Shown: piece after piece, positions 1 through 64,000 of the stretch
Numbering within the stretch: the stretch's first letter is position 1
How the letters are laid out: the number at the start of each line of letters is the position of its first letter
Assembly (NCBI RefSeq): GCF_012275535.1
Contig: NZ_JAAVTK010000002.1
Location: 436,208-500,207 of the forward strand
Source: Hymenobacter artigasi
GTDB lineage: Bacteria > Bacteroidota > Bacteroidia > Cytophagales > Hymenobacteraceae
Reading direction: 5' to 3'
DNA: 64,000 nucleotides
Made by a program: the position numbers and the translations under genes
Notes under the pieces: generated by a model
Databases searched by the model: none
What the model was told of the DNA's origin: nothing
What the model saw: only the letters and a program-made list of their open reading frames with translations

Positions 1-182
1 TATAGGTGGGGTTTTTTTCCCAAACACAAATTTGGGGGGGTTTACTTGTTTCACGTGGGCCCCACCCCACCATTCAACACGCGGTGCGCCATTCTAACAC
101 CGACTTCACCGCCCCCGTCCGAACCTTCGGCTCGAACATCCCCTCCTTAAAAAAGGAGGGGAGTTTGCTGTTCCATCAGCTT
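1..182. other. Non-coding window edge with homopolymer runs and a small hairpin
   Basis: No gene is supported here. The first 40 bases are dominated by runs of G and T, including seven-base runs, unlike anything else in the window; this may be a contig end of poor quality. Bases 140-161 form a 9-bp perfect hairpin with an AAAA loop (CCCCTCCTT / AAGGAGGGG), just downstream of the stop of the minus-strand lipoprotein gene. It could help end that transcript but has no clear T-run. Confidence 0.4.
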
Positions 183-740
183 CTACGGGGTCTTGTTCAG
201 CAGCACTTGCGTGGGTTCGAGCTCCAGCTTGGGCGTGAGACCACGCAGGCGGGCAATGGCGCGGGCCGCCTCCAGCTTGGTGAGGTAGTCGCCGATATAC
301 AGCCGGTAAACCGGCGATTTGAAGGTAATATAGTCCGTCTCATCGGGGTAGCGGCCGATTACGGTGCGGCGGATGGCCATCACCTGGTCGCGCTCGATGC
401 CGAGGTACACCAGCAGGCGGTAGCCTTGGGCATACTTCACGTTTTGGTTGGTGAAGGCCTGGTCGCGCAGGCGCTGCTCTACCGGGGCGTTGACGTGGTT
501 GGTAGGCAGCACGTTCGTTTTGGCGGGCGCGGTGGCCGCGATGGGCGTGGCTTTGGGCGCGGCAAAGGCGGGGCGATACTTCGTCACGTCCTCGGCGGGT
601 AGGGCAGGCGCTGCAGCGGCTTTTTTGAGCGTGGTATCAACGGGCGCGCTGGCGCGGGGGGCCTGAGGGGTGGTGCCGGCGCAGGCCGTGAGACCGAAAA
701 GCAGGGAGGCAACGAGCATCTTAGGCAGCATTCGGTTCAT
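183..740 (-). CDS. SPOR-domain-like lipoprotein
   Basis: This 185-residue protein begins with a lipoprotein signal: a short basic stretch, a hydrophobic segment and the lipobox LTAC with Cys20. A low-complexity Ala/Pro/Thr linker follows to about residue 95. The last 80 residues (YRLLVYLGIERD to the end) have the pattern of a SPOR domain, a peptidoglycan-binding fold common in Bacteroidota envelope proteins. The ATG at 740 is preferred over an in-frame TTG at 752 because it places the signal peptide correctly. The start lies inside the 3' end of deoC by 20 bases, so the two are probably co-transcribed. The function is inferred from the fold; a role in septal or cell-wall binding is plausible but unproven. 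Confidence 0.75.
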   Translation of the reverse strand: MNRMLPKMLVASLLFGLTACAGTTPQAPRASAPVDTTLKKAAAAPALPAEDVTKYRPAFAAPKATPIAATAPAKTNVLPTNHVNAPVEQRLRDQAFTNQNVKYAQGYRLLVYLGIERDQVMAIRRTVIGRYPDETDYITFKSPVYRLYIGDYLTKLEAARAIARLRGLTPKLELEPTQVLLNKTP

Positions 741-1389
741 CGGTTTCAGCAATCATGGCCAAGCTATTGGATGCGCCGATGCGGTCGGCGCCGGCGGCCA
801 CCAGGGCCAGCGCGGCTTCGCGGGTGCGGATGCCCCCGGCGGCCTTGATGCGTACGGAATCGGGCAGGGAACGGCGCATGAGCGCAATATCGGCCACCGA
901 AGCGCCCCGGCTGGCAAAGCCAGTGGAGGTTTTCACGAAATCGGCCTCGCCTTCCACGCACAGGCGGCAGGCCAGCACAATCTCCTCCTCCGTGAGCAAG
1001 GCCGTTTCAATTATGACCTTGAGCAGGGCCTGGTGGACGTGGCACAAATCGGCCAAATCCAGGATTTCGGCCTGAATGGCATCGGCTTTGCCCGATTTCA
1101 GGGCCGAGATGTTGATGACCATGTCCAGTTCCGTCGCGCCGTCATACAGCGCCACTTCGGCTTCCTTGAACTTGGCGGCCGAGGTGGCGTAGCCCAGTGG
1201 AAACCCCACCACGGTGCAAATGCCCACCGCCGTGCCTTCCAGCTTAGCCGTAGCCAGGGCCACGTAGCACGGCGGCACGCACACCGTGGCGAAGCCGTGG
1301 GCGGCGGCCTCTTCGCAAAGCTGAATGATTTGCGCTTCCGTGCAGTCGGGGCGCAGCAGGGTGTGGTCGATTCGGGCGGCGAGGGTCAT
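721..1389 (-). CDS. deoC: Deoxyribose-phosphate aldolase
   Basis: DeoC converts 2-deoxy-D-ribose 5-phosphate to acetaldehyde and glyceraldehyde 3-phosphate in deoxynucleoside catabolism, in the cytoplasm. The 222-residue length is normal for the short bacterial form. The Schiff-base lysine lies in VKTSTGF (Lys153). The second active-site lysine is Lys182 in RIKAAGGIRT, and the conserved Asp is in ELDMV (about residue 89). The ATG at 1389 follows a TACCTTTG -7 element by only four bases, so the mRNA may be nearly leaderless. Its 3' end overlaps the downstream SPOR lipoprotein gene. Identity is secure. Confidence 0.95.
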   Translation of the reverse strand: MTLAARIDHTLLRPDCTEAQIIQLCEEAAAHGFATVCVPPCYVALATAKLEGTAVGICTVVGFPLGYATSAAKFKEAEVALYDGATELDMVINISALKSGKADAIQAEILDLADLCHVHQALLKVIIETALLTEEEIVLACRLCVEGEADFVKTSTGFASRGASVADIALMRRSLPDSVRIKAAGGIRTREAALALVAAGADRIGASNSLAMIAETDEPNAA

Positions 1390-1393
1390 GGGG

Positions 1394-1401
1394 CAAAGGT
1401 A
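1394..1401 (-). promoter_or_regulatory. -7 promoter element of deoC
   Basis: On the minus strand the sequence reads TACCTTTG, a full match to the Bacteroidota -7 consensus TAnnTTTG. It ends four bases before the deoC ATG, which implies a very short or absent 5' leader. No clear TTG is seen at the expected -33 distance. Confidence 0.5.
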
Positions 1402-1422
1402 CGGCGGGCAGTAGTGCTGGCG

Positions 1423-1456
1423 TTGGCCTACACCTTACGCTTTGCCCGTACTTTTG
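1423..1456 (+). promoter_or_regulatory. Promoter of the ATPase/Toprim-like pair
   Basis: TTG (1423-1425) and TACTTTTG (1449-1456) match the -33 and -7 elements of the Bacteroidota housekeeping promoter. The spacer is 23 bases, slightly longer than the usual 19-21. The element faces the ATPase ATG at 1475 and is back to back with the deoC promoter. Confidence 0.45.
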
Positions 1457-1474
1457 GCCAAAGCCCCGCTCCCC

Positions 1475-2650
1475 ATGGAAAACGACATCAAGTTCCTGCG
1501 CATCCAGAATTTCAAGTCAATCAAGGACATCACGCTGCACCCGCGCCGGGTGAACCTGATTATCGGCGAGCCCAACGTGGGCAAATCAAACCTGCTGGAA
1601 GCTATGACGCTGCTGGGCGGCATCACCTACGAGCAGACCGAGAAATTCATGGGCAGCTTCATCCGGTACGAAGAGCCGCGCCAGCTGTTTTATGATAATC
1701 TGGTGGGGAATACGATTAAGGTGGAGACAGATAAGGATGTGGCGGTGCTGTTCTTTGATAAGAGGGCTAGTCGCTTTAAATTCTTGTTTTGCGATTTAGA
1801 CTTTTATCAGGAGTTAGCAGGAGCTAATGATTCTATTGTGTCCAATCAAGTTGTTGGAGAAATGGAACAGGTTGTAATGCATGGTCTGCCAAGATTGGAT
1901 TTAGAAGCTACAGCCGAATCTAGCCTTTGTGAATTTGTATACACAGAGCTTGATGCACAAGCAACATTTACCGTTGATGGCAAAGTTGGATTCCGAGAGA
2001 ATTGGCTATTATCCCCGTTTTATTTTACACCAAAACCATACACTTTTCGCAAAGGCACCTTAGTTAATCAGGATTCTGGAAATGCATACTTAAATCCTCC
2101 TTATGGTGATAACCTAATTGAAATCATTCAAGGATACCCCCAGCTACGGCAAGAAGTGGGACGCATGTTTGAGCATTACAATCAGAAATTACAATTAAGA
2201 ATGGACGAGCGGCGGCTCGAAATCATCAAGGACCAAGACGGCATCATCTATTCCTACCCCTACTCCAGCGTCGCCGACACCCTCCAACGCATCATCTTCT
2301 ACCTAGCCGCCATCGAGAGCAACGACGATGCGGTGCTGCTATTTGAAGAGCCCGAGGCGCACTCGTTTCCGGTATATGTGTCTAAGCTGGGCCGGCGTAT
2401 TGTGGAGAGCACCAGTAATCAGTTCTTCATCGACACACACAGCCCCTACCTCATCACCGAGATACTGGAAACCATGCTCACCGACGACGCGCAGGCTGGT
2501 GAGTTGGCCATGTTCGCAGCCTATTATGAGGACCACCAAACCAAGGTGCACCAGCTCAGCGACGAGGAAATTCGCAGCATTCGCAACGATGGTATTGATG
2601 TGTTCTACAACATGAAGCGGTTCACGACCGGCGCGGCCTCCAATGCCTGA
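1475..2650 (+). CDS. ABC/OLD-type AAA ATPase, candidate defence protein
   Basis: This 391-residue cytoplasmic ATPase has the layout of SMC/OLD-like proteins. The Walker A motif GEPNVGKS is at residues 31-38, after an N-terminal strand with the typical IQNFKSI. Walker B (VLLFEEPE, about 287-294) and the switch histidine in DTHSPYL (His322) follow a signature-like SSVADTLQR. The central part, roughly residues 75-245, has no recognised domain and is encoded by DNA near 40% GC, against 53-60% at both ends. The ATG at 1475 is preferred over an upstream TTG at 1442. The stop overlaps the start of the next gene by 8 bases, so the two are translationally coupled. Such ATPases occur in Gabija-, PARIS- and Septu-like anti-phage systems. 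That role is inference here. Confidence 0.8.
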   Translation: MENDIKFLRIQNFKSIKDITLHPRRVNLIIGEPNVGKSNLLEAMTLLGGITYEQTEKFMGSFIRYEEPRQLFYDNLVGNTIKVETDKDVAVLFFDKRASRFKFLFCDLDFYQELAGANDSIVSNQVVGEMEQVVMHGLPRLDLEATAESSLCEFVYTELDAQATFTVDGKVGFRENWLLSPFYFTPKPYTFRKGTLVNQDSGNAYLNPPYGDNLIEIIQGYPQLRQEVGRMFEHYNQKLQLRMDERRLEIIKDQDGIIYSYPYSSVADTLQRIIFYLAAIESNDDAVLLFEEPEAHSFPVYVSKLGRRIVESTSNQFFIDTHSPYLITEILETMLTDDAQAGELAMFAAYYEDHQTKVHQLSDEEIRSIRNDGIDVFYNMKRFTTGAASNA

Positions 2651-3200
2651 AAACGTCCTGTTCGTACCCGAGTGCCACGTCGATACCGCCCTCACCCGCA
2701 CCCTCCTCGCCGACCGGCTCACCTTCATCAACCACCAGCACGGCATATCCAAAGTAGCCAACGTACTGCGCGACCAAGCCAAATCGGGCAAAGCGCGCTT
2801 TGTGGTAGGCATGGTGGATAAGGACAAGAAGTTCGCCGATGTGCATTACCTGCGCCCGTTTGCCAATTCCCGGCCCGTGGCCGCCCGCCTCGGCCCCGAC
2901 TGCCGCTATTGCATCTACCAGCACCCGGCGCATGCTAGCCACTACCTCATCGTGATGGAGCCCGCCTGCGATACCTGGATTTTCGAGGCCGCCCACGCCT
3001 CCGGCTTGGCCCTGGCTGACTTCGGCCTGCCTCCCACCCTGCCGGCTTTCATCGAAGTAATGAAAGACGAGGACACCGAAGACAAACCGCAATTAATTCG
3101 TCTGCTCCGCGCCATCCAGCAGGCCCAGCCCCCCGCCTACCGCGAGCTGGCTGAATTCGTGGCCGATGTCATGGACCAGAACAGCAGGCTCTGGCAGTAG
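2643..3200 (+). CDS. Small Toprim-like partner protein of the ATPase
   Basis: I do not recognise this 185-residue protein as a named family. It carries what could be the two marks of a Toprim fold: a glutamate after a hydrophobic strand (LFVPE, Glu10) and a DxD after the next strand (GMVDKD, Asp59 and Asp61). Toprim domains bind metal and cut or rejoin nucleic acid in topoisomerases, OLD nucleases and several defence effectors. The gene starts inside the last codons of the ATPase gene and is followed by a strong terminator, so the pair is a complete two-gene operon. It is much shorter than the DUF4435 partner of PARIS and has no HNH motif as in Septu. Nuclease activity is a hypothesis. Confidence 0.7.
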   Translation: MPENVLFVPECHVDTALTRTLLADRLTFINHQHGISKVANVLRDQAKSGKARFVVGMVDKDKKFADVHYLRPFANSRPVAARLGPDCRYCIYQHPAHASHYLIVMEPACDTWIFEAAHASGLALADFGLPPTLPAFIEVMKDEDTEDKPQLIRLLRAIQQAQPPAYRELAEFVADVMDQNSRLWQ

Positions 3201-3212
3201 CACCAACCACAC

Positions 3213-3250
3213 AAAAAAGGCGGCCTCCCAAATGGGATGGCCGCCTTTTT
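3213..3250. terminator. Bidirectional terminator
   Basis: A 12-bp stem (AAAAAGGCGGCC / GGCCGCCTTTTT) with runs of A and T on both sides lies between the convergent Toprim-like gene and secA. It can end transcripts from either strand. Confidence 0.9.
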
Positions 3251-3278
3251 AACTTTTAACTATCAACTTTTAACTCCC

Positions 3279-6200
3279 TTAATCCACCAGCACGGCGCGG
3301 CCGGTTTCCACGTCCTGCTCCACGGACTTGTACTTCACGTCGCGCTTCACGGTGCCGTCCATGTACTGCACGTTCACTTTGTCGTTGCGGTTGGCCACTT
3401 TTTGGCTGCGCACGGGCACCTGTTTCTCAGCAGCCTGGGGCGACTGGTAGTCGGGGCCCATGTCCTCGGGGCCAGCGCCGAGCGAGTCGAGGTTACTCTC
3501 GTGCTCTACGGTGAGCTGGGGCTGGGGCTCCTCGTCTTCGAGGTAGTAGTCCTGCTCTTCATTGGTGCCCACCATGCTGGTGTTCACCGGCACATCGGCG
3601 TGGAAGAGGAAGGCGGTGGTTTCCTCGTTCACCTTGCCAATCATGCGCTTGAATAGCTCGAAGCTCTCGAATTTGTACACCAGCAGCGGGTCTTTCTGCT
3701 CGTACACGGCGTTTTGCACAACCTGTTTCAGGTCGTCCATCTGGCGCAGGTGCTGGGTCCAAGCCGTGTCGATGACCGACAGCACCACCACTTTCTCCAT
3801 CTGGCGGAGGATGTCGTGGCCACCGGTGGCCTGGGCGCGGCGCAGGTTGGCAATGGCCTGCACCTGCTTCTTGCCATCGGTGAAGGGCACGGCGATGTTC
3901 TCATAGGGTGCGCCGTTGCTCAGCAGGTCGTTCACCAGTGGCAGCGAGTTGCTGGCGATGTGCTCGTTCTTGCTCTGGAAGTAGCCCAGGGCCTCATCGT
4001 ACAGCTTCTGCGTAAGAGCAGGAACCTGCAGGCTAGTCAAATCCTGCGCTGAGAGGTAAGTATCGTAGCCTAATACCTTGATGACGTTCAGCTTGAAATC
4101 CTCGAAATCGCCCGTGATTTTGTGGCCGGCGGCGATGTCCTCGCTCACGTCGTAAATCATGTTGAGAATGTCGACTTCCATGCGGTCGCCGTGCAGGGCG
4201 TTGCGGCGGCGCTTGTACACCACTTCGCGCTGGGCATTCATCACGTCGTCGTACTCCAGCAGGCGCTTGCGGGTGCCGAAGTTGTTCTCCTCCACTTTCT
4301 TCTGAGCACGCTCGATGGAGTTGGTAATCATCGAGTGCTGAATCACTTCGCCCTCTTCCATGCCCATGCGGTCCATCAGCTTCGCAATCCGGTCGGAGCC
4401 GAACAGGCGCATCAAGTTGTCTTCAAGCGACACGAAGAACTGCGAGGTGCCGGGGTCGCCCTGACGGCCGGCGCGGCCCCGCAGCTGGCGGTCTACGCGG
4501 CGGCTTTCGTGGCGCTCGGTGCCAATGATGGCCAGGCCACCCGACGCCTTGGAGGTTTCACGCAGCTTGATGTCGGTACCCCGGCCGGCCATGTTGGTAG
4601 CGATGGTCACAGTGCCGGGGTAGCCGGCGGCGGCCACAATCTCGGCCTCGCGCTGATTCTGCTTGGCGTTCAGTACTTGGTGCTGAATGCCGCGCAGCTT
4701 GAGCATGCGTGACATCAGCTCCGAAATTTCTACCGATGTGGTACCCACCAGCACCGGCCGGCCGGCTTCCACCAGCTTCTGGATTTCGAGGGCTACGGCG
4801 TTGTATTTCTCACGCACCGTTTTGTACACCTGGTCATCGGAATCCTGGCGCGAAATCACCCGGTTGGTGGGAATCACCACCACGTCGAGCTTGTAGATTT
4901 CCCAGAACTCGCCGGCTTCGGTTTCGGCCGTACCGGTCATGCCGCACAGCTTGTGGTACATGCGGAAGTAGTTCTGCAGCGTTACGGTGGCGTAGGTCTG
5001 CGTCGCGTCTTCCACGCGCACATTTTCCTTGGCCTCAATGGCTTGGTGCAGGCCATCGGAGTAGCGGCGGCCTTCCATTACGCGGCCAGTCTGCTCGTCC
5101 ACGATTTTCACCTTGCCGTCGTCGGTCAGGATGTACTGGTCATCCTTCTCAAACAGCGTGTAGGCCTTCAGCAGCTGGTTCACGGTGTGCACCCGCTCGC
5201 TTTTCTCGTTGTAGTCGCTCATCAGTTTTTCCTTCTGATGCAGCTTCTCTTCGGCGGTGAGGCCGGTATTTTTCTCGATGTCGGCAATGGCCATTCCGAT
5301 ATCGGGCATGATGAACAACTGCGGGTCTTCGCCCTGCGCCGTAATCAAATCCAGGCCTTTTTCGGTCAGCTCAATCTGGTTGTTCTTCTCGTCAATGGTG
5401 AAGAACAGCGTTTCATCAGCCTTGGGCATCTGGCGCGAGTTGTCGGCCAGGTAGTGGTTCTCGGTAGCCAGCAATATGGCGCGGATGCCGGGCTCCGAGA
5501 GGTACTTGATGAGGGGCTTGCTCTTGGGCAGGCCGCGGTGGGCGCGGAACAGCATCAGGCCGCCCTCGCCGTTTTTGTCGCCGGGCTCCACCCCGGTTTT
5601 GCCGGCGGCAATCTGCTTGCGGGCTTCCACGAGGTAGGCCTGCACCACTTTTTTCTGTTCGTCCACGATGCGCTGAATGCGCGGCTTAAGCTGGTAGAAC
5701 TCGTGCACATCACCGCGCGGCACCGGGCCGGAGATAATGAGCGGCGTCCGCGCATCGTCAATCAGCACGGAGTCTACTTCGTCGACCATGGCAAAGTGGT
5801 GCTTGCGCTGCACCAACTCCTCGGGGTCGCGGGCCATGTTGTCGCGCAGGTAGTCGAAGCCGAATTCGTTGTTGGTGCCGTAGGTAATATCGGCCTGGTA
5901 GGCGGCGCGGCGCTCGGGCGTGTTGGGCTGGTGCTTGTCGATGCAGTCCACGGTGATGCCGTGGAACTCGAACAGCGGCGCGTTCCATTCGGAGTCACGC
6001 TTGGCCAGGTAGTCGTTCACCGTCACCAAGTGCACGCCGCGCTTCGAGAGCGCATTCAGGAACGAGGGCAAAGTAGAAACCAGCGTTTTGCCTTCGCCCG
6101 TGGCCATTTCCGATATTTTGCCCTGGTGCAGCACCACGCCGCCAATCAGCTGCACGTCGTAGTGCACCATGTCCCAGACGATTTCGGCACCGGCAGCCAG

Positions 6201-6689
6201 CCACTTGTTGCTCCAGATGGCTTTATCGCCCTCGAAGGTCACGTTGCCGTGGGTAGCGGCGTATTCGCGGTCGCGGGCATTGGCGGTTACTACCAGCTGG
6301 CCGTTGTCCTTGTAGCGGCGGGCAGTGTCCTTCACAATGGCGAAAGCCACGGGCAGCACCTCCAGCAGCACGGCTTCGAGGTCCTTGTTGCGCTGCTTTT
6401 CCAGCGCGTCAATCTGCTCGAACAGCACTTCTTTCTGCGCCACATCCAGCTGCAGCTGCGTGTCGATTTGCTGGTGCAAACCGGCAATCTGGCCGTCGAG
6501 GCCAGCGAGGCGCTCGGCAATGCGGGCGCGCACGGCGTCGGTCTGGTCGCGCAGCTGGTCATCGGTCAAACCGGCCAGTTTGGCATATTCGGCATTAATC
6601 AGCGCCACGTAGGGCACGATTTCCTTTAAATCACGCTCCGACTTGGAGCCGAATATTTTGGCGACGGTCTTGCCTAGGAAGTCAAACAT
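3279..6689 (-). CDS. secA: Preprotein translocase ATPase SecA
   Basis: SecA drives export of unfolded preproteins through SecYEG at the cytoplasmic membrane. The 1,136-residue length is the enlarged form usual in Bacteroidota. Visible motifs are the DEAD-motor Walker A MATGEGKT (about 195-202), MVDEVDSVLIDDARTP, TNMAGRGTDIKL and the arginine-finger stretch LRGRAGRQGDPG. An extra segment after LIISGP lengthens the preprotein cross-linking region. The C-terminus lacks the Cys-rich zinc motif. The start MFDFLGKT at 6689 is chosen over an in-frame codon at 6725 because it matches known SecA N-termini. Upstream, TAAATTTG (minus strand, 6728-6735) could be a -7 element, with a TTG 24 bases further up. 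Confidence 0.97.
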   Translation of the reverse strand: MFDFLGKTVAKIFGSKSERDLKEIVPYVALINAEYAKLAGLTDDQLRDQTDAVRARIAERLAGLDGQIAGLHQQIDTQLQLDVAQKEVLFEQIDALEKQRNKDLEAVLLEVLPVAFAIVKDTARRYKDNGQLVVTANARDREYAATHGNVTFEGDKAIWSNKWLAAGAEIVWDMVHYDVQLIGGVVLHQGKISEMATGEGKTLVSTLPSFLNALSKRGVHLVTVNDYLAKRDSEWNAPLFEFHGITVDCIDKHQPNTPERRAAYQADITYGTNNEFGFDYLRDNMARDPEELVQRKHHFAMVDEVDSVLIDDARTPLIISGPVPRGDVHEFYQLKPRIQRIVDEQKKVVQAYLVEARKQIAAGKTGVEPGDKNGEGGLMLFRAHRGLPKSKPLIKYLSEPGIRAILLATENHYLADNSRQMPKADETLFFTIDEKNNQIELTEKGLDLITAQGEDPQLFIMPDIGMAIADIEKNTGLTAEEKLHQKEKLMSDYNEKSERVHTVNQLLKAYTLFEKDDQYILTDDGKVKIVDEQTGRVMEGRRYSDGLHQAIEAKENVRVEDATQTYATVTLQNYFRMYHKLCGMTGTAETEAGEFWEIYKLDVVVIPTNRVISRQDSDDQVYKTVREKYNAVALEIQKLVEAGRPVLVGTTSVEISELMSRMLKLRGIQHQVLNAKQNQREAEIVAAAGYPGTVTIATNMAGRGTDIKLRETSKASGGLAIIGTERHESRRVDRQLRGRAGRQGDPGTSQFFVSLEDNLMRLFGSDRIAKLMDRMGMEEGEVIQHSMITNSIERAQKKVEENNFGTRKRLLEYDDVMNAQREVVYKRRRNALHGDRMEVDILNMIYDVSEDIAAGHKITGDFEDFKLNVIKVLGYDTYLSAQDLTSLQVPALTQKLYDEALGYFQSKNEHIASNSLPLVNDLLSNGAPYENIAVPFTDGKKQVQAIANLRRAQATGGHDILRQMEKVVVLSVIDTAWTQHLRQMDDLKQVVQNAVYEQKDPLLVYKFESFELFKRMIGKVNEETTAFLFHADVPVNTSMVGTNEEQDYYLEDEEPQPQLTVEHESNLDSLGAGPEDMGPDYQSPQAAEKQVPVRSQKVANRNDKVNVQYMDGTVKRDVKYKSVEQDVETGRAVLVD

Positions 6690-6763
6690 CAGGTAGTTTT
6701 TATAGCGAAATGCGTTTGCGCGCACCTCAAATTTACGGAGCGTTCTGCTAAAACCGTCCCAAA

Positions 6764-6792
6764 ACGAAAAGCCCCGCCAAATTGGCGGGGCC
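6764..6792 (-). terminator. Terminator of glf
   Basis: GCCCCGCC-AATTT-GGCGGGGC followed by TTTTCGTTTT on the minus strand is a clear intrinsic terminator downstream of glf, placed before the secA promoter region. Confidence 0.8.
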
Positions 6793-6801
6793 TGACTACT
6801 G

Positions 6802-6900
6802 TACCGTAAGCTTCAGCTTGCGACGAGCAGAGCGAGTATCGGTCCCGCTCCGTGTAGCAATTATACTCGCTTTGCTCGTCGCAAGCTGAAGCTTACGGTA
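6802..6900. repeat. 38-bp inverted repeat, GTAAGCTT-AGCTTGC family
   Basis: Arms at 6802-6839 and 6863-6900 are reverse complements over 38 bases with one mismatch, separated by 23 bases. The distal arm ends two bases from the glf stop codon. The core GTAAGCTTCAGCTTGC recurs at 17669-17733 and, more diverged, at 10228-10307, so this is a dispersed intergenic family. Confidence 0.85.
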
Positions 6901-6902
6901 CG

Positions 6903-8081
6903 TTACTCCTGTTTTGGCGAGCGGCTTATCAGCTTCTCGACCAGCGCGGTGCTGCCGGAGATAGCGGGCAACGCGGGCTTGCTGGCATTTTCCTTCTCGG
7001 TCAGCTTCTTGTAGAGCGTTAGGGCCTGAGCCACTACCTGGTCCATGTTGTAGTACTTGTAGGTGGCGAGGCGGCCTACAAAATGCACGCCCGACGTTTC
7101 GTCGGCCAGCTTCTTGTACTTGTTGTACAGCTCGGCGTTTTCGGGCATCGGGATGGGGTAGTACGGGTCGCCCTCAGCCTGCGGGTATTCGTACACAATG
7201 GCCGTTTTGGGGTGTTCCTGACCGGTGAGGGCCTTGAACTCAGTGATGCGCGTGTAGAGGTTATCGTTGGGGTAGTTCACCACGGGGGCGGCGAGGTGCT
7301 TCTCCTTGTTCAGGGTTTCGTGCCGGAATTCGAGCGAGCGATAGGGCAGCTTGCCGAACTTGAAGTCGAAATACTCATCTACCGGGCCGGTGAAAATCAT
7401 TTCCTTGAAGGGAATGAAGTCCATGATTTCGTGGTAGTCCGTATTCAGCATCACCTTGATATTCGGGTGGTTGAGCATGTTCTCAAACATCCGGGTGTAG
7501 CCGTGCAGGGGCATGGCCTGGTAGGTGTCGGTAAAGTACCGGTCGTCGCGGTTGGTGCGGGTGGGCACGCGGCTGGTCACCGACTTATCGAGCTGCGAAG
7601 GGTCGAGGCCCCACTGCTTGTTGGTGTAGTTCTTAAAGAATTTGTTGTACAGCTCGCGGCCTACTTTGCTCACCACCACGTCTTCCGACGTCTTGATGAC
7701 ATCGACCTGCTCGGCCACGGAGGCGAAGAATTCTTCCACCTCGAAGCTGGTCAGGTTCAGACCGTAGAGCTTGTTGATAGTGTCCAGGTTGATGGGCATC
7801 GGCACGTGCTGGCCATCCACAGACGCGAGCACGCGGTGCTCGTAGGGGCGCCAGTCGGTGAAGTTGCCGAGGTACTCGAACACGTCTTTCGAATTGGTGT
7901 GAAAGATGTGCGGGCCATACTTGTGCACCAGAATGCCGTCCTCGTTGTAATGGTCGTAGGCGTTGCCGGCAATGTGGCTGCGCTTGTCAATTACGAGGAC
8001 TTTTTTGTTGCTGCGGGTGGCCAGCCGCTCGGCCAGCACGCTGCCGGCAAAACCGGCCCCAACGATGAGGTAATCAAACAT
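6903..8081 (-). CDS. glf: UDP-galactopyranose mutase
   Basis: Glf is an FAD enzyme that converts UDP-galactopyranose to UDP-galactofuranose, the donor for galactofuranose in surface glycans. The 392 residues begin with the FAD-binding GAGFAGSVLAERLA and the family-typical stretch GPHIFHTNSKDVFEY. FTNKQWGLDP-like and RVPTRTNRDDRYF segments follow as expected. The gene sits downstream of a glycosyltransferase on the same strand with a 140-base gap, so the two probably act in one galactofuranose-containing glycan pathway. Identity is secure; the glycan is unknown. Confidence 0.95.
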   Translation of the reverse strand: MFDYLIVGAGFAGSVLAERLATRSNKKVLVIDKRSHIAGNAYDHYNEDGILVHKYGPHIFHTNSKDVFEYLGNFTDWRPYEHRVLASVDGQHVPMPINLDTINKLYGLNLTSFEVEEFFASVAEQVDVIKTSEDVVVSKVGRELYNKFFKNYTNKQWGLDPSQLDKSVTSRVPTRTNRDDRYFTDTYQAMPLHGYTRMFENMLNHPNIKVMLNTDYHEIMDFIPFKEMIFTGPVDEYFDFKFGKLPYRSLEFRHETLNKEKHLAAPVVNYPNDNLYTRITEFKALTGQEHPKTAIVYEYPQAEGDPYYPIPMPENAELYNKYKKLADETSGVHFVGRLATYKYYNMDQVVAQALTLYKKLTEKENASKPALPAISGSTALVEKLISRSPKQE

Positions 8082-8221
8082 AGTGCTGTGTATGGAAAGT
8101 GGTAAGAAAGGGACGTTTTATTTTTTTTAATCAGCTGATAATCAGCATATATGCCATAAAACCAAGGCGCAATTCGTCGGCCAGGCGCGGCTTGGGCCGG
8201 CCCTTCCCGACGGCCAAGAGG

Positions 8222-9514
8222 CTAGGCGATGGGCGGCAGCGTTACTTCCGATACTTTGGTGGGCATGAGCGGCACACCGGTCATGGTGGTGGAAGCGTCG
8301 GGCTTTTTGGCACCCAGGCGGGCCTGCATCAGGCTCACCATTTGCTGCCAGGTCTGGTCCCAGGAAATGGTGGCCAGGTAATCGTCGGTGCGCTGGCGCC
8401 AGTCGGCGTCTGTGCGCTGGGTGAGGGCTTTGGCAATGGCGGCACCGAAATCGGCGGCGTTATCGGCGATGTGCACCAGCTTGAGGTCGCCGTAGGGCCG
8501 CACCACGTCGCGGATGGGCGTGCTCACCACGGGGTTGCCAGCGGCGAGATATTCAGGCGTTTTAGTAGGCGAAATAAACTTGGTGCTTTCGTTATCAGCA
8601 AACAGCAGCGTGGCTACATCCCAACCCTTTAAATAGGCGGGCAGTTCCTTATAATCCTTGCCGCCGAGGTAATGCACGTTGGGGGTGCGCGGCAGGGTAG
8701 CCGGGTCAATCTTCACCACCGGGCCAATGATGACAAACTGCCACTCGGCGTGGTTCTCCGCCAGCTCGCGCAGCAGCTCAATATCCAGCCGCTCGTCCAC
8801 CACGCCGAAGAAGCCGATGCGGGGGTGCGCAATGCCGGCCTGGTCGGCGGGCTCGGCCATGGGGCCCCGCGCCTGGCCAAAGTGGGCTTTGTCGATGCTG
8901 CTCGGGAAGGGGTGCGCGTCAGGGTGCTGCTCGCGCTTGGATTCGTAGAGCGTGTGGCCGCCGGTGAACACGAGGTCGGCTTTGGCGAAGAGCTCCTGCT
9001 CGCGCTTTTTGAGCTCGGGCGGGGCAAACTTGAAGGCCGCCAGCTCGTCCATGCAATCGTACACGGTGAGCTTGGGCGTGAACTGGCGCGACTTGCCCAG
9101 GGCCATGGGCGTGTAGTACCAGAACACGTAGTTCGTGACGCTCTGCTCGGCAAAATAATGGCTCAGTACTTCGAACTGGGCCTGGTCGGCGGCGGCTTCG
9201 TCCTCGCGCAGGCGCGCGGGCAGGTGCACCACCACTACTTTCACGCCGTTGTCGCGGAGCTTGATTTCGACGTGCGGCTCAACCAGGTTATCGTGGTGGT
9301 AGAAAGCGTCTTCGACATAAAACACCCGGCCGTACTGGGCAAAGCGCGACAGCAGGTGCTGGGGGCGCTGCCACACAAAATCCCAATGCAAATGCGCGAA
9401 GCACACCAGGTCGGGCAACGTATAAGGAGCGTTATTTTCGGCAGCTGATTCGCTGGGCCGGGCAGCGGTGGCAGAGGCGCGTAAAGGCACTTCCACCGTC
9501 GAAGAAGGGGGCAT
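8222..9514 (-). CDS. Glycosyltransferase, GT4-like, partner of glf
   Basis: This 430-residue protein has the two-domain layout of GT-B retaining glycosyltransferases. The N-terminal half contains HLHWDFVWQRPQHLLSRF, typical of the family-1/4 enzymes found beside UDP-galactopyranose mutase. The C-terminal half contains the nucleotide-sugar region RIGFFGVVDERLD and KTPEYLAAGNPVVSTPI, where the glutamate contacts the sugar nucleotide. It probably adds a sugar to a cell-surface glycan. The first 30 residues are low-complexity and may not be structured, so a later start cannot be excluded. The exact donor and acceptor are not shown by the sequence. Confidence 0.85.
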   Translation of the reverse strand: MPPSSTVEVPLRASATAARPSESAAENNAPYTLPDLVCFAHLHWDFVWQRPQHLLSRFAQYGRVFYVEDAFYHHDNLVEPHVEIKLRDNGVKVVVVHLPARLREDEAAADQAQFEVLSHYFAEQSVTNYVFWYYTPMALGKSRQFTPKLTVYDCMDELAAFKFAPPELKKREQELFAKADLVFTGGHTLYESKREQHPDAHPFPSSIDKAHFGQARGPMAEPADQAGIAHPRIGFFGVVDERLDIELLRELAENHAEWQFVIIGPVVKIDPATLPRTPNVHYLGGKDYKELPAYLKGWDVATLLFADNESTKFISPTKTPEYLAAGNPVVSTPIRDVVRPYGDLKLVHIADNAADFGAAIAKALTQRTDADWRQRTDDYLATISWDQTWQQMVSLMQARLGAKKPDASTTMTGVPLMPTKVSEVTLPPIA

Positions 9515-9689
9515 GAAACTTGGCAGGAAAAGGGGTTTCGCGCCGCGCCGGAGGGACTCTCTACCTACGCAGCCGGGACGCTTGCAAGGGTATACGCAGC
9601 CCTTCGGCCAAAGGATATAGCCCAGCTTACTTTGCTAAGCACATGCCAACGCTACACGCTATCAGGACAATATAAAGCTATCAGATTTT

Positions 9690-10205
9690 TTATATCCCGG
9701 CCGAAGGCTGGAGCAGGCACTGCCATTCCACGGCATCCTGCCAGCCAGTAGCGGTGCGCAACCAGCTGTGCCGAATGCCCACGCGCCGGAACCCAGCGGC
9801 GCGAAACAGCTTCAGACTCGCGGCATTATCAGCACCTACGGTCGCGTAAATCTGGTGCAGGCGCAGCAGCTGGCGAGCGTGGTTTTTTAGTAGCTCCAGG
9901 GCCTGGCGGGCATAGCCGTGGCGGCGCTCGCTGACCAGAATGGTGATGCCCACACCCGCCCGCAGGTGCAGCGGGTCGAAGTCGAACAGGTCGACGACAC
10001 CCACGGCCGGGCTGCCAATCTCAGTAGTAATCACCAGCCGCAGCTGGCGCACTACGTAGAAATCCGCGCCGGCGTGCGCCAGGTATTCGCGCAGGGCGTG
10101 GCGCGACACCGGGGCCAGCGTATCCGACACGCCCCAGATGTCGGGGTCGTTTTCGAGGGCGTAGAGGAATTCGAGGTCGTCGGGTTCGAGGGCGCGCAGG
10201 TGCAT
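9690..10205 (-). CDS. GNAT N-acetyltransferase, SpeG/RimJ-like
   Basis: The 171-residue product MHLRALEPDDLEFLY has the start typical of SpeG- and RimJ/RimL-type acetyltransferases, which move acetyl from acetyl-CoA to polyamines or protein N-termini. The acetyl-CoA binding loop is in SERRHGYARQALELL and the last strand is NAASLKLFRAAGFRRVG. The start at 10205 is preferred: the reading frame continues upstream, but that extension is encoded by an intergenic inverted repeat and has no family match. The substrate is unknown. Confidence 0.85.
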   Translation of the reverse strand: MHLRALEPDDLEFLYALENDPDIWGVSDTLAPVSRHALREYLAHAGADFYVVRQLRLVITTEIGSPAVGVVDLFDFDPLHLRAGVGITILVSERRHGYARQALELLKNHARQLLRLHQIYATVGADNAASLKLFRAAGFRRVGIRHSWLRTATGWQDAVEWQCLLQPSAGI

Positions 10206-10227
10206 GGTGAGGTAAAGGTATTGCGGA

Positions 10228-10307
10228 GCTTGTAGCACATGCTTTAGCTTGTGCCCGTGGGGCAACGTCCGCTCAACGCCGCCCAAGCTAAAGTATGTGC
10301 TACAAGC
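10228..10307. repeat. 24-bp inverted repeat
   Basis: Arms 10228-10251 and 10284-10307 pair over 24 bases with one mismatch. The core TGCTTTAGCTTG resembles the GTAAGCTTTAGCTTGC element at 6802 and 17669. It lies between the GNAT gene and the divergent ohrR gene. Confidence 0.75.
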
Positions 10308-10336
10308 AGGGCTACTTCCAGGTAATAGAAAAATAA

Positions 10337-10348
10337 ATTGTGCACAAT
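10337..10348. promoter_or_regulatory. Possible OhrR operator, 12-bp palindrome
   Basis: ATTGTGCACAAT is a perfect 12-bp palindrome 44 bases upstream of the ohrR start. MarR/OhrR dimers bind short inverted repeats that overlap the promoters of their own gene and of ohr. This is the only clear palindrome in the leader. Confidence 0.4.
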
Positions 10349-10391
10349 CAAACATTACACAACCGTTATCCGTTTATCCATTTGAAACCAC

Positions 10392-10844
10392 ATGGCAACT
10401 CCTCCTACCCCATCCGCTAAGAACTCGCTGCTGAAGCTGGAAAACCAGCTGTGCTTCCCGTTCTATGCCGTGTCGCGGCTGCTCACCAAGGCCTACCAGC
10501 CGCTGTTGCAGGCCCTCGACCTTACCTACCCGCAGTACCTCGTGTTTCTGCTGCTGTGGGAGCACGAGCAGCTCACGGTGAAGGAGCTGGGCGAAAAGCT
10601 GCTGCTCGACTCGGGCACGCTCACGCCGCTGCTCAAGCGCATGGAGCAGAAGCAGTGGCTCAGCCGCCGCCGCGACCCGCGCGACGAGCGGTCGGTTATC
10701 ATCGCGCTACTGCCGGCGGGCCGAGCTCTCGAAGCCCGGGCCGACCAGATTCCGCTGCTCATGCTCGACAAGATGCAGATGTCGGAAGGCGAGATAACGG
10801 CCCTGCGCACCCACCTTACCCACTTACTTACCCAGTTGGCTTAG
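10392..10844 (+). CDS. ohrR: Organic-peroxide-sensing MarR-family repressor OhrR
   Basis: A 150-residue winged-helix repressor. The N-terminal LENQLCFPFYAVSRL contains the reactive peroxide-sensing cysteine at position 21, as in OhrR proteins, followed by the MarR DNA-binding helices VKELGEKLLLDSGTLTPLL and the wing RRRDPRDERSV. Oxidation of the cysteine by organic hydroperoxides releases the repressor from DNA. The gene lies 34 bases upstream of ohr on the same strand, and a palindrome sits in its own leader, so auto- and ohr-repression is likely. Confidence 0.9.
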   Translation: MATPPTPSAKNSLLKLENQLCFPFYAVSRLLTKAYQPLLQALDLTYPQYLVFLLLWEHEQLTVKELGEKLLLDSGTLTPLLKRMEQKQWLSRRRDPRDERSVIIALLPAGRALEARADQIPLLMLDKMQMSEGEITALRTHLTHLLTQLA

Positions 10845-10878
10845 CGGCCAGCGCTCAACTTTTTTCTTACCCAATCCG

Positions 10879-11313
10879 ATGAAAATCGAAAAAATCTTCA
10901 CTGCCCAGGCTTTGGCCAAAGGCGGCCGCGACGGCCACGTTAGCTCCAACAACAACGTTCTTAACCTGACCCTGAGCACGCCCAAAGAGATGGGCGGCCC
11001 CGGCAAAGCCGGCGCCACCAACCCCGAGCAGCTGTTTGCCGCCGGCTACGCCGCCTGCTTCGAAGGCGCGCTGGGCGTGGCTGCTCGCCAAGCCAACGTG
11101 CGCCTCAACAACGTGACCGTGGAGGCCCTCATCGGCTTCGGTCAGGCCACGGACGGTGGCTACGGTATCTCGGCCGATTTGCACGTAAACCTGCCCGGCT
11201 TCGAACAGAAGCAGGCCGAGGAGCTGGTGGAAGCCGCTCACGGCATCTGCCCCTACTCGCGCGCTACCAAGGGCAATATCGAGGTGAGCCTTACCACCAC
11301 GACCAACGCCTAA
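10879..11313 (+). CDS. ohr: Organic hydroperoxide resistance protein Ohr
   Basis: Ohr is a thiol peroxidase that reduces organic and fatty-acid hydroperoxides to alcohols. The 144-residue protein has the Ohr/OsmC fold with both catalytic cysteines: Cys60 in GYAACFEGAL and Cys124 in HGICPYSRAT. The segment NPEQLFAAGYAACF is diagnostic of Ohr rather than OsmC. It is in an operon-like position after ohrR and is followed by a strong terminator at 11343. Confidence 0.95.
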   Translation: MKIEKIFTAQALAKGGRDGHVSSNNNVLNLTLSTPKEMGGPGKAGATNPEQLFAAGYAACFEGALGVAARQANVRLNNVTVEALIGFGQATDGGYGISADLHVNLPGFEQKQAEELVEAAHGICPYSRATKGNIEVSLTTTTNA

Positions 11314-11342
11314 GCGCGCTGGCTTTCGGGCCGGCCAAGTTG

Positions 11343-11383
11343 AAATAGCCGTGCCGCCACCACGCTGGCACGGCTATTTTTTA
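11343..11383 (+). terminator. Terminator of ohrR-ohr
   Basis: A 12-bp stem AATAGCCGTGCC / GGCACGGCTATT followed by six T residues, 30 bases after the ohr stop. Confidence 0.9.
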
Positions 11384-11409
11384 TTCACTGAACTCAATAC
11401 CTCATACCT

Positions 11410-12408
11410 ATGAAAACGCAAGCTATTCTGCTCGCCAGCCGTCCCCAGGGCGAGCCCACGGCCGAGCAATTCCAGTTCGAAACCCGCGAAACGCCCGCCC
11501 TTGCCGCCGGCCAGGTACTGCTAAAAACGCGGTACGTGTCCGTCGACCCCTACATGCGGGGCCGGATGAGCGCGGCCAAATCGTACGTGGCCCCGTTTGA
11601 AGTGGGCCAGCCCATTGCGGGTGGCGTAGTAGCTGAGGTTGTTGAAAGCCAGAGCGATGACTTGGCTGTAGGTACCACCGTAGTGGGCAACCTGCCCTGG
11701 CAGGAGTTCAGCGTGGCCGATGCCAAAACCCTGAACCCCGTGCCCGTGGACAAAGCGCCCGCCAGCTACTTCCTGGGCCTGCTGGGCATGCCCGGCCTCA
11801 CGGCCTATTTTGGCCTGCTCGACATCTGCCAGCCCAAGGTCGGCCAAACGGTGGTGGTATCTGGCGCGGCCGGGGCCGTGGGCCTGATTGTGGGCCAGCT
11901 GGCCAAGATTCAGGGCTGCCGGGTGGTTGGCACGGCGGGCTCCGACGAGAAAGTGGCCCACCTCAAAGCCCTGGGCTTTGACGAAGCCATCAACTACAAA
12001 ACCACGCCCGACATTGCCAAGGCACTAGCCGCCGCCGCCCCCAACGGCGTGGACTGCTACTTCGACAACGTGGGCGGGGCCATCACCGATGCCGTGTACG
12101 ACCTGCTGAACAAGCACGCCCGCATTGCCCTCTGCGGCCAGATTTCAACCTATAACGCCACCGAAACGCCCACCGGCCCTCGCCCCGAAGGCAAGCTCCT
12201 GAAAACGAGCACCAAGCTGCAGGGATTCATCGTGAGCGACTACTACAGCCGCTGGCCCGAGGGCGTGGCCAAGCTCACGGAGTGGTACGCCGCCGGCCAG
12301 CTGAAAGGCGAGGAAACCGTTACGGAAGGCTTCGACCAGATTCCGGCGGCTTTCCTGGGCTTGTTCAAGGGTGAGAATACCGGCAAAGCCGTGGTGAAAG
12401 TGGCGTAA
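11410..12408 (+). CDS. NADP-dependent oxidoreductase, CurA-like
   Basis: A 332-residue zinc-free medium-chain reductase of the prostaglandin/curcumin reductase group, which reduces activated double bonds in alkenals and alkenones with NADPH. The N-terminal half has VSVDPYMRGRM, diagnostic of this subgroup. The cofactor site is SGAAGAVGLIVGQLAK followed by GTAGSDEK. It stands between ohr and a DJ-1-like gene, which fits a role in clearing reactive carbonyls. Its stop codon lies inside one arm of a 34-bp inverted repeat. Confidence 0.88.
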   Translation: MKTQAILLASRPQGEPTAEQFQFETRETPALAAGQVLLKTRYVSVDPYMRGRMSAAKSYVAPFEVGQPIAGGVVAEVVESQSDDLAVGTTVVGNLPWQEFSVADAKTLNPVPVDKAPASYFLGLLGMPGLTAYFGLLDICQPKVGQTVVVSGAAGAVGLIVGQLAKIQGCRVVGTAGSDEKVAHLKALGFDEAINYKTTPDIAKALAAAAPNGVDCYFDNVGGAITDAVYDLLNKHARIALCGQISTYNATETPTGPRPEGKLLKTSTKLQGFIVSDYYSRWPEGVAKLTEWYAAGQLKGEETVTEGFDQIPAAFLGLFKGENTGKAVVKVA

Positions 12409-12514
12409 TGTAGGGGCGGGGCCTGCCCCCGCCCGCCGTTCGCGCCGCTGAGAAACCTGTGCAACAATTCCGTTCAACGACGGGCGGGGGCAGGCCCTGC
12501 CCCTACATTACGCC
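12402..12514. repeat. 34-bp inverted repeat spanning the gap between two genes
   Basis: Arms 12402-12435 and 12481-12514 pair over 34 bases with one mismatch, with a 45-base loop. The first arm contains the stop codon of the CurA-like gene, and the second arm ends at the base before the ATG of the ABM gene. Cores are rich in GGGGCGGGGCC. Folded RNA would hide the start region of the second gene. Confidence 0.85.
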
Positions 12515-12823
12515 ATGTCCTCCAACAAATCCATTATCTGCGTAGCTGCCCACTTCCAGGCCCAGACCGGCCAGGAAGAAACCGTGCGCCAGCTGCTGTT
12601 GCAAGCCGCCGCTGCCGTGCGGGCCGATGAGCCCGGCAACCTGATATACACCGCGCACCAGGACCCGAAAGAGCCCACTAAGTTCTTCATTTACGAGCAG
12701 TACGCCGACCAGACGGCCCTCGAAGCCCACCGCGACTCGGCTCACTACCAGGAGTTGGTGGTGAAGCAAATAGGGCCGCTGCTGGCTGAGCGTGCCGTGA
12801 CTTTTTACCAGCTGCTGGACTAA
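12515..12823 (+). CDS. ABM-fold monooxygenase-like protein
   Basis: A 102-residue protein with the dimeric alpha/beta-barrel pattern of the antibiotic-biosynthesis-monooxygenase family: a first strand ICVAAHFQA, the helix GQEETVRQLLLQAAAAVRADEPGN broken by short turns, and the strand FFIYEQYADQTALEAH, followed by the conserved HRDSAHY. Members act on quinones or reactive carbonyls, or are simple stress proteins. It is placed in the ohr/CurA/DJ-1 cluster, which suggests electrophile or redox stress. The substrate is unknown. Confidence 0.85.
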   Translation: MSSNKSIICVAAHFQAQTGQEETVRQLLLQAAAAVRADEPGNLIYTAHQDPKEPTKFFIYEQYADQTALEAHRDSAHYQELVVKQIGPLLAERAVTFYQLLD

Positions 12824-12867
12824 CGCCGGCCGCTCTTTTTTTCCATTACCACTAAAACCCAGACACC

Positions 12868-13548
12868 ATGAAAATTGCAATGATTTTGACCTCGCACGAC
12901 GAACTCGGCAACACCGGCCACAAAACCGGTTTCTGGCTCGAAGAATTCGCCGCGCCTTACTACACCTTCATCGATGCCGGCGCTGATGTTACGCTCGCTT
13001 CGCCCAAAGGCGGCCAGCCGCCCCTCGACCCCAAAAGCGACGACCCCAGCGCCCAGACCGATGCTACCAAGCGCTTCAAGGCCGACACCGCCGCCCAGCA
13101 AGCCCTGGCCAGCACGGTGACGCTCGACACCATCAAGGCCGACGATTTTGATGCCGTGTTCTACCCCGGCGGCCACGGCCCCCTGTGGGATTTGGCCGAA
13201 GACAAGAAGTCCATCGCCTTCATCGAAGCCATGTACAACGCCGGCAAGCCGGTAGCCGCCGTGTGCCACGCCCCCGGCGTGCTGCGCCACGTGAAAGCCG
13301 CCAACGGCGAGCCCCTGGTGAAAGGCAAGTCGGTAGCCGGCTTCACCAACACCGAAGAAGAAGCCGTGCAGCTGACCAACGTAGTGCCTTTCCTGGTGGA
13401 AGACATGCTGAAAGAAAATGGTGGCGAGTACTCGAAAGGTGCCGACTGGGCACCCTACGTGGTATCGGCCGGCAACCTGATTACGGGCCAGAACCCCGCC
13501 TCGTCGGAGAAAGCCGCTGAAGAGCTGCTGGCGATGCTGAAGAAGTAG
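12868..13548 (+). CDS. DJ-1/PfpI-superfamily protein, Hsp31-like
   Basis: The 226-residue protein belongs to the class I glutamine-amidotransferase-like superfamily, in the Hsp31/YDR533C branch. It has the nucleophile elbow AAVCHAPG with Cys133 and His134, and the glutamate needed for the triad in GFWLEEFAAPYY (about residue 26). Proteins of this branch can detoxify methylglyoxal or repair glycated molecules. It follows the ABM gene by 44 bases and ends the plus-strand stress cluster. The glyoxalase role is inferred from the family and context. Confidence 0.88.
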   Translation: MKIAMILTSHDELGNTGHKTGFWLEEFAAPYYTFIDAGADVTLASPKGGQPPLDPKSDDPSAQTDATKRFKADTAAQQALASTVTLDTIKADDFDAVFYPGGHGPLWDLAEDKKSIAFIEAMYNAGKPVAAVCHAPGVLRHVKAANGEPLVKGKSVAGFTNTEEEAVQLTNVVPFLVEDMLKENGGEYSKGADWAPYVVSAGNLITGQNPASSEKAAEELLAMLKK

Positions 13549-13560
13549 CCTCACGGGTCA

Positions 13561-13750
13561 CCTCACCCCCTGCCCCCTGCCGGGCACGGCCCCTCTCCCG
13601 CGGAGAGGGGGCACCGGTTTTGAGCGGACGAACTCGCTTCGTATGAAAATAGCCCGCCATTAAGCGGGCTATTTTTTTGTCATTACAGCATATCCGGTGC
13701 TCCCTCTCCGCGGGAGAGGGGCCGTGCCCGGCAGGGGTCAGGGGGTGAGG
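13561..13750. repeat. 57-bp inverted repeat enclosing a terminator
   Basis: Arms 13561-13617 and 13694-13750 pair over 57 bases with two mismatches. They carry the C-rich core CCTGCCGGGCACGGCCCC followed by the self-complementary CTCTCCCGCGGAGAG. A separate bidirectional terminator lies in the loop. The same arrangement and core recur at 25342-25525. Confidence 0.9.
13646..13678. terminator. Bidirectional terminator between convergent genes
   Basis: AAAATAGCCCGC / GCGGGCTATTTTTTT forms a 12-bp stem with A and T runs, between the DJ-1-like gene (plus) and dapF (minus), and nested in the large inverted repeat. Confidence 0.9.
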
Positions 13751-13761
13751 TTGACGTTAGG

Positions 13762-14559
13762 CTAAATCTCCCCACCGAAAACCCGCGTAGCCGGCCCGCT
13801 CAGCCACACATTCTCAAAGCCGCCATCGGGGCGCTGCTCGAAGCTTACTTCCAGCTCGCCGCCCATGGTTTGCAGGCGCACGGGCGAGGTAGCGCCGCGC
13901 TGCGAGGCCGCCAGGGCCACGGCCGTTACGCCGGTGCCGCAGCTCAGGGTTTCGTCTTCTACGCCGCGCTCGTAGGTGCGCACGGGCCAGGGCTGGGTGG
14001 GGTCGGCGGGTATTTCTACGAAGTTGACATTGGTACCGGCCGGGCTGTAAGCCGGGTTATGCCGGATTTCGTGTCCGGTGCCGTACACGTTGAACTCGGC
14101 CAGCTTCTGTCCTTCTTCAGGGTCGAGGAAATGAATGTGGTGGGGCGAGCCGGTGTGCAGGAAAACGTCGGCCTCCCCTACCCCGGCTTTTTGAGCGGCG
14201 GCCACGTCTATCATGCGCAGGCGCACGGTGCCGTCGGGCTCCACGCGGGCTTCGTGGGGGCCGTCCACGGCCAGGAAATGGGTTTCGTCGCCGATGAGGC
14301 CGAGGTATTTGGCAAAGGCCACAGTGCAGCGGCCGCCGTTGCCGCACATGGAGCTGGGGCGGCCGTCGGCGTTGAAATACACCATTTCAAAGTCGAAATC
14401 GGGCTTGTTGCGCAGCAGAATCAGGCCGTCGGCCCCAATGCCGAAGCGGCGGTCGCAGAGCCGGGCAATCAGCGGCTGGTCGGTTTCGTCGAAAGCGTGA
14501 GTACGGTCGTCTATCATGACGAAGTCGTTGCCGGTGCCCTGATATTTATGGAATTGCAT
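13762..14559 (-). CDS. dapF: Diaminopimelate epimerase
   Basis: DapF converts LL- to meso-diaminopimelate for lysine and peptidoglycan synthesis, in the cytoplasm. The 265 residues start MQFHKYQGTGNDFV, the typical DapF start. Both catalytic cysteines are present: Cys72 in MCGNGGR and Cys207 in ETLSCGTG. The ATG at 14559 is chosen because an open frame upstream runs through an intergenic inverted repeat and has no DapF homology. The gene lies downstream of a PBP2-like gene on the same strand, linking precursor supply and wall assembly. Confidence 0.96.
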   Translation of the reverse strand: MQFHKYQGTGNDFVMIDDRTHAFDETDQPLIARLCDRRFGIGADGLILLRNKPDFDFEMVYFNADGRPSSMCGNGGRCTVAFAKYLGLIGDETHFLAVDGPHEARVEPDGTVRLRMIDVAAAQKAGVGEADVFLHTGSPHHIHFLDPEEGQKLAEFNVYGTGHEIRHNPAYSPAGTNVNFVEIPADPTQPWPVRTYERGVEDETLSCGTGVTAVALAASQRGATSPVRLQTMGGELEVSFEQRPDGGFENVWLSGPATRVFGGEI

Positions 14560-14595
14560 GGTGCAAAAGTAATGGGTGGTGGGTCGGGCCCTGGC

Positions 14596-14763
14596 GGCGT
14601 CGTCCTTCGCGTACGCCTCATCCCCCGGCCCCTTCTCCGAAAAAGGAGAAGGGGTGCGTTCAACGAGTTCCAGAACTACTTCCTCAACGAGACTCCGTGG
14701 CTCCCCTTCTCCTTTTCGGAGAAGGGGCCGGGGGATGAGGCGCACGCGAAGGACGACGACGCC
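14596..14763. repeat. About 60-bp inverted repeat with an inner hairpin in each arm
   Basis: Arms 14596-14654 and 14703-14763 pair along their whole length except for one substitution and two small indels. Each arm also holds its own hairpin, CCCCTTCTCC / GGAGAAGGGG. It fills the gap between the PBP2-like gene and dapF. Confidence 0.85.
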
Positions 14764-14812
14764 GGAACGTAATGGGTAAACGGAGAGGTGCTCGTGGGCG
14801 GCCCGCGCCACC

Positions 14813-16645
14813 CTAATCCTCAATCTTCGCCCGGCGCTTGATGCGCGACTCCCAGTGCTTGCGCTTGGGCGCAATGCTGCCCTTCAGGTATTTCTCCATC
14901 ACCATCACGGCGCAGGGCGCGGCGGCGGTGGCCCCGAAACCGGCATTTTCGAGGTACACGGCCACGGCAATGCGCGGGTTGTTGGCGGGGGCGAAGCCGA
15001 CAAAGGTTGCGTGGTCGTCGCCTTCGTCGTTTTGCACGGTACCGGTTTTGCCGGCCACGGTGATGCCCACATCGGCTAGGCTGGAGGTTTCGGCGGTGCC
15101 GCCGCGCTGCATCACGGCAATCATGCCGGGGACGAGGGCGGCCAGGTTGGCGCTGTCGACCAAGGTATAGTGCTTTTCGGTGAAGCGGGGCAGCGGGCCG
15201 CCGTCGCCCACGCTGCGCACCAGGTGCGGCCGGATGTACCAGCCCCGGTTGGCAATGATGGCGGCCATATTGGCCATTTGCAGGCCGGTGAGGTTGATTT
15301 CGCCCTGCCCGATGCTGAGTGAGTAGATGGACCGGTAGGTCCAGTGCGTGGTGCGGCGGGCTTTGTCGTAGTAAGCGGGCGTGGGCAGGAAGCCGGGGGC
15401 CTCGCGCGGCACATCCACGCCCAGCACCGAGTCGAGGCCGAAGGACCGCACGTAGCGGCGCCACTGGGCCAGGTTGGCGTGGCGGGCGGCCACGGTATCG
15501 GTGGCGAGGCTGTCGGGCATACGGCTGATGATGTTGCGCATCACCTGGTAGAAGTAGGGATTGCAGCTGTACTGCAGGCCGATGGTCAGGTTTTTACCGG
15601 GCGGGTGGTGGTGCACGCAGCTGATGAGTGACTGGTCGCAGTGAAAGCCGGTTTGGGGCGTGATGGCTCCCAGCTGCAGGGCCACGGCGGCATTCACGAG
15701 CTTGAACACCGAGCCCGGCGGGTTGGCCAGCATGGCGGGCCGGTTCACCAAGGGCATGTCTTCGCTTTGCAGCAGCTTGGCGCGCACGCCGGCCTGGTCG
15801 GGCGCGGTGAGGGTGCGGGCCGAAAACGTGGGCCCCGATACGAAACAGAGAATTTCGCCGGTGCGCGGGTCGAGAGCCACCAGGTAGCCCTTGCGGCCCC
15901 CAATCAGGCTCTCGGCGTAGGCCTGCAGCCGGGCGTCGAGGCTGAGGTGCAGGTCCTGACCGACCTGCTGGATGGTATCGGGGGCCCAGGTGCCGTGCTC
16001 TTGGTTGGCGGAATCGAGCAGCGGATGCAATATGCCGCCGTGGCCCGTGAGCAGGCCATTATAGTACGCCTCCACGCCCCCGTTGCGCAGCCGGAAAAAC
16101 CGTCCCCGCCGGTAGCGGCTGGCTTGGTTTAGGAACGACTGCGCTTCGGCAGTCATGTAACCTAGGGCAGGAGCGCCGGCCTGGGTCGTGTACACGCGCC
16201 GCATGCGCTCGGTGAGCTTGAGGTCGGGCCATTCTTTTTGGTGCGCTTTCACGCGCTCGGCCTCGGCTTTGCTCAGGCTGAGTTGCACGGGGTAGCCGGC
16301 GGGGGCTTCCTCGTAAGGCAGGGCATCGGCGATGCGCTGTTTGGTGGCCACGGGGCCCCAGCCCAGGAGCTTGCCCAGCGCCAGGGTATCGAGCGGCGGG
16401 CGGCGGGGCAGACTGAGCAGGTACTGCGCGCGGGTGGCCACCAGCACCGAGTCGTTGCGGTCGAGCACCCGGCCGCGGGCGGAAGTATTGGGTACCACCA
16501 CGCGGCAGCGGGTGTAGGCGGTGCTGGTATCCGGGGCTGGCGCGGATGCTTCTCCTTGCTGCGGGTTGGGCGATGAGCAGGCCGTGACCAGTAACAATAG
16601 TGTTGCGATGAAGCTCATTTTCCAGTTATTAGCGGATTTAAGCAT
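14813..16645 (-). CDS. PBP2-like D,D-transpeptidase with a lipoprotein signal
   Basis: A class B penicillin-binding protein of 610 residues, which cross-links peptidoglycan in the periplasm. The N-terminal dimerisation region contains ARGRVLDRNDSVLVA. The transpeptidase domain has all three active-site motifs: SVFK (Ser312-Lys315), SCN (Ser360-Asn362) and KTG (Lys533-Gly535). Unlike typical PBP2 or FtsI, which are held by an uncleaved transmembrane helix, the N-terminus reads as a lipoprotein signal with lipobox LVTAC and Cys23. A membrane- or outer-membrane-anchored lipoprotein form is therefore predicted. It may be a specialised paralogue rather than the elongation PBP2. dapF follows on the same strand. 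Confidence 0.88.
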   Translation of the reverse strand: MLKSANNWKMSFIATLLLLVTACSSPNPQQGEASAPAPDTSTAYTRCRVVVPNTSARGRVLDRNDSVLVATRAQYLLSLPRRPPLDTLALGKLLGWGPVATKQRIADALPYEEAPAGYPVQLSLSKAEAERVKAHQKEWPDLKLTERMRRVYTTQAGAPALGYMTAEAQSFLNQASRYRRGRFFRLRNGGVEAYYNGLLTGHGGILHPLLDSANQEHGTWAPDTIQQVGQDLHLSLDARLQAYAESLIGGRKGYLVALDPRTGEILCFVSGPTFSARTLTAPDQAGVRAKLLQSEDMPLVNRPAMLANPPGSVFKLVNAAVALQLGAITPQTGFHCDQSLISCVHHHPPGKNLTIGLQYSCNPYFYQVMRNIISRMPDSLATDTVAARHANLAQWRRYVRSFGLDSVLGVDVPREAPGFLPTPAYYDKARRTTHWTYRSIYSLSIGQGEINLTGLQMANMAAIIANRGWYIRPHLVRSVGDGGPLPRFTEKHYTLVDSANLAALVPGMIAVMQRGGTAETSSLADVGITVAGKTGTVQNDEGDDHATFVGFAPANNPRIAVAVYLENAGFGATAAAPCAVMVMEKYLKGSIAPKRKHWESRIKRRAKIED

Positions 16646-16741
16646 TCGGTAAAGCTAATAGTTTGTGAAGCGCGGCAGGGCGCTTCTTCGATGGATACGT
16701 ACGGAGGCAGTACGAAACCGGGAACCTACGCGCCGGGCGCT

Positions 16742-16769
16742 TTGCTCAAACGGCCCGGCCCTACCTTTG
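16742..16769 (+). promoter_or_regulatory. Promoter of the RlmI-like methyltransferase
   Basis: TTG at 16742-16744 and TACCTTTG at 16762-16769 match the -33/-7 elements, with a 17-base spacer, a little short. The ATG at 16780 follows the -7 by ten bases, so the leader would be only a few bases long. Confidence 0.5.
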
Positions 16770-16779
16770 CGGCCTGCTT

Positions 16780-17664
16780 ATGTACGACTTCCTCACCACC
16801 TCCCCCTGGCCCGATTACGAGCTGATTGATTCCGGCAACTTTCAAAAGCTCGAGCGCTTCGGCCCCTACGTGCTGGCCCGGCCCGAGCCGCAAGCCATCT
16901 GGGACCCGCACCTGCCTATCAAGGAATGGGAAAAAGCCGATGCTGCTTTCGCCCGCGCTCCCGGCTCCACCGAAAAAGGCCAGTGGCGCCTCAAGCCCAG
17001 CATGCCCGAGCAGTGGGTGATTGCCTACGAGCGGCCCGATGGCCTGAAGCTGAAATTCCGCCTCGGCCTGTCGTCGTTTAAGCACGTGGGCCTGTTTCCC
17101 GAGCAGGACCCCAACTGGCAGTTCATCTACAACCAGACCCGGCTGCGCCGCGCCAAGCTGCCCCGCGTGCTCAACCTGTTTGCCTACACGGGGGCCGCCA
17201 CGCTGGCCGCCCGCGCCGCCGGGGCCGATGTTACGCACCTCGATTCGGTGAAACAGGTCAACTTCTGGGCCCGCGACAACATGGAGGCCAGCCAGCTCGA
17301 CGGCGTGCGCTGGCTGGTGGAAGACGCCATGAAGTACGTGCGCCGCGAAGTGAAGCGCGGCAGCAAGTACCAGGGCCTCATTCTCGACCCGCCCGCCTAC
17401 GGCCGCGGCCCCAACGGCGAGAAATGGCAGCTCGAGGACGAGCTCAACGAAATGCTCAAGCTCAGCCAGCAGCTCCTCGACCCGGAAGACCATTTTTTCG
17501 TGGTGAACCTCTATTCGCTGGGCTTCTCAGCCCTGATTCTGGACAACCTGACCACCGCCATTTTTCCCGGTGAGAAGACCGTGCGCGAGCTGGGCGAGAT
17601 TTACCTGCACGATGCCGGCCAGCGCAAGCTGCCGCTGGGCACGTTCTGCCGGTTCGCGGTGTGA
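16780..17664 (+). CDS. Class I SAM-dependent methyltransferase, RlmI/RlmK-like
   Basis: A 294-residue methyltransferase. The SAM-binding motif I is VLNLFAYTGAATLAARAAGA, followed by the acidic loop in HLDSVKQ. The catalytic region LDPPAYGRGPNGEKW matches the DPP(A/S)-type motif of RlmI-like enzymes that modify 23S rRNA bases. The PUA domain of full-length RlmI is absent, so the exact target cannot be assigned. It appears to be a single-gene unit. Confidence 0.85.
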   Translation: MYDFLTTSPWPDYELIDSGNFQKLERFGPYVLARPEPQAIWDPHLPIKEWEKADAAFARAPGSTEKGQWRLKPSMPEQWVIAYERPDGLKLKFRLGLSSFKHVGLFPEQDPNWQFIYNQTRLRRAKLPRVLNLFAYTGAATLAARAAGADVTHLDSVKQVNFWARDNMEASQLDGVRWLVEDAMKYVRREVKRGSKYQGLILDPPAYGRGPNGEKWQLEDELNEMLKLSQQLLDPEDHFFVVNLYSLGFSALILDNLTTAIFPGEKTVRELGEIYLHDAGQRKLPLGTFCRFAV

Positions 17665-17668
17665 GTGA

Positions 17669-17733
17669 GGTAAGCTTTAGCTTGCCGTTTTGGGAAACCC
17701 AAGGCCTCAAAACCCGGCAAGCTAAAGCTTACC
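17669..17733. repeat. 19-bp perfect inverted repeat, GTAAGCTT-AGCTTGC family
   Basis: Arms 17669-17687 and 17715-17733 (GGTAAGCTTTAGCTTGCCG and its complement) are perfect over 19 bases. It lies just after the methyltransferase stop, and the second arm includes the stop codon of the convergent membrane-protein gene. Confidence 0.85.
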
Positions 17734-18094
17734 GCACGCGCTTATTCATCCACAGCTGGAAAATGAGCGCCCCGGCCGCGTAAGCCAGCACGTCCCACGG
17801 GTCGGCCACGGCTTGGGCCGACCAAAGCGGCAGTAGGCCTTCGAACCACAGCGCTACGCCGGCCCAGGCGGCGAGCACCCAGGTACCGGGCAGCGTGGCA
17901 TGGCGGCCGTACACCATTTGGTGCGCAGCCAGGGCCAGGCTGAGCGCCAGGGGCAGAAACAGCACATCGCCCAGATACGAGCCAAGGCCGGCTGGCAGGG
18001 GTATTTGCAGCCAGTGCCTGTTCAGCTGGTAGCTGCCATACAGCAGCGCACTACCTAAAAACATGGGGTGGCGAAGCCCGGCCAGCACCCGCAT
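17729..18094 (-). CDS. Small membrane protein, VanZ-like in pattern
   Basis: A 121-residue protein with about four hydrophobic helices. The end ADPWDVLAYAAGALIF resembles the conserved DxxDxxxYxxGxxxG-type stretch of VanZ-like membrane proteins, but the family assignment is weak. Its ATG begins one base after the stop codon of the upstream zinc-ribbon gene, so the two are almost certainly co-translated. Function unknown. Confidence 0.7.
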   Translation of the reverse strand: MRVLAGLRHPMFLGSALLYGSYQLNRHWLQIPLPAGLGSYLGDVLFLPLALSLALAAHQMVYGRHATLPGTWVLAAWAGVALWFEGLLPLWSAQAVADPWDVLAYAAGALIFQLWMNKRVR

Positions 18095-18095
18095 A

Positions 18096-18398
18096 TCAAG
18101 CCGCCAGCGCGGTTACCAGCCACACAATGAAGCCCAGAATGGCCACGAATAGCAGCTGCCCGCCCCGCACGATGGTCTTGAAAAACCGCACCATGCCGCC
18201 ATCTTCGGGGTATATTTCCACGAGCTGAATGCCCCCGCGCAGGTGCTCCGTGGCTGCGCGCTGCCGGGTTTCCTCGTGTGTGCGCGGGTCCAGCAGCGCG
18301 CCGCAGTGTTCGCAACGGTCGGTGGCTTGCTGCTGCCAGTGCGACCACTGCTGACAGGCCGGACACTTCTTCGTTGAAATAAAATTTTTATCAGCCAT
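18096..18398 (-). CDS. Zinc-ribbon protein with one C-terminal membrane helix
   Basis: A 100-residue protein. The N-terminal part has two CxxC pairs (KCPACQQW and RCEHCGALL), consistent with a zinc ribbon. The C-terminal 25 residues form one hydrophobic helix, so it is probably tail-anchored with the zinc ribbon in the cytoplasm. ATG at 18398 is used because the upstream in-frame extension is unlike the family and adds unrelated cysteines. The next gene starts one base after the stop. Function unknown. Confidence 0.8.
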   Translation of the reverse strand: MADKNFISTKKCPACQQWSHWQQQATDRCEHCGALLDPRTHEETRQRAATEHLRGGIQLVEIYPEDGGMVRFFKTIVRGGQLLFVAILGFIVWLVTALAA

Positions 18399-18491
18399 CG
18401 CTCTTTCTTTACGTAGGAAGCAAGCGCATGTTCGGGCGCTTCGGCTAAGCCCCATCGCACCCTTCGTTGCCATTGCCATATTTTCTTCTCA

Positions 18492-19448
18492 ATGCATCAC
18501 GCCCATTCTCACCCCCGCCGCCTTGCCCTGATTGATATGGGCACCAACACGTTCCACCTGCTTATTGTGGAAATGCCCACCACGCCCGGCCAGCCACCGG
18601 TGGTCGTGCTGCGCACCAAAGCCGGCGTGCGCCTGGGCGAAGGCGGCATCAGCCAGGGCATCATCGCCCCGGCGGCCTACGACCGCGCCCTGCACACGCT
18701 GGCTGGCTTCAAGGAGGAAATGGAGCTGCACGCCGTGACGGAGGTGCGTGCCACCGCCACCAGCGCCATGCGCGTCACGAAAAATGGTCCCGATTTGGTG
18801 CGCGAAATTTTCGAGCAAACCGGCATTCAGGTTAACGTGATTCCTGGCGAGCGCGAGGCCGAACTAATCTGCCAGGGGGTGCGCCAGGCCGTGGATTTGG
18901 GGGAGGAATCGCAGTTGATAATGGACATCGGCGGCGGCTCGGTGGAGTTCATCATTGCCAATCAGGCCACCATTTTCTGGAAGCAGAGCTTCGAAATCGG
19001 AGCCCAGCGCCTGTTGGATATGTTCTTCCCCGACCCCAGCGGCGTATTCCCCGCCGCCGCCGTCGAGGCCGAGCAGCAGTACCTCGGCACAATGCTCACG
19101 CCGCTCATCGAAGCCGTGCGGCAGTACCGGCCCGTGGGCATTGTGGGCGCATCCGGCAGCTTCGACAGCCTGGCCGACATGCAGCTCGGCCAGCTGCGCA
19201 CCGAGGCCGAGCTGCCGCCCTGCACCGAGCTGGCCCTCGAATCATTCCAAAGCAGCTACCGCCACCTGCTCGGCGGCAACCACGAGCAACGCAAGGCCCT
19301 GCCCGGCATCCTGCCCATGCGGGCCGATATGCTGGTTGTAGCCACCGTGCTGATTGATTTCGTGCTGGGCATCACGGAAATTACGCGGATTCGTACGTCG
19401 GCTTATGCGCTCAAGGAAGGGCTTTTGGCGGAGATGCTGGCCGTCTAA
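18492..19448 (+). CDS. Ppx/GppA-family exopolyphosphatase
   Basis: A 318-residue protein of the ASKHA phosphatase fold that hydrolyses polyphosphate or pppGpp. The phosphate-1 loop is IDMGTNTFHLLIV and the phosphate-2 loop is IMDIGGGSVEFII, with the conserved ERE in PGEREAELI. The short form without the C-terminal HD domain is usual in Bacteroidota. It is transcribed away from the zinc-ribbon gene. Whether polyphosphate or pppGpp is the main substrate cannot be told from the sequence. Confidence 0.92.
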   Translation: MHHAHSHPRRLALIDMGTNTFHLLIVEMPTTPGQPPVVVLRTKAGVRLGEGGISQGIIAPAAYDRALHTLAGFKEEMELHAVTEVRATATSAMRVTKNGPDLVREIFEQTGIQVNVIPGEREAELICQGVRQAVDLGEESQLIMDIGGGSVEFIIANQATIFWKQSFEIGAQRLLDMFFPDPSGVFPAAAVEAEQQYLGTMLTPLIEAVRQYRPVGIVGASGSFDSLADMQLGQLRTEAELPPCTELALESFQSSYRHLLGGNHEQRKALPGILPMRADMLVVATVLIDFVLGITEITRIRTSAYALKEGLLAEMLAV

Positions 19449-19458
19449 TTTACTTTGA

Positions 19459-19559
19459 GCGTCATGCAGCGCGCCACGAAGCATCTTGCCAGCAGTCACT
19501 AAACCAATCGAATGGATTAGTAGTGCGGTAAAGATGCTCCGCTGCGCGCTGCATGACGT
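19459..19559. repeat. Imperfect inverted repeat, GTCATGC-GCATCTTTACC family
   Basis: Arms 19459-19490 and 19527-19559 pair over about 32 bases with several mismatches. The arms match those at 29486-29580, so this is a second dispersed family. It fills the gap between ppx and the Ldh-family gene. Confidence 0.75.
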
Positions 19560-19584
19560 CCCCATTTTCCCGATTCCTCAAGAC

Positions 19585-20646
19585 ATGACCTTCTCCTACA
19601 GCCAGCTTTTCACCTTCACCGAAAACGTTTTTCTCGCCATGGGCTGCCCGGCCGAGGATTCCACCCTCGCCACCGAAACCCTGCTTTCGGCCGACTTGCG
19701 CGGCGTGGATTCTCACGGTGTGGCCCGCCTGGTGGGCTACGTGCGCCTGTGGGAAGCCGGCCGCATCAACGCCACGCCCCGCGTGGGCGTGACCTACGAA
19801 ACGCCCAGCACCGCCGTGGTGGACGGCGATGGCGGTCTGGGCCTGGTAGTAGGCCCCCGGGCCATGCACGTGGCCATTGAGAAAGCCCGGCAGGTAGGCA
19901 CCGGCTGGGTTTCGGTGAAGAACTCCAACCACTTCGGCATTGCCGGCTACCACGCCATGTTGCCGCTGGCACACGACATGATTGGCATCGCCATGACCAA
20001 TGCCTCGCCGCTCGTCGCGCCCACCTTCTCGCTCGACCGCCTGCTTGGCACCAACCCCATTGCCGTGGCCGTGCCCGCCGGCGAGCAGTCCGATTTCGTG
20101 CTCGACATGGCCACCACTACCGCCGCCAACGGCAAGCTCGAAATTGCCCAGCGCAAGGGCTTACCCCTGCCCGAAGGCTGGGCCCAAACTGCCGACGGCC
20201 AGCCCAGCACCGATGCCAATGCCGTGAAAAACGGCGGCGCGCTGCTTCCTCTGGGCGGGGCTACCGGCTCGCACAAGGGCTACGGTCTGGGCGCGGTGGT
20301 CGATATTTTCTCGGCCGTGCTCTCCGGGGCGAACTACGGGCCGTGGGTGCCGCCCTTCGTGGCCTTCCTCCAGCCCTCGGCCAACCCCGTGGGGCAGGGC
20401 CTGGGCCATTTCTTTGGCGCAATGCGCGTCGATGCCTTCCGGCCCGCCGACGAGTTTAAAACGCATATGGATAACTGGATTACCACCTTCCGCAACGCCC
20501 AGGCCGTGGAAGGCAAAAAAGTCCTCATCCCCGGCGACCCGGAGCGCGAAATGGCCGCCCATCGCCTGCTGGACGGTATTCCGCTGCTTGATGCCGTGGT
20601 GAAGGATTTGGAAGGAGTGGGCGCGAAGTTTGGCGTGAAGCTGTAG
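19585..20646 (+). CDS. Ldh-family malate/L-lactate/ureidoglycolate-type dehydrogenase
   Basis: A 353-residue NAD(P)H-dependent 2-hydroxyacid dehydrogenase of the LdhMDH2 family, which lacks a classical Rossmann fold. Typical segments are GVDSHGVARLVGYV, NSNHFGIAGYHAM with the active-site histidine, GTNPIAVAVP and GSHKGYGLGAVVDIFS. Members act on malate, lactate, ureidoglycolate or sulfolactate, and the sequence alone does not choose. The ATG at 19585 (MTFSYSQLF) is preferred; the open extension upstream runs into an inverted repeat. A terminator follows. Confidence 0.88.
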   Translation: MTFSYSQLFTFTENVFLAMGCPAEDSTLATETLLSADLRGVDSHGVARLVGYVRLWEAGRINATPRVGVTYETPSTAVVDGDGGLGLVVGPRAMHVAIEKARQVGTGWVSVKNSNHFGIAGYHAMLPLAHDMIGIAMTNASPLVAPTFSLDRLLGTNPIAVAVPAGEQSDFVLDMATTTAANGKLEIAQRKGLPLPEGWAQTADGQPSTDANAVKNGGALLPLGGATGSHKGYGLGAVVDIFSAVLSGANYGPWVPPFVAFLQPSANPVGQGLGHFFGAMRVDAFRPADEFKTHMDNWITTFRNAQAVEGKKVLIPGDPEREMAAHRLLDGIPLLDAVVKDLEGVGAKFGVKL

Positions 20647-20680
20647 CATTTCGCCTTTATTCCGACAGCCAGCCAAAAAC

Positions 20681-20713
20681 AAAAAGGCTCCCTGCTTGCG
20701 CGGGGAGCCTTTC
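20681..20713. terminator. Terminator between convergent genes
   Basis: AAAGGCTCCC / GGGAGCCTTT with short A and T runs, 30 bases after the Ldh-family gene and before the stop of the minus-strand transpeptidase-like gene. Confidence 0.8.
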
Positions 20714-20738
20714 TCAATAATATCAGCGGTGCTGAAAC

Positions 20739-21587
20739 CTACGAGATGCCGTGGGCCGTGGCGTGGGGCACCATAGCAGCCATAGCCACTTGCTGGTTCA
20801 AAAACTGCGACGAGTAGCCTGCGTCCGACTTGTTCAGAAACAGGCAAGTGCCACCGTTCACCACGTCGATAATCTGCGAATACTGGTCCATGGGCAGGGC
20901 AGGGCAGCCGAGGCTGCGGCCCAAGCGGCCGTTCTGCTTGATAAAGTCTTCGCTCACATAATCAGCGCCGTGCATCACGATGGAACGGGCCGCGGCGTTG
21001 CTGTTCACGCCTTCGTCCATGCCTTCGAGGCGCAGCGAATGGCCGTGCTTGCCCTCATATTCGCTGCCGGTGGCATAAAAGCCCAGGCTGCTCATATTGC
21101 TTTGGTCGGTGTTGGAAAAGCTGCTGGCTTCGTTCTCGCCCGAGTTGTGGCCGTGGGCCACGAGGGTATGGAAGAGAACTTCCTTCTTGCCCAAATCGAG
21201 CACCCAGAGGCGTTTTTCGGTGCTGGGCAGGTCGAAGTCAATAACCGTCAGCACCTGCTTGTCCTCGGCCAGCTTGCCGGCCTGGCGCAGGTTGAGGTAA
21301 CCGGTCATGGCCTTGGCAAAGGTTTCGAAACGCAGCCCTTCCTGCTCGGCCCCGAGGGCTTTGTAGGTGGTACGCAGCTCCTGGTCGAACTGGGCTTTAG
21401 GCGAAAATTCTATTTTGGGCATCCGCAACTCGTTGCGCGAGCCGACAGCCATCGATTTGGTGACAGGGCCGGCCATGGGCGTAGCCAAAAACAACGAGGC
21501 CAAAAACGGCAGAACGCGGCGCGCCATGCGCTGACGACGCAGGCTTTGGCGTTTGCGCTGAACAATGCTGGGCTGATGCGAATGCAT
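20739..21587 (-). CDS. Murein L,D-transpeptidase catalytic-domain protein (first paralogue)
   Basis: A 282-residue exported protein of the YkuD-like L,D-transpeptidase superfamily (the branch annotated as murein L,D-transpeptidase catalytic domain). A basic start is followed by a hydrophobic signal segment (VLPFLASLFLATPMA). The catalytic region has VMHGADYVSEDF and RSLGCPALP, where the cysteine would be the nucleophile and the histidine its partner. Such enzymes form or modify cross-links in the periplasm. The start at 21587 is one of several ATGs. A paralogue lies directly upstream. Confidence 0.8.
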   Translation of the reverse strand: MHSHQPSIVQRKRQSLRRQRMARRVLPFLASLFLATPMAGPVTKSMAVGSRNELRMPKIEFSPKAQFDQELRTTYKALGAEQEGLRFETFAKAMTGYLNLRQAGKLAEDKQVLTVIDFDLPSTEKRLWVLDLGKKEVLFHTLVAHGHNSGENEASSFSNTDQSNMSSLGFYATGSEYEGKHGHSLRLEGMDEGVNSNAAARSIVMHGADYVSEDFIKQNGRLGRSLGCPALPMDQYSQIIDVVNGGTCLFLNKSDAGYSSQFLNQQVAMAAMVPHATAHGIS

Positions 21588-21737
21588 AATCGAAGTGGCT
21601 GGTTGGAGAAACAAAAGCAGCCGGCGCACGGGCGACAGCTGTTTCGGATGCTTTATACGGAGTGGAAATTCCGGCGGCTACTTTAAAAACGATTTGCCGG
21701 GCTAAATGATTCCGTTGCTTCTCCAGGTGCGGCCCGG

Positions 21738-22619
21738 CTAGCGCCAGCCGCGCTGCAAAAACCGGCGGCCGGCGGCCGGCCCATCCAGCCAGCGCGAGGC
21801 CAGACCGGGGCCGCTCACCAGCAGCATACTGCCCACCCGCAGCGTGGCAATAATGGCTTTGAACTGCTCGGGTGGCAGGGCAGGGCAGCCCCGGCTATAG
21901 CCCAGGTGGCCATATTGGCGCACGTATTGCGGGCTGACGTAATCGGCGGCGTGCAGCACCACATACCGGTCAAAGGCATTGGCGTTTTGGTTTTTATCCA
22001 ATCCTTCAATGCGGCGCGAGTAGCCGTGAATGCCGTCGTAGGTACCGGCCGTGCGGTAGAAGCCCAGCGAAGTGCAGGCCGACGACTCCTGGTTGGAGAA
22101 GCGGCGGGCGCGCAGGTGGCCCGAGCCTTCGCCGTGCGCCACCAGGCTGCGGTGCAGCACTTTCGCTTCCTGCAGGTCGATGACCCAGAGGCGTTCGGCG
22201 GTGTTGGGCAGGTCCATATCGGCCACGGCCAGCAGGCCGGCGCGCTCGATTCGGCCGGTAGGGTGCAGCGTGAGGTAGCCCACGCAGGCCTGCTCCAGCA
22301 CTTCGGGGCGCAGCGTGGCGGCGGCGGGGCCAAGGGCGGCATGCAGCTGCTCGATTGCCTGGCGCAGGGTATCGGGCACGGCGGCCAGCGCGGGCACCGG
22401 GGTCAGGCGCAGCGAATCGGGGACCGGGGCGGCCCCCGCTGGCAAAGCGGCCGATGTGAGGGCAGCGGCAGTAGAAACGAGCTTTTTGGCGGGCGTTTGC
22501 GCCTCCTCGGCGCGCAGCTGGCAACCGGCGGTGAGCAGCGTGACTGCCAGGCAACCAGTGATGTGCGCCTTACCGGCGGACGCTGTGACAAATTCCCATA
22601 CTCCTCTCAACCTAACCAT
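21738..22619 (-). CDS. Murein L,D-transpeptidase catalytic-domain lipoprotein (second paralogue)
   Basis: A 293-residue paralogue of the next gene downstream, with the same blocks: LWVIDLQEAKVLH, VAHGEGSG, SACTSLGFY and YSRGCPALPPEQF with the catalytic cysteine. It differs in having a lipobox (LTAGC, about Cys33), which predicts a lipoprotein, and HA instead of HG next to the active-site histidine (VLHAADYVSP). The 150-base gap between the two has no terminator that I can see, so co-transcription is possible. A Pro/Ala-rich linker joins the lipid anchor to the domain. Confidence 0.8.
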   Translation of the reverse strand: MVRLRGVWEFVTASAGKAHITGCLAVTLLTAGCQLRAEEAQTPAKKLVSTAAALTSAALPAGAAPVPDSLRLTPVPALAAVPDTLRQAIEQLHAALGPAAATLRPEVLEQACVGYLTLHPTGRIERAGLLAVADMDLPNTAERLWVIDLQEAKVLHRSLVAHGEGSGHLRARRFSNQESSACTSLGFYRTAGTYDGIHGYSRRIEGLDKNQNANAFDRYVVLHAADYVSPQYVRQYGHLGYSRGCPALPPEQFKAIIATLRVGSMLLVSGPGLASRWLDGPAAGRRFLQRGWR

Positions 22620-22945
22620 GGGCCAAAACTACGGCACGCGGCTGCAGCAACCACTCGCCAACCGACACTTTTACTAAAACGAACCAAGCTGGAGCCGGTG
22701 CGAAACCATTGCCCAAAGCACCATGCCAGCGCTTAGCCCGAAGCCTGATGAACAATAAATGTTGTTTTAGCACAATTATTTAAAAAATGCAATCGAATGC
22801 ACAAATAATATTTTGTCATTGCAAGGCCATCCGAACCATTTCTTCTACCTTGATACCCCAATCAGCAACAAAATATCCCCTTTTGCTTTGCGGCTGACTG
22901 CTAAGCCACGCTTCTTTTTTTCTTTACAAAACCCAATTCCCACAC
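22620..22945. other. Intergenic region upstream of alpha-amylase
   Basis: A divergent spacer of 326 bases. The half near the amylase is AT-rich (22745-22820). A TACCTTG at about 22848 resembles a -7 element lacking one T, but no well-spaced TTG partner is seen. No gene, repeat or RNA was found. Confidence 0.5.
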
Positions 22946-25333
22946 ATGCTGCACTTTTCCCCTCATTTTTCGTTCCGCAAACGATTCCGGTTTACGCTGG
23001 CCCTGGCTTTGGCCTTGCTGGGGGCCGGCAACCAGTCGGCCCACGCCCAAAAAGTAGTCATGCAGGGCTTCTGGTGGGATTTCTGGAATTCGAACTACCC
23101 CAACGGCTGGGCCAACTACCTCGCCGACCTGGCCCCGCGCCTCAAAACCATGGGCGTGGATGCTATCTGGATTCCGCCAACCATCAAAAACGCCAACCAG
23201 GGCAACGGCTACTCCCCCTTCGACAACTACGACCTGGGCGATAAGTGGCAAAAAGGCTTCCTGGCCACCCGCATGGGCACCAAGGACGAGCTGCTGCGCG
23301 CCGTAGCCGTGCTGCACGCCAATGGCGTAGAAGTAATTCAGGACCTGGTGCTGAACCACAACGACGGGGCAGGTTCCTCGACCGGTGCGGGCGGGCAGGA
23401 CCCCGCCGCCTGGGAAGACGGCAGCACCAGCAAGTACAAGAACTTCCGCTACGTGAGCTACGCCAAGCCCGTGACCGACGAGAGCGCCGCTGACTACTAT
23501 AGCCGCTCGGGCCGCTTCGCCAAAAACTGGCAGAACTTCAACCCCAACCCGGGCAACAACTCGACCTCGGGCGACTGGAACGCTACCTACTTCGGGCCGG
23601 ACATCAGCTACTACCCCGGCTCGAACGGCCAAAGCTCCAACGCCACCACCTACAACCCCGTGCAGGCCAGCGACTACATGCGCACCGGCAACCGCAACTG
23701 GCTGATTTGGTACAAGAAGCAAGTGGGCTTCGATGGCGTACGAATGGACGCGGTGAAGCATTTCCCCGACTTCGCTTCGGAAGACTTCCTGTATAATATG
23801 CAGAGCAACGCCGGCTGGGCCAGCGGCGGGGCCACCATGTACGCCGTGGGCGAATGGGTAGGCTCGTCGAGCCAGATGGACGGCTGGGTGGCCAACGTGA
23901 ACAACCGCTCGGGCACCTTCGATTTCTCGTTGCGCAACGGCCTGTACAACGTTGTGAGCCAGGGCGGCAGCTTCGACATCGGTACGCTGCCCAGCTACCA
24001 GCAGGGCACGCGGGTGGTGAACATCAACGGGACGTTTGTGCACCGCACGGTGCCCTTCGTGAACAATCACGACACGATGCGGCCCCAGGTAGACGCCAAC
24101 GGCAACTACACCGGCTGGAATACCGGCTCGGAGCTGGCCCCGCACATCGACCCGTTTGACCCGCGCCTCTCGGCCGTGTATGCTGCCGCGCTGGCCATGG
24201 ATGGCTCGCCGATGCTCTTTTTTGAGGACGTCTTCAACGTGGGCAACACCAGCAAGCGCTACGTGCACAGCCCCAAAAGCACCGTGGACCTGCCCACCCG
24301 CGACGACCTCGTGAACCTGGTGTGGTGCCACCAGAACCTGCACTTCAAGGACGGCGCGTATAAAGTGCGCTACCAGGCCGCCGACCACCTCGTGATTGAG
24401 CGCAGCACGAAGGCCATCATCGGCATCAACGACAACTTCACCACCTGGCAGAACAACACGGTGAGTTGCGATTTCGCGCCCGGTACCGTGCTGAAAGACT
24501 ATTCCGGGGCCAACGGCACTGCTACCGTCACGGTGAGCGGCTCGCAGACCGTGGCCATCAACACCCCGCCGTGCAACGGCACGGCCGCCAGCGGCCGCCG
24601 GGGCTACTCGGTGTGGGCCCCCACCAATGCCGTGACCGGCTACACCCGCCCGGCCCTGACCACCACCCAGGAGTGGGAGCTGGCCAACGACCTCGGCGAC
24701 TCCGACAGCCGCAGCCTGATGCAGGGCGGCGCGCTGCCAGCCGCCTCCACGGCCTACCGCACGGCCGGCCGCATTTATGTGGCCGCCAACAAAGGCGTTA
24801 CCTACACCCTTTTCCCCGTCGATGCCACGCGCAGCCTCACGGTGGCCGTGCTGAACAGCGCCGGCACCGTGGTGAGCAGCCAGACCGGCACCGGCACCCT
24901 CACGGGCACCTACACGCCTACCACCGAGGGCTGGTACACGCTGAAAGCCAAAAACGCCAGCACCGCCAACCCCAGCCAGGGTGCCTTCGTGAAGGCCACC
25001 TACACCGCCCCCACCGTGGTAACCGGCGCCATGACCGGCCGCCGCGATGCCGCCGTGCTGGCCAACACTAAGGAAGCACCCGCCGCCGAGGTACTGGTGT
25101 ACCCCAACCCCACCGCCGCCGACCGCATCGACGTGGTGATTACCGCCAACCGCGAGCAGGCCGCCACCGTGCAGCTGCACGACCTCACGGGCCGCCTGGT
25201 GCACCAGGAAACCGTGCGCCTCTACAACGGCACAAACGAGCTGCGCCTCGGCGTGAAAAAGACGCTGCCGGCCGGCATTTACCAGCTGAGCGTGCCCGAG
25301 TTTCATGTGAGCCAGAAGGTGGCGGTGCAGTAA
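22946..25333 (+). CDS. Secreted GH13 alpha-amylase with T9SS sorting domain
   Basis: A 795-residue secreted alpha-amylase that hydrolyses alpha-1,4 links in starch. A Sec signal peptide ends near AHA-Q (residues 34/35). The GH13 barrel starts at VVMQGFWWDFW. Its catalytic residues are the nucleophile Asp268 in GVRMDAVKHF, the acid/base Glu303 in VGEW and Asp376 in NNHDT. The last 80 residues (VLVYPNPTAADR to QKVAVQ) form a type IX secretion sorting domain, so the enzyme should cross the outer membrane and be released or held on the surface. It is a monocistronic gene with a terminator after it. Confidence 0.95.
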   Translation: MLHFSPHFSFRKRFRFTLALALALLGAGNQSAHAQKVVMQGFWWDFWNSNYPNGWANYLADLAPRLKTMGVDAIWIPPTIKNANQGNGYSPFDNYDLGDKWQKGFLATRMGTKDELLRAVAVLHANGVEVIQDLVLNHNDGAGSSTGAGGQDPAAWEDGSTSKYKNFRYVSYAKPVTDESAADYYSRSGRFAKNWQNFNPNPGNNSTSGDWNATYFGPDISYYPGSNGQSSNATTYNPVQASDYMRTGNRNWLIWYKKQVGFDGVRMDAVKHFPDFASEDFLYNMQSNAGWASGGATMYAVGEWVGSSSQMDGWVANVNNRSGTFDFSLRNGLYNVVSQGGSFDIGTLPSYQQGTRVVNINGTFVHRTVPFVNNHDTMRPQVDANGNYTGWNTGSELAPHIDPFDPRLSAVYAAALAMDGSPMLFFEDVFNVGNTSKRYVHSPKSTVDLPTRDDLVNLVWCHQNLHFKDGAYKVRYQAADHLVIERSTKAIIGINDNFTTWQNNTVSCDFAPGTVLKDYSGANGTATVTVSGSQTVAINTPPCNGTAASGRRGYSVWAPTNAVTGYTRPALTTTQEWELANDLGDSDSRSLMQGGALPAASTAYRTAGRIYVAANKGVTYTLFPVDATRSLTVAVLNSAGTVVSSQTGTGTLTGTYTPTTEGWYTLKAKNASTANPSQGAFVKATYTAPTVVTGAMTGRRDAAVLANTKEAPAAEVLVYPNPTAADRIDVVITANREQAATVQLHDLTGRLVHQETVRLYNGTNELRLGVKKTLPAGIYQLSVPEFHVSQKVAVQ

Positions 25334-25341
25334 GGCCTGGC

Positions 25342-25525
25342 GTCACCTCACCCCCCGGCCCCTGCCGGGCACGGCCCCTCTCCCGCGGAGAGGGGGAGCC
25401 TGACAATTTTCAAACGAAAAAGGGAGCCTGCGCTATGCAGGTTCCCTTTTTCGTGTAGAACAATTCGCCCGGAGCATTACCGGTGTCCCCTCTCCGCGGG
25501 AGAGGGGGTCAGGGGGTGAGGTGAC
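25342..25525. repeat. Inverted repeat enclosing a terminator, same family as 13561
   Basis: Left arm 25342-25396 (55 bases) and right arm 25487-25525 (39 bases) pair fully except that the right arm lacks a 16-base block containing GCCGGGCACGGC. The core and the position around a bidirectional terminator are the same as at 13561-13750. Confidence 0.9.
25415..25453. terminator. Bidirectional terminator between amylase and TonB receptor genes
   Basis: CGAAAAAGGGAGCCTG / CAGGTTCCCTTTTTCG forms a 16-bp stem with one mismatch and a 7-base loop, between convergent genes. Confidence 0.9.
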
Positions 25526-25535
25526 CCGCCTGGGG

Positions 25536-27860
25536 CTAGAAAAACACGCTCACGTTCAGCTTCGCATAAAATGGCGTGCCGGGCGTGAAGTGCAACTCAT
25601 CGACGCCTTCGAGGGGTTCCCTTTTGGGCGTGTTAATCAGGCGGGTTTGGGTGGCGAACTGGGCTTGGTTCCATTCCACGTTCAGCAGGTTTTCGGCCGA
25701 AGCCCCGATCTGGAAGCGGGGCGTGGTGTAAGCCAGCACAGCATCGAGCAGGAAGTAGCCTTTGGCGCGGATGCTGCCGTCGTCATTAGCCGGGCGCGAG
25801 TCGATGTGGCGATAGCGCAGGCTGCCGCTCAGGCCTTTCGGGGCTTTGTAGGTGAGGCCGCCGGTGCTGGTGAAGGTGGGCGCAAGCGGAATATAGTTGG
25901 CCTTTTCGGGCGCGTCGAGCTGGCGGCCGTGGTTGTAGTTGAAGTCGCCATCGAGGAACAACCGGCTGCCCAGCTGGTAGCGCACCGACAAATCGAGGCC
26001 GTAGCGCTGGGTGGGGCCGGTGCTTTCCACCACGGCGTCATCGCCCACGTACACCAGCTCATCCTGCAAATGCAGGCTCCAGAGGGCGGCATTCACCACC
26101 AGACTGGGCAGCGGCTTAAACGTGCTGCCGATTTCGGAACCGATGGCGCGGGGCAGCACATTGGCATTCACGCCCTGAATCACGCCCCGCGCATCATTGG
26201 AGTGGAAGCCGAAGCCTGAGCGGGCAAACAGCTGCACGGCCGGCGACAGCTGGTAGTAGAGGTTGAGCTTGGGCGACACGCGGGCCCGGGCCACGCGGCC
26301 CGCCAGCGGCGCGGGTAGGCCGGTGCCCTCATCAGTCCGCCGGCCCCGGAAATCGAAGGCAAAAAAGTCGGCCCGCACCGCCGCGTTCACCGTGAGGCGG
26401 TCGGTCAGGGTCAGGGTTTCATCGAGGTACACGTTGATGTTCTGCTCAAACAGCCGGCCCGTGCTGATGGTATCGAGCGTTTCGCGCCGCACGGTATGGC
26501 GCAGGCCCAGGGTCGAGAAGTCGTTGCGGGTGCCCACGCCCAGCGTGCTGTGCAGCGAGCGGGCTCCGAGTTGGTCGTCGCGCTCATACGTGGCCGTGTA
26601 GCCGAACAGGTTCCGGTTGTCGGTCTGGTTAATTTCGTCGCCGTTTATCGAGTCGTGCAGGAAGAAAGTGAAGTTGGAAAACAGGCTGAAATCGTACTTC
26701 GAATAGTAGGCCTGCTGGCGCAGCACCGCATCGTGCGGCAGTGCGGTGGTGAGCACCACGCTGGCGTTGGTGCGGCTGGTGCGGCCGCCCTCGGTGGGGT
26801 CGATGCTGCCGTAGCGCGAGATAATGCCCTGCTCGATGCCGCGCTCCGGAATCTGCCCGCTGGCGTCCCAGTTCGAAGCAAAGTGCGAGCCCAGCACCGT
26901 AAGCGCCGTTTTGTCGGAGAGCTGGCCGGTGTATTTGGCCATGCCATTGAAGCGCTTGAAGTGCTGCGGCTGGTCGAAATACGAGTTGGTGAAGTTGTAC
27001 TCGGCCGCCACGTAGGCGCTTTCGGGGCGCTTGCTGAGCAGGTGGTGGTCCGGCCCCAGCAGGTCCAGCATCACCAGCGCCCGGCGGGTGGCAAACTGGC
27101 CCACTTCGAGCTTCACCTGGCTATGCTCCAGCCGGGTTTTGGTGCTGAACTCGCCCGCGCCGGCCGTGGCAAAATCGCCGAATCGGGCCGTATACGGCCC
27201 CTTGTACACCTTCAATTGCTCTACCGTTTCGGGAATTACGAAGTGGAAATCGGCGTAGCCCTGGCCGTGGGCGTGGCTCACCATGTTCACCGGCAGCCCG
27301 TCCACGCTCACCGCGAAATCGGTGCCGTGGTCGCAATCGAAGCCGCGCAGGAAAATCTGCTCGGCCTTGCCCCCGCCCGCGTGCTGCGCAATAAACAGGC
27401 CCGGCACGAGGCGCAACAAGTCCTGCGCCGAGTTCACGGGCCGCAGCAGCTGGTCGATATGCGAGATGGCGGCCAGGCTCTGGTTGGGGTCGCGGGGTTG
27501 GCTCACGGTCACCTCGGCCAGGCTAAGCGTGGTGGTGGCCACGCGCACGTTGAGGCGCTGGGTTTCGCCGGCTTTCAGCAGCACGGGCACGGCCTGGGAG
27601 CGGTAGCCGAGGGCCCCCACCCGCAACGTGTAGGTGGCGGGCTTGAGGTCGCTCAGCCGGAAGTTGCCCAGCGCATCGGTGGCCGTGCTGCCGGGCTGGC
27701 CTTGCAGGCCCACGCTCACGCCCGCCAGCGGCTGGCCCGAGAGTGAGTCGGCCACGGTGCCGCGCAGCGTGGCGGTGCCCTGCGCCTGCGCCGAACAGGT
27801 CAATAAAAACAGCCCGAGAACAAGCCCCCAGGCCGATAAAGCAGTAAGAAATTGTTTCAT
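25536..27860 (-). CDS. TonB-dependent receptor with a His-rich plug
   Basis: A 774-residue outer-membrane receptor. A signal peptide ends at AQAQ (about residue 27), and a carboxypeptidase-regulatory-like domain covers residues 30-120. The plug starts near SLAAISHIDQ, and the beta-barrel ends in the aromatic residue of KLNVSVFF. The plug holds the unusual stretch CDHGTDFAVSVDG followed by SHAHGQGYADFHF, rich in His and Asp, which suggests metal or metallophore recognition. The gene is last in a minus-strand array with a HupE-like membrane protein and two small Cys/His proteins. The substrate is not known; nickel, cobalt or copper would fit. Confidence 0.9.
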   Translation of the reverse strand: MKQFLTALSAWGLVLGLFLLTCSAQAQGTATLRGTVADSLSGQPLAGVSVGLQGQPGSTATDALGNFRLSDLKPATYTLRVGALGYRSQAVPVLLKAGETQRLNVRVATTTLSLAEVTVSQPRDPNQSLAAISHIDQLLRPVNSAQDLLRLVPGLFIAQHAGGGKAEQIFLRGFDCDHGTDFAVSVDGLPVNMVSHAHGQGYADFHFVIPETVEQLKVYKGPYTARFGDFATAGAGEFSTKTRLEHSQVKLEVGQFATRRALVMLDLLGPDHHLLSKRPESAYVAAEYNFTNSYFDQPQHFKRFNGMAKYTGQLSDKTALTVLGSHFASNWDASGQIPERGIEQGIISRYGSIDPTEGGRTSRTNASVVLTTALPHDAVLRQQAYYSKYDFSLFSNFTFFLHDSINGDEINQTDNRNLFGYTATYERDDQLGARSLHSTLGVGTRNDFSTLGLRHTVRRETLDTISTGRLFEQNINVYLDETLTLTDRLTVNAAVRADFFAFDFRGRRTDEGTGLPAPLAGRVARARVSPKLNLYYQLSPAVQLFARSGFGFHSNDARGVIQGVNANVLPRAIGSEIGSTFKPLPSLVVNAALWSLHLQDELVYVGDDAVVESTGPTQRYGLDLSVRYQLGSRLFLDGDFNYNHGRQLDAPEKANYIPLAPTFTSTGGLTYKAPKGLSGSLRYRHIDSRPANDDGSIRAKGYFLLDAVLAYTTPRFQIGASAENLLNVEWNQAQFATQTRLINTPKREPLEGVDELHFTPGTPFYAKLNVSVFF

Positions 27861-27946
27861 CTAGTCGGAAATCAAGGCGGCGGGCAGGCGGCACCGAAGC
27901 ACCGCCCACCAGCAGCTCGTTTGAATAAAAGGGAAGAATAGGCCGA

Positions 27947-28186
27947 CTAGAAATTGGCCTTGCTCATGCAGTTGGCGCGGCACTGCGCCCGGTGCTGGGC
28001 CTGCTGCCGCGCCAGGTGGCCGCGCTGCTGGTCGCGTAGGGCCGTCTCACTGATGGCTGGCAGTGTCCGGCTGTTGCCCGCATCGAACAACGAGCTGGCA
28101 ATGCGACCCGCCGAGGGCAGCTGCACGCGGGAGATAACACCCGTAGCGCCCGCTACGGGTTGGAAAGAATTGGCCCGGAAAATCAT
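27947..28186 (-). CDS. Small conserved-looking protein with C-terminal Cys pair
   Basis: A 79-residue product starting MIFRANSFQPVAG. No family recognised. It is rich in Arg, Gln and Ala and ends QCRANCMSKANF, with two cysteines three residues apart. Third codon positions are strongly G/C, as in neighbouring genes, which supports coding. The frame opens further upstream, but the ATG at 28186 is the better start. It lies 86 bases before the TonB receptor gene and after the 129-residue gene on the same strand. Confidence 0.6.
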   Translation of the reverse strand: MIFRANSFQPVAGATGVISRVQLPSAGRIASSLFDAGNSRTLPAISETALRDQQRGHLARQQAQHRAQCRANCMSKANF

Positions 28187-28332
28187 GGGATGAGGAGTTG
28201 AACGCGCCCGGGCACAGTAGCCCAGCAGGCAGCGTCGGATTATTGGATAAGAAGAAGCGGCACGACCAGCTAATGGCAGCCGTGCCCAGTGGCAACAGCT
28301 GGAATCGAACCCAACCGCAGCCACAACTCAAC

Positions 28333-28722
28333 TTATCCCCGCCGGGGCGGCAACTCAATCCGGCCCCGATAGCCCACCGGCACGACCGACTCGCGAGCCA
28401 TCTGCCGGACCACGGCAGCACTAAAAACCGGCCGGGCAAACACCACCCGCGTTTCCGCCAGGCAATGCGTATCCAAGCCTTTGAAGGAGCTGAGCAGCTG
28501 CTGCAAAGGCAGACGCTCGCCGTTTTTCTGCACCGTGTACTGCACGCCGTTGCAATCATCGAAACAGCCCAGACGCAGGGTGTGGCGCAGTTGGCAGTCG
28601 TGGCTGTGCACGTAGGCAAAGGGCCGGTCAATCACCCGCGCCGGGCGCTCCACGAGGCCCGCTCCCACTACCAGCAGGTAGTTGAGCAGCAGCAGCAGCG
28701 TGAGGTACGGGCGAAGGGCCAT
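28333..28722 (-). CDS. Exported small protein with a Cys/His cluster
   Basis: A 129-residue protein with an N-terminal hydrophobic segment (LTLLLLLNYLLVVGAGLV) that is either a signal peptide or one membrane helix. It is followed by the cluster HSHDCQLRHTLRLGCFDDC, which could bind a metal. No family recognised. It lies between the HupE-like gene and the 79-residue gene in one orientation, suggesting a shared role in metal handling. Confidence 0.7.
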   Translation of the reverse strand: MALRPYLTLLLLLNYLLVVGAGLVERPARVIDRPFAYVHSHDCQLRHTLRLGCFDDCNGVQYTVQKNGERLPLQQLLSSFKGLDTHCLAETRVVFARPVFSAAVVRQMARESVVPVGYRGRIELPPRRG

Positions 28723-28793
28723 GAGTGCGGGGTGGGCTTGCGCTATCTACGGCGAAAAGGCCCGGCAAGGGTGTACGAATTTCGATTTATTAT

Positions 28794-29465
28794 TCAGGCA
28801 AAAAACACCCGTTCTACGGTCCAGTAAGCCGCTATCAGGCCGATAACCACCGACACCGGAATCACAACCCGCTGCTTGTACCAGCTCTTATCGGCCGCCC
28901 AGCGCCCCACCAGCGCCCAGCACAGCAATATCACCGATACCTGGCCCAGCTCAACCCCCACGTTGAAGGAAATGAGCGAGCCGAAATAGTCTTTCTGCGG
29001 CAGCCCCAGCCCCGTGAGGGCGCTGGCGAAGCCCATGCCGTGCACCAGCCCAAAGCCGAACACAATCACCAGCCGCCACGGGTTAAGCTTATCGGTAATG
29101 ATGTTCTCGATGGCCACAAACAGGATGGACAGCGCGATAATCGGTTCAATAACCGACGACGGTGGCTGAATAAACCCATACATGGCCAGCCCCAGCGTGA
29201 TGGAATGCGCCACCGTAAACGCCGTGGCCTGCATGAGCACCGGCTTCAGGCGCGGCTCCAGAATGTAGAGGCTGATGATGAACAGAATGTGGTCGAACCC
29301 CAGCGGAATGATGTGCGTGAAGCCCAGCTGCAGGTAAGTCCAGAAAATCTCGGTGCGCGAGAGCTTGCTCAGGTCCGTGTTGAGGACGTGCGCGGCGGCC
29401 GGCACTGCCAGCAGCACCAGCAGCGGCAAAAACCGCAGGCTTCGCAACGGACGGAAGAGACTCAT
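28794..29465 (-). CDS. HupE/UreJ-like membrane protein
   Basis: A 223-residue integral membrane protein with about six helices after a possible signal segment ending AAAH. The first helix pair contains GFTHIIPLGFDHILFII, the His/Asp signature of the HupE/UreJ branch, whose members are nickel or cobalt permeases or related. FTVAHSITLG and GLVHGMGFASAL repeat the histidine-in-helix pattern. It is first of four genes that end with a TonB receptor. A metal-permease role in the inner membrane is the best guess. Confidence 0.85.
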   Translation of the reverse strand: MSLFRPLRSLRFLPLLVLLAVPAAAHVLNTDLSKLSRTEIFWTYLQLGFTHIIPLGFDHILFIISLYILEPRLKPVLMQATAFTVAHSITLGLAMYGFIQPPSSVIEPIIALSILFVAIENIITDKLNPWRLVIVFGFGLVHGMGFASALTGLGLPQKDYFGSLISFNVGVELGQVSVILLCWALVGRWAADKSWYKQRVVIPVSVVIGLIAAYWTVERVFFA

Positions 29466-29485
29466 AGGTAATAGGAAAACATAAG

Positions 29486-29580
29486 AACGTCATGCCGAGC
29501 GCAGCGAAGCATCTTTACCGCAGCAGTTACTGAATTGCGTCGCGCAGTAAAGATGCTTCGCTACGCTCTGCATGACGGTT
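29486..29580. repeat. Imperfect inverted repeat, GTCATGC-GCATCTTTACC family
   Basis: Arms 29486-29518 and 29547-29580 pair over about 33 bases with few mismatches. They match the arms at 19459-19559. The element fills the gap between the TPR gene and the HupE-like gene. Confidence 0.8.
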
Positions 29581-29582
29581 CA

Positions 29583-30917
29583 CTACCGCGCAGCCAGCGC
29601 CAACATTTTCTTGCCTTCCGCTTCTACTTCAGGATTGAGGTAAGGCGCAGTTTTCAGCGAGTTCTCAATCAACGCCTGGCCCTCTGCCGTCTTACCCATC
29701 TTACTCAGAATGAGTCCGGCACGGCCCAGCAGCACCGGGTTTTTCGAGCCCGTGCGGCGGGCTACCTGCATGTACTTTTGGGCTTCGGCGTATTGCCCGC
29801 GCTTGTAGAGCACCCAAGCCATGGTTTCGTTCACGTCGATGTTGTCGGGGCGGCGGGCGTACTCTATTTTGGCGTGCTCCAGTGCCTTGTCCAGCTCATT
29901 GGTTTTGAGGTAGGCGTAAGCCAGCTCGCGGTCGGCGTAGTGGCCCATCTCCTCATTGCTGTCGGCCTCCTTGGCGGCATTGGCCAGCATATCGATGGAC
30001 TCCTTCGCCATTTTATCAGCCTCATCTGGCTGGCCGTTCTGGCGGTACAGGTCGGTCAGCTCATCGGCAAAAGCATAGTCCTTCACCGTGATACGGGCCT
30101 CCTGATAAAGCTTGATGGCGCGCGGGTAATCCTTGCGCGCCGCCGCCATACGGCCCAGGCCAGCCAGCGCATACGCGTAGCCGGGGCGGGCCGCCAGGGC
30201 CATGAGGTAGTAGCCCCGGGCACGGGCCGTGTCGCCGCTCACTTCGTGGAGGTGGCCGAGGGCCACGCGGGTCCACTCGGTTTGCTCCAGGCCAATATAG
30301 CCAGCTTTGGCGGCCATGTCCATGGCCTGAATGGCCCCGGGCACGTCGCCGTAAATCTCGCGCAGGTAGCTTACCCGAGCGTAGGCCGGTAGGTCGGGGC
30401 GCACCTGGTTCATCTTGTCGGCCATTTTAATGGCTTCCTCATAGTGGCCCATTTCCACGTTGGCGTCGGTCAGCAGGCCATACACGAAGCCGCTGTTGGG
30501 GTTGAGCTTCTGGGCCTGCTCGGCAATGCCGAGGCCCTGGGCGAAGTGGTGCTGCGTGAGGCAGAGCGAGGCTTTGCAGCACAGGGCCTCAAAGTTTTCG
30601 GGCTCGGCGGCCAGCACCTGCTCCAGCAAGTTCATGGCGGCTCCGTCGTAATATGGGTGGTCGCCGGTCACGCGGCCCTCCTGCATGTAGGCCTGGGCCA
30701 GCAGCAGGCGGCTTTTCTGGTCCTTGGGGTTGGTGCGCAGCTTGGCCAGCAGGCCCTCAATGGCCGCCTTAGTGTTCAGCCATTCGTTGCCGACCGACAA
30801 GCTCCCGCGCCGGTCTTTCAACTCCGGCGTGCGAACCTCCGGCTTTTTAAAGAAGAAAATGGCGGCCGCCATTACGCCAAAAACAACTAATAGACTGGGG
30901 TATAAGTACTTTTTCAA
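29583..30917 (-). CDS. TPR-repeat protein, membrane anchored
   Basis: A 444-residue protein with one N-terminal membrane helix (YPSLLVVFGVMAAAIFF), then about nine to ten tetratricopeptide repeats, such as DYPRAIKLYQEARI and GQYAEAQKYMQVARRT. TPR arrays hold protein partners, so it is likely a periplasmic scaffold. It lies between the DUF4331 and HupE-like genes on the same strand, but a terminator separates it from the DUF4331 gene and an inverted repeat from the HupE-like gene. Function unknown. Confidence 0.85.
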   Translation of the reverse strand: MKKYLYPSLLVVFGVMAAAIFFFKKPEVRTPELKDRRGSLSVGNEWLNTKAAIEGLLAKLRTNPKDQKSRLLLAQAYMQEGRVTGDHPYYDGAAMNLLEQVLAAEPENFEALCCKASLCLTQHHFAQGLGIAEQAQKLNPNSGFVYGLLTDANVEMGHYEEAIKMADKMNQVRPDLPAYARVSYLREIYGDVPGAIQAMDMAAKAGYIGLEQTEWTRVALGHLHEVSGDTARARGYYLMALAARPGYAYALAGLGRMAAARKDYPRAIKLYQEARITVKDYAFADELTDLYRQNGQPDEADKMAKESIDMLANAAKEADSNEEMGHYADRELAYAYLKTNELDKALEHAKIEYARRPDNIDVNETMAWVLYKRGQYAEAQKYMQVARRTGSKNPVLLGRAGLILSKMGKTAEGQALIENSLKTAPYLNPEVEAEGKKMLALAAR

Positions 30918-30965
30918 GACAGAGAAAGATGACAGAGTGGAGGAGTAGCAGTAAAAATAACGCCT

Positions 30966-31014
30966 AAAAAAGAGCCGCCGCCAGTCCAGACCAGGACCAA
31001 ACGACGGCTCTTTT
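30966..31014 (-). terminator. Terminator of the DUF4331 gene
   Basis: AAAAGAGCCGTCG / CGGCGGCTCTTTT (minus-strand reading) gives a 13-bp stem with one wobble, a structured loop and six T residues. It separates the DUF4331 and TPR genes. Confidence 0.8.
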
Positions 31015-31034
31015 CAATTAGCTTCTAGTGCCGA

Positions 31035-33206
31035 TTACTGGCGCTCGATGCGTACCGATTGTACCACGGTGCTGCCGTTGTACAGCGTGGCGATGTACTG
31101 GCCGGGGGCCACATCGCGGCCGGGCGTCCAGTTCAGCTCATTGGCACCAGCACCGAAGGACTTGTCCTTGGCAATGGTAGCCACCTTGCGGCCGGTCACG
31201 TCGCTGATAACAACGCTCATCGTGCCTTTGGTAGGCAGTTCAAAGCGCAGCGTGGTGCGGTCGGCGAAAGGATTGGGATAAGCCTGAGCCACGGTCAGGT
31301 TAGGCGACAGGCCAAGGCCCGAAGCACGCTGAGCCAGAGCTATGCGCTGAGCATTGGTACCGCTCCAGGGCGTCTGCGAGTACGGGAACGCAGCTTTGAA
31401 CGTCGTATCGTTGGCAGTTACGCCAGCGTTGAAGTTCAGCACGTTGCCCAACTGTGGGGTAACGGGGTTGGCAGCGCCAGCAGCGTAGTCGTCGTACCAC
31501 AGGCCGATGGCGGCCAGTACCACACCACCCACGGCTTGCAGTTCGATGCGGGTCACGTCATCCTCGAGGCGACGACCGTTGGGGAAGCCATCCATGTTGG
31601 GGATGTTCTGCACAGCCGTGCTGCCGTTGTAGGTCGTGTTCGTCAGGCCCAGTACAGCAGCGGCCAGCAGGCCTTCCGAGCTAAAGTTAGCCGAGTTACG
31701 AGCCGTAGGCGGTACGGCCATGTTCAGGCGCAGCATGTCGCCACCGGGGTTGCTTGCCGAACCACCCACCAACAGGAAGTTGTTGATGAAAGGCTTGCCA
31801 GCGGCCAGCGGGTTGCCGTTTTTGCCGGTTGCCAACTGGTAAGGAGGGTAATTGGGTACACCAGTATGGAAAATCGGCAGGATATCGACTGAGCGCGGCT
31901 TGCCAGCACGCAGCAAGTACGCACCATAAGGAGCAGGACCAGTAGTGGCCAGCGCCGTGCCGTTCAGGGCAGCATTGCCAGCCAGGCCACTCAGACCAGC
32001 GGCTCCATTACGGAAGTCGAAGCCAGCAGCGGGCAAACCAGCGGTGCCGGCCAGCGACTTGCTCTGGATGCGCAGCGGGCCCAAGCCCGGTACAGCCTCA
32101 CCGTAGTAAGTCTGGCCGGCAGGCTTAGGAGCAGTAGTAGCCGAAGGGTTGTTATCGGCCATGTAAAGGCCCAGTTCCGGGTTCGACAGGTAGTCGTCCG
32201 TAGCGGCAACCTCAGCGTAAGGCGTGCCGGCGTTCCAGGCATCCTTAGCTCCGATGGGGTTGATAACTTCGTTCAGCAAAGGCATACCAATGCGCGATAC
32301 CTGCACATAGTTGCCCGATACTGTAGATGCAGCACCTGTGGCCGAAAGCACCCGGGTAGCGGGACGGCTGGCCGAAGCCCACACACCGATGATGTAGTTG
32401 GAATCGAGAATATTGGTTGCGCTGGTCAAGGCAGCAGTGCCCGTTTTGGCCAGTACCGTTACCGGGATTTGCAGTGCAATAGCGTGGGTGTTCTTACGAG
32501 CGAGGCCGTCGCGGGCTGCGCCGGGGGCACGAATACCGCCCAAGTCGAAGATGCCGCCCAAGTCAGCAAAGAACGGGTCGTCGGTAGCGCCGCAGAAGAT
32601 TTTGGTACCGTCCGGCAGCGTCATGATGGCGTTGTTCATCAACGTAGCATACGTGGCCGCCTGGTTCAAGCCAGCGGCACCATTGATGGAGCGCGGGCCG
32701 ATGTTGGGGGGAGGTACAATGCCCGTACCCACGGTTACGTTGGTGAAAGCACCACCGCCTACGCTCTTCTCGACGATGTAAGTCGTTTTCAGGTTCTGCA
32801 TACCCAGACGGATATTGAAGAACGTGCTGGGGTCCTGGTTGGCCCGGGTGAACGTGAAACGGTACGTGATGTCGTCGCCAGCCGTAGCCGAGTTGTTTTT
32901 CACGTGAATTTCGTAACGGATGTTCTCGCCGAACGTGTTGTAGTTAGGTCCGCCCTGGGGCAGCTCCAACGGAATGTAGTTGGCAATGATGGTCACGCTG
33001 GCGGCACCGTCGTTGTTAGGCGAATCGGGGCTACGGAAAGCGTATAGGTCGGTGTTGTCAGCCAACGGGTCGTCGGCGATAAGGGGAGCTTCGCGGTGGC
33101 TGGAGGCTTCCAGCGTGTTGTGCTGGCTGCTTAGGGCCACCACACCTCCTGCCGCGGTTGCGAGCAGAGCAGCCTGGAACAGAGGACGAGTAAGTAAATT
33201 TTTCAT
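31035..33206 (-). CDS. DUF4331 secreted protein with T9SS sorting domain
   Basis: A 723-residue exported protein. A signal peptide is followed by SSHREAPLIADDPLADNTDLYAF, the N-terminal signature of DUF4331 proteins, whose function is unknown. The body is rich in Gly, Asn and Thr. The last 80 residues (AQAYPNPFADRTTLRF to SVRIERQ) are a type IX secretion sorting domain, so the protein should reach the cell surface. It lies at the head of a minus-strand array with TPR, HupE-like, small Cys/His and TonB-receptor genes. Confidence 0.9.
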   Translation of the reverse strand: MKNLLTRPLFQAALLATAAGGVVALSSQHNTLEASSHREAPLIADDPLADNTDLYAFRSPDSPNNDGAASVTIIANYIPLELPQGGPNYNTFGENIRYEIHVKNNSATAGDDITYRFTFTRANQDPSTFFNIRLGMQNLKTTYIVEKSVGGGAFTNVTVGTGIVPPPNIGPRSINGAAGLNQAATYATLMNNAIMTLPDGTKIFCGATDDPFFADLGGIFDLGGIRAPGAARDGLARKNTHAIALQIPVTVLAKTGTAALTSATNILDSNYIIGVWASASRPATRVLSATGAASTVSGNYVQVSRIGMPLLNEVINPIGAKDAWNAGTPYAEVAATDDYLSNPELGLYMADNNPSATTAPKPAGQTYYGEAVPGLGPLRIQSKSLAGTAGLPAAGFDFRNGAAGLSGLAGNAALNGTALATTGPAPYGAYLLRAGKPRSVDILPIFHTGVPNYPPYQLATGKNGNPLAAGKPFINNFLLVGGSASNPGGDMLRLNMAVPPTARNSANFSSEGLLAAAVLGLTNTTYNGSTAVQNIPNMDGFPNGRRLEDDVTRIELQAVGGVVLAAIGLWYDDYAAGAANPVTPQLGNVLNFNAGVTANDTTFKAAFPYSQTPWSGTNAQRIALAQRASGLGLSPNLTVAQAYPNPFADRTTLRFELPTKGTMSVVISDVTGRKVATIAKDKSFGAGANELNWTPGRDVAPGQYIATLYNGSTVVQSVRIERQ

Positions 33207-33535
33207 AAAAAACTTTTGGGAAATGGGTTGGGGTGAGGTGTAAGGAAACCTGAAATGAATTGTAAGCTGGACTGTACAACCATCAAAACCTCATGTCATG
33301 TGGCCTTTTCGAGCTTGGCTGCACAGTTGTACTTTCTCTACGTTCGGATGTGCAACTTCGGTTTTGATTTTTCTAATAATAGTTCAATAAGATTTTGGCA
33401 AGTCCCGTTCATCTGCTTTCAGGCCCTTTATCATCCCACAGGAAGGCGGGCTTTACCCCGTACTTTTGCAACGCGCTTTTCGGCGCCTTTTATTTTCATT
33501 TTTCGGGTTGCCGGTAGTGGTAGCCCCTCGTTTAT
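33207..33535. other. Divergent spacer between DUF4331 and hscA genes
   Basis: A 329-base spacer with an AT-rich middle (about 33,300-33,420). Reading toward hscA, TACTTTTG at 33461-33468 matches the -7 consensus but no TTG is found at the right distance. No clear promoter was found for the DUF4331 gene. No gene or repeat seen. Confidence 0.45.
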
Positions 33536-35407
33536 ATGGCTACAGTATCAATCAATCTGGCCACCGGCAGCTTTCAGCAGGAAGAAATCATTGTCGGCAT
33601 CGACCTGGGCACCACCAATAGCCTTGTGGCCTACGTGCACCCCGAGAGCCGCCAGCCCGCTGCCATCAACGATTTGGGCCGGGGCACTATCGTGCCATCG
33701 GTGGTACACTTCCCCGCCGATGGGGCCGACCCCATCATCGGGGCTGCGGCGCGTGAGTACCTCCTCACCGACCCGCAGCGCACCATCTACTCCGTGAAGC
33801 GCCTGCTGGGCAAAAGCTACCGCGACCTGGGCCAGCACGCCAGCCAGCTCGGCTACAAGGTCATCGACGACAACTCCGAAGGCCTGGTAAAAATCCGGGT
33901 CGATGACCGGTTCTTCTCCCCCATCGAGCTGTCGGCCGATATCCTGCGGGAGCTGCGGGCCCGCGCCGAGCACGCCCTCAAAACCCCGGTAAACCGCGCC
34001 GTTATCACCGTGCCGGCTTATTTCAACGACTCGCAGCGCCAGGCCACGCGCGACGCGGGCCGCCTGGCTGGCCTCGAAGTGCTGCGCATTGTGAACGAGC
34101 CCACGGCGGCGGCCCTGGCCTACGGCATCGGCCTCGACCCCGACGAGGAGAAAACCGTGGCCGTGTACGACCTCGGCGGCGGCACCTTCGACATCAGCAT
34201 TCTGCGCATTCAGCAGGGCATTTTTGAGGTACTGAGCACCAACGGCGACACCTACCTCGGGGGCGACGACCTGGACCGCGCCGTGGTGGACCATTGGACG
34301 GCCACCTTTGGCCTTTCGGAGGCCTTCCACACCAACCCGCACCTGCAGCAGCAGCTACGCCTGGCCGCCGAGATAGCCAAGAAATACCTCAGCCAGCACG
34401 ACGATTTCACGACCCACCTCACCAATGAGGCCGGCCAGAACATTCCCGTCACGCTCACCCGCACGCAATTCGATGCGCTGATTCGCCCGCTGGTGGACCG
34501 CACCATTGCCGCCTGCCGCCAGGCCCTGGCCGATGCCAAGCTCGAAACCAAGCTGGATGCCGTCCTGCTGGTGGGCGGCTCCACCCGCGTGCCGCTGGTG
34601 TACGACGCCGTTTCGGAGTTCTTCGGCCAGCCGGCCAACAACTCGTTGAATCCGGATGAAGTAGTGGCGCTGGGTGCGGCCATTCAGGCCGATATCTTGG
34701 CCGGCAACCGGCGCGACGTGCTGCTGCTCGATGTAACGCCGCTCACGCTGGGCATTGAAACGCTGGGCGGCCTGCTGGACCCGATTATCCCGCGCAACTC
34801 GAAAATCCCGACCAAGGCCGGCCGCCAGTACACCACCAGCGTGGATGGGCAGGTGAATCTGAAAATTGCCGTGTACCAGGGCGAGCGCGACCTCGTGAGC
34901 CAGAACCGCAAGCTGGGCGAATTCACCCTGACCGGCATCCCGGCCATGCCCGCCGGCCTGCCCAAGGTCGATGTGAACTTCCTGCTGAACGCCGACGGCA
35001 TTCTGCAAGTGGAAGCCATCGAGCTACGTTCCAACACACGCCAGCAGGTGGAAATAAAGCCCCAGTACGGCCTCACCGATGAGCAGGTGGAGCAGATGCT
35101 GATGGACTCGCTGGTGAACGCCAAAGACGACGTAGCGGCGCGCCTGCTCATCGAGGCCCGCACCGCCGCCGAGCAGCTGTTGTACCAGGTAAATAACTTC
35201 ACCCGCAAAAACCGCCAGCACCTCACCGAAACCGAGCTGACTGCCACCGAAGCGCAGGTGGCCACCGTGCAGGCGGCGCTGGCTGGCACTGAGCGCGACC
35301 CCATTCTAAAAGCCATGGACGAGCTCGATGAACTAACCCGCCCTTATGCCGAGCGGGTGATGAACATTTCCATTCAGCAAGCCATGGCGGGCAAGAAAAT
35401 CGGCTAG
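33536..35407 (+). CDS. hscA: Hsp70-family chaperone HscA
   Basis: A 623-residue DnaK-type chaperone. The start MATVSINL with an extra segment before [15 protein letters not shown] is typical of HscA, which helps transfer Fe-S clusters from the scaffold IscU. ATPase motifs include the phosphate loops DLGTTNS and [13 protein letters not shown], plus [13 protein letters not shown]. The C-terminal substrate-binding half follows [17 protein letters not shown]. No iscU or hscB lies next to it here, so the role is assigned by sequence only. anmK follows 72 bases downstream. Confidence 0.88.
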
Positions 35408-35479
35408 CTCCCGGCCAATCGGCACAACAGGGCACAAACCGCTTTTTATACCCTCGCAAAAGTTCTCAAAGGCCTACCC

Positions 35480-36652
35480 GTGAATCCCTACCTCGCTCGC
35501 CTTGTGGCCGTAGCCCAGCAGCCCGGCCGCCGCATCATCGGCCTGATGTCGGGCACTTCGCTCGATGGGCTGGACGTAGCCCTGTGCCATTGCGAAGGCC
35601 ACGGTGCGGGCCTGCAGACCACGCTGGAGCACTTTGCGACCCTGCCCTATTCTGCGGAATTCCAGCAACGGCTGCGGGCCATCTCGCAGCCCACGGTGGC
35701 GTTGCAGGACGTGGCCATCCTGAACGCTGAGGTGGCCCGGCAGCACGCGGAAATGGTGCTGGTCTGCCTGCAATCGTGGCATGTGGCGGCGGCCGAAGTC
35801 GACCTCATTGCCAGCCACGGCCAAACCATCTGGCACGCGCCGCGCCACCAGCATCAGCAGGCCGATTTCCCGTACCATGCCACACTGCAAATCGGCGATG
35901 GCGACCACCTGGCGGCGCTCACCGGCATTATCACCGTGGCCGATTTCCGGCAGAAACACGTCGCCCACGGCTTGGAGGGGGCCCCACTGGCCGGCTATGC
36001 CGACCAGCTGCTGTTTGCTTCGCCCACCGAAAACCGCTTGCTGCTCAACCTGGGCGGCATTGCCAACTTCACCTACCTGCCGGCCCAGCCCGCCGCCGGC
36101 CCGCCCCTCACCACCGATACCGGCCCCGGCAATACCCTGCTCGATGCCGTGACGCGGCAGCATTTCCCGGGCCGCGAATATGACGAAAACGGTGCCATTG
36201 CGGCCAGTGGCACCGTTCATCCGGCCCTGCTGCGGGAGCTGCTGAACCATCCGTTCTTCGCCGCGCCACTGCCCAAAACCACCGGCCCCGAGTTGTTCGC
36301 CCCCGCCTACCTGCACGAGGCGCAGCTTGTGACCGGCACTTCCACTCTCCCACCCGCCGATGTGCTGGCTACCCTGGTCGAGCTAACGGCTACCGGCGTA
36401 GCCACCGCCGTTCAGCAGTGCTTCCCGTCCACCGAACAGCCCGCCGCTACCTGCTACGTAAGCGGCGGCGGCAGCCACAACGGCGCGCTGCTTCAGGCCC
36501 TGGAACGGCACCTGCCCGACGCCCGCTTTGCACCCATCGACGCCCTGGGCATCCCCGCCGATGCCAAAGAAGCCGTGCTATTCGCCGTGCTGGCCAACGA
36601 AACCATTGCGGGCAACCCCGACATCAGCCTGGGCAAAATATGCCTGCCATAA
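35480..36652 (+). CDS. anmK: Anhydro-N-acetylmuramic acid kinase
   Basis: AnmK opens the anhydro ring of anhMurNAc and phosphorylates it, recycling peptidoglycan sugars in the cytoplasm. The 390 residues have the N-terminal ATP-site GLMSGTSLDGLDVALC and the conserved SHGQTIWHAP, GIANFTYLP, DTGPGNTLLDA and YVSGGGSHN. The start is GTG at 35480, as no ATG fits the family N-terminus. It follows hscA on the same strand. Confidence 0.95.
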   Translation: MNPYLARLVAVAQQPGRRIIGLMSGTSLDGLDVALCHCEGHGAGLQTTLEHFATLPYSAEFQQRLRAISQPTVALQDVAILNAEVARQHAEMVLVCLQSWHVAAAEVDLIASHGQTIWHAPRHQHQQADFPYHATLQIGDGDHLAALTGIITVADFRQKHVAHGLEGAPLAGYADQLLFASPTENRLLLNLGGIANFTYLPAQPAAGPPLTTDTGPGNTLLDAVTRQHFPGREYDENGAIAASGTVHPALLRELLNHPFFAAPLPKTTGPELFAPAYLHEAQLVTGTSTLPPADVLATLVELTATGVATAVQQCFPSTEQPAATCYVSGGGSHNGALLQALERHLPDARFAPIDALGIPADAKEAVLFAVLANETIAGNPDISLGKICLP

Positions 36653-36698
36653 CTGCTTAGATTAGCAAACGCCCGCGCAGTGCCTGAAGCACCAGCTG

Positions 36699-37226
36699 CT
36701 ACCGGCCGTGCGGTTTTGTACCGGCTGGCTTCTTTGGCACCGCTACACCGTTGGGGCGCAGACTAAAGCCCAGCACCACCCGCGAGGCCGTGTCCCGAAA
36801 CGTAACTTCCAGCAGCTCCGAGGGCATTCGCAGGCTCGAATCAGCCGCGAAGGAAAAGCTGTAGAACAGCCGCGAGCTGCCCTTATCGCCCAGCCGCATC
36901 CCCAGTTTATAGAGTTCAATAGCCGTACCGCGACCGGGCCGCTGGCCGCTTTTCCAGAGCGGCCGGGCCGCTACCACAAACCTCGGCAGGCTAATCCCCT
37001 GCCGCACTTCCGGTGCCAACCGGCCATAAGCCCCTGAATAATTGGCGCGTAGCACCGCCCGCAGGAACTGGCCCGCCGCCTGGCCCTGGCTGGGCCGCCG
37101 TGCGCTGTGCTGCGCGACTTTCAAGCCAGTACTGCCCATCCCAACTGCGGTGAGACTCAGCAGCAGCAAGCCTGCGCTGGCAGCGGACAGCCACTGCATT
37201 CGGTTGCGGGTTGGGGGTGCTTGCAT
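36699..37226 (-). CDS. Hypothetical exported protein
   Basis: A 175-residue protein with a hydrophobic N-terminal segment (WLSAASAGLLLLSLTAVGM) that is a signal peptide or membrane anchor. The middle contains GQFLRAVLRANYSGAYGRLAPEVRQ, a pattern seen in small secreted NTF2-like or DUF3887-like domains, but the match is weak. The start at 37226 is chosen so that the hydrophobic segment follows a short basic start. Function unknown. Confidence 0.6.
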   Translation of the reverse strand: MQAPPTRNRMQWLSAASAGLLLLSLTAVGMGSTGLKVAQHSARRPSQGQAAGQFLRAVLRANYSGAYGRLAPEVRQGISLPRFVVAARPLWKSGQRPGRGTAIELYKLGMRLGDKGSSRLFYSFSFAADSSLRMPSELLEVTFRDTASRVVLGFSLRPNGVAVPKKPAGTKPHGR

Positions 37227-37230
37227 AGCC

Positions 37231-37284
37231 AAAAATAAGCGGGGGCGGCTGGCCCGGACCAATGTCCAAGCCGCCGCCCCCGCT
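37231..37284 (-). terminator. Terminator of the CARDB gene
   Basis: On the minus strand, AGCGGGGGCGGC and GCCGCCCCCGCT pair (arms at 37269-37284 and 37238-37250), followed by TTATTTTT, 35 bases beyond the stop of the CARDB gene. Confidence 0.75.
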
Positions 37285-37318
37285 CCGGCCCTTGGCAGGG
37301 CCGGTTAGCTTGCGCAGG

Positions 37319-40300
37319 TTATTCGATTACCACACGCCGGGTCACGTTCAGGTTCGGGCCGGTGAGGTGCAGCACATACACGCCGGTGGCCAGGCCACGC
37401 GTCGGAATCTCAGCCTGATTGGCGCGGCCGGTACCCAGCTGCAGCTGCTGCGAGCTCACCCGCTGCCCCAGGGCATTGAACAGGTCAACCGAAGCCGTGC
37501 AGGTAGCGCCCACCCCGGTCAGTTGCACGCGCAGGGCATTGCCATTGGCCACGGGGTTGGGGGCCACGGCCACGCTGTAGCCAGCCGTTTGCTCACGGGC
37601 AGCCAGGCCGGTGGTTACCGTCACGGCCAGCGATGCCAGGTTGTTGGTTTCGTTCGATTCAGCCACCACGTTCAGCGGGTCGGCTATAAACAGCACGTAG
37701 TAAGCACCCGGCGTTACGCTGGCTGGCACTGCGGCCACCAGCTGACGGGTGGCGCTCGCGCTGGCCGCCAGGGAAGTGCCGGCGCTACTGCCCAGCAGAA
37801 TGTCGCTGGCATCCAGCGTCTGGTTGGTAGAGAGGTAGTAACCCACGGCCGAGCTGGCCGCCGAGCCGCCGCCCTGGTTGGCCACGGTGGCACTCAGCGA
37901 GAGGTTGCCCCCGGCGGGTACCGACGAAGGCGAAGCACCAATCTGCGTCAGCAGCAGGTCGGGCAGCACCACGGGAGCAGCTACGCAGGTCACGGCAGCA
38001 TCAAAGCCCGCGTACGTCACGCTGCCATCGCTCGTGAACACCAGCGTCAGGGCACCGGTCGAGTTGGTAGCCATGATGGGCAGCGACGGCATGGCCGTGA
38101 GCGTAGCCAGCAGCGGCGACTGGGCATTCGGGCCATCGTAAATCATCAACCGGTCGCAGCAGCCTTCCACCACAAACGAGTTGAACGAAAGCTGGATGCG
38201 GCTGTTGGCCGTGCCGGGGTTAATGGTCAGCGTGCCGTTGGCATTGTCCGAGTAGTTGCCAAATCCACCGTGGTCATACACCGTCGTGTTGCAGGTGGTC
38301 ACGGTATTGCTGCCGCTGTAAGGCACGATAATGCCCGTGAAGGGGCCCGTCACCGTGAACTGGTAATAGCCCACGTTGTTGTTTTCGTTGGTTTCACTCA
38401 CCACGTTCGTGGGGTCGGCTACGGCCAGCAGGTAGTAGTTGCCGGCGGCAGTACCCGTGGGAACGGTTACGCTGCTGTACGAGGTCGACGACTGATTGGC
38501 CCCCAGCTGGCCGCCGGTGGTGGTGCTCATCAGCACGTCGTTGGCATCCAAAGTGGTGTTGCTCGACAGGTAGTAGCCCACGTTGCTGCTCGGCGAGGTA
38601 GTGTTGCCCGAGTTAAAAATGTAGGACGTGACCCCAACCGACGTGCCGGGGGCCACCGACGTGAGGTTCATAAATACCTGCGAAATCTGCAGGTCGATGC
38701 CCGGGGCCACTACCTGAATGGTGGTGCTGGCCACGTTGTTGTTCTCATTGGTTTCGGCCACCAGGTTGGCCGGGTCGGCCACAAACAGCACGTAGTACGT
38801 GCCCGTAGCCGTGCCGGTCGGCACCGTAATATTCGAGTAGATGCTCAAATAGCCGCCGCCGTACAGCGTGGTATTCGGCTGGCTGCCCACCAGTACATCA
38901 TTCGCGCTGAACACATTGTCCGTCGACAAATAGAAGCTTATGTTAGCCGGGGTAGCGGCGCTATTGCCCAGATTATTGAGGTAGCACGAAGCATTAACGC
39001 TGGCCCCCGCCGCCACCGACGTCGGCGACACATACGGATAGGTTACCGACAAATCAACCGTCGGCGTAACCACCTGAATAGTGGTACTGGCTACGTTATT
39101 GGTTTCATTGGTTTCCGTCACGGCATTGGCCGGGTCGGCCACAAACAGCACGTAGTAGTAGCCCGCCGCCGTGCCCGTTGGCACGATAGCAGAAGCTGTC
39201 CGGTAAGAGTTGGAACCAGCCGCCAGCTGGCCACCAGCCACCGTGTTCAGCAATACATCGTTGGCATCCAGCGTCGAGTTCGTCGACAGGTAGTAACCCA
39301 CGGTGCTGCTCGGAGCTGCGAGTGTGCCCGTGTTGTAGATGTACGAGCTCAGGGTCAGCGTGCCGCCGGCTCCCACCGTGTAGGGCGAGGCATACACCTG
39401 GCTCATTTGCAGGTCGATGCCTGGGGCCGTTACCTGAATAGTGGTGCTGGCCACGTTATTGTTCTCGTTGGTTTCGGCCACCAGGTTGGCCGGGTCGGCC
39501 ACAAACAGCAGGTAGTACGACCCCGAAGCAGTGCCGGTCGGCACCGTAATGGTCGAGTAGATGCTCAGGTAGCCACCGCCGTACAGCGTGGTGTTTGCCT
39601 GGCTGCCCACCAGCACATCATTCGCGCTGAACACGTTGTCCGTCGACAGATAAAAGCCAATGTTAGCCGGGCTGGCTACCGCATTGCCTAGGTTGTTGAG
39701 GTAGCACGAAGCATTGGCGCTGGCTCCTGCCGCCACCGTAATGGGCGACACATAAGGGTAAGTTACCGACAGGTCCACCGTCGGCGCAATTACCGTCAGC
39801 GGAAGGCTGCTTACGTTGTTGGTCTCGTTGGTTTCCGTCACGGCGTTGGCCGGGTCGGCCACAAACAGCACGTAGTAGCTGCCCGCCGTCGTACCCAACG
39901 GCACCGTCAGGTTAGCCGAGCGGTACGACGACAAGTTGGCGGCCAATGCGCCGCCCGTCACGGTCGACAGCAACACGTCGCTGGCATCCAGCGTGGTATT
40001 GGTCGAGAGGTAAAAGCCCAGCGTGCTGCTCGTAGCCGTCACGTTGCCTTGGTTAAATACCGATGCCGAGGCCTGCACCGTACCACCTGGCACGGTCGAG
40101 CTGTAGTAGAGCGAAGGCTGCTGCACTATCAAATCCACGCCGGGAGGGGCCACCGTAATGGCCACGGAAGCAACGTTGTTGTTCTCATTCGTCTCCGCTA
40201 CCTGGCCCTGATAATCCGCCACAAACAAAATGTAGTACGTCCCGGGCGTCAGGCCCGTCGGAATGGCCGCCGTGCCGTAGCGCGACGACGAATACGTCGT

Positions 40301-41329
40301 CGTGAGCGGCCCACCGTACTGCGAAGTCAGCAGAATATCATTGGCATCCAGCGTATTGTTCGTCGAAATATAAAAACCAACGCTGCTGCTGGGTGCAACG
40401 GCATTGCCCGTGTTCAGAATGGAGCAGCTCATGGATATCGGCGTGCCCACGGCCGTAGTCGTTGGCGTCACCGAAGGCTGCAGAATGGTCAGGTCAATGC
40501 TGGGCGCTACCACTGTCACGTTCACCGAAGCCACGTTATTATTTTCGTTGCTCTCACTCACCTGGTTCAGGTAATCGCCGGCAAACAGGATGTAATAGCT
40601 GCCCGGGGCAGTCGTAGCCGGAATGGTAACCGAAGCATAGCGGCTGCTCGACAAGCCCGGATTCAGCGCGTAGCCCGTCGAATTGCCCAGTAGCACGTCG
40701 CTGGCATCCAGCGTGGCATCCGTCGAGAAATAATACCCTACGTTGCTGCTGGTAGCCACGCCTGCTCCAATGTTATAGATGGAGCAGCTCAGCGACACCG
40801 TGTTGCCGGCCACGGTGCTCAGCGGGCTAACCGAGGCCCCCTGCACGGCCAAATCGGCCAGCGGCACCGTCGTCACGCACGAAATAGCCGCCTCAATGCC
40901 GCTCAGGTTGTAGTAATAGTCGCTCTGGAGTACTACCGTCAGGCTGCCCGTGGCGTTGGTGGCATACACCGAAGCCGGGGGCAGGTTGTAGTTGGTATAC
41001 TCCCCAATGAGCGGGGCCGACGTCGAGCTGCCGTCATAAATCCGCACCACATCGTAGTAAGGGTCAATGTTGAACTGGCTGAATTGCAGCCGGATTTTAT
41101 TGCCAGCCGTGGCGGGCACCAGCGTAGTGCCCCCCAGCGCATTGGCCGAATAAGGCCCCGACGCCCCGCCATCGTCGTAGAGCGTACCCGTGCAGGTCGT
41201 TACAGTGGTAATGCCCGAAACCGGCAAAAGGTAGGTCTGCGCATTTGCCAGCTGGCTCCAGAGCAGCACGGCCACCAATACGCACCAGCGCACAGGTTTC
41301 CGGAAAATCGCATTGTAGGGTTGCTTCAT
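37319..41329 (-). CDS. Giant secreted CARDB/CUB-like repeat protein with T9SS sorting domain
   Basis: A 1,336-residue exported protein. The signal peptide ends LANA-Q (residues 30/31). Domain order is: a CUB-like domain (about 31-155), seven CARDB-type adhesion repeats of about 120 residues (starts such as PSIDLTI, PGVDLIV, PTVDLSV), a second CUB-like domain starting GIIVPYSG, an eighth CARDB repeat and a C-terminal T9SS sorting domain ending NVTRRVVIE. Repeats 4 and 6 are almost identical and 720 bp apart, a sign of recent duplication. It is probably a surface adhesin or matrix protein. ATG at 41329 is preferred to one 60 bases upstream because the signal peptide then starts correctly. Confidence 0.9.
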   Translation of the reverse strand: MKQPYNAIFRKPVRWCVLVAVLLWSQLANAQTYLLPVSGITTVTTCTGTLYDDGGASGPYSANALGGTTLVPATAGNKIRLQFSQFNIDPYYDVVRIYDGSSTSAPLIGEYTNYNLPPASVYATNATGSLTVVLQSDYYYNLSGIEAAISCVTTVPLADLAVQGASVSPLSTVAGNTVSLSCSIYNIGAGVATSSNVGYYFSTDATLDASDVLLGNSTGYALNPGLSSSRYASVTIPATTAPGSYYILFAGDYLNQVSESNENNNVASVNVTVVAPSIDLTILQPSVTPTTTAVGTPISMSCSILNTGNAVAPSSSVGFYISTNNTLDANDILLTSQYGGPLTTTYSSSRYGTAAIPTGLTPGTYYILFVADYQGQVAETNENNNVASVAITVAPPGVDLIVQQPSLYYSSTVPGGTVQASASVFNQGNVTATSSTLGFYLSTNTTLDASDVLLSTVTGGALAANLSSYRSANLTVPLGTTAGSYYVLFVADPANAVTETNETNNVSSLPLTVIAPTVDLSVTYPYVSPITVAAGASANASCYLNNLGNAVASPANIGFYLSTDNVFSANDVLVGSQANTTLYGGGYLSIYSTITVPTGTASGSYYLLFVADPANLVAETNENNNVASTTIQVTAPGIDLQMSQVYASPYTVGAGGTLTLSSYIYNTGTLAAPSSTVGYYLSTNSTLDANDVLLNTVAGGQLAAGSNSYRTASAIVPTGTAAGYYYVLFVADPANAVTETNETNNVASTTIQVVTPTVDLSVTYPYVSPTSVAAGASVNASCYLNNLGNSAATPANISFYLSTDNVFSANDVLVGSQPNTTLYGGGYLSIYSNITVPTGTATGTYYVLFVADPANLVAETNENNNVASTTIQVVAPGIDLQISQVFMNLTSVAPGTSVGVTSYIFNSGNTTSPSSNVGYYLSSNTTLDANDVLMSTTTGGQLGANQSSTSYSSVTVPTGTAAGNYYLLAVADPTNVVSETNENNNVGYYQFTVTGPFTGIIVPYSGSNTVTTCNTTVYDHGGFGNYSDNANGTLTINPGTANSRIQLSFNSFVVEGCCDRLMIYDGPNAQSPLLATLTAMPSLPIMATNSTGALTLVFTSDGSVTYAGFDAAVTCVAAPVVLPDLLLTQIGASPSSVPAGGNLSLSATVANQGGGSAASSAVGYYLSTNQTLDASDILLGSSAGTSLAASASATRQLVAAVPASVTPGAYYVLFIADPLNVVAESNETNNLASLAVTVTTGLAAREQTAGYSVAVAPNPVANGNALRVQLTGVGATCTASVDLFNALGQRVSSQQLQLGTGRANQAEIPTRGLATGVYVLHLTGPNLNVTRRVVIE
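38704..39783 (-). repeat. Near-identical CARDB repeats 4 and 6
   Basis: Two copies of about 360 bp, at about 39424-39783 and 38704-39063, exactly 720 bp apart. For example GTAGCACGAAGCATT begins at 39701 and at 38981. The repeats between and after them (5 and 7) are more diverged, so a two-repeat unit seems to have been duplicated. Confidence 0.85.
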
Positions 41330-41439
41330 GTGAAAAGGATTAAAAATAAAAAGGGAATTAGTAGAAACACCAGCAACGAACAGGCACACAGATTTCAGGC
41401 AACAATATTGCTATATCGTTACACGGCCTCAGTTTCCCG

Positions 41440-41757
41440 CTATTGATTCTCGCTTTGGGGCACCAGCACGAATACGTCCTCACCGGGGCGTTTCATCAGG
41501 TATTTCTCCCGCGCAAATTTTTCCAGCAAGGCTGGCGAGCTCATCAGTTCGGCCCGGTCTTTTTTCACCACCTCAATGTTGTCGAGGTAATATTGCTTCT
41601 CATTCCGCAGCTCCGTCCACTTCTGGTAGATGTCGAACTGCTTGCCCACGTCGTTGGCATCGAATACCAGCATCCAGACTAAAAAGCCCACGCCGGTCAG
41701 AAAATAGAAGCTGCGCACTACCCGAAGTATCGGGCTAATGAAGGAAGGTAGATTCAT
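41440..41757 (-). CDS. DivIC/FtsB-like septum formation initiator
   Basis: A 105-residue protein with one N-terminal membrane helix (FYFLTGVGFLVWMLVF), then a coiled coil (KWTELRNEKQYYLDNIEVVKKDR) and the conserved end FAREKYLMKRPGEDVFVL. This is the layout of FtsB/DivIC, which joins the divisome at midcell. Start at 41757 (MNLPSF). It lies downstream of eno on the same strand, after a terminator, as in several Bacteroidota. Confidence 0.9.
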   Translation of the reverse strand: MNLPSFISPILRVVRSFYFLTGVGFLVWMLVFDANDVGKQFDIYQKWTELRNEKQYYLDNIEVVKKDRAELMSSPALLEKFAREKYLMKRPGEDVFVLVPQSENQ

Positions 41758-41773
41758 CGCTATAAAGGTAATA

Positions 41774-41812
41774 CAAACGGCCAATTCCGCTAATGCGAAA
41801 TTGGCCGTTTGG
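41774..41812 (-). terminator. Terminator of eno
   Basis: AAACGGCCAATTTCGC / GCGGAATTGGCCGTTT (minus reading) gives a 16-bp stem with one mismatch and a short loop, 20 bases beyond the eno stop. Confidence 0.85.
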
Positions 41813-41832
41813 CATCCTAACTAGGTGATTTC

Positions 41833-43125
<1,293 letters not shown>

Positions 43126-43137
43126 TTAAATATGCTG

Positions 43138-43170
43138 CAAACGTACGCGAATCAGCCGGCATAAGCACAA
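43138..43170 (-). promoter_or_regulatory. Promoter of eno
   Basis: On the minus strand TTG (43168-43170) and TACGTTTG (43138-43145) are separated by 22 bases, close to the consensus. The -7 lies 33 bases before the ATG. Confidence 0.6.
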
Positions 43171-43290
43171 TTCACCCGGTAAAAGAGCATATCGGAGCCT
43201 CCGCAAACGCGTCATCCCTTGCCTGTGCTAACGATTGAATCAGCCCCGATAAGCCGTAGGGTTTAGTCTGGCCACGGCAAAATTTCGCAC

Positions 43291-43324
43291 AAAAAAAGGG
43301 ACGCCCCTACGGAGCATCCCTTTT
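43291..43324 (-). terminator. Terminator of the alpha operon after rplQ
   Basis: AAAAGGGATGC / GCGTCCCTTTTTTT (minus reading) forms an 11-bp stem with a wobble pair and a long T run, 24 bases after the rplQ stop. Confidence 0.9.
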
Positions 43325-43347
43325 CACTTTGTAGCAATTGCTACGAA

Positions 43348-43950
43348 TTAAGCACCAGCTTCGTCAGCCTTCGCCTCTTCGCGGCTCTCGCCATCCTTAA
43401 CGGTTTCAGTAGCGGTGTCAGCCGGAGCCGACTGCTCAACTACAGCGGCAGGAGCTACCGCTTCGCCGGTTACTTCGGTAGCCGAAGTAGCGTCGTCGCC
43501 AGCAGTTTTCTTACCACCACGGCTGCGCGAACGACGGGTCGTAGCAGTAGCCTTTTCAGCAGCAGCCGTCTTAGCGTCCATCAACGTTTCGTTGAAGTCC
43601 ACCAGTTCGATGATGCACATCTCGGCGTTGTCACCCAGACGGGTATCGCTCAGCTTCAGAATGCGGGTATAGCCACCGGGACGGTTAGCAATTCTGCCCG
43701 AAATGTTACCAAACAACTCCTTAATCGACTCCTTGTCCTGCAACGCAGCGAACACCATGCGGCGCGAGTGCGTCGTATCGTCTTTCGACTTGGTCAGCAG
43801 CGGCTCGATGTACTTACGCAGGGCCTTAGCCTTGGCTACCGTCGTGGTAACGCGCTTGTACAGGATGAGCGAAGACGACATGTTCGACAACATGGCGTGA
43901 CGGTGGGCGGTAGTCCGGCCCAAATGGTTAATCTTTCTTCCGTGTCGCAT
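43348..43950 (-). CDS. rplQ: 50S ribosomal protein L17 with long acidic/Ala tail
   Basis: Core L17 is residues 1-124 ([21 protein letters not shown] through the LVDFNET segment). A 75-residue tail follows, first basic ([10 protein letters not shown]) and then rich in Ala, Glu and Thr. Bacterial L17 is usually near 120 residues; tails are seen in some Bacteroidota. It is the last gene of the ribosomal cluster. Confidence 0.97.
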
Positions 43951-44061
43951 TGGACGTTTGAAAAAGTGTGTGCTTGCGGGCGGCGACCACGGCGGACCAA
44001 AAAGGCCTCATTAGAACCGCTGCCCCTTGGGCACACTGTGGATAAAATGTGAAAATAAAAA

Positions 44062-44130
44062 AATGTGGAGATGTGAAAATTGTGGGCTGAGCGCGAAGCT
44101 CACATTTCCACATTATCACATCTCCACATT
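44062..44130. repeat. 15-bp perfect inverted repeat in rpoA-rplQ gap
   Basis: AATGTGGAGATGTGA (44062-44076) and its complement at 44116-44130, in a 187-base gap. The stretch is A-rich with several ATGTG/CACAT units. It could form a hairpin in the rpoA-rplQ mRNA. Confidence 0.6.
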
Positions 44131-44137
44131 ATAAAAC

Positions 44138-45127
44138 CTAGTCTTCCTCCAGGCGATACTTGCCCAGGTCCATCCCAAACTCCAAACCACGCTCTTCAAC
44201 GAGGTTCTCCAGTTCAGTCAGGCTCTTCTTGCCGAAGTTGCGGAACTTCATCATGTCAGCGATTTCGAGCTGCACCAATTCGCCCATCGTCTTGATGTCG
44301 GCGGCCTTGAGGCAGTTCTTGGCGCGTACGCTGAGCTCCATGTCCTCCAAAGGAGTCTTGAGCATCTTGCGCATCTGCATGGTTTCCTCATCAATCGGCT
44401 CGTCCTCCGTCACGCGAGGACCTTCGAGGGTCATCGTGTTATCCGAGAACAGCATGAAGTGCTGAATGAGGATATTAGCCGCACCTTTCAGTGCCTCTTC
44501 CGGGTGAATCGAACCGTCGGTCTGAATCTCGATAACGAGCTTCTCATAGTCGGTTTTCTGCTCTACGCGGGTGTTCTCAATGCTATACTTCACGTTCTTG
44601 ATAGGCGTGTAGATAGCATCAATAGCAATCTGACCGAAAACCTGGTCAGCTGGCTTGTTCTCGTCGGCAGGCACATAGCCACGGCCACGGGCAATCGTCA
44701 ACTCAAACTCCAACTCGGTGCTGGGGTCCAGGTGAGCAATCACATGGTCAGGGTTCAGTACTTCAAAGCCGCTGGCGAACTTGGCAATATCAGCGCCCGA
44801 GAAGGAATCCTGGCCTTTCACGCGCACCGTAATTTTATCCGAGATGGCATCGCTCACTTTCTTGAAGCGGACCATCTTCAGGTTCAGAATGATTTCGGAC
44901 ATGTCCTCAATCACCCCTTCGATGGTCGAAAACTCGTGCAGCACGCTGTTCGTGCGCACCGACGTGATGGCGAAACCCTCCAGCGACGACAACAGAATGC
45001 GACGCAACGCATTGCCGATGGTGACGCCGTAGCCCTTCTCGAGCGGCTTAAATTCAAACGTCCCGGTGAAGTCGTCGGATTTCTCCATCACCACTTTCTC
45101 CGGCATCTGAAAAGCTAAGATTGACAT
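44138..45127 (-). CDS. rpoA: RNA polymerase subunit alpha
   Basis: A 329-residue alpha subunit with N-terminal dimerisation domain ([23 protein letters not shown]) and C-terminal DNA-binding domain ([19 protein letters not shown]). Start [13 protein letters not shown] at 45127 is preferred over a codon 48 bases upstream. It sits after rpsD and a GC-rich hairpin. Confidence 0.98.
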
Positions 45128-45176
45128 ATGTGGGGCGTAAAAAATGTAAAAAAATGGGGTGAAGTATAAGCACAAG

Positions 45177-45203
45177 AGCGGCCCGACAAATTGCCGGGCC
45201 GCT
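45177..45203. repeat. GC-rich hairpin between rpsD and rpoA
   Basis: AGCGGCCCG / CGGGCCGCT with a 9-base loop. It has no T run, so it is more likely an RNA processing or stability element than a terminator. Confidence 0.6.
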
Positions 45204-45217
45204 ACCAGTAGCGCTAT

Positions 45218-45823
45218 TTACTTCGAATACAGTTCGACGATGAGCTGCTCGGTGATTTTCTCCGGAATCAGCTCACGGGCGGGAGCGTTGATGAACTTGC
45301 CAGCCAACTCCTTGCCGTCCCACTCCAGCCAGGAAAACTGACGCGAGTTGCGAACCGACAGGCTCGTGGTGATGGCTTCCAGCGACTTCGACTTCTCACG
45401 CACGGCAACAATGTCGCCGGGACGCAGGTGGTACGAAGGGATGTTAACCACTTCACCGTTTACGGTGATATGCTTATGACCAACGAGCTGGCGAGCAGCG
45501 CGACGCGTCGAGGCAATGCCCAAACGGTACACAGCATTGTCCAGACGGGCTTCCAGCAGGGCGAGCAGGTTATCGCCGGTGATGCCGGGAAGAGCTGCTG
45601 CTTTGTGGAACAGGTTTTCGAATTGCTTCTCCAACATGCCGTACATGTACTTCACCTTCTGCTTCTCCATCAGTTGGACAGCGTACTCCGACTGCTTCTT
45701 GCGACGGCCGCGGCCGTGCTGGCCCGGAGGATAGGCTTTTTTGTTGAGCGCTTTGCTCGGGCCGAAAATCGCCTCGTTGAAGCGACGGGCAATTTTTGAG
45801 GTTGGGCCAGTATAACGTGCCAT
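45218..45823 (-). CDS. rpsD: 30S ribosomal protein S4 (zinc-free form)
   Basis: A 201-residue S4. The N-terminal region has no cysteines, so it is the zinc-free type. The S4 RNA-binding domain is [25 protein letters not shown]. It lies between rpsK and rpoA, the standard alpha-operon order. Confidence 0.98.
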
Positions 45824-45849
45824 TGTAATCTAATTTCTGAAGTGAAAAA

Positions 45850-46242
45850 CTAAACGCGACGACGCTTGGGAGGGCGGCAGCCGTTGTGGGGCAGCGGCGT
45901 TACGTCGCGGATGGTGGTCACCTCAATACCCACGTTGCCGAGGGCGCGGATGGCCGACTCACGGCCCGAACCCGGGCCTTTTACGAAGACTTCGGCTTTG
46001 CGCATACCCAGGTCGTGGGCTACTTTACCGCAGTCGCTCATCGCCATTTGGGCGGCGTAGGGCGTGTTCTTCTTCGAACCACGGAAGCCCATTTTGCCGG
46101 CCGAAGCCCACGAAATCACTTGACCGTTATTGTTCGTAATCGAGATGATGATGTTGTTGAACGAGGCACGGATGTGTACCTGGCCCACCTGCTCCACCAC
46201 GACAACGCGCTTCTTGGCTTTGTCTTTTCTTTTTTGTGCCAT
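45850..46242 (-). CDS. rpsK: 30S ribosomal protein S11
   Basis: A 130-residue S11 (start [11 protein letters not shown] at 46242) with the C-terminal signature [17 protein letters not shown]. An upstream in-frame extension is not part of the family and lies beside an inverted repeat. Confidence 0.98.
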
Positions 46243-46285
46243 TTGGTTATCGCAAAAAATGCGGGAGGTGTTAGGCCCTCCGGGC

Positions 46286-46360
46286 AATTATGAATTATGA
46301 ATTATGAATTATGAGTTGATGTTCTGCCAACTCATAATTCATAATTCATAATTCATAATT
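46286..46360. repeat. Perfect 33-bp inverted repeat inside the alpha operon
   Basis: Arms 46286-46318 and 46328-46360 are perfect complements over 33 bases with a 9-base loop. Each arm is built of four near-tandem copies of the 8-mer AATTATGA. It lies between rpsM and rpsK, 44 bases upstream of the rpsK ATG. Confidence 0.9.
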
Positions 46361-46390
46361 GTTCCGCAGGAACTGATTCCCGGTTATAAA

Positions 46391-46768
46391 TTATTTAGTT
46401 GCCTTCTTCTTGCCGGCCACGGTCTTACGCTTGCCCTTACGGGTACGCGAGTTGTTCTTGGTGCGCTGACCACGAACTGGCAGACCTTTGCGGTGACGCA
46501 GACCACGGTAGCAGCCGATGTCCATCAAACGCTTGATGTTCGTCGTTACTTCCGAGCGCAGCACGCCTTCGGTCTTGTGCTCGGCAGCAATGATGGCGCG
46601 GACGGCACCCGACTCCTCGTCGGTCCAGTCCTTCACCTTCTTGTTGACATCGATGCCAGCTTTTACCAGAATCTTGCTGGCGTTGCTCCGGCCAATGCCG
46701 AAAATGTAGGTCAGCGAAATTTCGCCGCGCTTGTTGTCCGGGATATCAACCCCTGCGATACGAGCCAT
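46391..46768 (-). CDS. rpsM: 30S ribosomal protein S13
   Basis: A 125-residue S13 ([19 protein letters not shown]) with the conserved [19 protein letters not shown] region, and a lysine-rich C-terminus. Standard neighbour of rpmJ and rpsK. Confidence 0.98.
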
Positions 46769-46879
46769 ATTGGATGGTTATGTGTTTGCGGACAGAAACC
46801 CGGCAACTACTTGGAAGGCGGGCCGGAGGATATTAACCAACGACTCAGTACCCAAGGTTCCGGGGTTCTAAAAATTGAA

Positions 46880-46996
46880 TTAACCCTGACGCTGCTTAAA
46901 GCGCGGGTTTTTCTTGTTGATAACGTAGAGCTTGCCGTTGCGACGCACAATCTTGCAGTCAACGCTACGCTTTTTGATGGAGGTTTTGACTTTCAT
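46880..46996 (-). CDS. rpmJ: 50S ribosomal protein L36 (zinc-free form)
   Basis: A 38-residue L36 starting [16 protein letters not shown] and ending NPRFKQRQG. Only one of the usual zinc ligands remains (Cys14); the others are replaced, so it is the zinc-free type. It lies between infA and rpsM. Confidence 0.95.
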
Positions 46997-47171
46997 TGCT
47001 GAAAAGAGTTACTTGTTATTACTTGCGGTTTTGCTTCTAGAATTTCTGTGGAAGAAGTTGGCTGCTTTGTAATACCGAAAACAACCAAGGCAAGAACAAA
47101 AGTAACAACTGCTTTAAAACCACAAAGGAGTGGCTCTCAGTTATCATTGAACTCGTCTAGAAGCAAGGATA

Positions 47172-47390
47172 TTACTTGTAGCGATACTTAATGCGGCCCT
47201 TCGACAAGTCGTAAGGAGACATTTCCAGCTTCACTTTGTCGCCGGGCAGAATTTTGATGTAGTGCATCCGCATCTTACCCGAAATGTGGGCAATCAGCTG
47301 GTGACCATTCTCCAGCTCCACGCGGAACATGGCGTTGGAGAGGGCTTCCAGGATGGTTCCGTCCTGCTCAATCGAGGCTTGTTTTGCCAT
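47172..47390 (-). CDS. infA: Translation initiation factor IF-1
   Basis: A 72-residue IF-1 with the S1-fold start [17 protein letters not shown] and the conserved [19 protein letters not shown]. It lies 5 bases after map. A 175-base gap without a gene separates it from rpmJ. Confidence 0.98.
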
Positions 47391-47395
47391 AAGGG

Positions 47396-48181
47396 CTACT
47401 GCTGCAATGCTTTTTCGATGTACTCAAAGGAGGTGAGAATCTCCGCCTTTTCTTTTCTAACAACAACGGTATGCTCAAAGTGCGCCGATGCTTTGCGGTC
47501 CTTGGTACGGATAGTCCAGCCATCCGCCTCCTGTACCACGTCTTTTTTACCCAGATTCACCATCGGTTCGATGGCGATGACCAGGCCCGTTTGCAAAAGC
47601 GGCCCGGAACCCCGCTTGCCGTAGTTCGGCACCTCAGGTTTCTCGTGCAGCTTCGCGCCAACTCCGTGGCCGACCAACTCGCGCACCACCCCGTAGCCCA
47701 TCGGGGCCACATGGTTCTGGATGGCGTAGCTGATATCGCCCACGCGATTGCCGCTCACGGCTTGTTCGATGCCTTTATACAGCGAAGCTTTGGTTTCCCG
47801 CAGCAACGTGAGTATTTCCGGCGCTACCTCCCCGATTGGGTAGGTATAAGCACTATCTGAGTGGAAACCATTCAGATAAACCCCGCAGTCCACCGAGAGA
47901 ATGTCGCCGCTCTTCAGTGGCTCATCGGTAGCGAACCCGTGCACCACCACCGAATTCGGCGAGAGGCACAGGCTGTAGGGAAACTTATTGTATCCTTTGA
48001 AGGATGGCACTCCACCATGGTCCCGGATGAATTCCTCTGCGCGCTTATCCAGCTGCCGCGTCGTCACTCCTTCCTTCACCATACTCGCGACTTCGCCGTG
48101 AGCCTTGGCCAGCACAAGCGCGCTGGCACGGATGAGGTCAATCTCTTCTTCAGTTTTATATTGAATGCTACCGCTTGCCAT
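47396..48181 (-). CDS. map: Type I methionine aminopeptidase
   Basis: A 261-residue metalloprotease that removes the N-terminal methionine. Metal ligands are visible in [17 protein letters not shown] (two Asp), [10 protein letters not shown] (His), IEPMVNL (Glu) and FEHTVVV (Glu). It lies in the usual secY-map-infA order. Confidence 0.97.
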
Positions 48182-48190
48182 TGCTGCTAT

Positions 48191-49510
48191 TTACGAAGCG
48201 ACTGAAATGGGCTGTGCCGTGCGACCGCGCAGCTTGCCCGATTTCATCATACCATCGTAGTGCTGCATCAACAAGTAGCTCTGCACCTGGTTCACTGTGT
48301 CGAGCACTACACCCACCATAATGATGAGCGACGTACCGCCATAGAAAGCTGAGAACGGACGCGTAACGCCCAACAGCAGCGCGATAGCAGGGAAGATGGC
48401 GATAAGAGCCAGTGCAACCGCACCCGGCAGGGTAACACGGGTCAGGATTTCATCGATAAACTCCGAAGTATCGCGACCTGGCTTCACGCCGGGCACGAAA
48501 CCTCCACTCCGCTTCAGGTCATCAGCAATCTGATTAGGATTGACGCTGATGGCCGTGTAGAAGTAGGTGAAGATGATAATCAGCAGGGCGAAAGTCAGGT
48601 TGTACTGCCACGAGGTGTAGTCCGAGAACTTCACGCCGATGTAGCTGGCGGTATCGCTCTGGTTCTGCCATACCGATGCCACGATGGCGGGAACGAACAT
48701 CAAGGACTGCGCGAAAATGATGGGCATTACGCCGGCCGCATTCACCTTGAGGGGAATGAACTGACGTTGTGCATCCAGCTGCGTAGTACCACCAACCTGC
48801 TTAGCATACTGCACCGCGATGCGGCGAACCGCCTGCGTGAGCACGATAACGGCCATTACAACGAGGAACAGAACCACCATTTCCAGCAGGAAAATCAGGG
48901 ACTTGTTCACGCCTTTGGCTGCAGCCTCACCGATGATAGCACCGGGCAGACGCGACACGATACCAATCATAATCAGCATCGAGATACCGTTGCCGATACC
49001 TTTATCCGTGATTTTTTCACCCAGCCACATGCAGAACAACGTGCCGGCCGTGATGATAATCATGGTCGAAACGGTGAAAAATGTGCCGGGGTTGATGATG
49101 GCCTCAGCGTTAATCGTGGCGATGAAGCCAACTGATTGAGCCAGTACAATCGGAATCGTGAGAACCCGGGTGTACTGATTGATTTTTTTACGTCCCGACT
49201 CGCCTTCCTTCTGGAGTTTCTGGAAGTAAGGCACGGCAATCGTGAGCAGTTGCAATACGATAGACGCCGAGATGTACGGCATGATGCCCAACGCGAAAAT
49301 CGACGCGTGGCTGAATGCGCCGCCAAGCAGCGTATCCAGAATACCGAACAGGCCAGCCGCACCCGTCTTGAGTTGGGTAGGGTCCACGCCCGGCAACACC
49401 ACGTACACGCCGAGGCGATAGATGGCAATGAAAAATAGCGTATTGAGGATTCGCGTACGCAAATCCTCAATCGCAAAGATATTTTTTATCGACTCGATAA
49501 ACTTATTCAT
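48191..49510 (-). CDS. secY: Preprotein translocase subunit SecY
   Basis: A 439-residue, ten-helix membrane channel. It begins MNKFIESIKNIFAIEDLRTR and has the plug region after VLPGVDPTQL and the conserved cytoplasmic loops with KRSGGFVPGVKPGRDT. ATG at 49510 is chosen over one 87 bases upstream. It overlaps no neighbour and follows rplO by 16 bases. Confidence 0.98.
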   Translation of the reverse strand: MNKFIESIKNIFAIEDLRTRILNTLFFIAIYRLGVYVVLPGVDPTQLKTGAAGLFGILDTLLGGAFSHASIFALGIMPYISASIVLQLLTIAVPYFQKLQKEGESGRKKINQYTRVLTIPIVLAQSVGFIATINAEAIINPGTFFTVSTMIIITAGTLFCMWLGEKITDKGIGNGISMLIMIGIVSRLPGAIIGEAAAKGVNKSLIFLLEMVVLFLVVMAVIVLTQAVRRIAVQYAKQVGGTTQLDAQRQFIPLKVNAAGVMPIIFAQSLMFVPAIVASVWQNQSDTASYIGVKFSDYTSWQYNLTFALLIIIFTYFYTAISVNPNQIADDLKRSGGFVPGVKPGRDTSEFIDEILTRVTLPGAVALALIAIFPAIALLLGVTRPFSAFYGGTSLIIMVGVVLDTVNQVQSYLLMQHYDGMMKSGKLRGRTAQPISVAS

Positions 49511-49526
49511 TGCCGAAGGTAGCTTT

Positions 49527-49976
49527 TTAGAGCGTAACCGCTTTGCCGCCGGCCTTCTCGATGGCTTCAACAGCCGACTTCGAGAATGCGTGAGCATGGA
49601 TTTCTACAGCCGTGGCGATTTCGCCGCGACCGAGGATTTTGATTTTGGCGTTCTTGGAAACCAAGCCGTTGGCAACGAAGTAGGCAGCGTCCATAGTGGT
49701 AGCGCTGTTCTTTTCGAGGAGGGTAGCCAGCGCATCAAGATTGATGGCTTTATACTCTACACGGTTGATATTCGTGAAGCCGAACTTAGGCACACGGCGC
49801 TGGAGGGGCATCTGGCCACCTTCAAAACCGGACTTGCGCTTGTAGCCCGAGCGCGACTTGGCACCTTTGTGACCACGGGTGGACGTACCACCACGCGTAG
49901 AGCCTTCGCCCCGGCCAATCCGCTTCTCGTTTTTAGTCGAGCCGTAGGCGGGCGATAGATTGCTGAGATTAAGCAT
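49527..49976 (-). CDS. rplO: 50S ribosomal protein L15
   Basis: A 149-residue L15 with the Gly-rich start GSTKNEKRIGRGEGSTRGGT and GYKRKSGFEGGQMPL. Located between rpmD and secY. Confidence 0.98.
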   Translation of the reverse strand: MLNLSNLSPAYGSTKNEKRIGRGEGSTRGGTSTRGHKGAKSRSGYKRKSGFEGGQMPLQRRVPKFGFTNINRVEYKAINLDALATLLEKNSATTMDAAYFVANGLVSKNAKIKILGRGEIATAVEIHAHAFSKSAVEAIEKAGGKAVTL

Positions 49977-49988
49977 GACGATAATAGC

Positions 49989-50168
49989 TTACAGTTCGGT
50001 TACTTGGAGCAAATGCTGCACGCTCTTCACCATGCCCATAACGGACGGGTTTACTTCGTGGGTAGCAGTGCTGTTGAGTTTGTTCAGGCCGAGGGACTGA
50101 ACGGTGCGCTTCTGACGCTCGGGGCGGTCAATGGCGCTGCGCACGAGCTTTACTTGAATTTGTGCCAT
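49989..50168 (-). CDS. rpmD: 50S ribosomal protein L30
   Basis: A 59-residue L30 (MAQIQVKLVRSAIDRPERQK to LLQVTEL), typical length. It lies between rpsE and rplO. Confidence 0.95.
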   Translation of the reverse strand: MAQIQVKLVRSAIDRPERQKRTVQSLGLNKLNSTATHEVNPSVMGMVKSVQHLLQVTEL

Positions 50169-50173
50169 GTCAA

Positions 50174-50749
50174 TTAACCGTTAAAAACGCGGGCCAAAGA
50201 AATACCACGGGCTTGAGCGATTTGCAACGGGTCACGCATTTTAGCGAGGGCTGCAAACGTAGCTTTTACCACGTTGTGAGGGTTCGACGAGCCTTTCGAC
50301 TTCGCCAGCACATCCTTGATACCGGCGCTCTCGAACACGGCGCGCATTGCACCGCCGGCGATTACACCCGTACCAGCCGCTGCGGGCTGGATGAGCACGA
50401 AACCACCGCCGTAGCGGCCTTCCATGAGGTGAGGAACGGTGTGCTTGTACATGGGTACTTTCACTACGTTCTTCTTAGCGTCGTCAATGCCTTTGGCAAT
50501 GGCGTCGGTTACTTCGTTGGCTTTGCCGAGGCCGTAGCCTACGTTGCCGTTGCCGTCGCCTACTACCACAATGGCAGAGAAGCTAAAGCGGCGACCACCT
50601 TTCACCACCTTCGCTACGCGGTTGATGGCTACTACTTTTTCTTTGAAGTCGGAGTCAGCACCCATGCGGGAGTTGTCCTTGTTCCGGTCGCGGTCGTTGC
50701 TGCGCTGACGGTCTCCGCCAGGACGATTGTTGTCGCGTTCTTGCGCCAT
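50174..50749 (-). CDS. rpsE: 30S ribosomal protein S5
   Basis: A 191-residue S5 with a charged N-terminal extension (about residues 1-30, Arg/Asn/Asp-rich) before the core [20 protein letters not shown] and the [12 protein letters not shown]-like region. Confidence 0.98.
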
Positions 50750-50755
50750 GATAGT

Positions 50756-51106
50756 TTAGAAATTGAGGCCGCCTTCGCGAGCACCTTCAGCCAATGATTT
50801 TACGCGACCGTGGTAGAGGTAACCCGAGCGGTCGAACACCACTTTCGTGATGCCTTTCTCCTGGGCGACGGCGGCAAGCTGCCGACCTACGGCAGCAGCC
50901 AGTGCTACACCGTTACCACCTTCGGCGGTTACTTTTTTCGACGTTGCGGAGGCCAGGGTATGGCCGGTCGTGTCGTCGATAATCTGAGCATAAATGCCCG
51001 TGTTGCTGCGGAACACCGACAGGCGCGGACGCTCCGTAGTGCCGGACACTTTCGTGCGGATGATGCGCTGAATCCGCTTGCGGCGAGTTGCTTTATCAAA
51101 TGCCAT
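50756..51106 (-). CDS. rplR: 50S ribosomal protein L18
   Basis: A 116-residue L18, with [19 protein letters not shown] and the C-terminal [19 protein letters not shown]. Confidence 0.98.
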
Positions 51107-51115
51107 GATGCGAAT

Positions 51116-51670
51116 TTATTTAGAGGCCGTTTTACCAGCTTTGCGACGGATAATCTCACCCACGAAGCGCACACCTTTGCCTTTGTAAGGCTCCACTTTA
51201 CGCAGCGAACGAATTTTGGCAGCTACCTGGCCCAGCAACTGATTGTCGATGCTGTTGAGCGTTACAATCGGGTTCTTGCCTTTGTCGGTAACGGCAGTGG
51301 CGGTTACTTCGCCGGGGAGGGCAATGTACACGTTGTGCGAGTAGCCCAGGGCCAGCTCCAGCGTGCTGCCTACGAGCGAGGCTTTGTAACCTACACCTAC
51401 CAGCTCAAGCTTCTTCTCGAAACCAGCGCTAACACCGGTTACCATGTTGTTGATGAGCGAGCGGTACAGACCGTGCATGGCCTTGTGGCGCTTCTGCTCG
51501 GTTGGACGGGTTACGGTGAGAACACCGTCTTCGATGGCTACGGTGATGTCGCGGTCTACTTGCGTAGTGAGCGAGCCCTTTGGGCCTTTCACCGTCACCG
51601 CGTTGTCGTTGTCGACCGAAATAGCGACCCCAGCGGGGACGGAAATCGGCAGTTTACCAATACGTGACAT
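51116..51670 (-). CDS. rplF: 50S ribosomal protein L6
   Basis: A 184-residue L6 (MSRIGKLPISVPAGVAI) with the C-terminal signature EPYKGKGVRFVGEIIRRKAGK. Confidence 0.98.
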   Translation of the reverse strand: MSRIGKLPISVPAGVAISVDNDNAVTVKGPKGSLTTQVDRDITVAIEDGVLTVTRPTEQKRHKAMHGLYRSLINNMVTGVSAGFEKKLELVGVGYKASLVGSTLELALGYSHNVYIALPGEVTATAVTDKGKNPIVTLNSIDNQLLGQVAAKIRSLRKVEPYKGKGVRFVGEIIRRKAGKTASK

Positions 51671-51697
51671 AATTGAATTTGCTAAAGCGGTTCCGGA

Positions 51698-52096
51698 CTA
51701 GTACACGTAGCACAGCACCTCGCCGCCCACGTTCTCGGTTTTGCACTCTTTCTCCGTCATCACACCCTTCGAGGTGGAGATGATGGCTACACCCAGGCCA
51801 CTGAGGACGCGGGGCAGGTTATCGGAGGCCACGTACTGACGCAAGCCGGGCGTCGAAACGCGCTGCAGCTTGGTGATGGCGGGTGCCTTCGTGGTCGGGT
51901 TGTACTTCAGAGCAATTTTGATAGTGCCCTGAACCGACGAATCATCAAAACGGTACGACTGAATGTAGCCCTTGTGGTAGAGCACTTTCGTGATTTCCTT
52001 TTTGATGTTGCTGGCCGGGATTTCTACCACCCGGTGGTTCGCCTTGATGGCGTTGCGTACCCGGGTTAGGTAGTCGGCAATGGGGTCAGTGTTCAT
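51698..52096 (-). CDS. rpsH: 30S ribosomal protein S8
   Basis: A 132-residue S8 (MNTDPIADYLTRVRNAIKAN) with the C-terminal ISTSKGVMTEKECKTENVGG. It is the first gene after the second break of the ribosomal cluster and has two promoters of its own just upstream. Normally rpsN precedes it directly. Confidence 0.98.
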   Translation of the reverse strand: MNTDPIADYLTRVRNAIKANHRVVEIPASNIKKEITKVLYHKGYIQSYRFDDSSVQGTIKIALKYNPTTKAPAITKLQRVSTPGLRQYVASDNLPRVLSGLGVAIISTSKGVMTEKECKTENVGGEVLCYVY

Positions 52097-52129
52097 TATT
52101 TATTAAATACGTCCGCTTTTTTCGGAGCG

Positions 52130-52160
52130 CAAAGATAAGAAAATTTCGCCGGGTGCCCAA
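52130..52160 (-). promoter_or_regulatory. Promoter P2 of rpsH
   Basis: TTG (52158-52160), 20 bases, TATCTTTG (52130-52137): an exact match to the Bacteroidota consensus. It starts transcription about 27 bases before the rpsH ATG. Confidence 0.8.
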
Positions 52161-52279
52161 CGGGACCAACGAAATTTCGGTTAAGACTACTTGGCACGTC
52201 CGGCGACGGCACGGCCAATGGTTTCTTTTGGCAACCTGCCAAATGGTTTTGAGGCAAGCCTCGATACTTTTTCGGAGTG

Positions 52280-52310
52280 CAAAGGTAGCAGGCTCACAGG
52301 GCTTTTGCAA
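52280..52310 (-). promoter_or_regulatory. Promoter P1 of rpsH
   Basis: TTG (52308-52310), 20 bases, TACCTTTG (52280-52287), again an exact match. The bases after the -7 (CACTCCGAAAAAG) nearly repeat those of P2. Confidence 0.75.
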
Positions 52311-52378
52311 GCTTTGCCCCGAAGTTTCCTTTGAGCGGGCGATGGTAGTGCACGGCCGACTTCGACATAACCGGTACA

Positions 52379-52416
52379 TGAAGAAGCCCGGTCGCGTTAG
52401 CAACCGGGCTTCTTCA
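52379..52416. terminator. Terminator of the aldehyde dehydrogenase gene
   Basis: TGAAGAAGCCCGGT / ACCGGGCTTCTTCA forms a 14-bp perfect stem with a 10-base loop. It lies 50 bases beyond the stop of the aldehyde dehydrogenase gene and before the rpsH promoters. Confidence 0.75.
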
Positions 52417-52465
52417 CAGCTTTTTTATCTTGTCTGCCTACACTTAAAAAGCGAAGTATATGCCG

Positions 52466-54010
52466 CTAAGCTTTTTCGGGCAGATAAGTGGCATCGGGGT
52501 AATTTCCAAGCACAGGCTGACTGGCCGGACCGTTGGTTACGGCTTCCACCAGTAGCTTACCTCCCACAAATGCGCCTTTCCAGGATTCACCCAAACCACC
52601 GAAGACTTCCTCACGGTCACCGCGCGAGCGCAGCTTGTTTACGCCCACTTTGAAGGAGCGTATTTCGCGGGCCGTGCGGCGGGCCAGCTCTTCATTGTCG
52701 GAGGCAATGGCAGCCACCAAGGCACCATTCGAGATGTTCATTTCTCCTACAAGCTCCTCCATCCGGTCGACCAGCACGATGCTGTCGATGGGACCAAAAG
52801 GCTCCTTGAAGTACAGCTCGCTCTGCCGGGGCAGGTTCACCAGCGCGCGGGGCATGGCATAGGCCGACCGGTTCTGACCGGGTAGGAAGAGGCTGTCGTC
52901 GAATTTACCCTCGTAAATGGGCGTAGCACCCGTTTTGAGGGCGTCCGCATAGAGACGGTCGAGGTCCTGAGCCTGTGCCGCGTTGATAACCGGACCAAAG
53001 GCGAGGTCCGGTAGCTTATCACCCGCATTGTCCACCAAAGTTGGGTTGCCCACCTTCAGGTTGCGTACGGCCTCAGTATACGTTTCCAGAAACTGAGGAA
53101 ATAGCCGGCGCTCCACTACGAACCGCACATAGGCGGTGCAGCGCTGCTTGCCGTAGTCGTAGCCCTTTTTGAGCTGGTCGGCCAAGGCATTCCAGTCACT
53201 GTAGTCCCAGATGCCGTAAGCATTGACGCCTTCCATTTCGAGCATGTAGCGCTTGTCAGTAGTAGAAAGCGCATCGGCAATGTTGCGGGCATTTTTGCGG
53301 CCACCCACAAAGCTGAGGCAATCGATGGCGGGGTGCTTCACCAACGCGTCGCTCAACTCGCCGCCGGCACCACTCACCAGCGTCACGGGCAGGCCGGCGC
53401 GGCGCACCAGGGCAAACGCCAGGCTCAGGGAAATGAAGCCACCGTCAGTAGGCGTTTTGGCGATAACTGAATTGCCGCACAGGGCTTGCACCAGCACGGC
53501 GTGGAGCAGCACCGACATGGGATAGTTCCAGGAGGCAATGTTGGATACCAAACCCAAGGGGGTGCGGCTGCCCAGCATCGAGTCGATGTTATCGACGTAC
53601 CATTGCGCCCCCTCTACGGCCCGGTCAATATCGGTGAAGCCCAGCTTGTAGGTTTTCCCGATTTCCCACATCAGCAGCTTGCCGATGAGTTCTACCTGCG
53701 GCCGCAACAGGTCGAGTGCGGCCTGCACCCTGGTCCGGCGCTCATCGTGGTTGGTAGCGGCCCAGGCGGAGGCTTCGTTCTTGGCGGCCACTACGGCGCA
53801 AACGGCCGCCTCCTGGTTCAGCATGGGCAGGCTGCCCAGCACAGTCCCATCAATGGGCGAACGAAACTCGCGGGGCCGGCCGGGCTCCTGCCAACGCCCT
53901 TCCATCATATTAAGGAAACCACCCTCGGCAGTGAATATTTCCGGAGTCACCTGCTTTACCTGAGCCAGCAGGGTGGCGTATTCTACCTGGGGAGATATGA
54001 TTTTAGGCAT
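52466..54010 (-). CDS. Aldehyde dehydrogenase-family protein inserted in the spc cluster
   Basis: A 514-residue NAD(P)-dependent dehydrogenase of the ALDH superfamily. The catalytic cysteine is Cys291 in GKQRCTAYVRF, the asparagine is in ASWNYP (Asn163), and the cofactor lysine is in VIAKTPTD (Lys185). The usual ELGGK glutamate motif is changed to EMEGV (Glu258). The substrate cannot be given. It stands between rpsN and rpsH on the same strand, with its own terminator, so it is an inserted unit. Base composition is similar to its neighbours. Confidence 0.88.
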   Translation of the reverse strand: MPKIISPQVEYATLLAQVKQVTPEIFTAEGGFLNMMEGRWQEPGRPREFRSPIDGTVLGSLPMLNQEAAVCAVVAAKNEASAWAATNHDERRTRVQAALDLLRPQVELIGKLLMWEIGKTYKLGFTDIDRAVEGAQWYVDNIDSMLGSRTPLGLVSNIASWNYPMSVLLHAVLVQALCGNSVIAKTPTDGGFISLSLAFALVRRAGLPVTLVSGAGGELSDALVKHPAIDCLSFVGGRKNARNIADALSTTDKRYMLEMEGVNAYGIWDYSDWNALADQLKKGYDYGKQRCTAYVRFVVERRLFPQFLETYTEAVRNLKVGNPTLVDNAGDKLPDLAFGPVINAAQAQDLDRLYADALKTGATPIYEGKFDDSLFLPGQNRSAYAMPRALVNLPRQSELYFKEPFGPIDSIVLVDRMEELVGEMNISNGALVAAIASDNEELARRTAREIRSFKVGVNKLRSRGDREEVFGGLGESWKGAFVGGKLLVEAVTNGPASQPVLGNYPDATYLPEKA

Positions 54011-54393
54011 GGACTATGTACTGATTTGCAAACGAATGATTAGGTGAGTGATGAATACTGACATCAAGCACGAGTTTAACAAATTGTTTTCCAGCGATAA
54101 CTACCCATGTGCATCCACATAACACAATGAAAGCTATTGTCCTGCAAATTTCACGACACCGCCAGTTTAGATTATCCTCTTTATACGCGGTATTGAGCAC
54201 ACTTCTCCGTCTTGCCAGCGACCTCGTGATTGGATACTGCAGGTTGAGCTTTTTCGCAAACGCGAAGTAGCCACCAGTTAGCTAGCCCCCTCCACCACCC
54301 GCCCGGCGCGCATCTGAAGAAACTTGTAGGGGCGGCAGGCTCAACTGATGATTAGGCTGAATAATCTTTTGCTATACTACTATGCACCATCAG
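54011..54393. other. AT-rich intergenic region in the insertion
   Basis: A 383-base spacer, AT-rich for most of its length, with a GC-rich patch near 54,285-54,320. I see no consensus promoter for the aldehyde dehydrogenase gene and no long open frame with coding bias. It may be the remnant of inserted DNA. Confidence 0.45.
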
Positions 54394-54810
54394 TTACTTA
54401 ACAGGCCACTCACCAATCGGGTCAGTATTAAAACCTATAGATTGATTATCTGAATCTTCTTTGTAGAATCTCTTATAACAATCCTCGCATTCCGTAAAAT
54501 TGTGTAACGGTAGAATCACATCGCCACATATCCTGCAGATATCTCCTCTATCCCAGTCATCACATATTTCTAAGTCGCTTAACACGAAATAGTCTGCCCC
54601 TGCTCCCAGGGTATCAGTACAAGCAACTAAGATATCCTTATTGGTACATCCCCAGCCGCGCAGGTATTCCCAACTGTTTATAAATAAGTAATTCTGATTT
54701 TTCGCTAATGCCCTTTTGACAACTATTGTAGTTGATGCATCATCACCCCCAGATGTTCGAGATGGAATTTTTACAATAGCTCCAGGAAATAGGTTTGCGT
54801 CATCTCGCAT
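54394..54810 (-). CDS. Hypothetical protein with a CxxC...CxxC zinc ribbon
   Basis: A 138-residue protein, no family recognised. The C-terminal half has CRIC (Cys92/95) and CEDC (Cys108/111), twelve residues apart, which suggests a zinc ribbon. Codon use is clearly more AT-rich than the ribosomal genes, so it has probably been acquired. It sits between the terminator after rpsN and the aldehyde dehydrogenase gene. Confidence 0.65.
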   Translation of the reverse strand: MRDDANLFPGAIVKIPSRTSGGDDASTTIVVKRALAKNQNYLFINSWEYLRGWGCTNKDILVACTDTLGAGADYFVLSDLEICDDWDRGDICRICGDVILPLHNFTECEDCYKRFYKEDSDNQSIGFNTDPIGEWPVK

Positions 54811-54876
54811 AATGAATTGTTTTTTGGCTCTCCATAAAACTATACCAATATTGATTCATAATAATACGGTCACTGT

Positions 54877-54915
54877 CAAAAAAATAGCCGCCCCAACCAA
54901 AGTTGAGACGGCTAT
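54877..54915 (-). terminator. Terminator after rpsN
   Basis: On the minus strand GATAGCCGTCTCAAC / GTTGGGGCGGCTATT pairs with two G-U wobbles, then seven T residues, 30 bases after the rpsN stop. It ends the rplC-rpsN block. Confidence 0.85.
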
Positions 54916-54947
54916 CAAACTATTAAGCGAAAAGCCTAAACCGGATA

Positions 54948-55217
54948 CTACCAGCTCGACTTGGTCACACCGGGGATTTTACCGGCGAGAGCCATTTCGC
55001 GGAAACGCACGCGGCTGATGCCAAACTTGCGCATGTAGCCGCGGGGGCGGCCGTCAATCATGTCGCGGTTGTGCAGGCGCACGGGCGAAGCGTTCTTGGG
55101 CAGCTTGTCGAGACCTTCGTAGTCGCCGGCAGCTTTCAGAGCCTTGCGCTTCTCAGCGTAGCGGGCCACGGTGGCAATGCGCTTGCGCTCCCGTGCTTTG
55201 ATGGATTCTTTAGCCAT
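54948..55217 (-). CDS. rpsN: 30S ribosomal protein S14 (zinc-free form)
   Basis: An 89-residue S14 with no zinc CxxC motifs, the long C-minus form. The C-terminal [21 protein letters not shown] is typical. It is followed by a terminator and not by rpsH. Confidence 0.98.
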
Positions 55218-55229
55218 AAGAGGTAGGGA

Positions 55230-55784
55230 TTAAGCGTCTTTTTTAGCGTTGGCGAAAGGCATACCGAAAGCTTTCAGCAATTCGTAGCTCTGCTCATCGT
55301 TCTCAGCATTGGTCACGAACGTGATGTCCATGCCCGAGATGCCTTTGATTTTGTCAATCGAGATTTCGGGGAAGATGATTTGCTCCTTCACGCCGAGCGT
55401 GTAGTTGCCACGACCATCGAAACCTTTGTCGTTGATGCCTTTGAAGTCACGTACGCGGGGCAGGGCTACCGTCAGGAGACGGTCCATGAACTCGTACATT
55501 TTCTCGCCGCGCAGTGTCACTTTAGCACCGATAGGCATGCCTTCGCGTAGCTTAAAGTTCGACACCGATTTCTTAGCGATGGTAGCAATGGCTTTCTGAC
55601 CGGTGATAACCGTCAGCTCTTCCACGCCGTTGTCGACCAATTTCTTATCGGCTACCGCCGCGCCAATGCCGCGATTGATGCAGATTTTGGTGACACGGGG
55701 TACCTGCATGATGCTCTTAAACTGGAATTTCTCCTGGAGCGCGGGTACGATGTCTTTTTTATAAATGTCTTTGAGACGGGCCAT
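55230..55784 (-). CDS. rplE: 50S ribosomal protein L5
   Basis: A 184-residue L5 ([17 protein letters not shown]) with the signature [21 protein letters not shown]. Between rplX and rpsN. Confidence 0.98.
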
Positions 55785-55799
55785 GATGCGGGGGGCTGC

Positions 55800-56144
55800 T
55801 TAAGCCGTTTTGGCAGTGGCACGCTTGGCTTTAGCAGGAGCAGCAGCCGGAGCTGCGTCAGCTGCGGCGCCTTTACGCACCCGCTCACCAGTGGTGGGGT
55901 TAATAGCCTGCACGTTGCTCACGTGCATGGGCGCCTCCATCTTGGTGATGCCGCCCTGGGGCGATTTGGCGCTCGGCTTGTTGTGTTTCGTCACCAAGTT
56001 CAACCCCTCAACGGTTACGCGCTGGGTTACCCGGTTTACCGACACGATTTTGCCGGTTTTGCCCTTTTCGTCGCCAGCAATCACCTTCACGGTATCGCCC
56101 GACTTTACGTGCAGCTGCACGGGGTCTGCTTTTCTGATAGCCAT
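55800..56144 (-). CDS. rplX: 50S ribosomal protein L24 with Ala/Lys tail
   Basis: A 114-residue L24. The KOW motif region is VKSGDTVKVIAGDEKGKTGKI cut at 20 residues. A C-terminal Ala/Pro/Lys tail (about residues 88-114) is added to the core. Confidence 0.97.
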   Translation of the reverse strand: MAIRKADPVQLHVKSGDTVKVIAGDEKGKTGKIVSVNRVTQRVTVEGLNLVTKHNKPSAKSPQGGITKMEAPMHVSNVQAINPTTGERVRKGAAADAAPAAAPAKAKRATAKTA

Positions 56145-56147
56145 GAT

Positions 56148-56516
56148 TTAGAGTACTTCGGGTGCTAGGGATACGATTTTCATGAACTGACGCTCACGCA
56201 GCTCACGGGCCACTGGGCCGAAGATGCGCGTGCCGCGGGGCTCGTCGTTGTTGTTGAGCAACACAGCAGCGTTATCGTCGAAGCGAATGTACGAACCGTC
56301 TTTACGGCGCACTTCCTTCTTCACACGCACTACTACGGCCTTGCTCACGGTGCCTTTCTTAGCGTTGCCCGAAGGGATAGCCGACTTGATGGCTACCACA
56401 ATCTTGTCGCCAACGCTGGCGTATTTCTTGCCCGTGCCACCCAAAACGCGGATGCAGAGGACTTCCTTGGCGCCGCTATTGTCGGCCACCGTCAGGCGGG
56501 ATTCTTGCTGTATCAT
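56148..56516 (-). CDS. rplN: 50S ribosomal protein L14
   Basis: A 122-residue L14 ([20 protein letters not shown]), standard length. Confidence 0.98.
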
Positions 56517-56525
56517 CGAATTAGA

Positions 56526-56825
56526 TTATTTAGCGCGTTCAATAATTTCCACCAGGCGCCACCGCTTGGTTTTGCTCAGCGGGCGGGTGCTCATGATGAG
56601 AACCGTATCGCCTTCGCCGCACTCGTTTTTCTCGTCGTGGGCGTGGAATTTCGTGGTTTTGGTCACGAACTTGCCGTACTTAGGGTGCTTCTGTTTCTGC
56701 ACCACAGCCACGGTGATGGACTTATCCATCTTGCTGCTCGTCACCTTGCCGGTGATTTCTTTGCGCATGTTGCGCGAAGCTTCATCAGCAGCGGTTTGGT
56801 CTTGGGTTGTTACGTCGGTTGCCAT
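56526..56825 (-). CDS. rpsQ: 30S ribosomal protein S17 with N-terminal extension
   Basis: A 99-residue S17, longer than the usual 80-85 because of an acidic/Thr-rich N-terminal extension (residues 1-18). The core starts [19 protein letters not shown]. Confidence 0.96.
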
Positions 56826-56830
56826 CGGAA

Positions 56831-57043
56831 TTAAGCGGGGTTAGAGGCCTGCTCGTTGTTCCGACGAGTCTGCTCGGTGAGCAAGCGGGCGACGTTTTTA
56901 CGGTTGGCCTTGAGGCGGGCCGGGTTTTCCAGGGGCGAAATCGCATGAGCGAAACGCAGCTGCTGGCCCGTAGCCTGCTCGGTTTTGATTTGCTCTTTCA
57001 GCGCGTCGGCGGAAAGGCCTTTGTTATCGGTCTTGTTCTTCAT
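56831..57043 (-). CDS. rpmC: 50S ribosomal protein L29
   Basis: A 70-residue L29: [20 protein letters not shown] and [18 protein letters not shown]. Between rplP and rpsQ. Confidence 0.96.
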
Positions 57044-57046
57044 GAC

Positions 57047-57472
57047 TTAAGCGGCGTCCGTGTAGTCGCGGCGAACCACGAATGAAGTACGAACCGGCAG
57101 CTTCTGAGCCGCCAGACGGAGCGACTCTTTGGCTACTTCCAGCGATACGCCGTCCGACTCGAACATGATTTGACCCGGCTTCACGCAGGCTACCCAGTAC
57201 TCGGGTGAGCCTTTGCCCTTACCCATCCGCACTTCAGCAGGCTTCTTGGTAATAGGTTTGTCGGGGAAAATGCGAATCCATACTTGCCCTTCGCGTTTCA
57301 TGGCGCGGGTCATGGCGATACGAGCAGCCTCAATTTGGCGAGCCGTAATCCAAGACACTTCCAGCGACTTGATAGCGAACGAACCGAAGTCGATGGAGCT
57401 GCCGCGGTAGGCCAGGCCAGTCACGCGACCCTTTTGCATCTTGCGATACTTGGTCCTTTTCGGTTGTAACAT
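57047..57472 (-). CDS. rplP: 50S ribosomal protein L16
   Basis: A 141-residue L16 ([17 protein letters not shown]) with [20 protein letters not shown]. Confidence 0.98.
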
Positions 57473-57576
57473 TTGATTTTAATAAAAGAGATTTTCTAAA
57501 AGGAATTGAGCGAACAGTCGAACATTTCGCTTCGTTCACCAAGTTGGCAAACGAAGCGAAATGCGCTTGACTTATT

Positions 57577-58467
57577 CTAGCGACGTGGGCCGCGAGCGGC
57601 ACCACCGGCAGCACCACCACCTTGGGCGGGGCCGTTGCGGCGGGGACCGGCGTTGTCGCCGCGAGGAGCACCACCGCCGGCGTTGCTGCCACGGTCGTTG
57701 CCACCACGGCCACCAGCACCACCGTCACGACGCGGGCCGCGGTCGCCTTCACGACGCTCGCCACGGGGGCCACGGTCGTCACGACGTCCACCGGCATCGC
57801 CACCGGGGTTGGTGAGCTGCTGGTTGGGCGAGAGGTCGGGCTTGCCGAACACCTCACCACGCATTACCCACACCTTGATGCCGATTTTGCCATATACGGT
57901 CTGAGCTTCCGACAAAGCGTAGTCGATATCAGCGCGCAGCGTGTGCAGCGGCGTACGACCTTCTTTGTACTGCTCCGAACGGGCAATTTCAGCACCGCCA
58001 AGACGGCCACCGCACTGAATCTTGATGCCTTCGGCACCAACACGCATTGCAGCCTGAATCGACATCTTCATGGCGCGACGGAAGGAGATACGAGCGGCCA
58101 GCTGCTGGGCGATGCTCTCGCCTACCAGTTTGGCATCCAACTCCGGACGCTTAATTTCGAAGATGTTGATTTGAACGTCTTTGCTGGTGATTTGCTTCAG
58201 CTCGTCCTTAATCTTATCAACCTCCTGGCCGCCTTTGCCAATCACCACACCCGGACGGGCCGTGTTGATGGTGATGGTGATGCGCTTCAGGGTGCGCTCA
58301 ATCACAATGCGGCTGATGCCACCTTTCTGAATGCGTGCATTGATGTACTTGCGGATTTTCTCGTCCTCCACCAATTTCTCGGCGAAGTCCTTGCCGCCGT
58401 ACCAGTTCGAGTCCCAGCCTTTGATGACTCCCAAGCGGAAGCCAACCGGATTTACTTTCTGTCCCAT
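57577..58467 (-). CDS. rpsC: 30S ribosomal protein S3 with an RGG-like tail
   Basis: Residues 1-210 are a normal S3 with KH domain ([13 protein letters not shown]). An 86-residue tail follows, made of Gly, Arg, Asp, Asn and Pro with many GR/RG pairs and no predicted fold. S3 is about 210-230 residues in most bacteria. RGG-like tails bind RNA non-specifically in other proteins. Standard place between rplV and rplP. Confidence 0.97.
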
Positions 58468-58473
58468 ATTAAA

Positions 58474-58920
58474 TTAGGATTTGGCGTCGGCCTTAGGGTT
58501 ATCGGTAGTACCAACTTGCTTAGCGTGCTCGGTGGTGTTTTCAGCTTGCGCACGAGCAGCTTTCGAACCGGCTTTCTCCACTTTCGTGTCGATTTTCAGG
58601 GTCACGTGGTTGCTGCGCTTGCGGATGCGGTGGCCACGGCCCTGGGGGGCGGGGCGCAGGCGCTTCAGCTGGCGTCCTTCGTCCACGAAGATTTCGCTGA
58701 TGTAGAGGTTTGCGTCCTCAATCCGCTCTTCTTCGTTGTGCTGCTGCCAGTTGGCCAAGGCCGAAAGGAGCAGTTTCTCAATCTTCTCGGCGCCGATGTT
58801 GGCTTCGAAGCGCAACAGGCCGAGGGCCTGGGTCACTTTCTTGCCGCGCACGAGGTCGGCCACCAGTCGCATCTTACGAGGCGAGGTCGGCACATTGCGG
58901 AGTTTTGCTACTGCTTCCAT
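58474..58920 (-). CDS. rplV: 50S ribosomal protein L22
   Basis: A 148-residue L22 starting [20 protein letters not shown] at 58920; an open frame upstream overlaps rpsS and is rejected. The hairpin region is [19 protein letters not shown] 30-residue polar C-terminal tail is added. Confidence 0.97.
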
Positions 58921-58921
58921 C

Positions 58922-59200
58922 TTAGCGCTTGCCTTTATCTTTTTTGGCGACGTGACCACGGAAGTTACGCGTCGGGGCAAATTCGCCCAACTTGTGTCCT
59001 ACCATGTTCTCGGTCACATACACCGGGATGAACTTATTGCCGTTGTGAACAGCGAATGTGTGGCCAACGAAATCGGGGGAAATCATCGAGCGGCGCGACC
59101 AAGTCTTTACCACTGATTTTTTACCGGCCGTTTCGAGTGCCGTGACTTTCTTTTCCAGCCGGAAGTCAATGTACGGCCCTTTTTTGAGTGAACGTGCCAT
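58922..59200 (-). CDS. rpsS: 30S ribosomal protein S19
   Basis: A 92-residue S19 ([19 protein letters not shown]), standard. One base separates its stop from the rplV start. Confidence 0.98.
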
Positions 59201-59203
59201 ATA

Positions 59204-60031
59204 TTACTTCTTGCCTTTGCGGCTCACAATCAGGTTCTCCGAATACTTGTTCTTGTTACGGGTCTTCTGGCCCTTAGCCAAAATGCCGTTACGGCTACGC
59301 GGGTGACCACCCGACGATTTGCCTTCGCCACCACCCATGGGGTGGTCGACAGGGTTCATAACCACGCCACGAACGCGGGGACGACGACCAGCCCACCGGT
59401 TCCGGCCAGCCTTACCCATCACGGTGTTCATGTGGTCTCCGTTCGATACCGTGCCGACCGTGGCCATGCAGGTAACGAGCACCATGCGCATCTCGCCGGA
59501 AGGCAATTTGAGCGTGGCGTACTTCTCTTCGCGGGCTACGATTTGGGCGTAGGTGCCGGCCGAGCGGGCCATGGCCGCACCCTGGCCGGGCTGCAATTCG
59601 ATGTTGTGGAGGATGGTACCGAGGGGAATCTCGCGCAGCGGCAAGGTATTGCCCACTTCGGGAGCCACACCGGGGCCCGATACAATCTTCGCACCTACCT
59701 GCATGCCGGCGGGAGCGATGATGTAACGTTTCTCGCCGTCAGCGTAGCTGAGCAGGGCGATGCGGGCGGTCCGGTTGGGGTCGTACTCGATGGTCTTCAC
59801 CGTGGCGGGCACACCGGCCTTGTCACGCTTGAAGTCCACAATACGGTACTGGGTTTTATGACCACCACCGATGTAGCGGTTGGACATTTTACCGGAAGAG
59901 TTCCGGCCACCCGATTTGGGGAGGGAAGTCATCAACGACTTCTCCGGGGTCGACGTCGTAATCTCGTCGAACACCGGCGCAACGCGGTGGCGTTGCCCTG
60001 GGGTTGTTGGTCTGAGTTTTTTAAGTGCCAT
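59204..60031 (-). CDS. rplB: 50S ribosomal protein L2
   Basis: A 275-residue L2 with the C-terminal signature [20 protein letters not shown], essential for peptidyl-transferase assembly. Confidence 0.98.
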
Positions 60032-60080
60032 TACTAGCTAGTTGTGCTTTTGCGGCGAGAGAATCTTTTGTTGGCGAAGC

Positions 60081-60368
60081 CTAGAGGTTGCTATAGAAGT
60101 CGATTACATCGCCTTCTTTCACGGTCACAATGGCTTTTTTGCCATTGGAACGACGGCCGGAAACCTGGCCGCCTTTGGTACCTTTCGATTTGATTTTGCC
60201 AATGGTGCGCATCGTGTTGATGTCGGTTACCGTCACGCCGTACAGCGTTTCGATGTCCTTCTTGATTTGCACTTTGTTGGCGGTGCGCTCCACTTCGAAG
60301 GTGTAGCGACCTTTCTCGTTGAGGCCGGTGGCCTTTTCGGTAATGATGGGGCGTTTCAGCGTGCTCAT
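60081..60368 (-). CDS. rplW: 50S ribosomal protein L23
   Basis: A 95-residue L23 (MSTLKRPIITEKATGLNEKG). The start overlaps the rplD stop by one base (TAATG), so the two are coupled. Confidence 0.98.
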   Translation of the reverse strand: MSTLKRPIITEKATGLNEKGRYTFEVERTANKVQIKKDIETLYGVTVTDINTMRTIGKIKSKGTKGGQVSGRRSNGKKAIVTVKEGDVIDFYSNL

Positions 60369-61006
60369 TATTCGGCGGTGCTATAGAGTTCAACCAATGA
60401 AGCCATGCCGTCTTCTGAAATCAGGAGCGTGTCCGTGTTCAGCAGGTCGTGGGTGTTGAGGCCGATGGGCGTCGACACTTTCACTTTCTGCAGGTTGCGG
60501 GCGCTCAGGAGCACGTTTTTGTTGACCTCACCGGTCACGAGCATGGTCTTTTTGCCAGTGTTCAGCTTGAGGCCGTCCATGATGGCAACGAAGTCCTTGG
60601 TGCGGGGAGCAGTCATGGCAATGTTCTCCACGATGGAGATTTTGCCATCCTTCGCCAGGCTCGACAAAGCCGAGAGGCGTGCTACGCGCTTGGTCTTCTT
60701 GTTCAGCTTGAAGCCGTAGTCGCGGGGCTGGGGACCGAACATGCGGCCACCACCAACGAACACACCCGACTTCATGCTGCCGGCTCGGGCGCCGCCCGTA
60801 CCTTTTTGCTTCTTGAGCTTCTTCGTGGTGCCGTGCACCTCGTTGCGCTGCTTGGACTTGTGCGTGCCCTGGCGCTGGTTGGCCAGGTACTGCTTCACGT
60901 CCAGGTACATCACGTGCTCGTTTACTTCGAGACCGAAGATGGCGTCAGACAGGGTCACCTTGCGGCCGGTGTCTTCGCCTTTGAGGCTATATACTGCGAG
61001 TTCCAT
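60368..61006 (-). CDS. rplD: 50S ribosomal protein L4
   Basis: A 212-residue L4 (MELAVYSLKGEDTGRKV) with the conserved KQKGTGGARAGSMKSGVFVG. In Escherichia coli L4 represses its own operon; whether that holds here is unknown. Confidence 0.98.
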   Translation of the reverse strand: MELAVYSLKGEDTGRKVTLSDAIFGLEVNEHVMYLDVKQYLANQRQGTHKSKQRNEVHGTTKKLKKQKGTGGARAGSMKSGVFVGGGRMFGPQPRDYGFKLNKKTKRVARLSALSSLAKDGKISIVENIAMTAPRTKDFVAIMDGLKLNTGKKTMLVTGEVNKNVLLSARNLQKVKVSTPIGLNTHDLLNTDTLLISEDGMASLVELYSTAE

Positions 61007-61014
61007 CGTATCGT

Positions 61015-61635
61015 CTATTTCTCGATTACCACGTAAGAATTCTTAGCACCGGGAATCGAGCCGCTCACCAGAATCAGGTTCTTGTCGCCTACTACGCGCA
61101 TCACCTTCAGGTTCTGCACTTTCACGCGGTCGTTGCCCATCCGGCCACCCATGCGCATTCCTTTGAATACGCGCGAAGGCCAGGAGCAGGCACCGATAGA
61201 ACCAGGGTGACGCAGGCGGTTGTGCTGACCGTGGGTCTGGCCACCAACACCCTGGAAGTTGTAACGCTTTACAACACCCTGGAAACCCTTGCCTTTGGAA
61301 GTACCAACCACGTCAACAAACTCGCCTTCCTCGAAGAGGGTAGCGTCGATGGTTGCGCCGGCGGCGTAGGTCGATTCGGCGTCGAGGCGGAATTCAACCA
61401 GTTTTTTCTTGGGGGTAGTACCGGCTTTAGCGAAGTGACCAGCCAATGCTTTGGTGGTGTTCTTCTCTTTTTTCTCGCCGTACCCAATTTGAATGGCGGT
61501 GTAACCGTCATTCGCGATAGTCTTAACCTGCGTCACTACGCACGGACCCGCTTCGATGAGCGTGCAGGGAATGTTTTTCCCATCCGGAGTGAAGAGGCTT
61601 GTCATACCGATTTTTTTACCGATGATGCCAGGCAT
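61015..61635 (-). CDS. rplC: 50S ribosomal protein L3
   Basis: A 206-residue L3 ([15 protein letters not shown]) with the tunnel-side [14 protein letters not shown]. First gene after the first break in the cluster, with its own promoter and a leader hairpin. Confidence 0.98.
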
Positions 61636-61663
61636 TCTATTTGGTTATTAATGAACACTAAAA

Positions 61664-61686
61664 GAAAACGGCCGAGTGCCGTTTTC
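61664..61686 (-). promoter_or_regulatory. Leader hairpin of rplC
   Basis: On the minus strand GAAAACGGC / GCCGTTTTC is a 9-bp perfect stem with a 5-base loop followed by TTTT. It lies between the -7 element and the rplC ATG, so it would form within the first 30 bases of the mRNA. It could act as an attenuator or a protein-binding site. Confidence 0.5.
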
Positions 61687-61698
61687 GCTAAGGGAGTG

Positions 61699-61730
61699 CA
61701 AAGATAGGAAAAAAGACTGGGGCATCCCAA
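61699..61730 (-). promoter_or_regulatory. Promoter of the rplC-rpsN block
   Basis: TTG (61728-61730), 21 bases, TATCTTTG (61699-61706): an exact consensus match. The eleven bases after the TATC (TTTGCACTCC and one more) are almost the same as at the two rpsH promoters. Confidence 0.8.
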
Positions 61731-61822
61731 TGATGCAGAGAAATATTTTCGCAGTGAGGCTGTTAGCTCTTTTAGAGGGCCCCTCCCCTGCTCATTATTA
61801 TCCTTGCAGGGAATTGGGAATA

Positions 61823-63091
61823 TCAGGCGGGACGCCAAGTTGGGTCCGGGTCGTCGTGGGGTAACGAACCCTGCAGAGCCAAGAGTAAGAAGAATACCGC
61901 GAAGGCAAGACCAATCTGCGTTTCCAGCGTGTATTCGACCAAGAAGGACAAGGCAATACTAACGTACTGCGCCAATAGTAGTGGAGCGTGTTTCTTTCGG
62001 GCCCACCAAGCGGGGTAGAACAGACTCAGGCAGAATACCAGTAGCCCAATACTACCATAGGCCGCAAGGTTATACAAGTATTGGTTGTGGGGCATTATGT
62101 AAAAATCCGACGTGAGCTGGGGGTACAACGCTGCATAGCGCTTGGCCATCTCACCTTCCAGATTTGGTTTCCCTACTCCGGTCAGCTTGTTATCACGCCA
62201 CACCGCAAGCGCCGCCTGGTATGAATATACCCGAGCCGAAATAGAGAAGTTCTTGCCTTCGGAGCTCTCCTGTACTTTGCTCACATCTTCCTGGGTATTG
62301 TAGACCCGGTTGCGGAAAGTGGGAAAGGCAAAATAGCTTACTACTGGCAGCATTATCAGCACAGTGGCCAGCACGGCAGCTTTTCGCCATTGCTTTTTAC
62401 CAAATGCCAACCATAATACTGCTAGTCCACCCAAAGCATAGAAGGTCATTTCTCCGCTTCGCACGGCCAGCAAGTGTAAGAAAAGTACCATTCCTACGAT
62501 GGAAGCCTTTGCCCAGGTGCGCCACCGTGGGGCCACCGTATGATGAGCAACCAGCAGTACGACAGCGGCAATTGCCATGGTAATCATGATGCTGAACCGA
62601 ATGTGGTCTGGCTCCGTCGGCATCACTTTGGAGTGCATGTATGACTCGTTGATTTGCTGTGCATGCAGCAGGTAGTTGATTGTAGCTCCCGAAGCTGCCA
62701 GCACCGTCATGGCTATAAATATCCACCACAGCCCGCGTAGGTAGCGGCTGGGTAGTGGTGGCAACAACCAGAAGGAAAGCGGCAGCATCAGAAAAGGCAG
62801 TTGCATGCCCAGGTCAAACCGATATTCATCCATGTTTACCGCCTGGGTATGAATCCCAGCCAGTAAATGAAGCACGAATACCATTGCAATGCTTCCGAAT
62901 ACTGGCCACAACGAACGATTGGCAATTCGTTTATGCACCAAGGCGAAAACCACACTTGTCACCGCCAGCCCTCCCATGGCAATACCCAATGCTACCCTCA
63001 GCCAATTGACCAGGAAAATACTGATGATAATGCAGGCACAGAAGAAGAAAGCTGAACGATGTAGGCGCGCAATGGAAAATACAGAAAGCAT
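61823..63091 (-). CDS. O-antigen ligase/polymerase-like membrane protein inserted in the S10 cluster
   Basis: A 422-residue protein with about eleven membrane helices. The large periplasmic loop has ISARVYSYQAALAVWRDN and MPHNQYLYNLAAYGSIG, which match the Arg and His positions of the WaaL/Wzy family. It would join or polymerise glycan chains on the periplasmic side. The start at 63091 is preferred. It lies between rpsJ (with a terminator) and rplC (with a promoter) on the same strand. No promoter of its own is obvious, and read-through from rpsJ is possible. Confidence 0.85.
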   Translation of the reverse strand: MLSVFSIARLHRSAFFFCACIIISIFLVNWLRVALGIAMGGLAVTSVVFALVHKRIANRSLWPVFGSIAMVFVLHLLAGIHTQAVNMDEYRFDLGMQLPFLMLPLSFWLLPPLPSRYLRGLWWIFIAMTVLAASGATINYLLHAQQINESYMHSKVMPTEPDHIRFSIMITMAIAAVVLLVAHHTVAPRWRTWAKASIVGMVLFLHLLAVRSGEMTFYALGGLAVLWLAFGKKQWRKAAVLATVLIMLPVVSYFAFPTFRNRVYNTQEDVSKVQESSEGKNFSISARVYSYQAALAVWRDNKLTGVGKPNLEGEMAKRYAALYPQLTSDFYIMPHNQYLYNLAAYGSIGLLVFCLSLFYPAWWARKKHAPLLLAQYVSIALSFLVEYTLETQIGLAFAVFFLLLALQGSLPHDDPDPTWRPA

Positions 63092-63123
63092 GAATGGTAT
63101 ATAGTGGCACCGCAAGTTCGAAA

Positions 63124-63160
63124 GAAAAAGCCCCACCACGACGAATCATGGTGGGGCTTT
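63124..63160 (-). terminator. Terminator after rpsJ
   Basis: AAAGCCCCACCA / TGGTGGGGCTTT with a 10-base loop, followed by T residues on the minus strand, 25 bases beyond the rpsJ stop. Confidence 0.9.
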
Positions 63161-63187
63161 AACTCAATTAATACTGAAATCGAATCC

Positions 63188-63493
63188 TCAGACTTTGATT
63201 TCTACGTCAACGCCGCTGGGCAACTCCAGCTTCATGAGGGCATCTACGGTCTTCGACGAAGTCGAGAAGATGTCCACGAGGCGCTTGTAGGTGCAAAGCT
63301 GGAACTGCTCCCGGCTCTTCTTGTTCACGTGGGGCGAGCGCAACACGGTGAACTTCTCTTTTTGAGTCGGCAAAGGAATCGGGCCGCTTACGATGGCACC
63401 GGTGGCCTTCACTGCTTTCACGATTTTCTCGGCCGATTTGTCTACGAGGTTGTGGTCGTAGGACTTCAGCTTAATGCGAATTTTCTGGTTCAT
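63188..63493 (-). CDS. rpsJ: 30S ribosomal protein S10
   Basis: A 101-residue S10 ([20 protein letters not shown]), standard. It follows fusA by 39 bases and is followed by a terminator, not by rplC. Confidence 0.98.
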
Positions 63494-63532
63494 TGGGGGT
63501 TTTGGTCCGATTGACCAAGTTAGTGACCGGTA

Positions 63533-64000
63533 TTATTTACTTCCTTTTACTTTGGCAATGATGGCCTCAGCCATGTTGCTCGGCACCTGCTCGTAGTGCG
63601 AGAACGTGAGCGAAGCCGAAGCCCGACCCGACGAAATCGTACGGAGTGCAGTTACGTAGCCGAACAGTTCCGACAGGGGAACATCGGCCTTAATCAGCTG
63701 AGCACCGCCTTTGGTGTCCATTCCTTTCATCAGACCACGACGACGGTTCAAGTCACCGGTTACGGGACCCGTGTACTCGTCGGGACACACCACTTCCACG
63801 CTCATGATGGGCTCGAGCAATTTCGGGCCAGCCTGGCGGGCAGCTTCGCGGAAACCACCACGGGCGGCGAGTTCGAACGACAGGGCGTCCGAGTCAACGT
63901 CGTGGAAGGAACCGTGGTAGAGACGCACTTTCATGCCCTCAATCGGGAAGCCGGCCAACGGACCTTGCTTCATAGCTTCTTCAAAACCCTTCTGGATGGG
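63533..64000 (-). CDS. fusA: Elongation factor G, C-terminal part (runs off the window)
   Basis: The last 155 or so residues of EF-G, with the frame open to the window edge (PIQKGFEEAM at the far end). It includes domain IV-V segments SFHDVDSDALSFELAA, EPIMSVEVVCPDE and the C-terminal SGRASASLTFSHYEQVP. The N-terminal GTPase part lies outside. It sits directly before rpsJ, the str-operon order. Confidence 0.97.
   Translation of the reverse strand, partial: PIQKGFEEAMKQGPLAGFPIEGMKVRLYHGSFHDVDSDALSFELAARGGFREAARQAGPKLLEPIMSVEVVCPDEYTGPVTGDLNRRRGLMKGMDTKGGAQLIKADVPLSELFGYVTALRTISSGRASASLTFSHYEQVPSNMAEAIIAKVKGSK

Follow-up and report, generated by a model that had tools for sequence, protein, structure and literature searches.

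A cluster of six genes in Hymenobacter artigasi raises the question of what a DUF4331 protein does, and whether the genes beside it belong with it to a route for metal uptake. The cluster lies in a stretch of 64,000 nucleotides, the whole of the DNA analysed (the window). It runs along the minus strand from 33206 to 25536 and encodes a DUF4331 protein, a TPR protein, a HupE/UreJ-2 permease, two Cys/His proteins of 129 and 79 amino acids, and a TonB receptor. A divergent Hsp70 gene (33536-35407) and a convergent alpha-amylase gene (22946-25333) flank it. The first-pass annotation had read the six genes as a possible metal import system. All six open reading frames were found in place on the minus strand, and Pfam/TIGRFAM-type profile matches agree with the identities it gave to DUF4331 with its T9SS tail, the TPR protein, HupE/UreJ-2 and the TonB receptor; the 129- and 79-residue proteins gave no family match in the profile search. 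This gene content, and the conservation, families and motifs given below, are established. The cluster is a real and widely conserved module, and its sequences suggest metal acquisition as its most likely role. The earlier reading is right in outline; the metal and the mechanism lie beyond it.

Within the genus, DUF4331 is present in 22 of 25 genomes (it is missing from G010, G018 and G021), and the order DUF4331-TPR-HupE-129-residue protein-receptor occurs in 19 of the 25. The window shares this arrangement of the five genes with 18 of 24 loci from 23 relatives, so the cluster is not a product of chance. Departures from the order are varied. For example, G015 is missing the 129-residue protein and the receptor, G012 has receptor-DUF4331-DUF4331 with TPR and HupE missing within the stretch examined, the DUF4331 frame of G020 has an internal stop, and the G019 locus is interrupted by a contig end. 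Two loci from other families of the order read receptor-DUF4331-TPR-HupE (L041) and DUF4331-DUF4331-TPR-receptor (L039). The two small proteins are local additions. The 129-residue protein (28333..28722, minus strand), with an N-terminal hydrophobic stretch and the pattern YVHSxxCQ...CFDxCNG, is restricted to the genus among the loci compared, bar one weak Dyadobacter match. The 79-residue frame (27947..28186, minus strand), which ends HRAQCRANCMSKANF, keeps its start, stop and C-terminus in three close relatives only. The suggestion that these Cys/His proteins serve as general metal ligands is not borne out by such a distribution.

Of 395 genomes sampled across the phylum, 48 have DUF4331, and at 18 loci (L101-L118) the gene is split between two short frames side by side. 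Within 6 kb of DUF4331, the 36 phylum-sample loci have TPR in 33, a receptor in 17 and HupE in 5, and the 80 named loci, picked by the peptide pattern ASSHREAPx[IL], have them in 63, 39 and 28. L031-L118 supplied the sequences for the TPR, receptor, HupE and sigma profiles, which makes the counts in those loci partly a matter of construction; the named set is independent of them except for five repeats (L132, L134, L136, L153, L179). The named loci with at least 6 kb on both sides (n = 45) give 43, 28 and 18, and those left when Hymenobacter-titled records are set aside (n = 69) give 55, 32 and 20. HupE is a facultative part. A receptor or HupE is near DUF4331 in 44 of the 80 named and 20 of the 36 phylum-sample loci. 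The HupE_UreJ_2 family is present in 115 of the 395 genomes, in 32 of 48 with DUF4331 vs 83 of 347 others, a comparison that ignores kinship; in 10 of those 32 the two genes are no more than about 10 kb apart. A lack of co-occurrence in other genomes would have refuted the first-pass annotation, and this test did not refute it, as DUF4331 and the TPR family recur together. These two form the most constant core, often joined by a nickel/cobalt-type permease, with a TonB receptor added in many Bacteroidota. That TPR is the sole near-constant partner would also suit an unlikely alternative, in which DUF4331 and TPR are a surface or stress module for some other ligand, such as a glycan, with only a loose link to the receptor and permease beside them.

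The loci of other phyla speak against that alternative, since in Bacteroidota and three further phyla DUF4331-TPR is repeatedly accompanied by HupE or NicO. DUF4331 occurs in Proteobacteria, Cyanobacteria and Actinobacteria; a tblastn search placed it in 33 plasmid records, from which 22 loci were examined, 20 of them from other phyla. Those 20 comprise 13 with TPR plus HupE_UreJ_2 or NicO, one with TPR only and six with neither. HupE_UreJ_2 stands beside DUF4331 and TPR in 8 of 13 proteobacterial plasmid loci (Marinobacter, Pseudoalteromonas, Comamonadaceae, Variovorax, two Paraburkholderia and two Lichenicola). In Nostoc and in 4 of 6 actinobacterial loci (two Streptomycetaceae, Embleya, Nonomuraea) the permease is instead of the NicO family, which is also a nickel/cobalt type. 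That one such family takes the place of another speaks for a metal as the substrate. Other plasmids depart from this layout, namely a Miltoncostaea locus (TPR, permease missing) and two from Adhaeribacter (Bacteroidota), which have TPR and a divergent receptor and no permease. Nine of the 22 plasmid loci contributed to the TPR and permease profiles and match by construction (one such member, the Lichenicola TPR, has no Pfam match of its own), and the independent positive loci are L209, L210, L212, L213 and L214.

Two elements within the cluster bear on its transcription. A strong hairpin with a U-run, a terminator or attenuator, lies just 3' of DUF4331 (30967..31015, minus strand; -31.7 kcal/mol, z -5.5), and a long near-perfect palindrome separates TPR from HupE (29490..29575; -59.2 kcal/mol). 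These make co-transcription of all six genes doubtful, and a single six-gene transcript finds no support, DUF4331 ending at a strong terminator. The palindrome, with a related arm at 19530-19546, is probably a dispersed repeat from outside the system. A hairpin with a T-rich tail follows 15 of 28 DUF4331 copies among L031-L054, 11 of 21 among L083-L118 and 46 of 123 in the named set, counted without a shuffled control; the hairpin of the window is kept with changed bases in L049, L050 and L051. Such an element would fit strong expression of a surface protein and weaker read-through into the remaining genes. A terminator that uncouples DUF4331 also favours the view that receptor and permease are only neighbours of a non-metal module. 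Metal-responsive sites upstream, for which the first-pass annotation had proposed a search, did not emerge: the window has no Rfam match over the gathering score and no shared operator. In the 24 upstream regions of the window and 23 relatives, a Bacteroidota promoter pattern had no match and no 9-mer was shared by more than 6; the upstream region of the window has no exact palindrome with arms of 6-8. A scan for sigma-70-like sites gave 6 matches against 2.6 expected and is not informative.

The DUF4331 protein (31035..33206, minus strand; 723 amino acids) has a signal peptide, a predicted mature start SSHREAP, a beta-rich core and a T9SS C-terminal domain. It matches PF14224 at 1.7e-119 with 400 bits (cut-off 27) over profile positions 1-421 of 421; no paper naming DUF4331 or PF14224 was found in the open-licence PubMed Central literature. 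The tail scores 31.5 bits against TIGR04183 for type A T9SS signals (cut-off 23) and 23.4 bits against PF18962, below the cut-off of 27. When folded it resembles the mirolase T9SS domain (Z 10.0, rmsd 2.1, 77 aligned), a score that unrelated Ig-like domains equal or exceed (TEP1r, Z 11.3). Because the full-length model matched known folds only through this tail, the core was refolded. The resulting model (pTM 0.91) is beta-rich in its first half and mainly helical in its second, and gave no Foldseek match at E<=0.001. The PDB held no convincing structural match to the core, and no solved sequence relative of DUF4331 or of HupE was found. The best structural match by VIA-align, the starch-binding CBM74 (Z 7.9, rmsd 4.8, 203 aligned), would suit a glycan ligand; the likeness is too weak for reliance and may reflect a common arrangement of the fold.

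The N-terminus is the part of DUF4331 most suggestive of metal. Proteins that begin x-x-His have copper- and nickel-binding tails. Cleavage by signal peptidase ahead of SSH would make this His the third residue of the mature chain, which is the layout of such a tail. In 22 of 23 plasmid copies a signal-like stretch leads into a small residue and then [S/A][S/D]H, and the N-halves of split proteins have [A/G]DH at the equivalent site in 18 of 18, the copies for these motif counts being themselves picked by regular expression. The 80 named loci are unusable for motif conservation, since the pattern ending EAPx[IL] defined that set. Loci chosen without the pattern, among them L119-L128 and the window, supply 59 copies, of which 53 have Ala at position -1, 5 have Ser and 1 has Gly. 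An alignment of 12 sequences from four phyla leaves His37 of the window protein as the only invariant His, with Asp50, Asp53, Glu313, Asp549 and Asp550 as the other invariant residues named. The tail is modelled with pLDDT under 50. In the Hymenobacter proteins an alternative cut before Gln28, seven residues earlier, could occur and would abolish the x-x-His tail.

The TPR protein (29583..30917, minus strand; 444 amino acids, TTG start) has an N-terminal hydrophobic anchor and an invariant His123, kept in 103 of 103 aligned rows (102 of 102 distinct) from 96 hits above 330 bits and 7 named sequences. The protein encoded at 28794..29465 (minus strand; 223 amino acids) matches HupE_UreJ_2 PF13795 at 2.6e-47 with 160.8 bits (cut-off 24.5) and is a putative metal permease. 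Cleavage between AAA and HVLNTD would leave a His as its first residue. The same [A/S]-His after the signal is seen in 51 of 55 copies (47 of 51 distinct), with cleavage placed by regular expression. What we take to be the canonical motifs of HupE nickel permeases are HX5DH and FHGX[AV]HGXE; the window protein reads HIIPLGFDH, one residue longer than the first, and FGLVHGMGF. In two of the four exceptions lacking a predicted His1, a DUF6702 gene precedes HupE, and a member of that family is described in sections of PMC12537917 as binding nickel with a pM Kd.

Nickel import by HupE/UreJ members is reported in parts of PMC11247825 and PMC2667541. The closest described permeases are the anglerases Ang-1 and Ang-2 (PMC12537917, in the sections covered), which share PF13795 and a predicted post-cleavage His with the window protein. 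Permease-linked anglerase domains are described there as binding copper at 62-74 nM, and one binds nickel at 220 nM. Four proteobacterial cluster permeases that were read (366-406 amino acids) have, as anglerases do, a long N-terminal domain ahead of the permease. Unlike anglerases, the window protein has about 18 residues between His1 and the PF13795 match and no folded angler domain; the linker of the published pair is placed at residues 175-184 (PMC12537917, same sections). The word 'tetratricopeptide' occurs nowhere in the main text of that paper, and DUF4331 is not named in the sections covered.

The TonB receptor (25536..27860, minus strand; 774 amino acids) has CarboxypepD_reg, Plug PF07715 and barrel PF00593 domains, the last two over cut-off, and a plug reading DHGTD...SHAHGQGYADFH. 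DHGTD is read in 78 of 80 receptors (77 distinct), the other two being fragments. The preceding residue is Cys in just 17 of the 78, and the Cys of CDHGTD is not supported as a general metal ligand. The His residues of the second motif, SHAHGQGYADxH, are nearly constant; among the 77 receptors in which it is readable, 72 keep the first His of SHxHGxG, all 77 keep the second, and 76 keep the one of xDxH. The receptor shares CarboxypepD_reg, the TonB receptor type and a surface partner with SusC/SusD glycan importers. It differs from them in scoring 54.8 of the 368 bits required by the SusC model and in its HupE permease; no SusD was found among nine frames scanned, the neighbours of the receptor included, which together with the nickel genes near its relatives also speaks against a non-metal ligand.

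The receptor matches 49 plasmid records at E<=1e-30, all under 60% identity. Seven proteobacterial relatives (33-35% identical) were examined, and five are near nickel or cobalamin genes, two of these five also near zinc or iron transport. For example, nikR directly precedes the receptor in Comamonadaceae OTU4NAUVB1 and in Methylomagnum, the latter with a zinc ABC transporter and a further receptor nearby, and Paraburkholderia acidisoli has nikR and hoxN. In Cupriavidus necator pHG1 the distance is about 4 kb to hoxN and about 7-10 kb to NiFe hydrogenase; Methylorubrum extorquens CM4 has cobalamin genes about 3 kb off and an iron ABC transporter on the other side. The gene tables of Methylobacterium XJLW and Indioceanicola list no metal gene near the receptor. 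In a tree with few outgroups, cluster receptors and proteobacterial relatives may form one clade (bootstrap 73, a weakly supported joining), and the DUF4331-linked receptor of L097 falls within the proteobacterial group (bootstrap 100). A Hymenobacter plasmid receptor, 49% identical, is beside HupE/UreJ and DUF3500, with DUF4331 missing from the stretch shown.

TonB-dependent nickel transporters share the receptor type with the cluster, and some proteobacterial relatives stand, as noted, beside nikR and hoxN. Unlike the nikR-linked relatives, which read xDLN, the window plug reads xDxHF, and the window cluster is without nikR. A scan for NikR operators by their half-sites (<=2 mismatches) found none near the cluster and one at 62639; it has no power, because L223 and L224, which have nikR, also gave none. 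The part of PMC11247825 that lists such transporters names FecA3, FrpB4, CntO, Bll6948, Daro_3944, Rgel01002199 and NikH.

The identity of the metal is a separate matter. Nickel is favoured by the neighbours of the receptor relatives and by the permease families, as well as by urease, which the window genome encodes about 350 kb off on the same contig. DUF4331 does not track urease in the genus, being present in 13 of 15 genomes with urease and 9 of 10 without. Nine genomes (G001, G002, G004, G007, G008, G012, G015, G016, G017) have DUF4331 and neither urease nor NiFe hydrogenase, seven of them with the five-gene order; G018 and G021 show the reverse, urease and no DUF4331. Because genus genomes can carry DUF4331 without nickel enzymes, nickel was not taken as the established metal. 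Cobalt for corrin synthesis is spoken against by the absence of CobN from the window genome; CobN is present in G012, G021 and G036. Published HupE-linked domains prefer copper. Copper is a possible, if doubtful, cargo: Cu(II) would take the same route, with the x-x-His tail and His1 of the permease binding copper ahead of other metals. Aerobic members need copper for cytochrome oxidase, and x-x-His termini bind copper as well as nickel. Besides the nine genomes and the nanomolar copper binding of anglerase domains, a search for Ni-SOD run without a positive control, which found none, is on the side of copper. Against it stand the nickel and cobalamin genes near five of the seven receptor relatives and the replacement of HupE by NicO in Nostoc and four actinobacterial loci; no copper gene is annotated near any of the seven, in plasmid gene tables that are incomplete.

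Regulatory genes near DUF4331 bear on the direction of transport. An ECF sigma factor is nearby in 15 of 36 phylum-sample and 14 of 80 named loci, and an anti-sigma factor in 12 of 36 and 11 of 80; both anti-sigmas checked by Pfam (one phylum-sample locus, one Pseudoalteromonas) are RskA-type. Such a layout resembles a stress response, and NicO includes exporters such as RcnA. Both would be expected if the cluster were for metal defence, with DUF4331 sequestering excess metal outside, the NicO/HupE-type permease exporting it and TPR as an envelope scaffold. This is improbable, as TonB receptors import, and the transport reported for HupE/UreJ (PMC11247825 and PMC2667541, in the parts cited above) is nickel import.

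A transition-metal acquisition route is, as the combined best explanation, fairly probable. Metal handling is suggested by the x-x-His of DUF4331, by the predicted His1 of the permeases and by the receptor relatives near nikR, hoxN or cobalamin genes, and import by the cluster is likely on these sequence features. The first-pass idea of metal uptake is strengthened by the families of the permeases, by the His motifs predicted at N-termini and by the nikR-, hoxN- and cobalamin-linked relatives; its use of the small proteins and the CDHGTD Cys as general metal ligands is not supported. DUF4331 would be exported to the cell surface by T9SS and would bind a divalent metal, most likely nickel or copper, perhaps via its exposed x-x-His tail. 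The receptor would receive the metal either free or handed on by DUF4331 and admit it to the periplasm by way of its His/Asp-rich plug. There the membrane-anchored TPR protein, with its one invariant His, may be a scaffold or hand-over factor, and the HupE/UreJ-2 permease, with its predicted His-first chain, would carry the metal into the cytoplasm. We infer metal binding, direction, order of hand-over and metal identity alike. Candidate residues are His3 of mature DUF4331, His123 of TPR, His1 of the permease and DHGTD/HAHGQGY of the plug.

This acquisition route gives DUF4331 a testable role as a trace-metal-gathering surface protein, within a conserved module that contains TPR and often a metal permease. 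The module is described in no paper found in the open-licence PubMed Central literature. It would also extend the newly described N-terminal-histidine permeases to a possible multi-protein relay. Hemophore and chalkophore systems, such as HasA/HasR and methanobactin, likewise pair a secreted binder with a dedicated TonB receptor. The scheme is similar and the protein families differ.

By a more tentative extension, DUF4331 could be a new protein metallophore, secreted, beta-rich and tipped with an N-terminal x-x-His metal tail, that supplies nickel or copper to a TPR-permease machine. This machine occurs in at least four phyla, and many Bacteroidota add a TonB receptor to it. The same joint reading supposes a lineage-specific exporter, namely T9SS in Bacteroidota, type II secretion in Rhodobacterales and class F sortase in some actinomycetes. 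Judging by gene context and by the T9SS tail, the exporter of DUF4331 appears to vary with lineage. Five Rhodobacterales loci among the 22 on plasmids (Paracoccus, Jannaschia, two Sulfitobacter, Marinovum), from which TPR and permease are missing within the stretch examined, have DUF4331 inside a type II secretion cluster, and four of the five show a prepilin peptidase as well. At two actinomycete loci a class F sortase adjoins the DUF4331 gene.

A type II secretion gene cluster surrounds the DUF4331 gene in all five Rhodobacterales plasmid records fetched (L124, L215, L216, L218 and L220), with an A24 prepilin peptidase visible in four of these loci. This location inside the secretion cluster suggests that DUF4331 is cargo of the type II secretion system in these organisms.

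ECF sigma/anti-sigma pairs occur by DUF4331 clusters in both Bacteroidota and Pseudoalteromonas (e.g., 7393-8708 in locus L103 and 6594-7810 in locus L122, with further loci); the two anti-sigmas checked were both RskA-type. Some clusters are also adjoined by glutathione peroxidase and a truncated-haemoglobin-like gene (L103, 14033-14620; L091, 7684-8151).

The permease gene, HupE_UreJ_2, is preceded at two loci (L100, 11884-12947; L090, 7446-8521) by a separate DUF6702 gene, possibly the split form of a fused N-terminal domain found in Proteobacteria. On the Hymenobacter GOD-10R plasmid (L222, 3142-12669), a related TonB receptor is accompanied by three DUF3500 genes and HupE/UreJ, an arrangement resembling a sister system with DUF3500 in place of DUF4331. 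In the window, a long near-perfect palindrome at 29490-29575, with a related arm at 19530-19546, is probably a dispersed repeat element.
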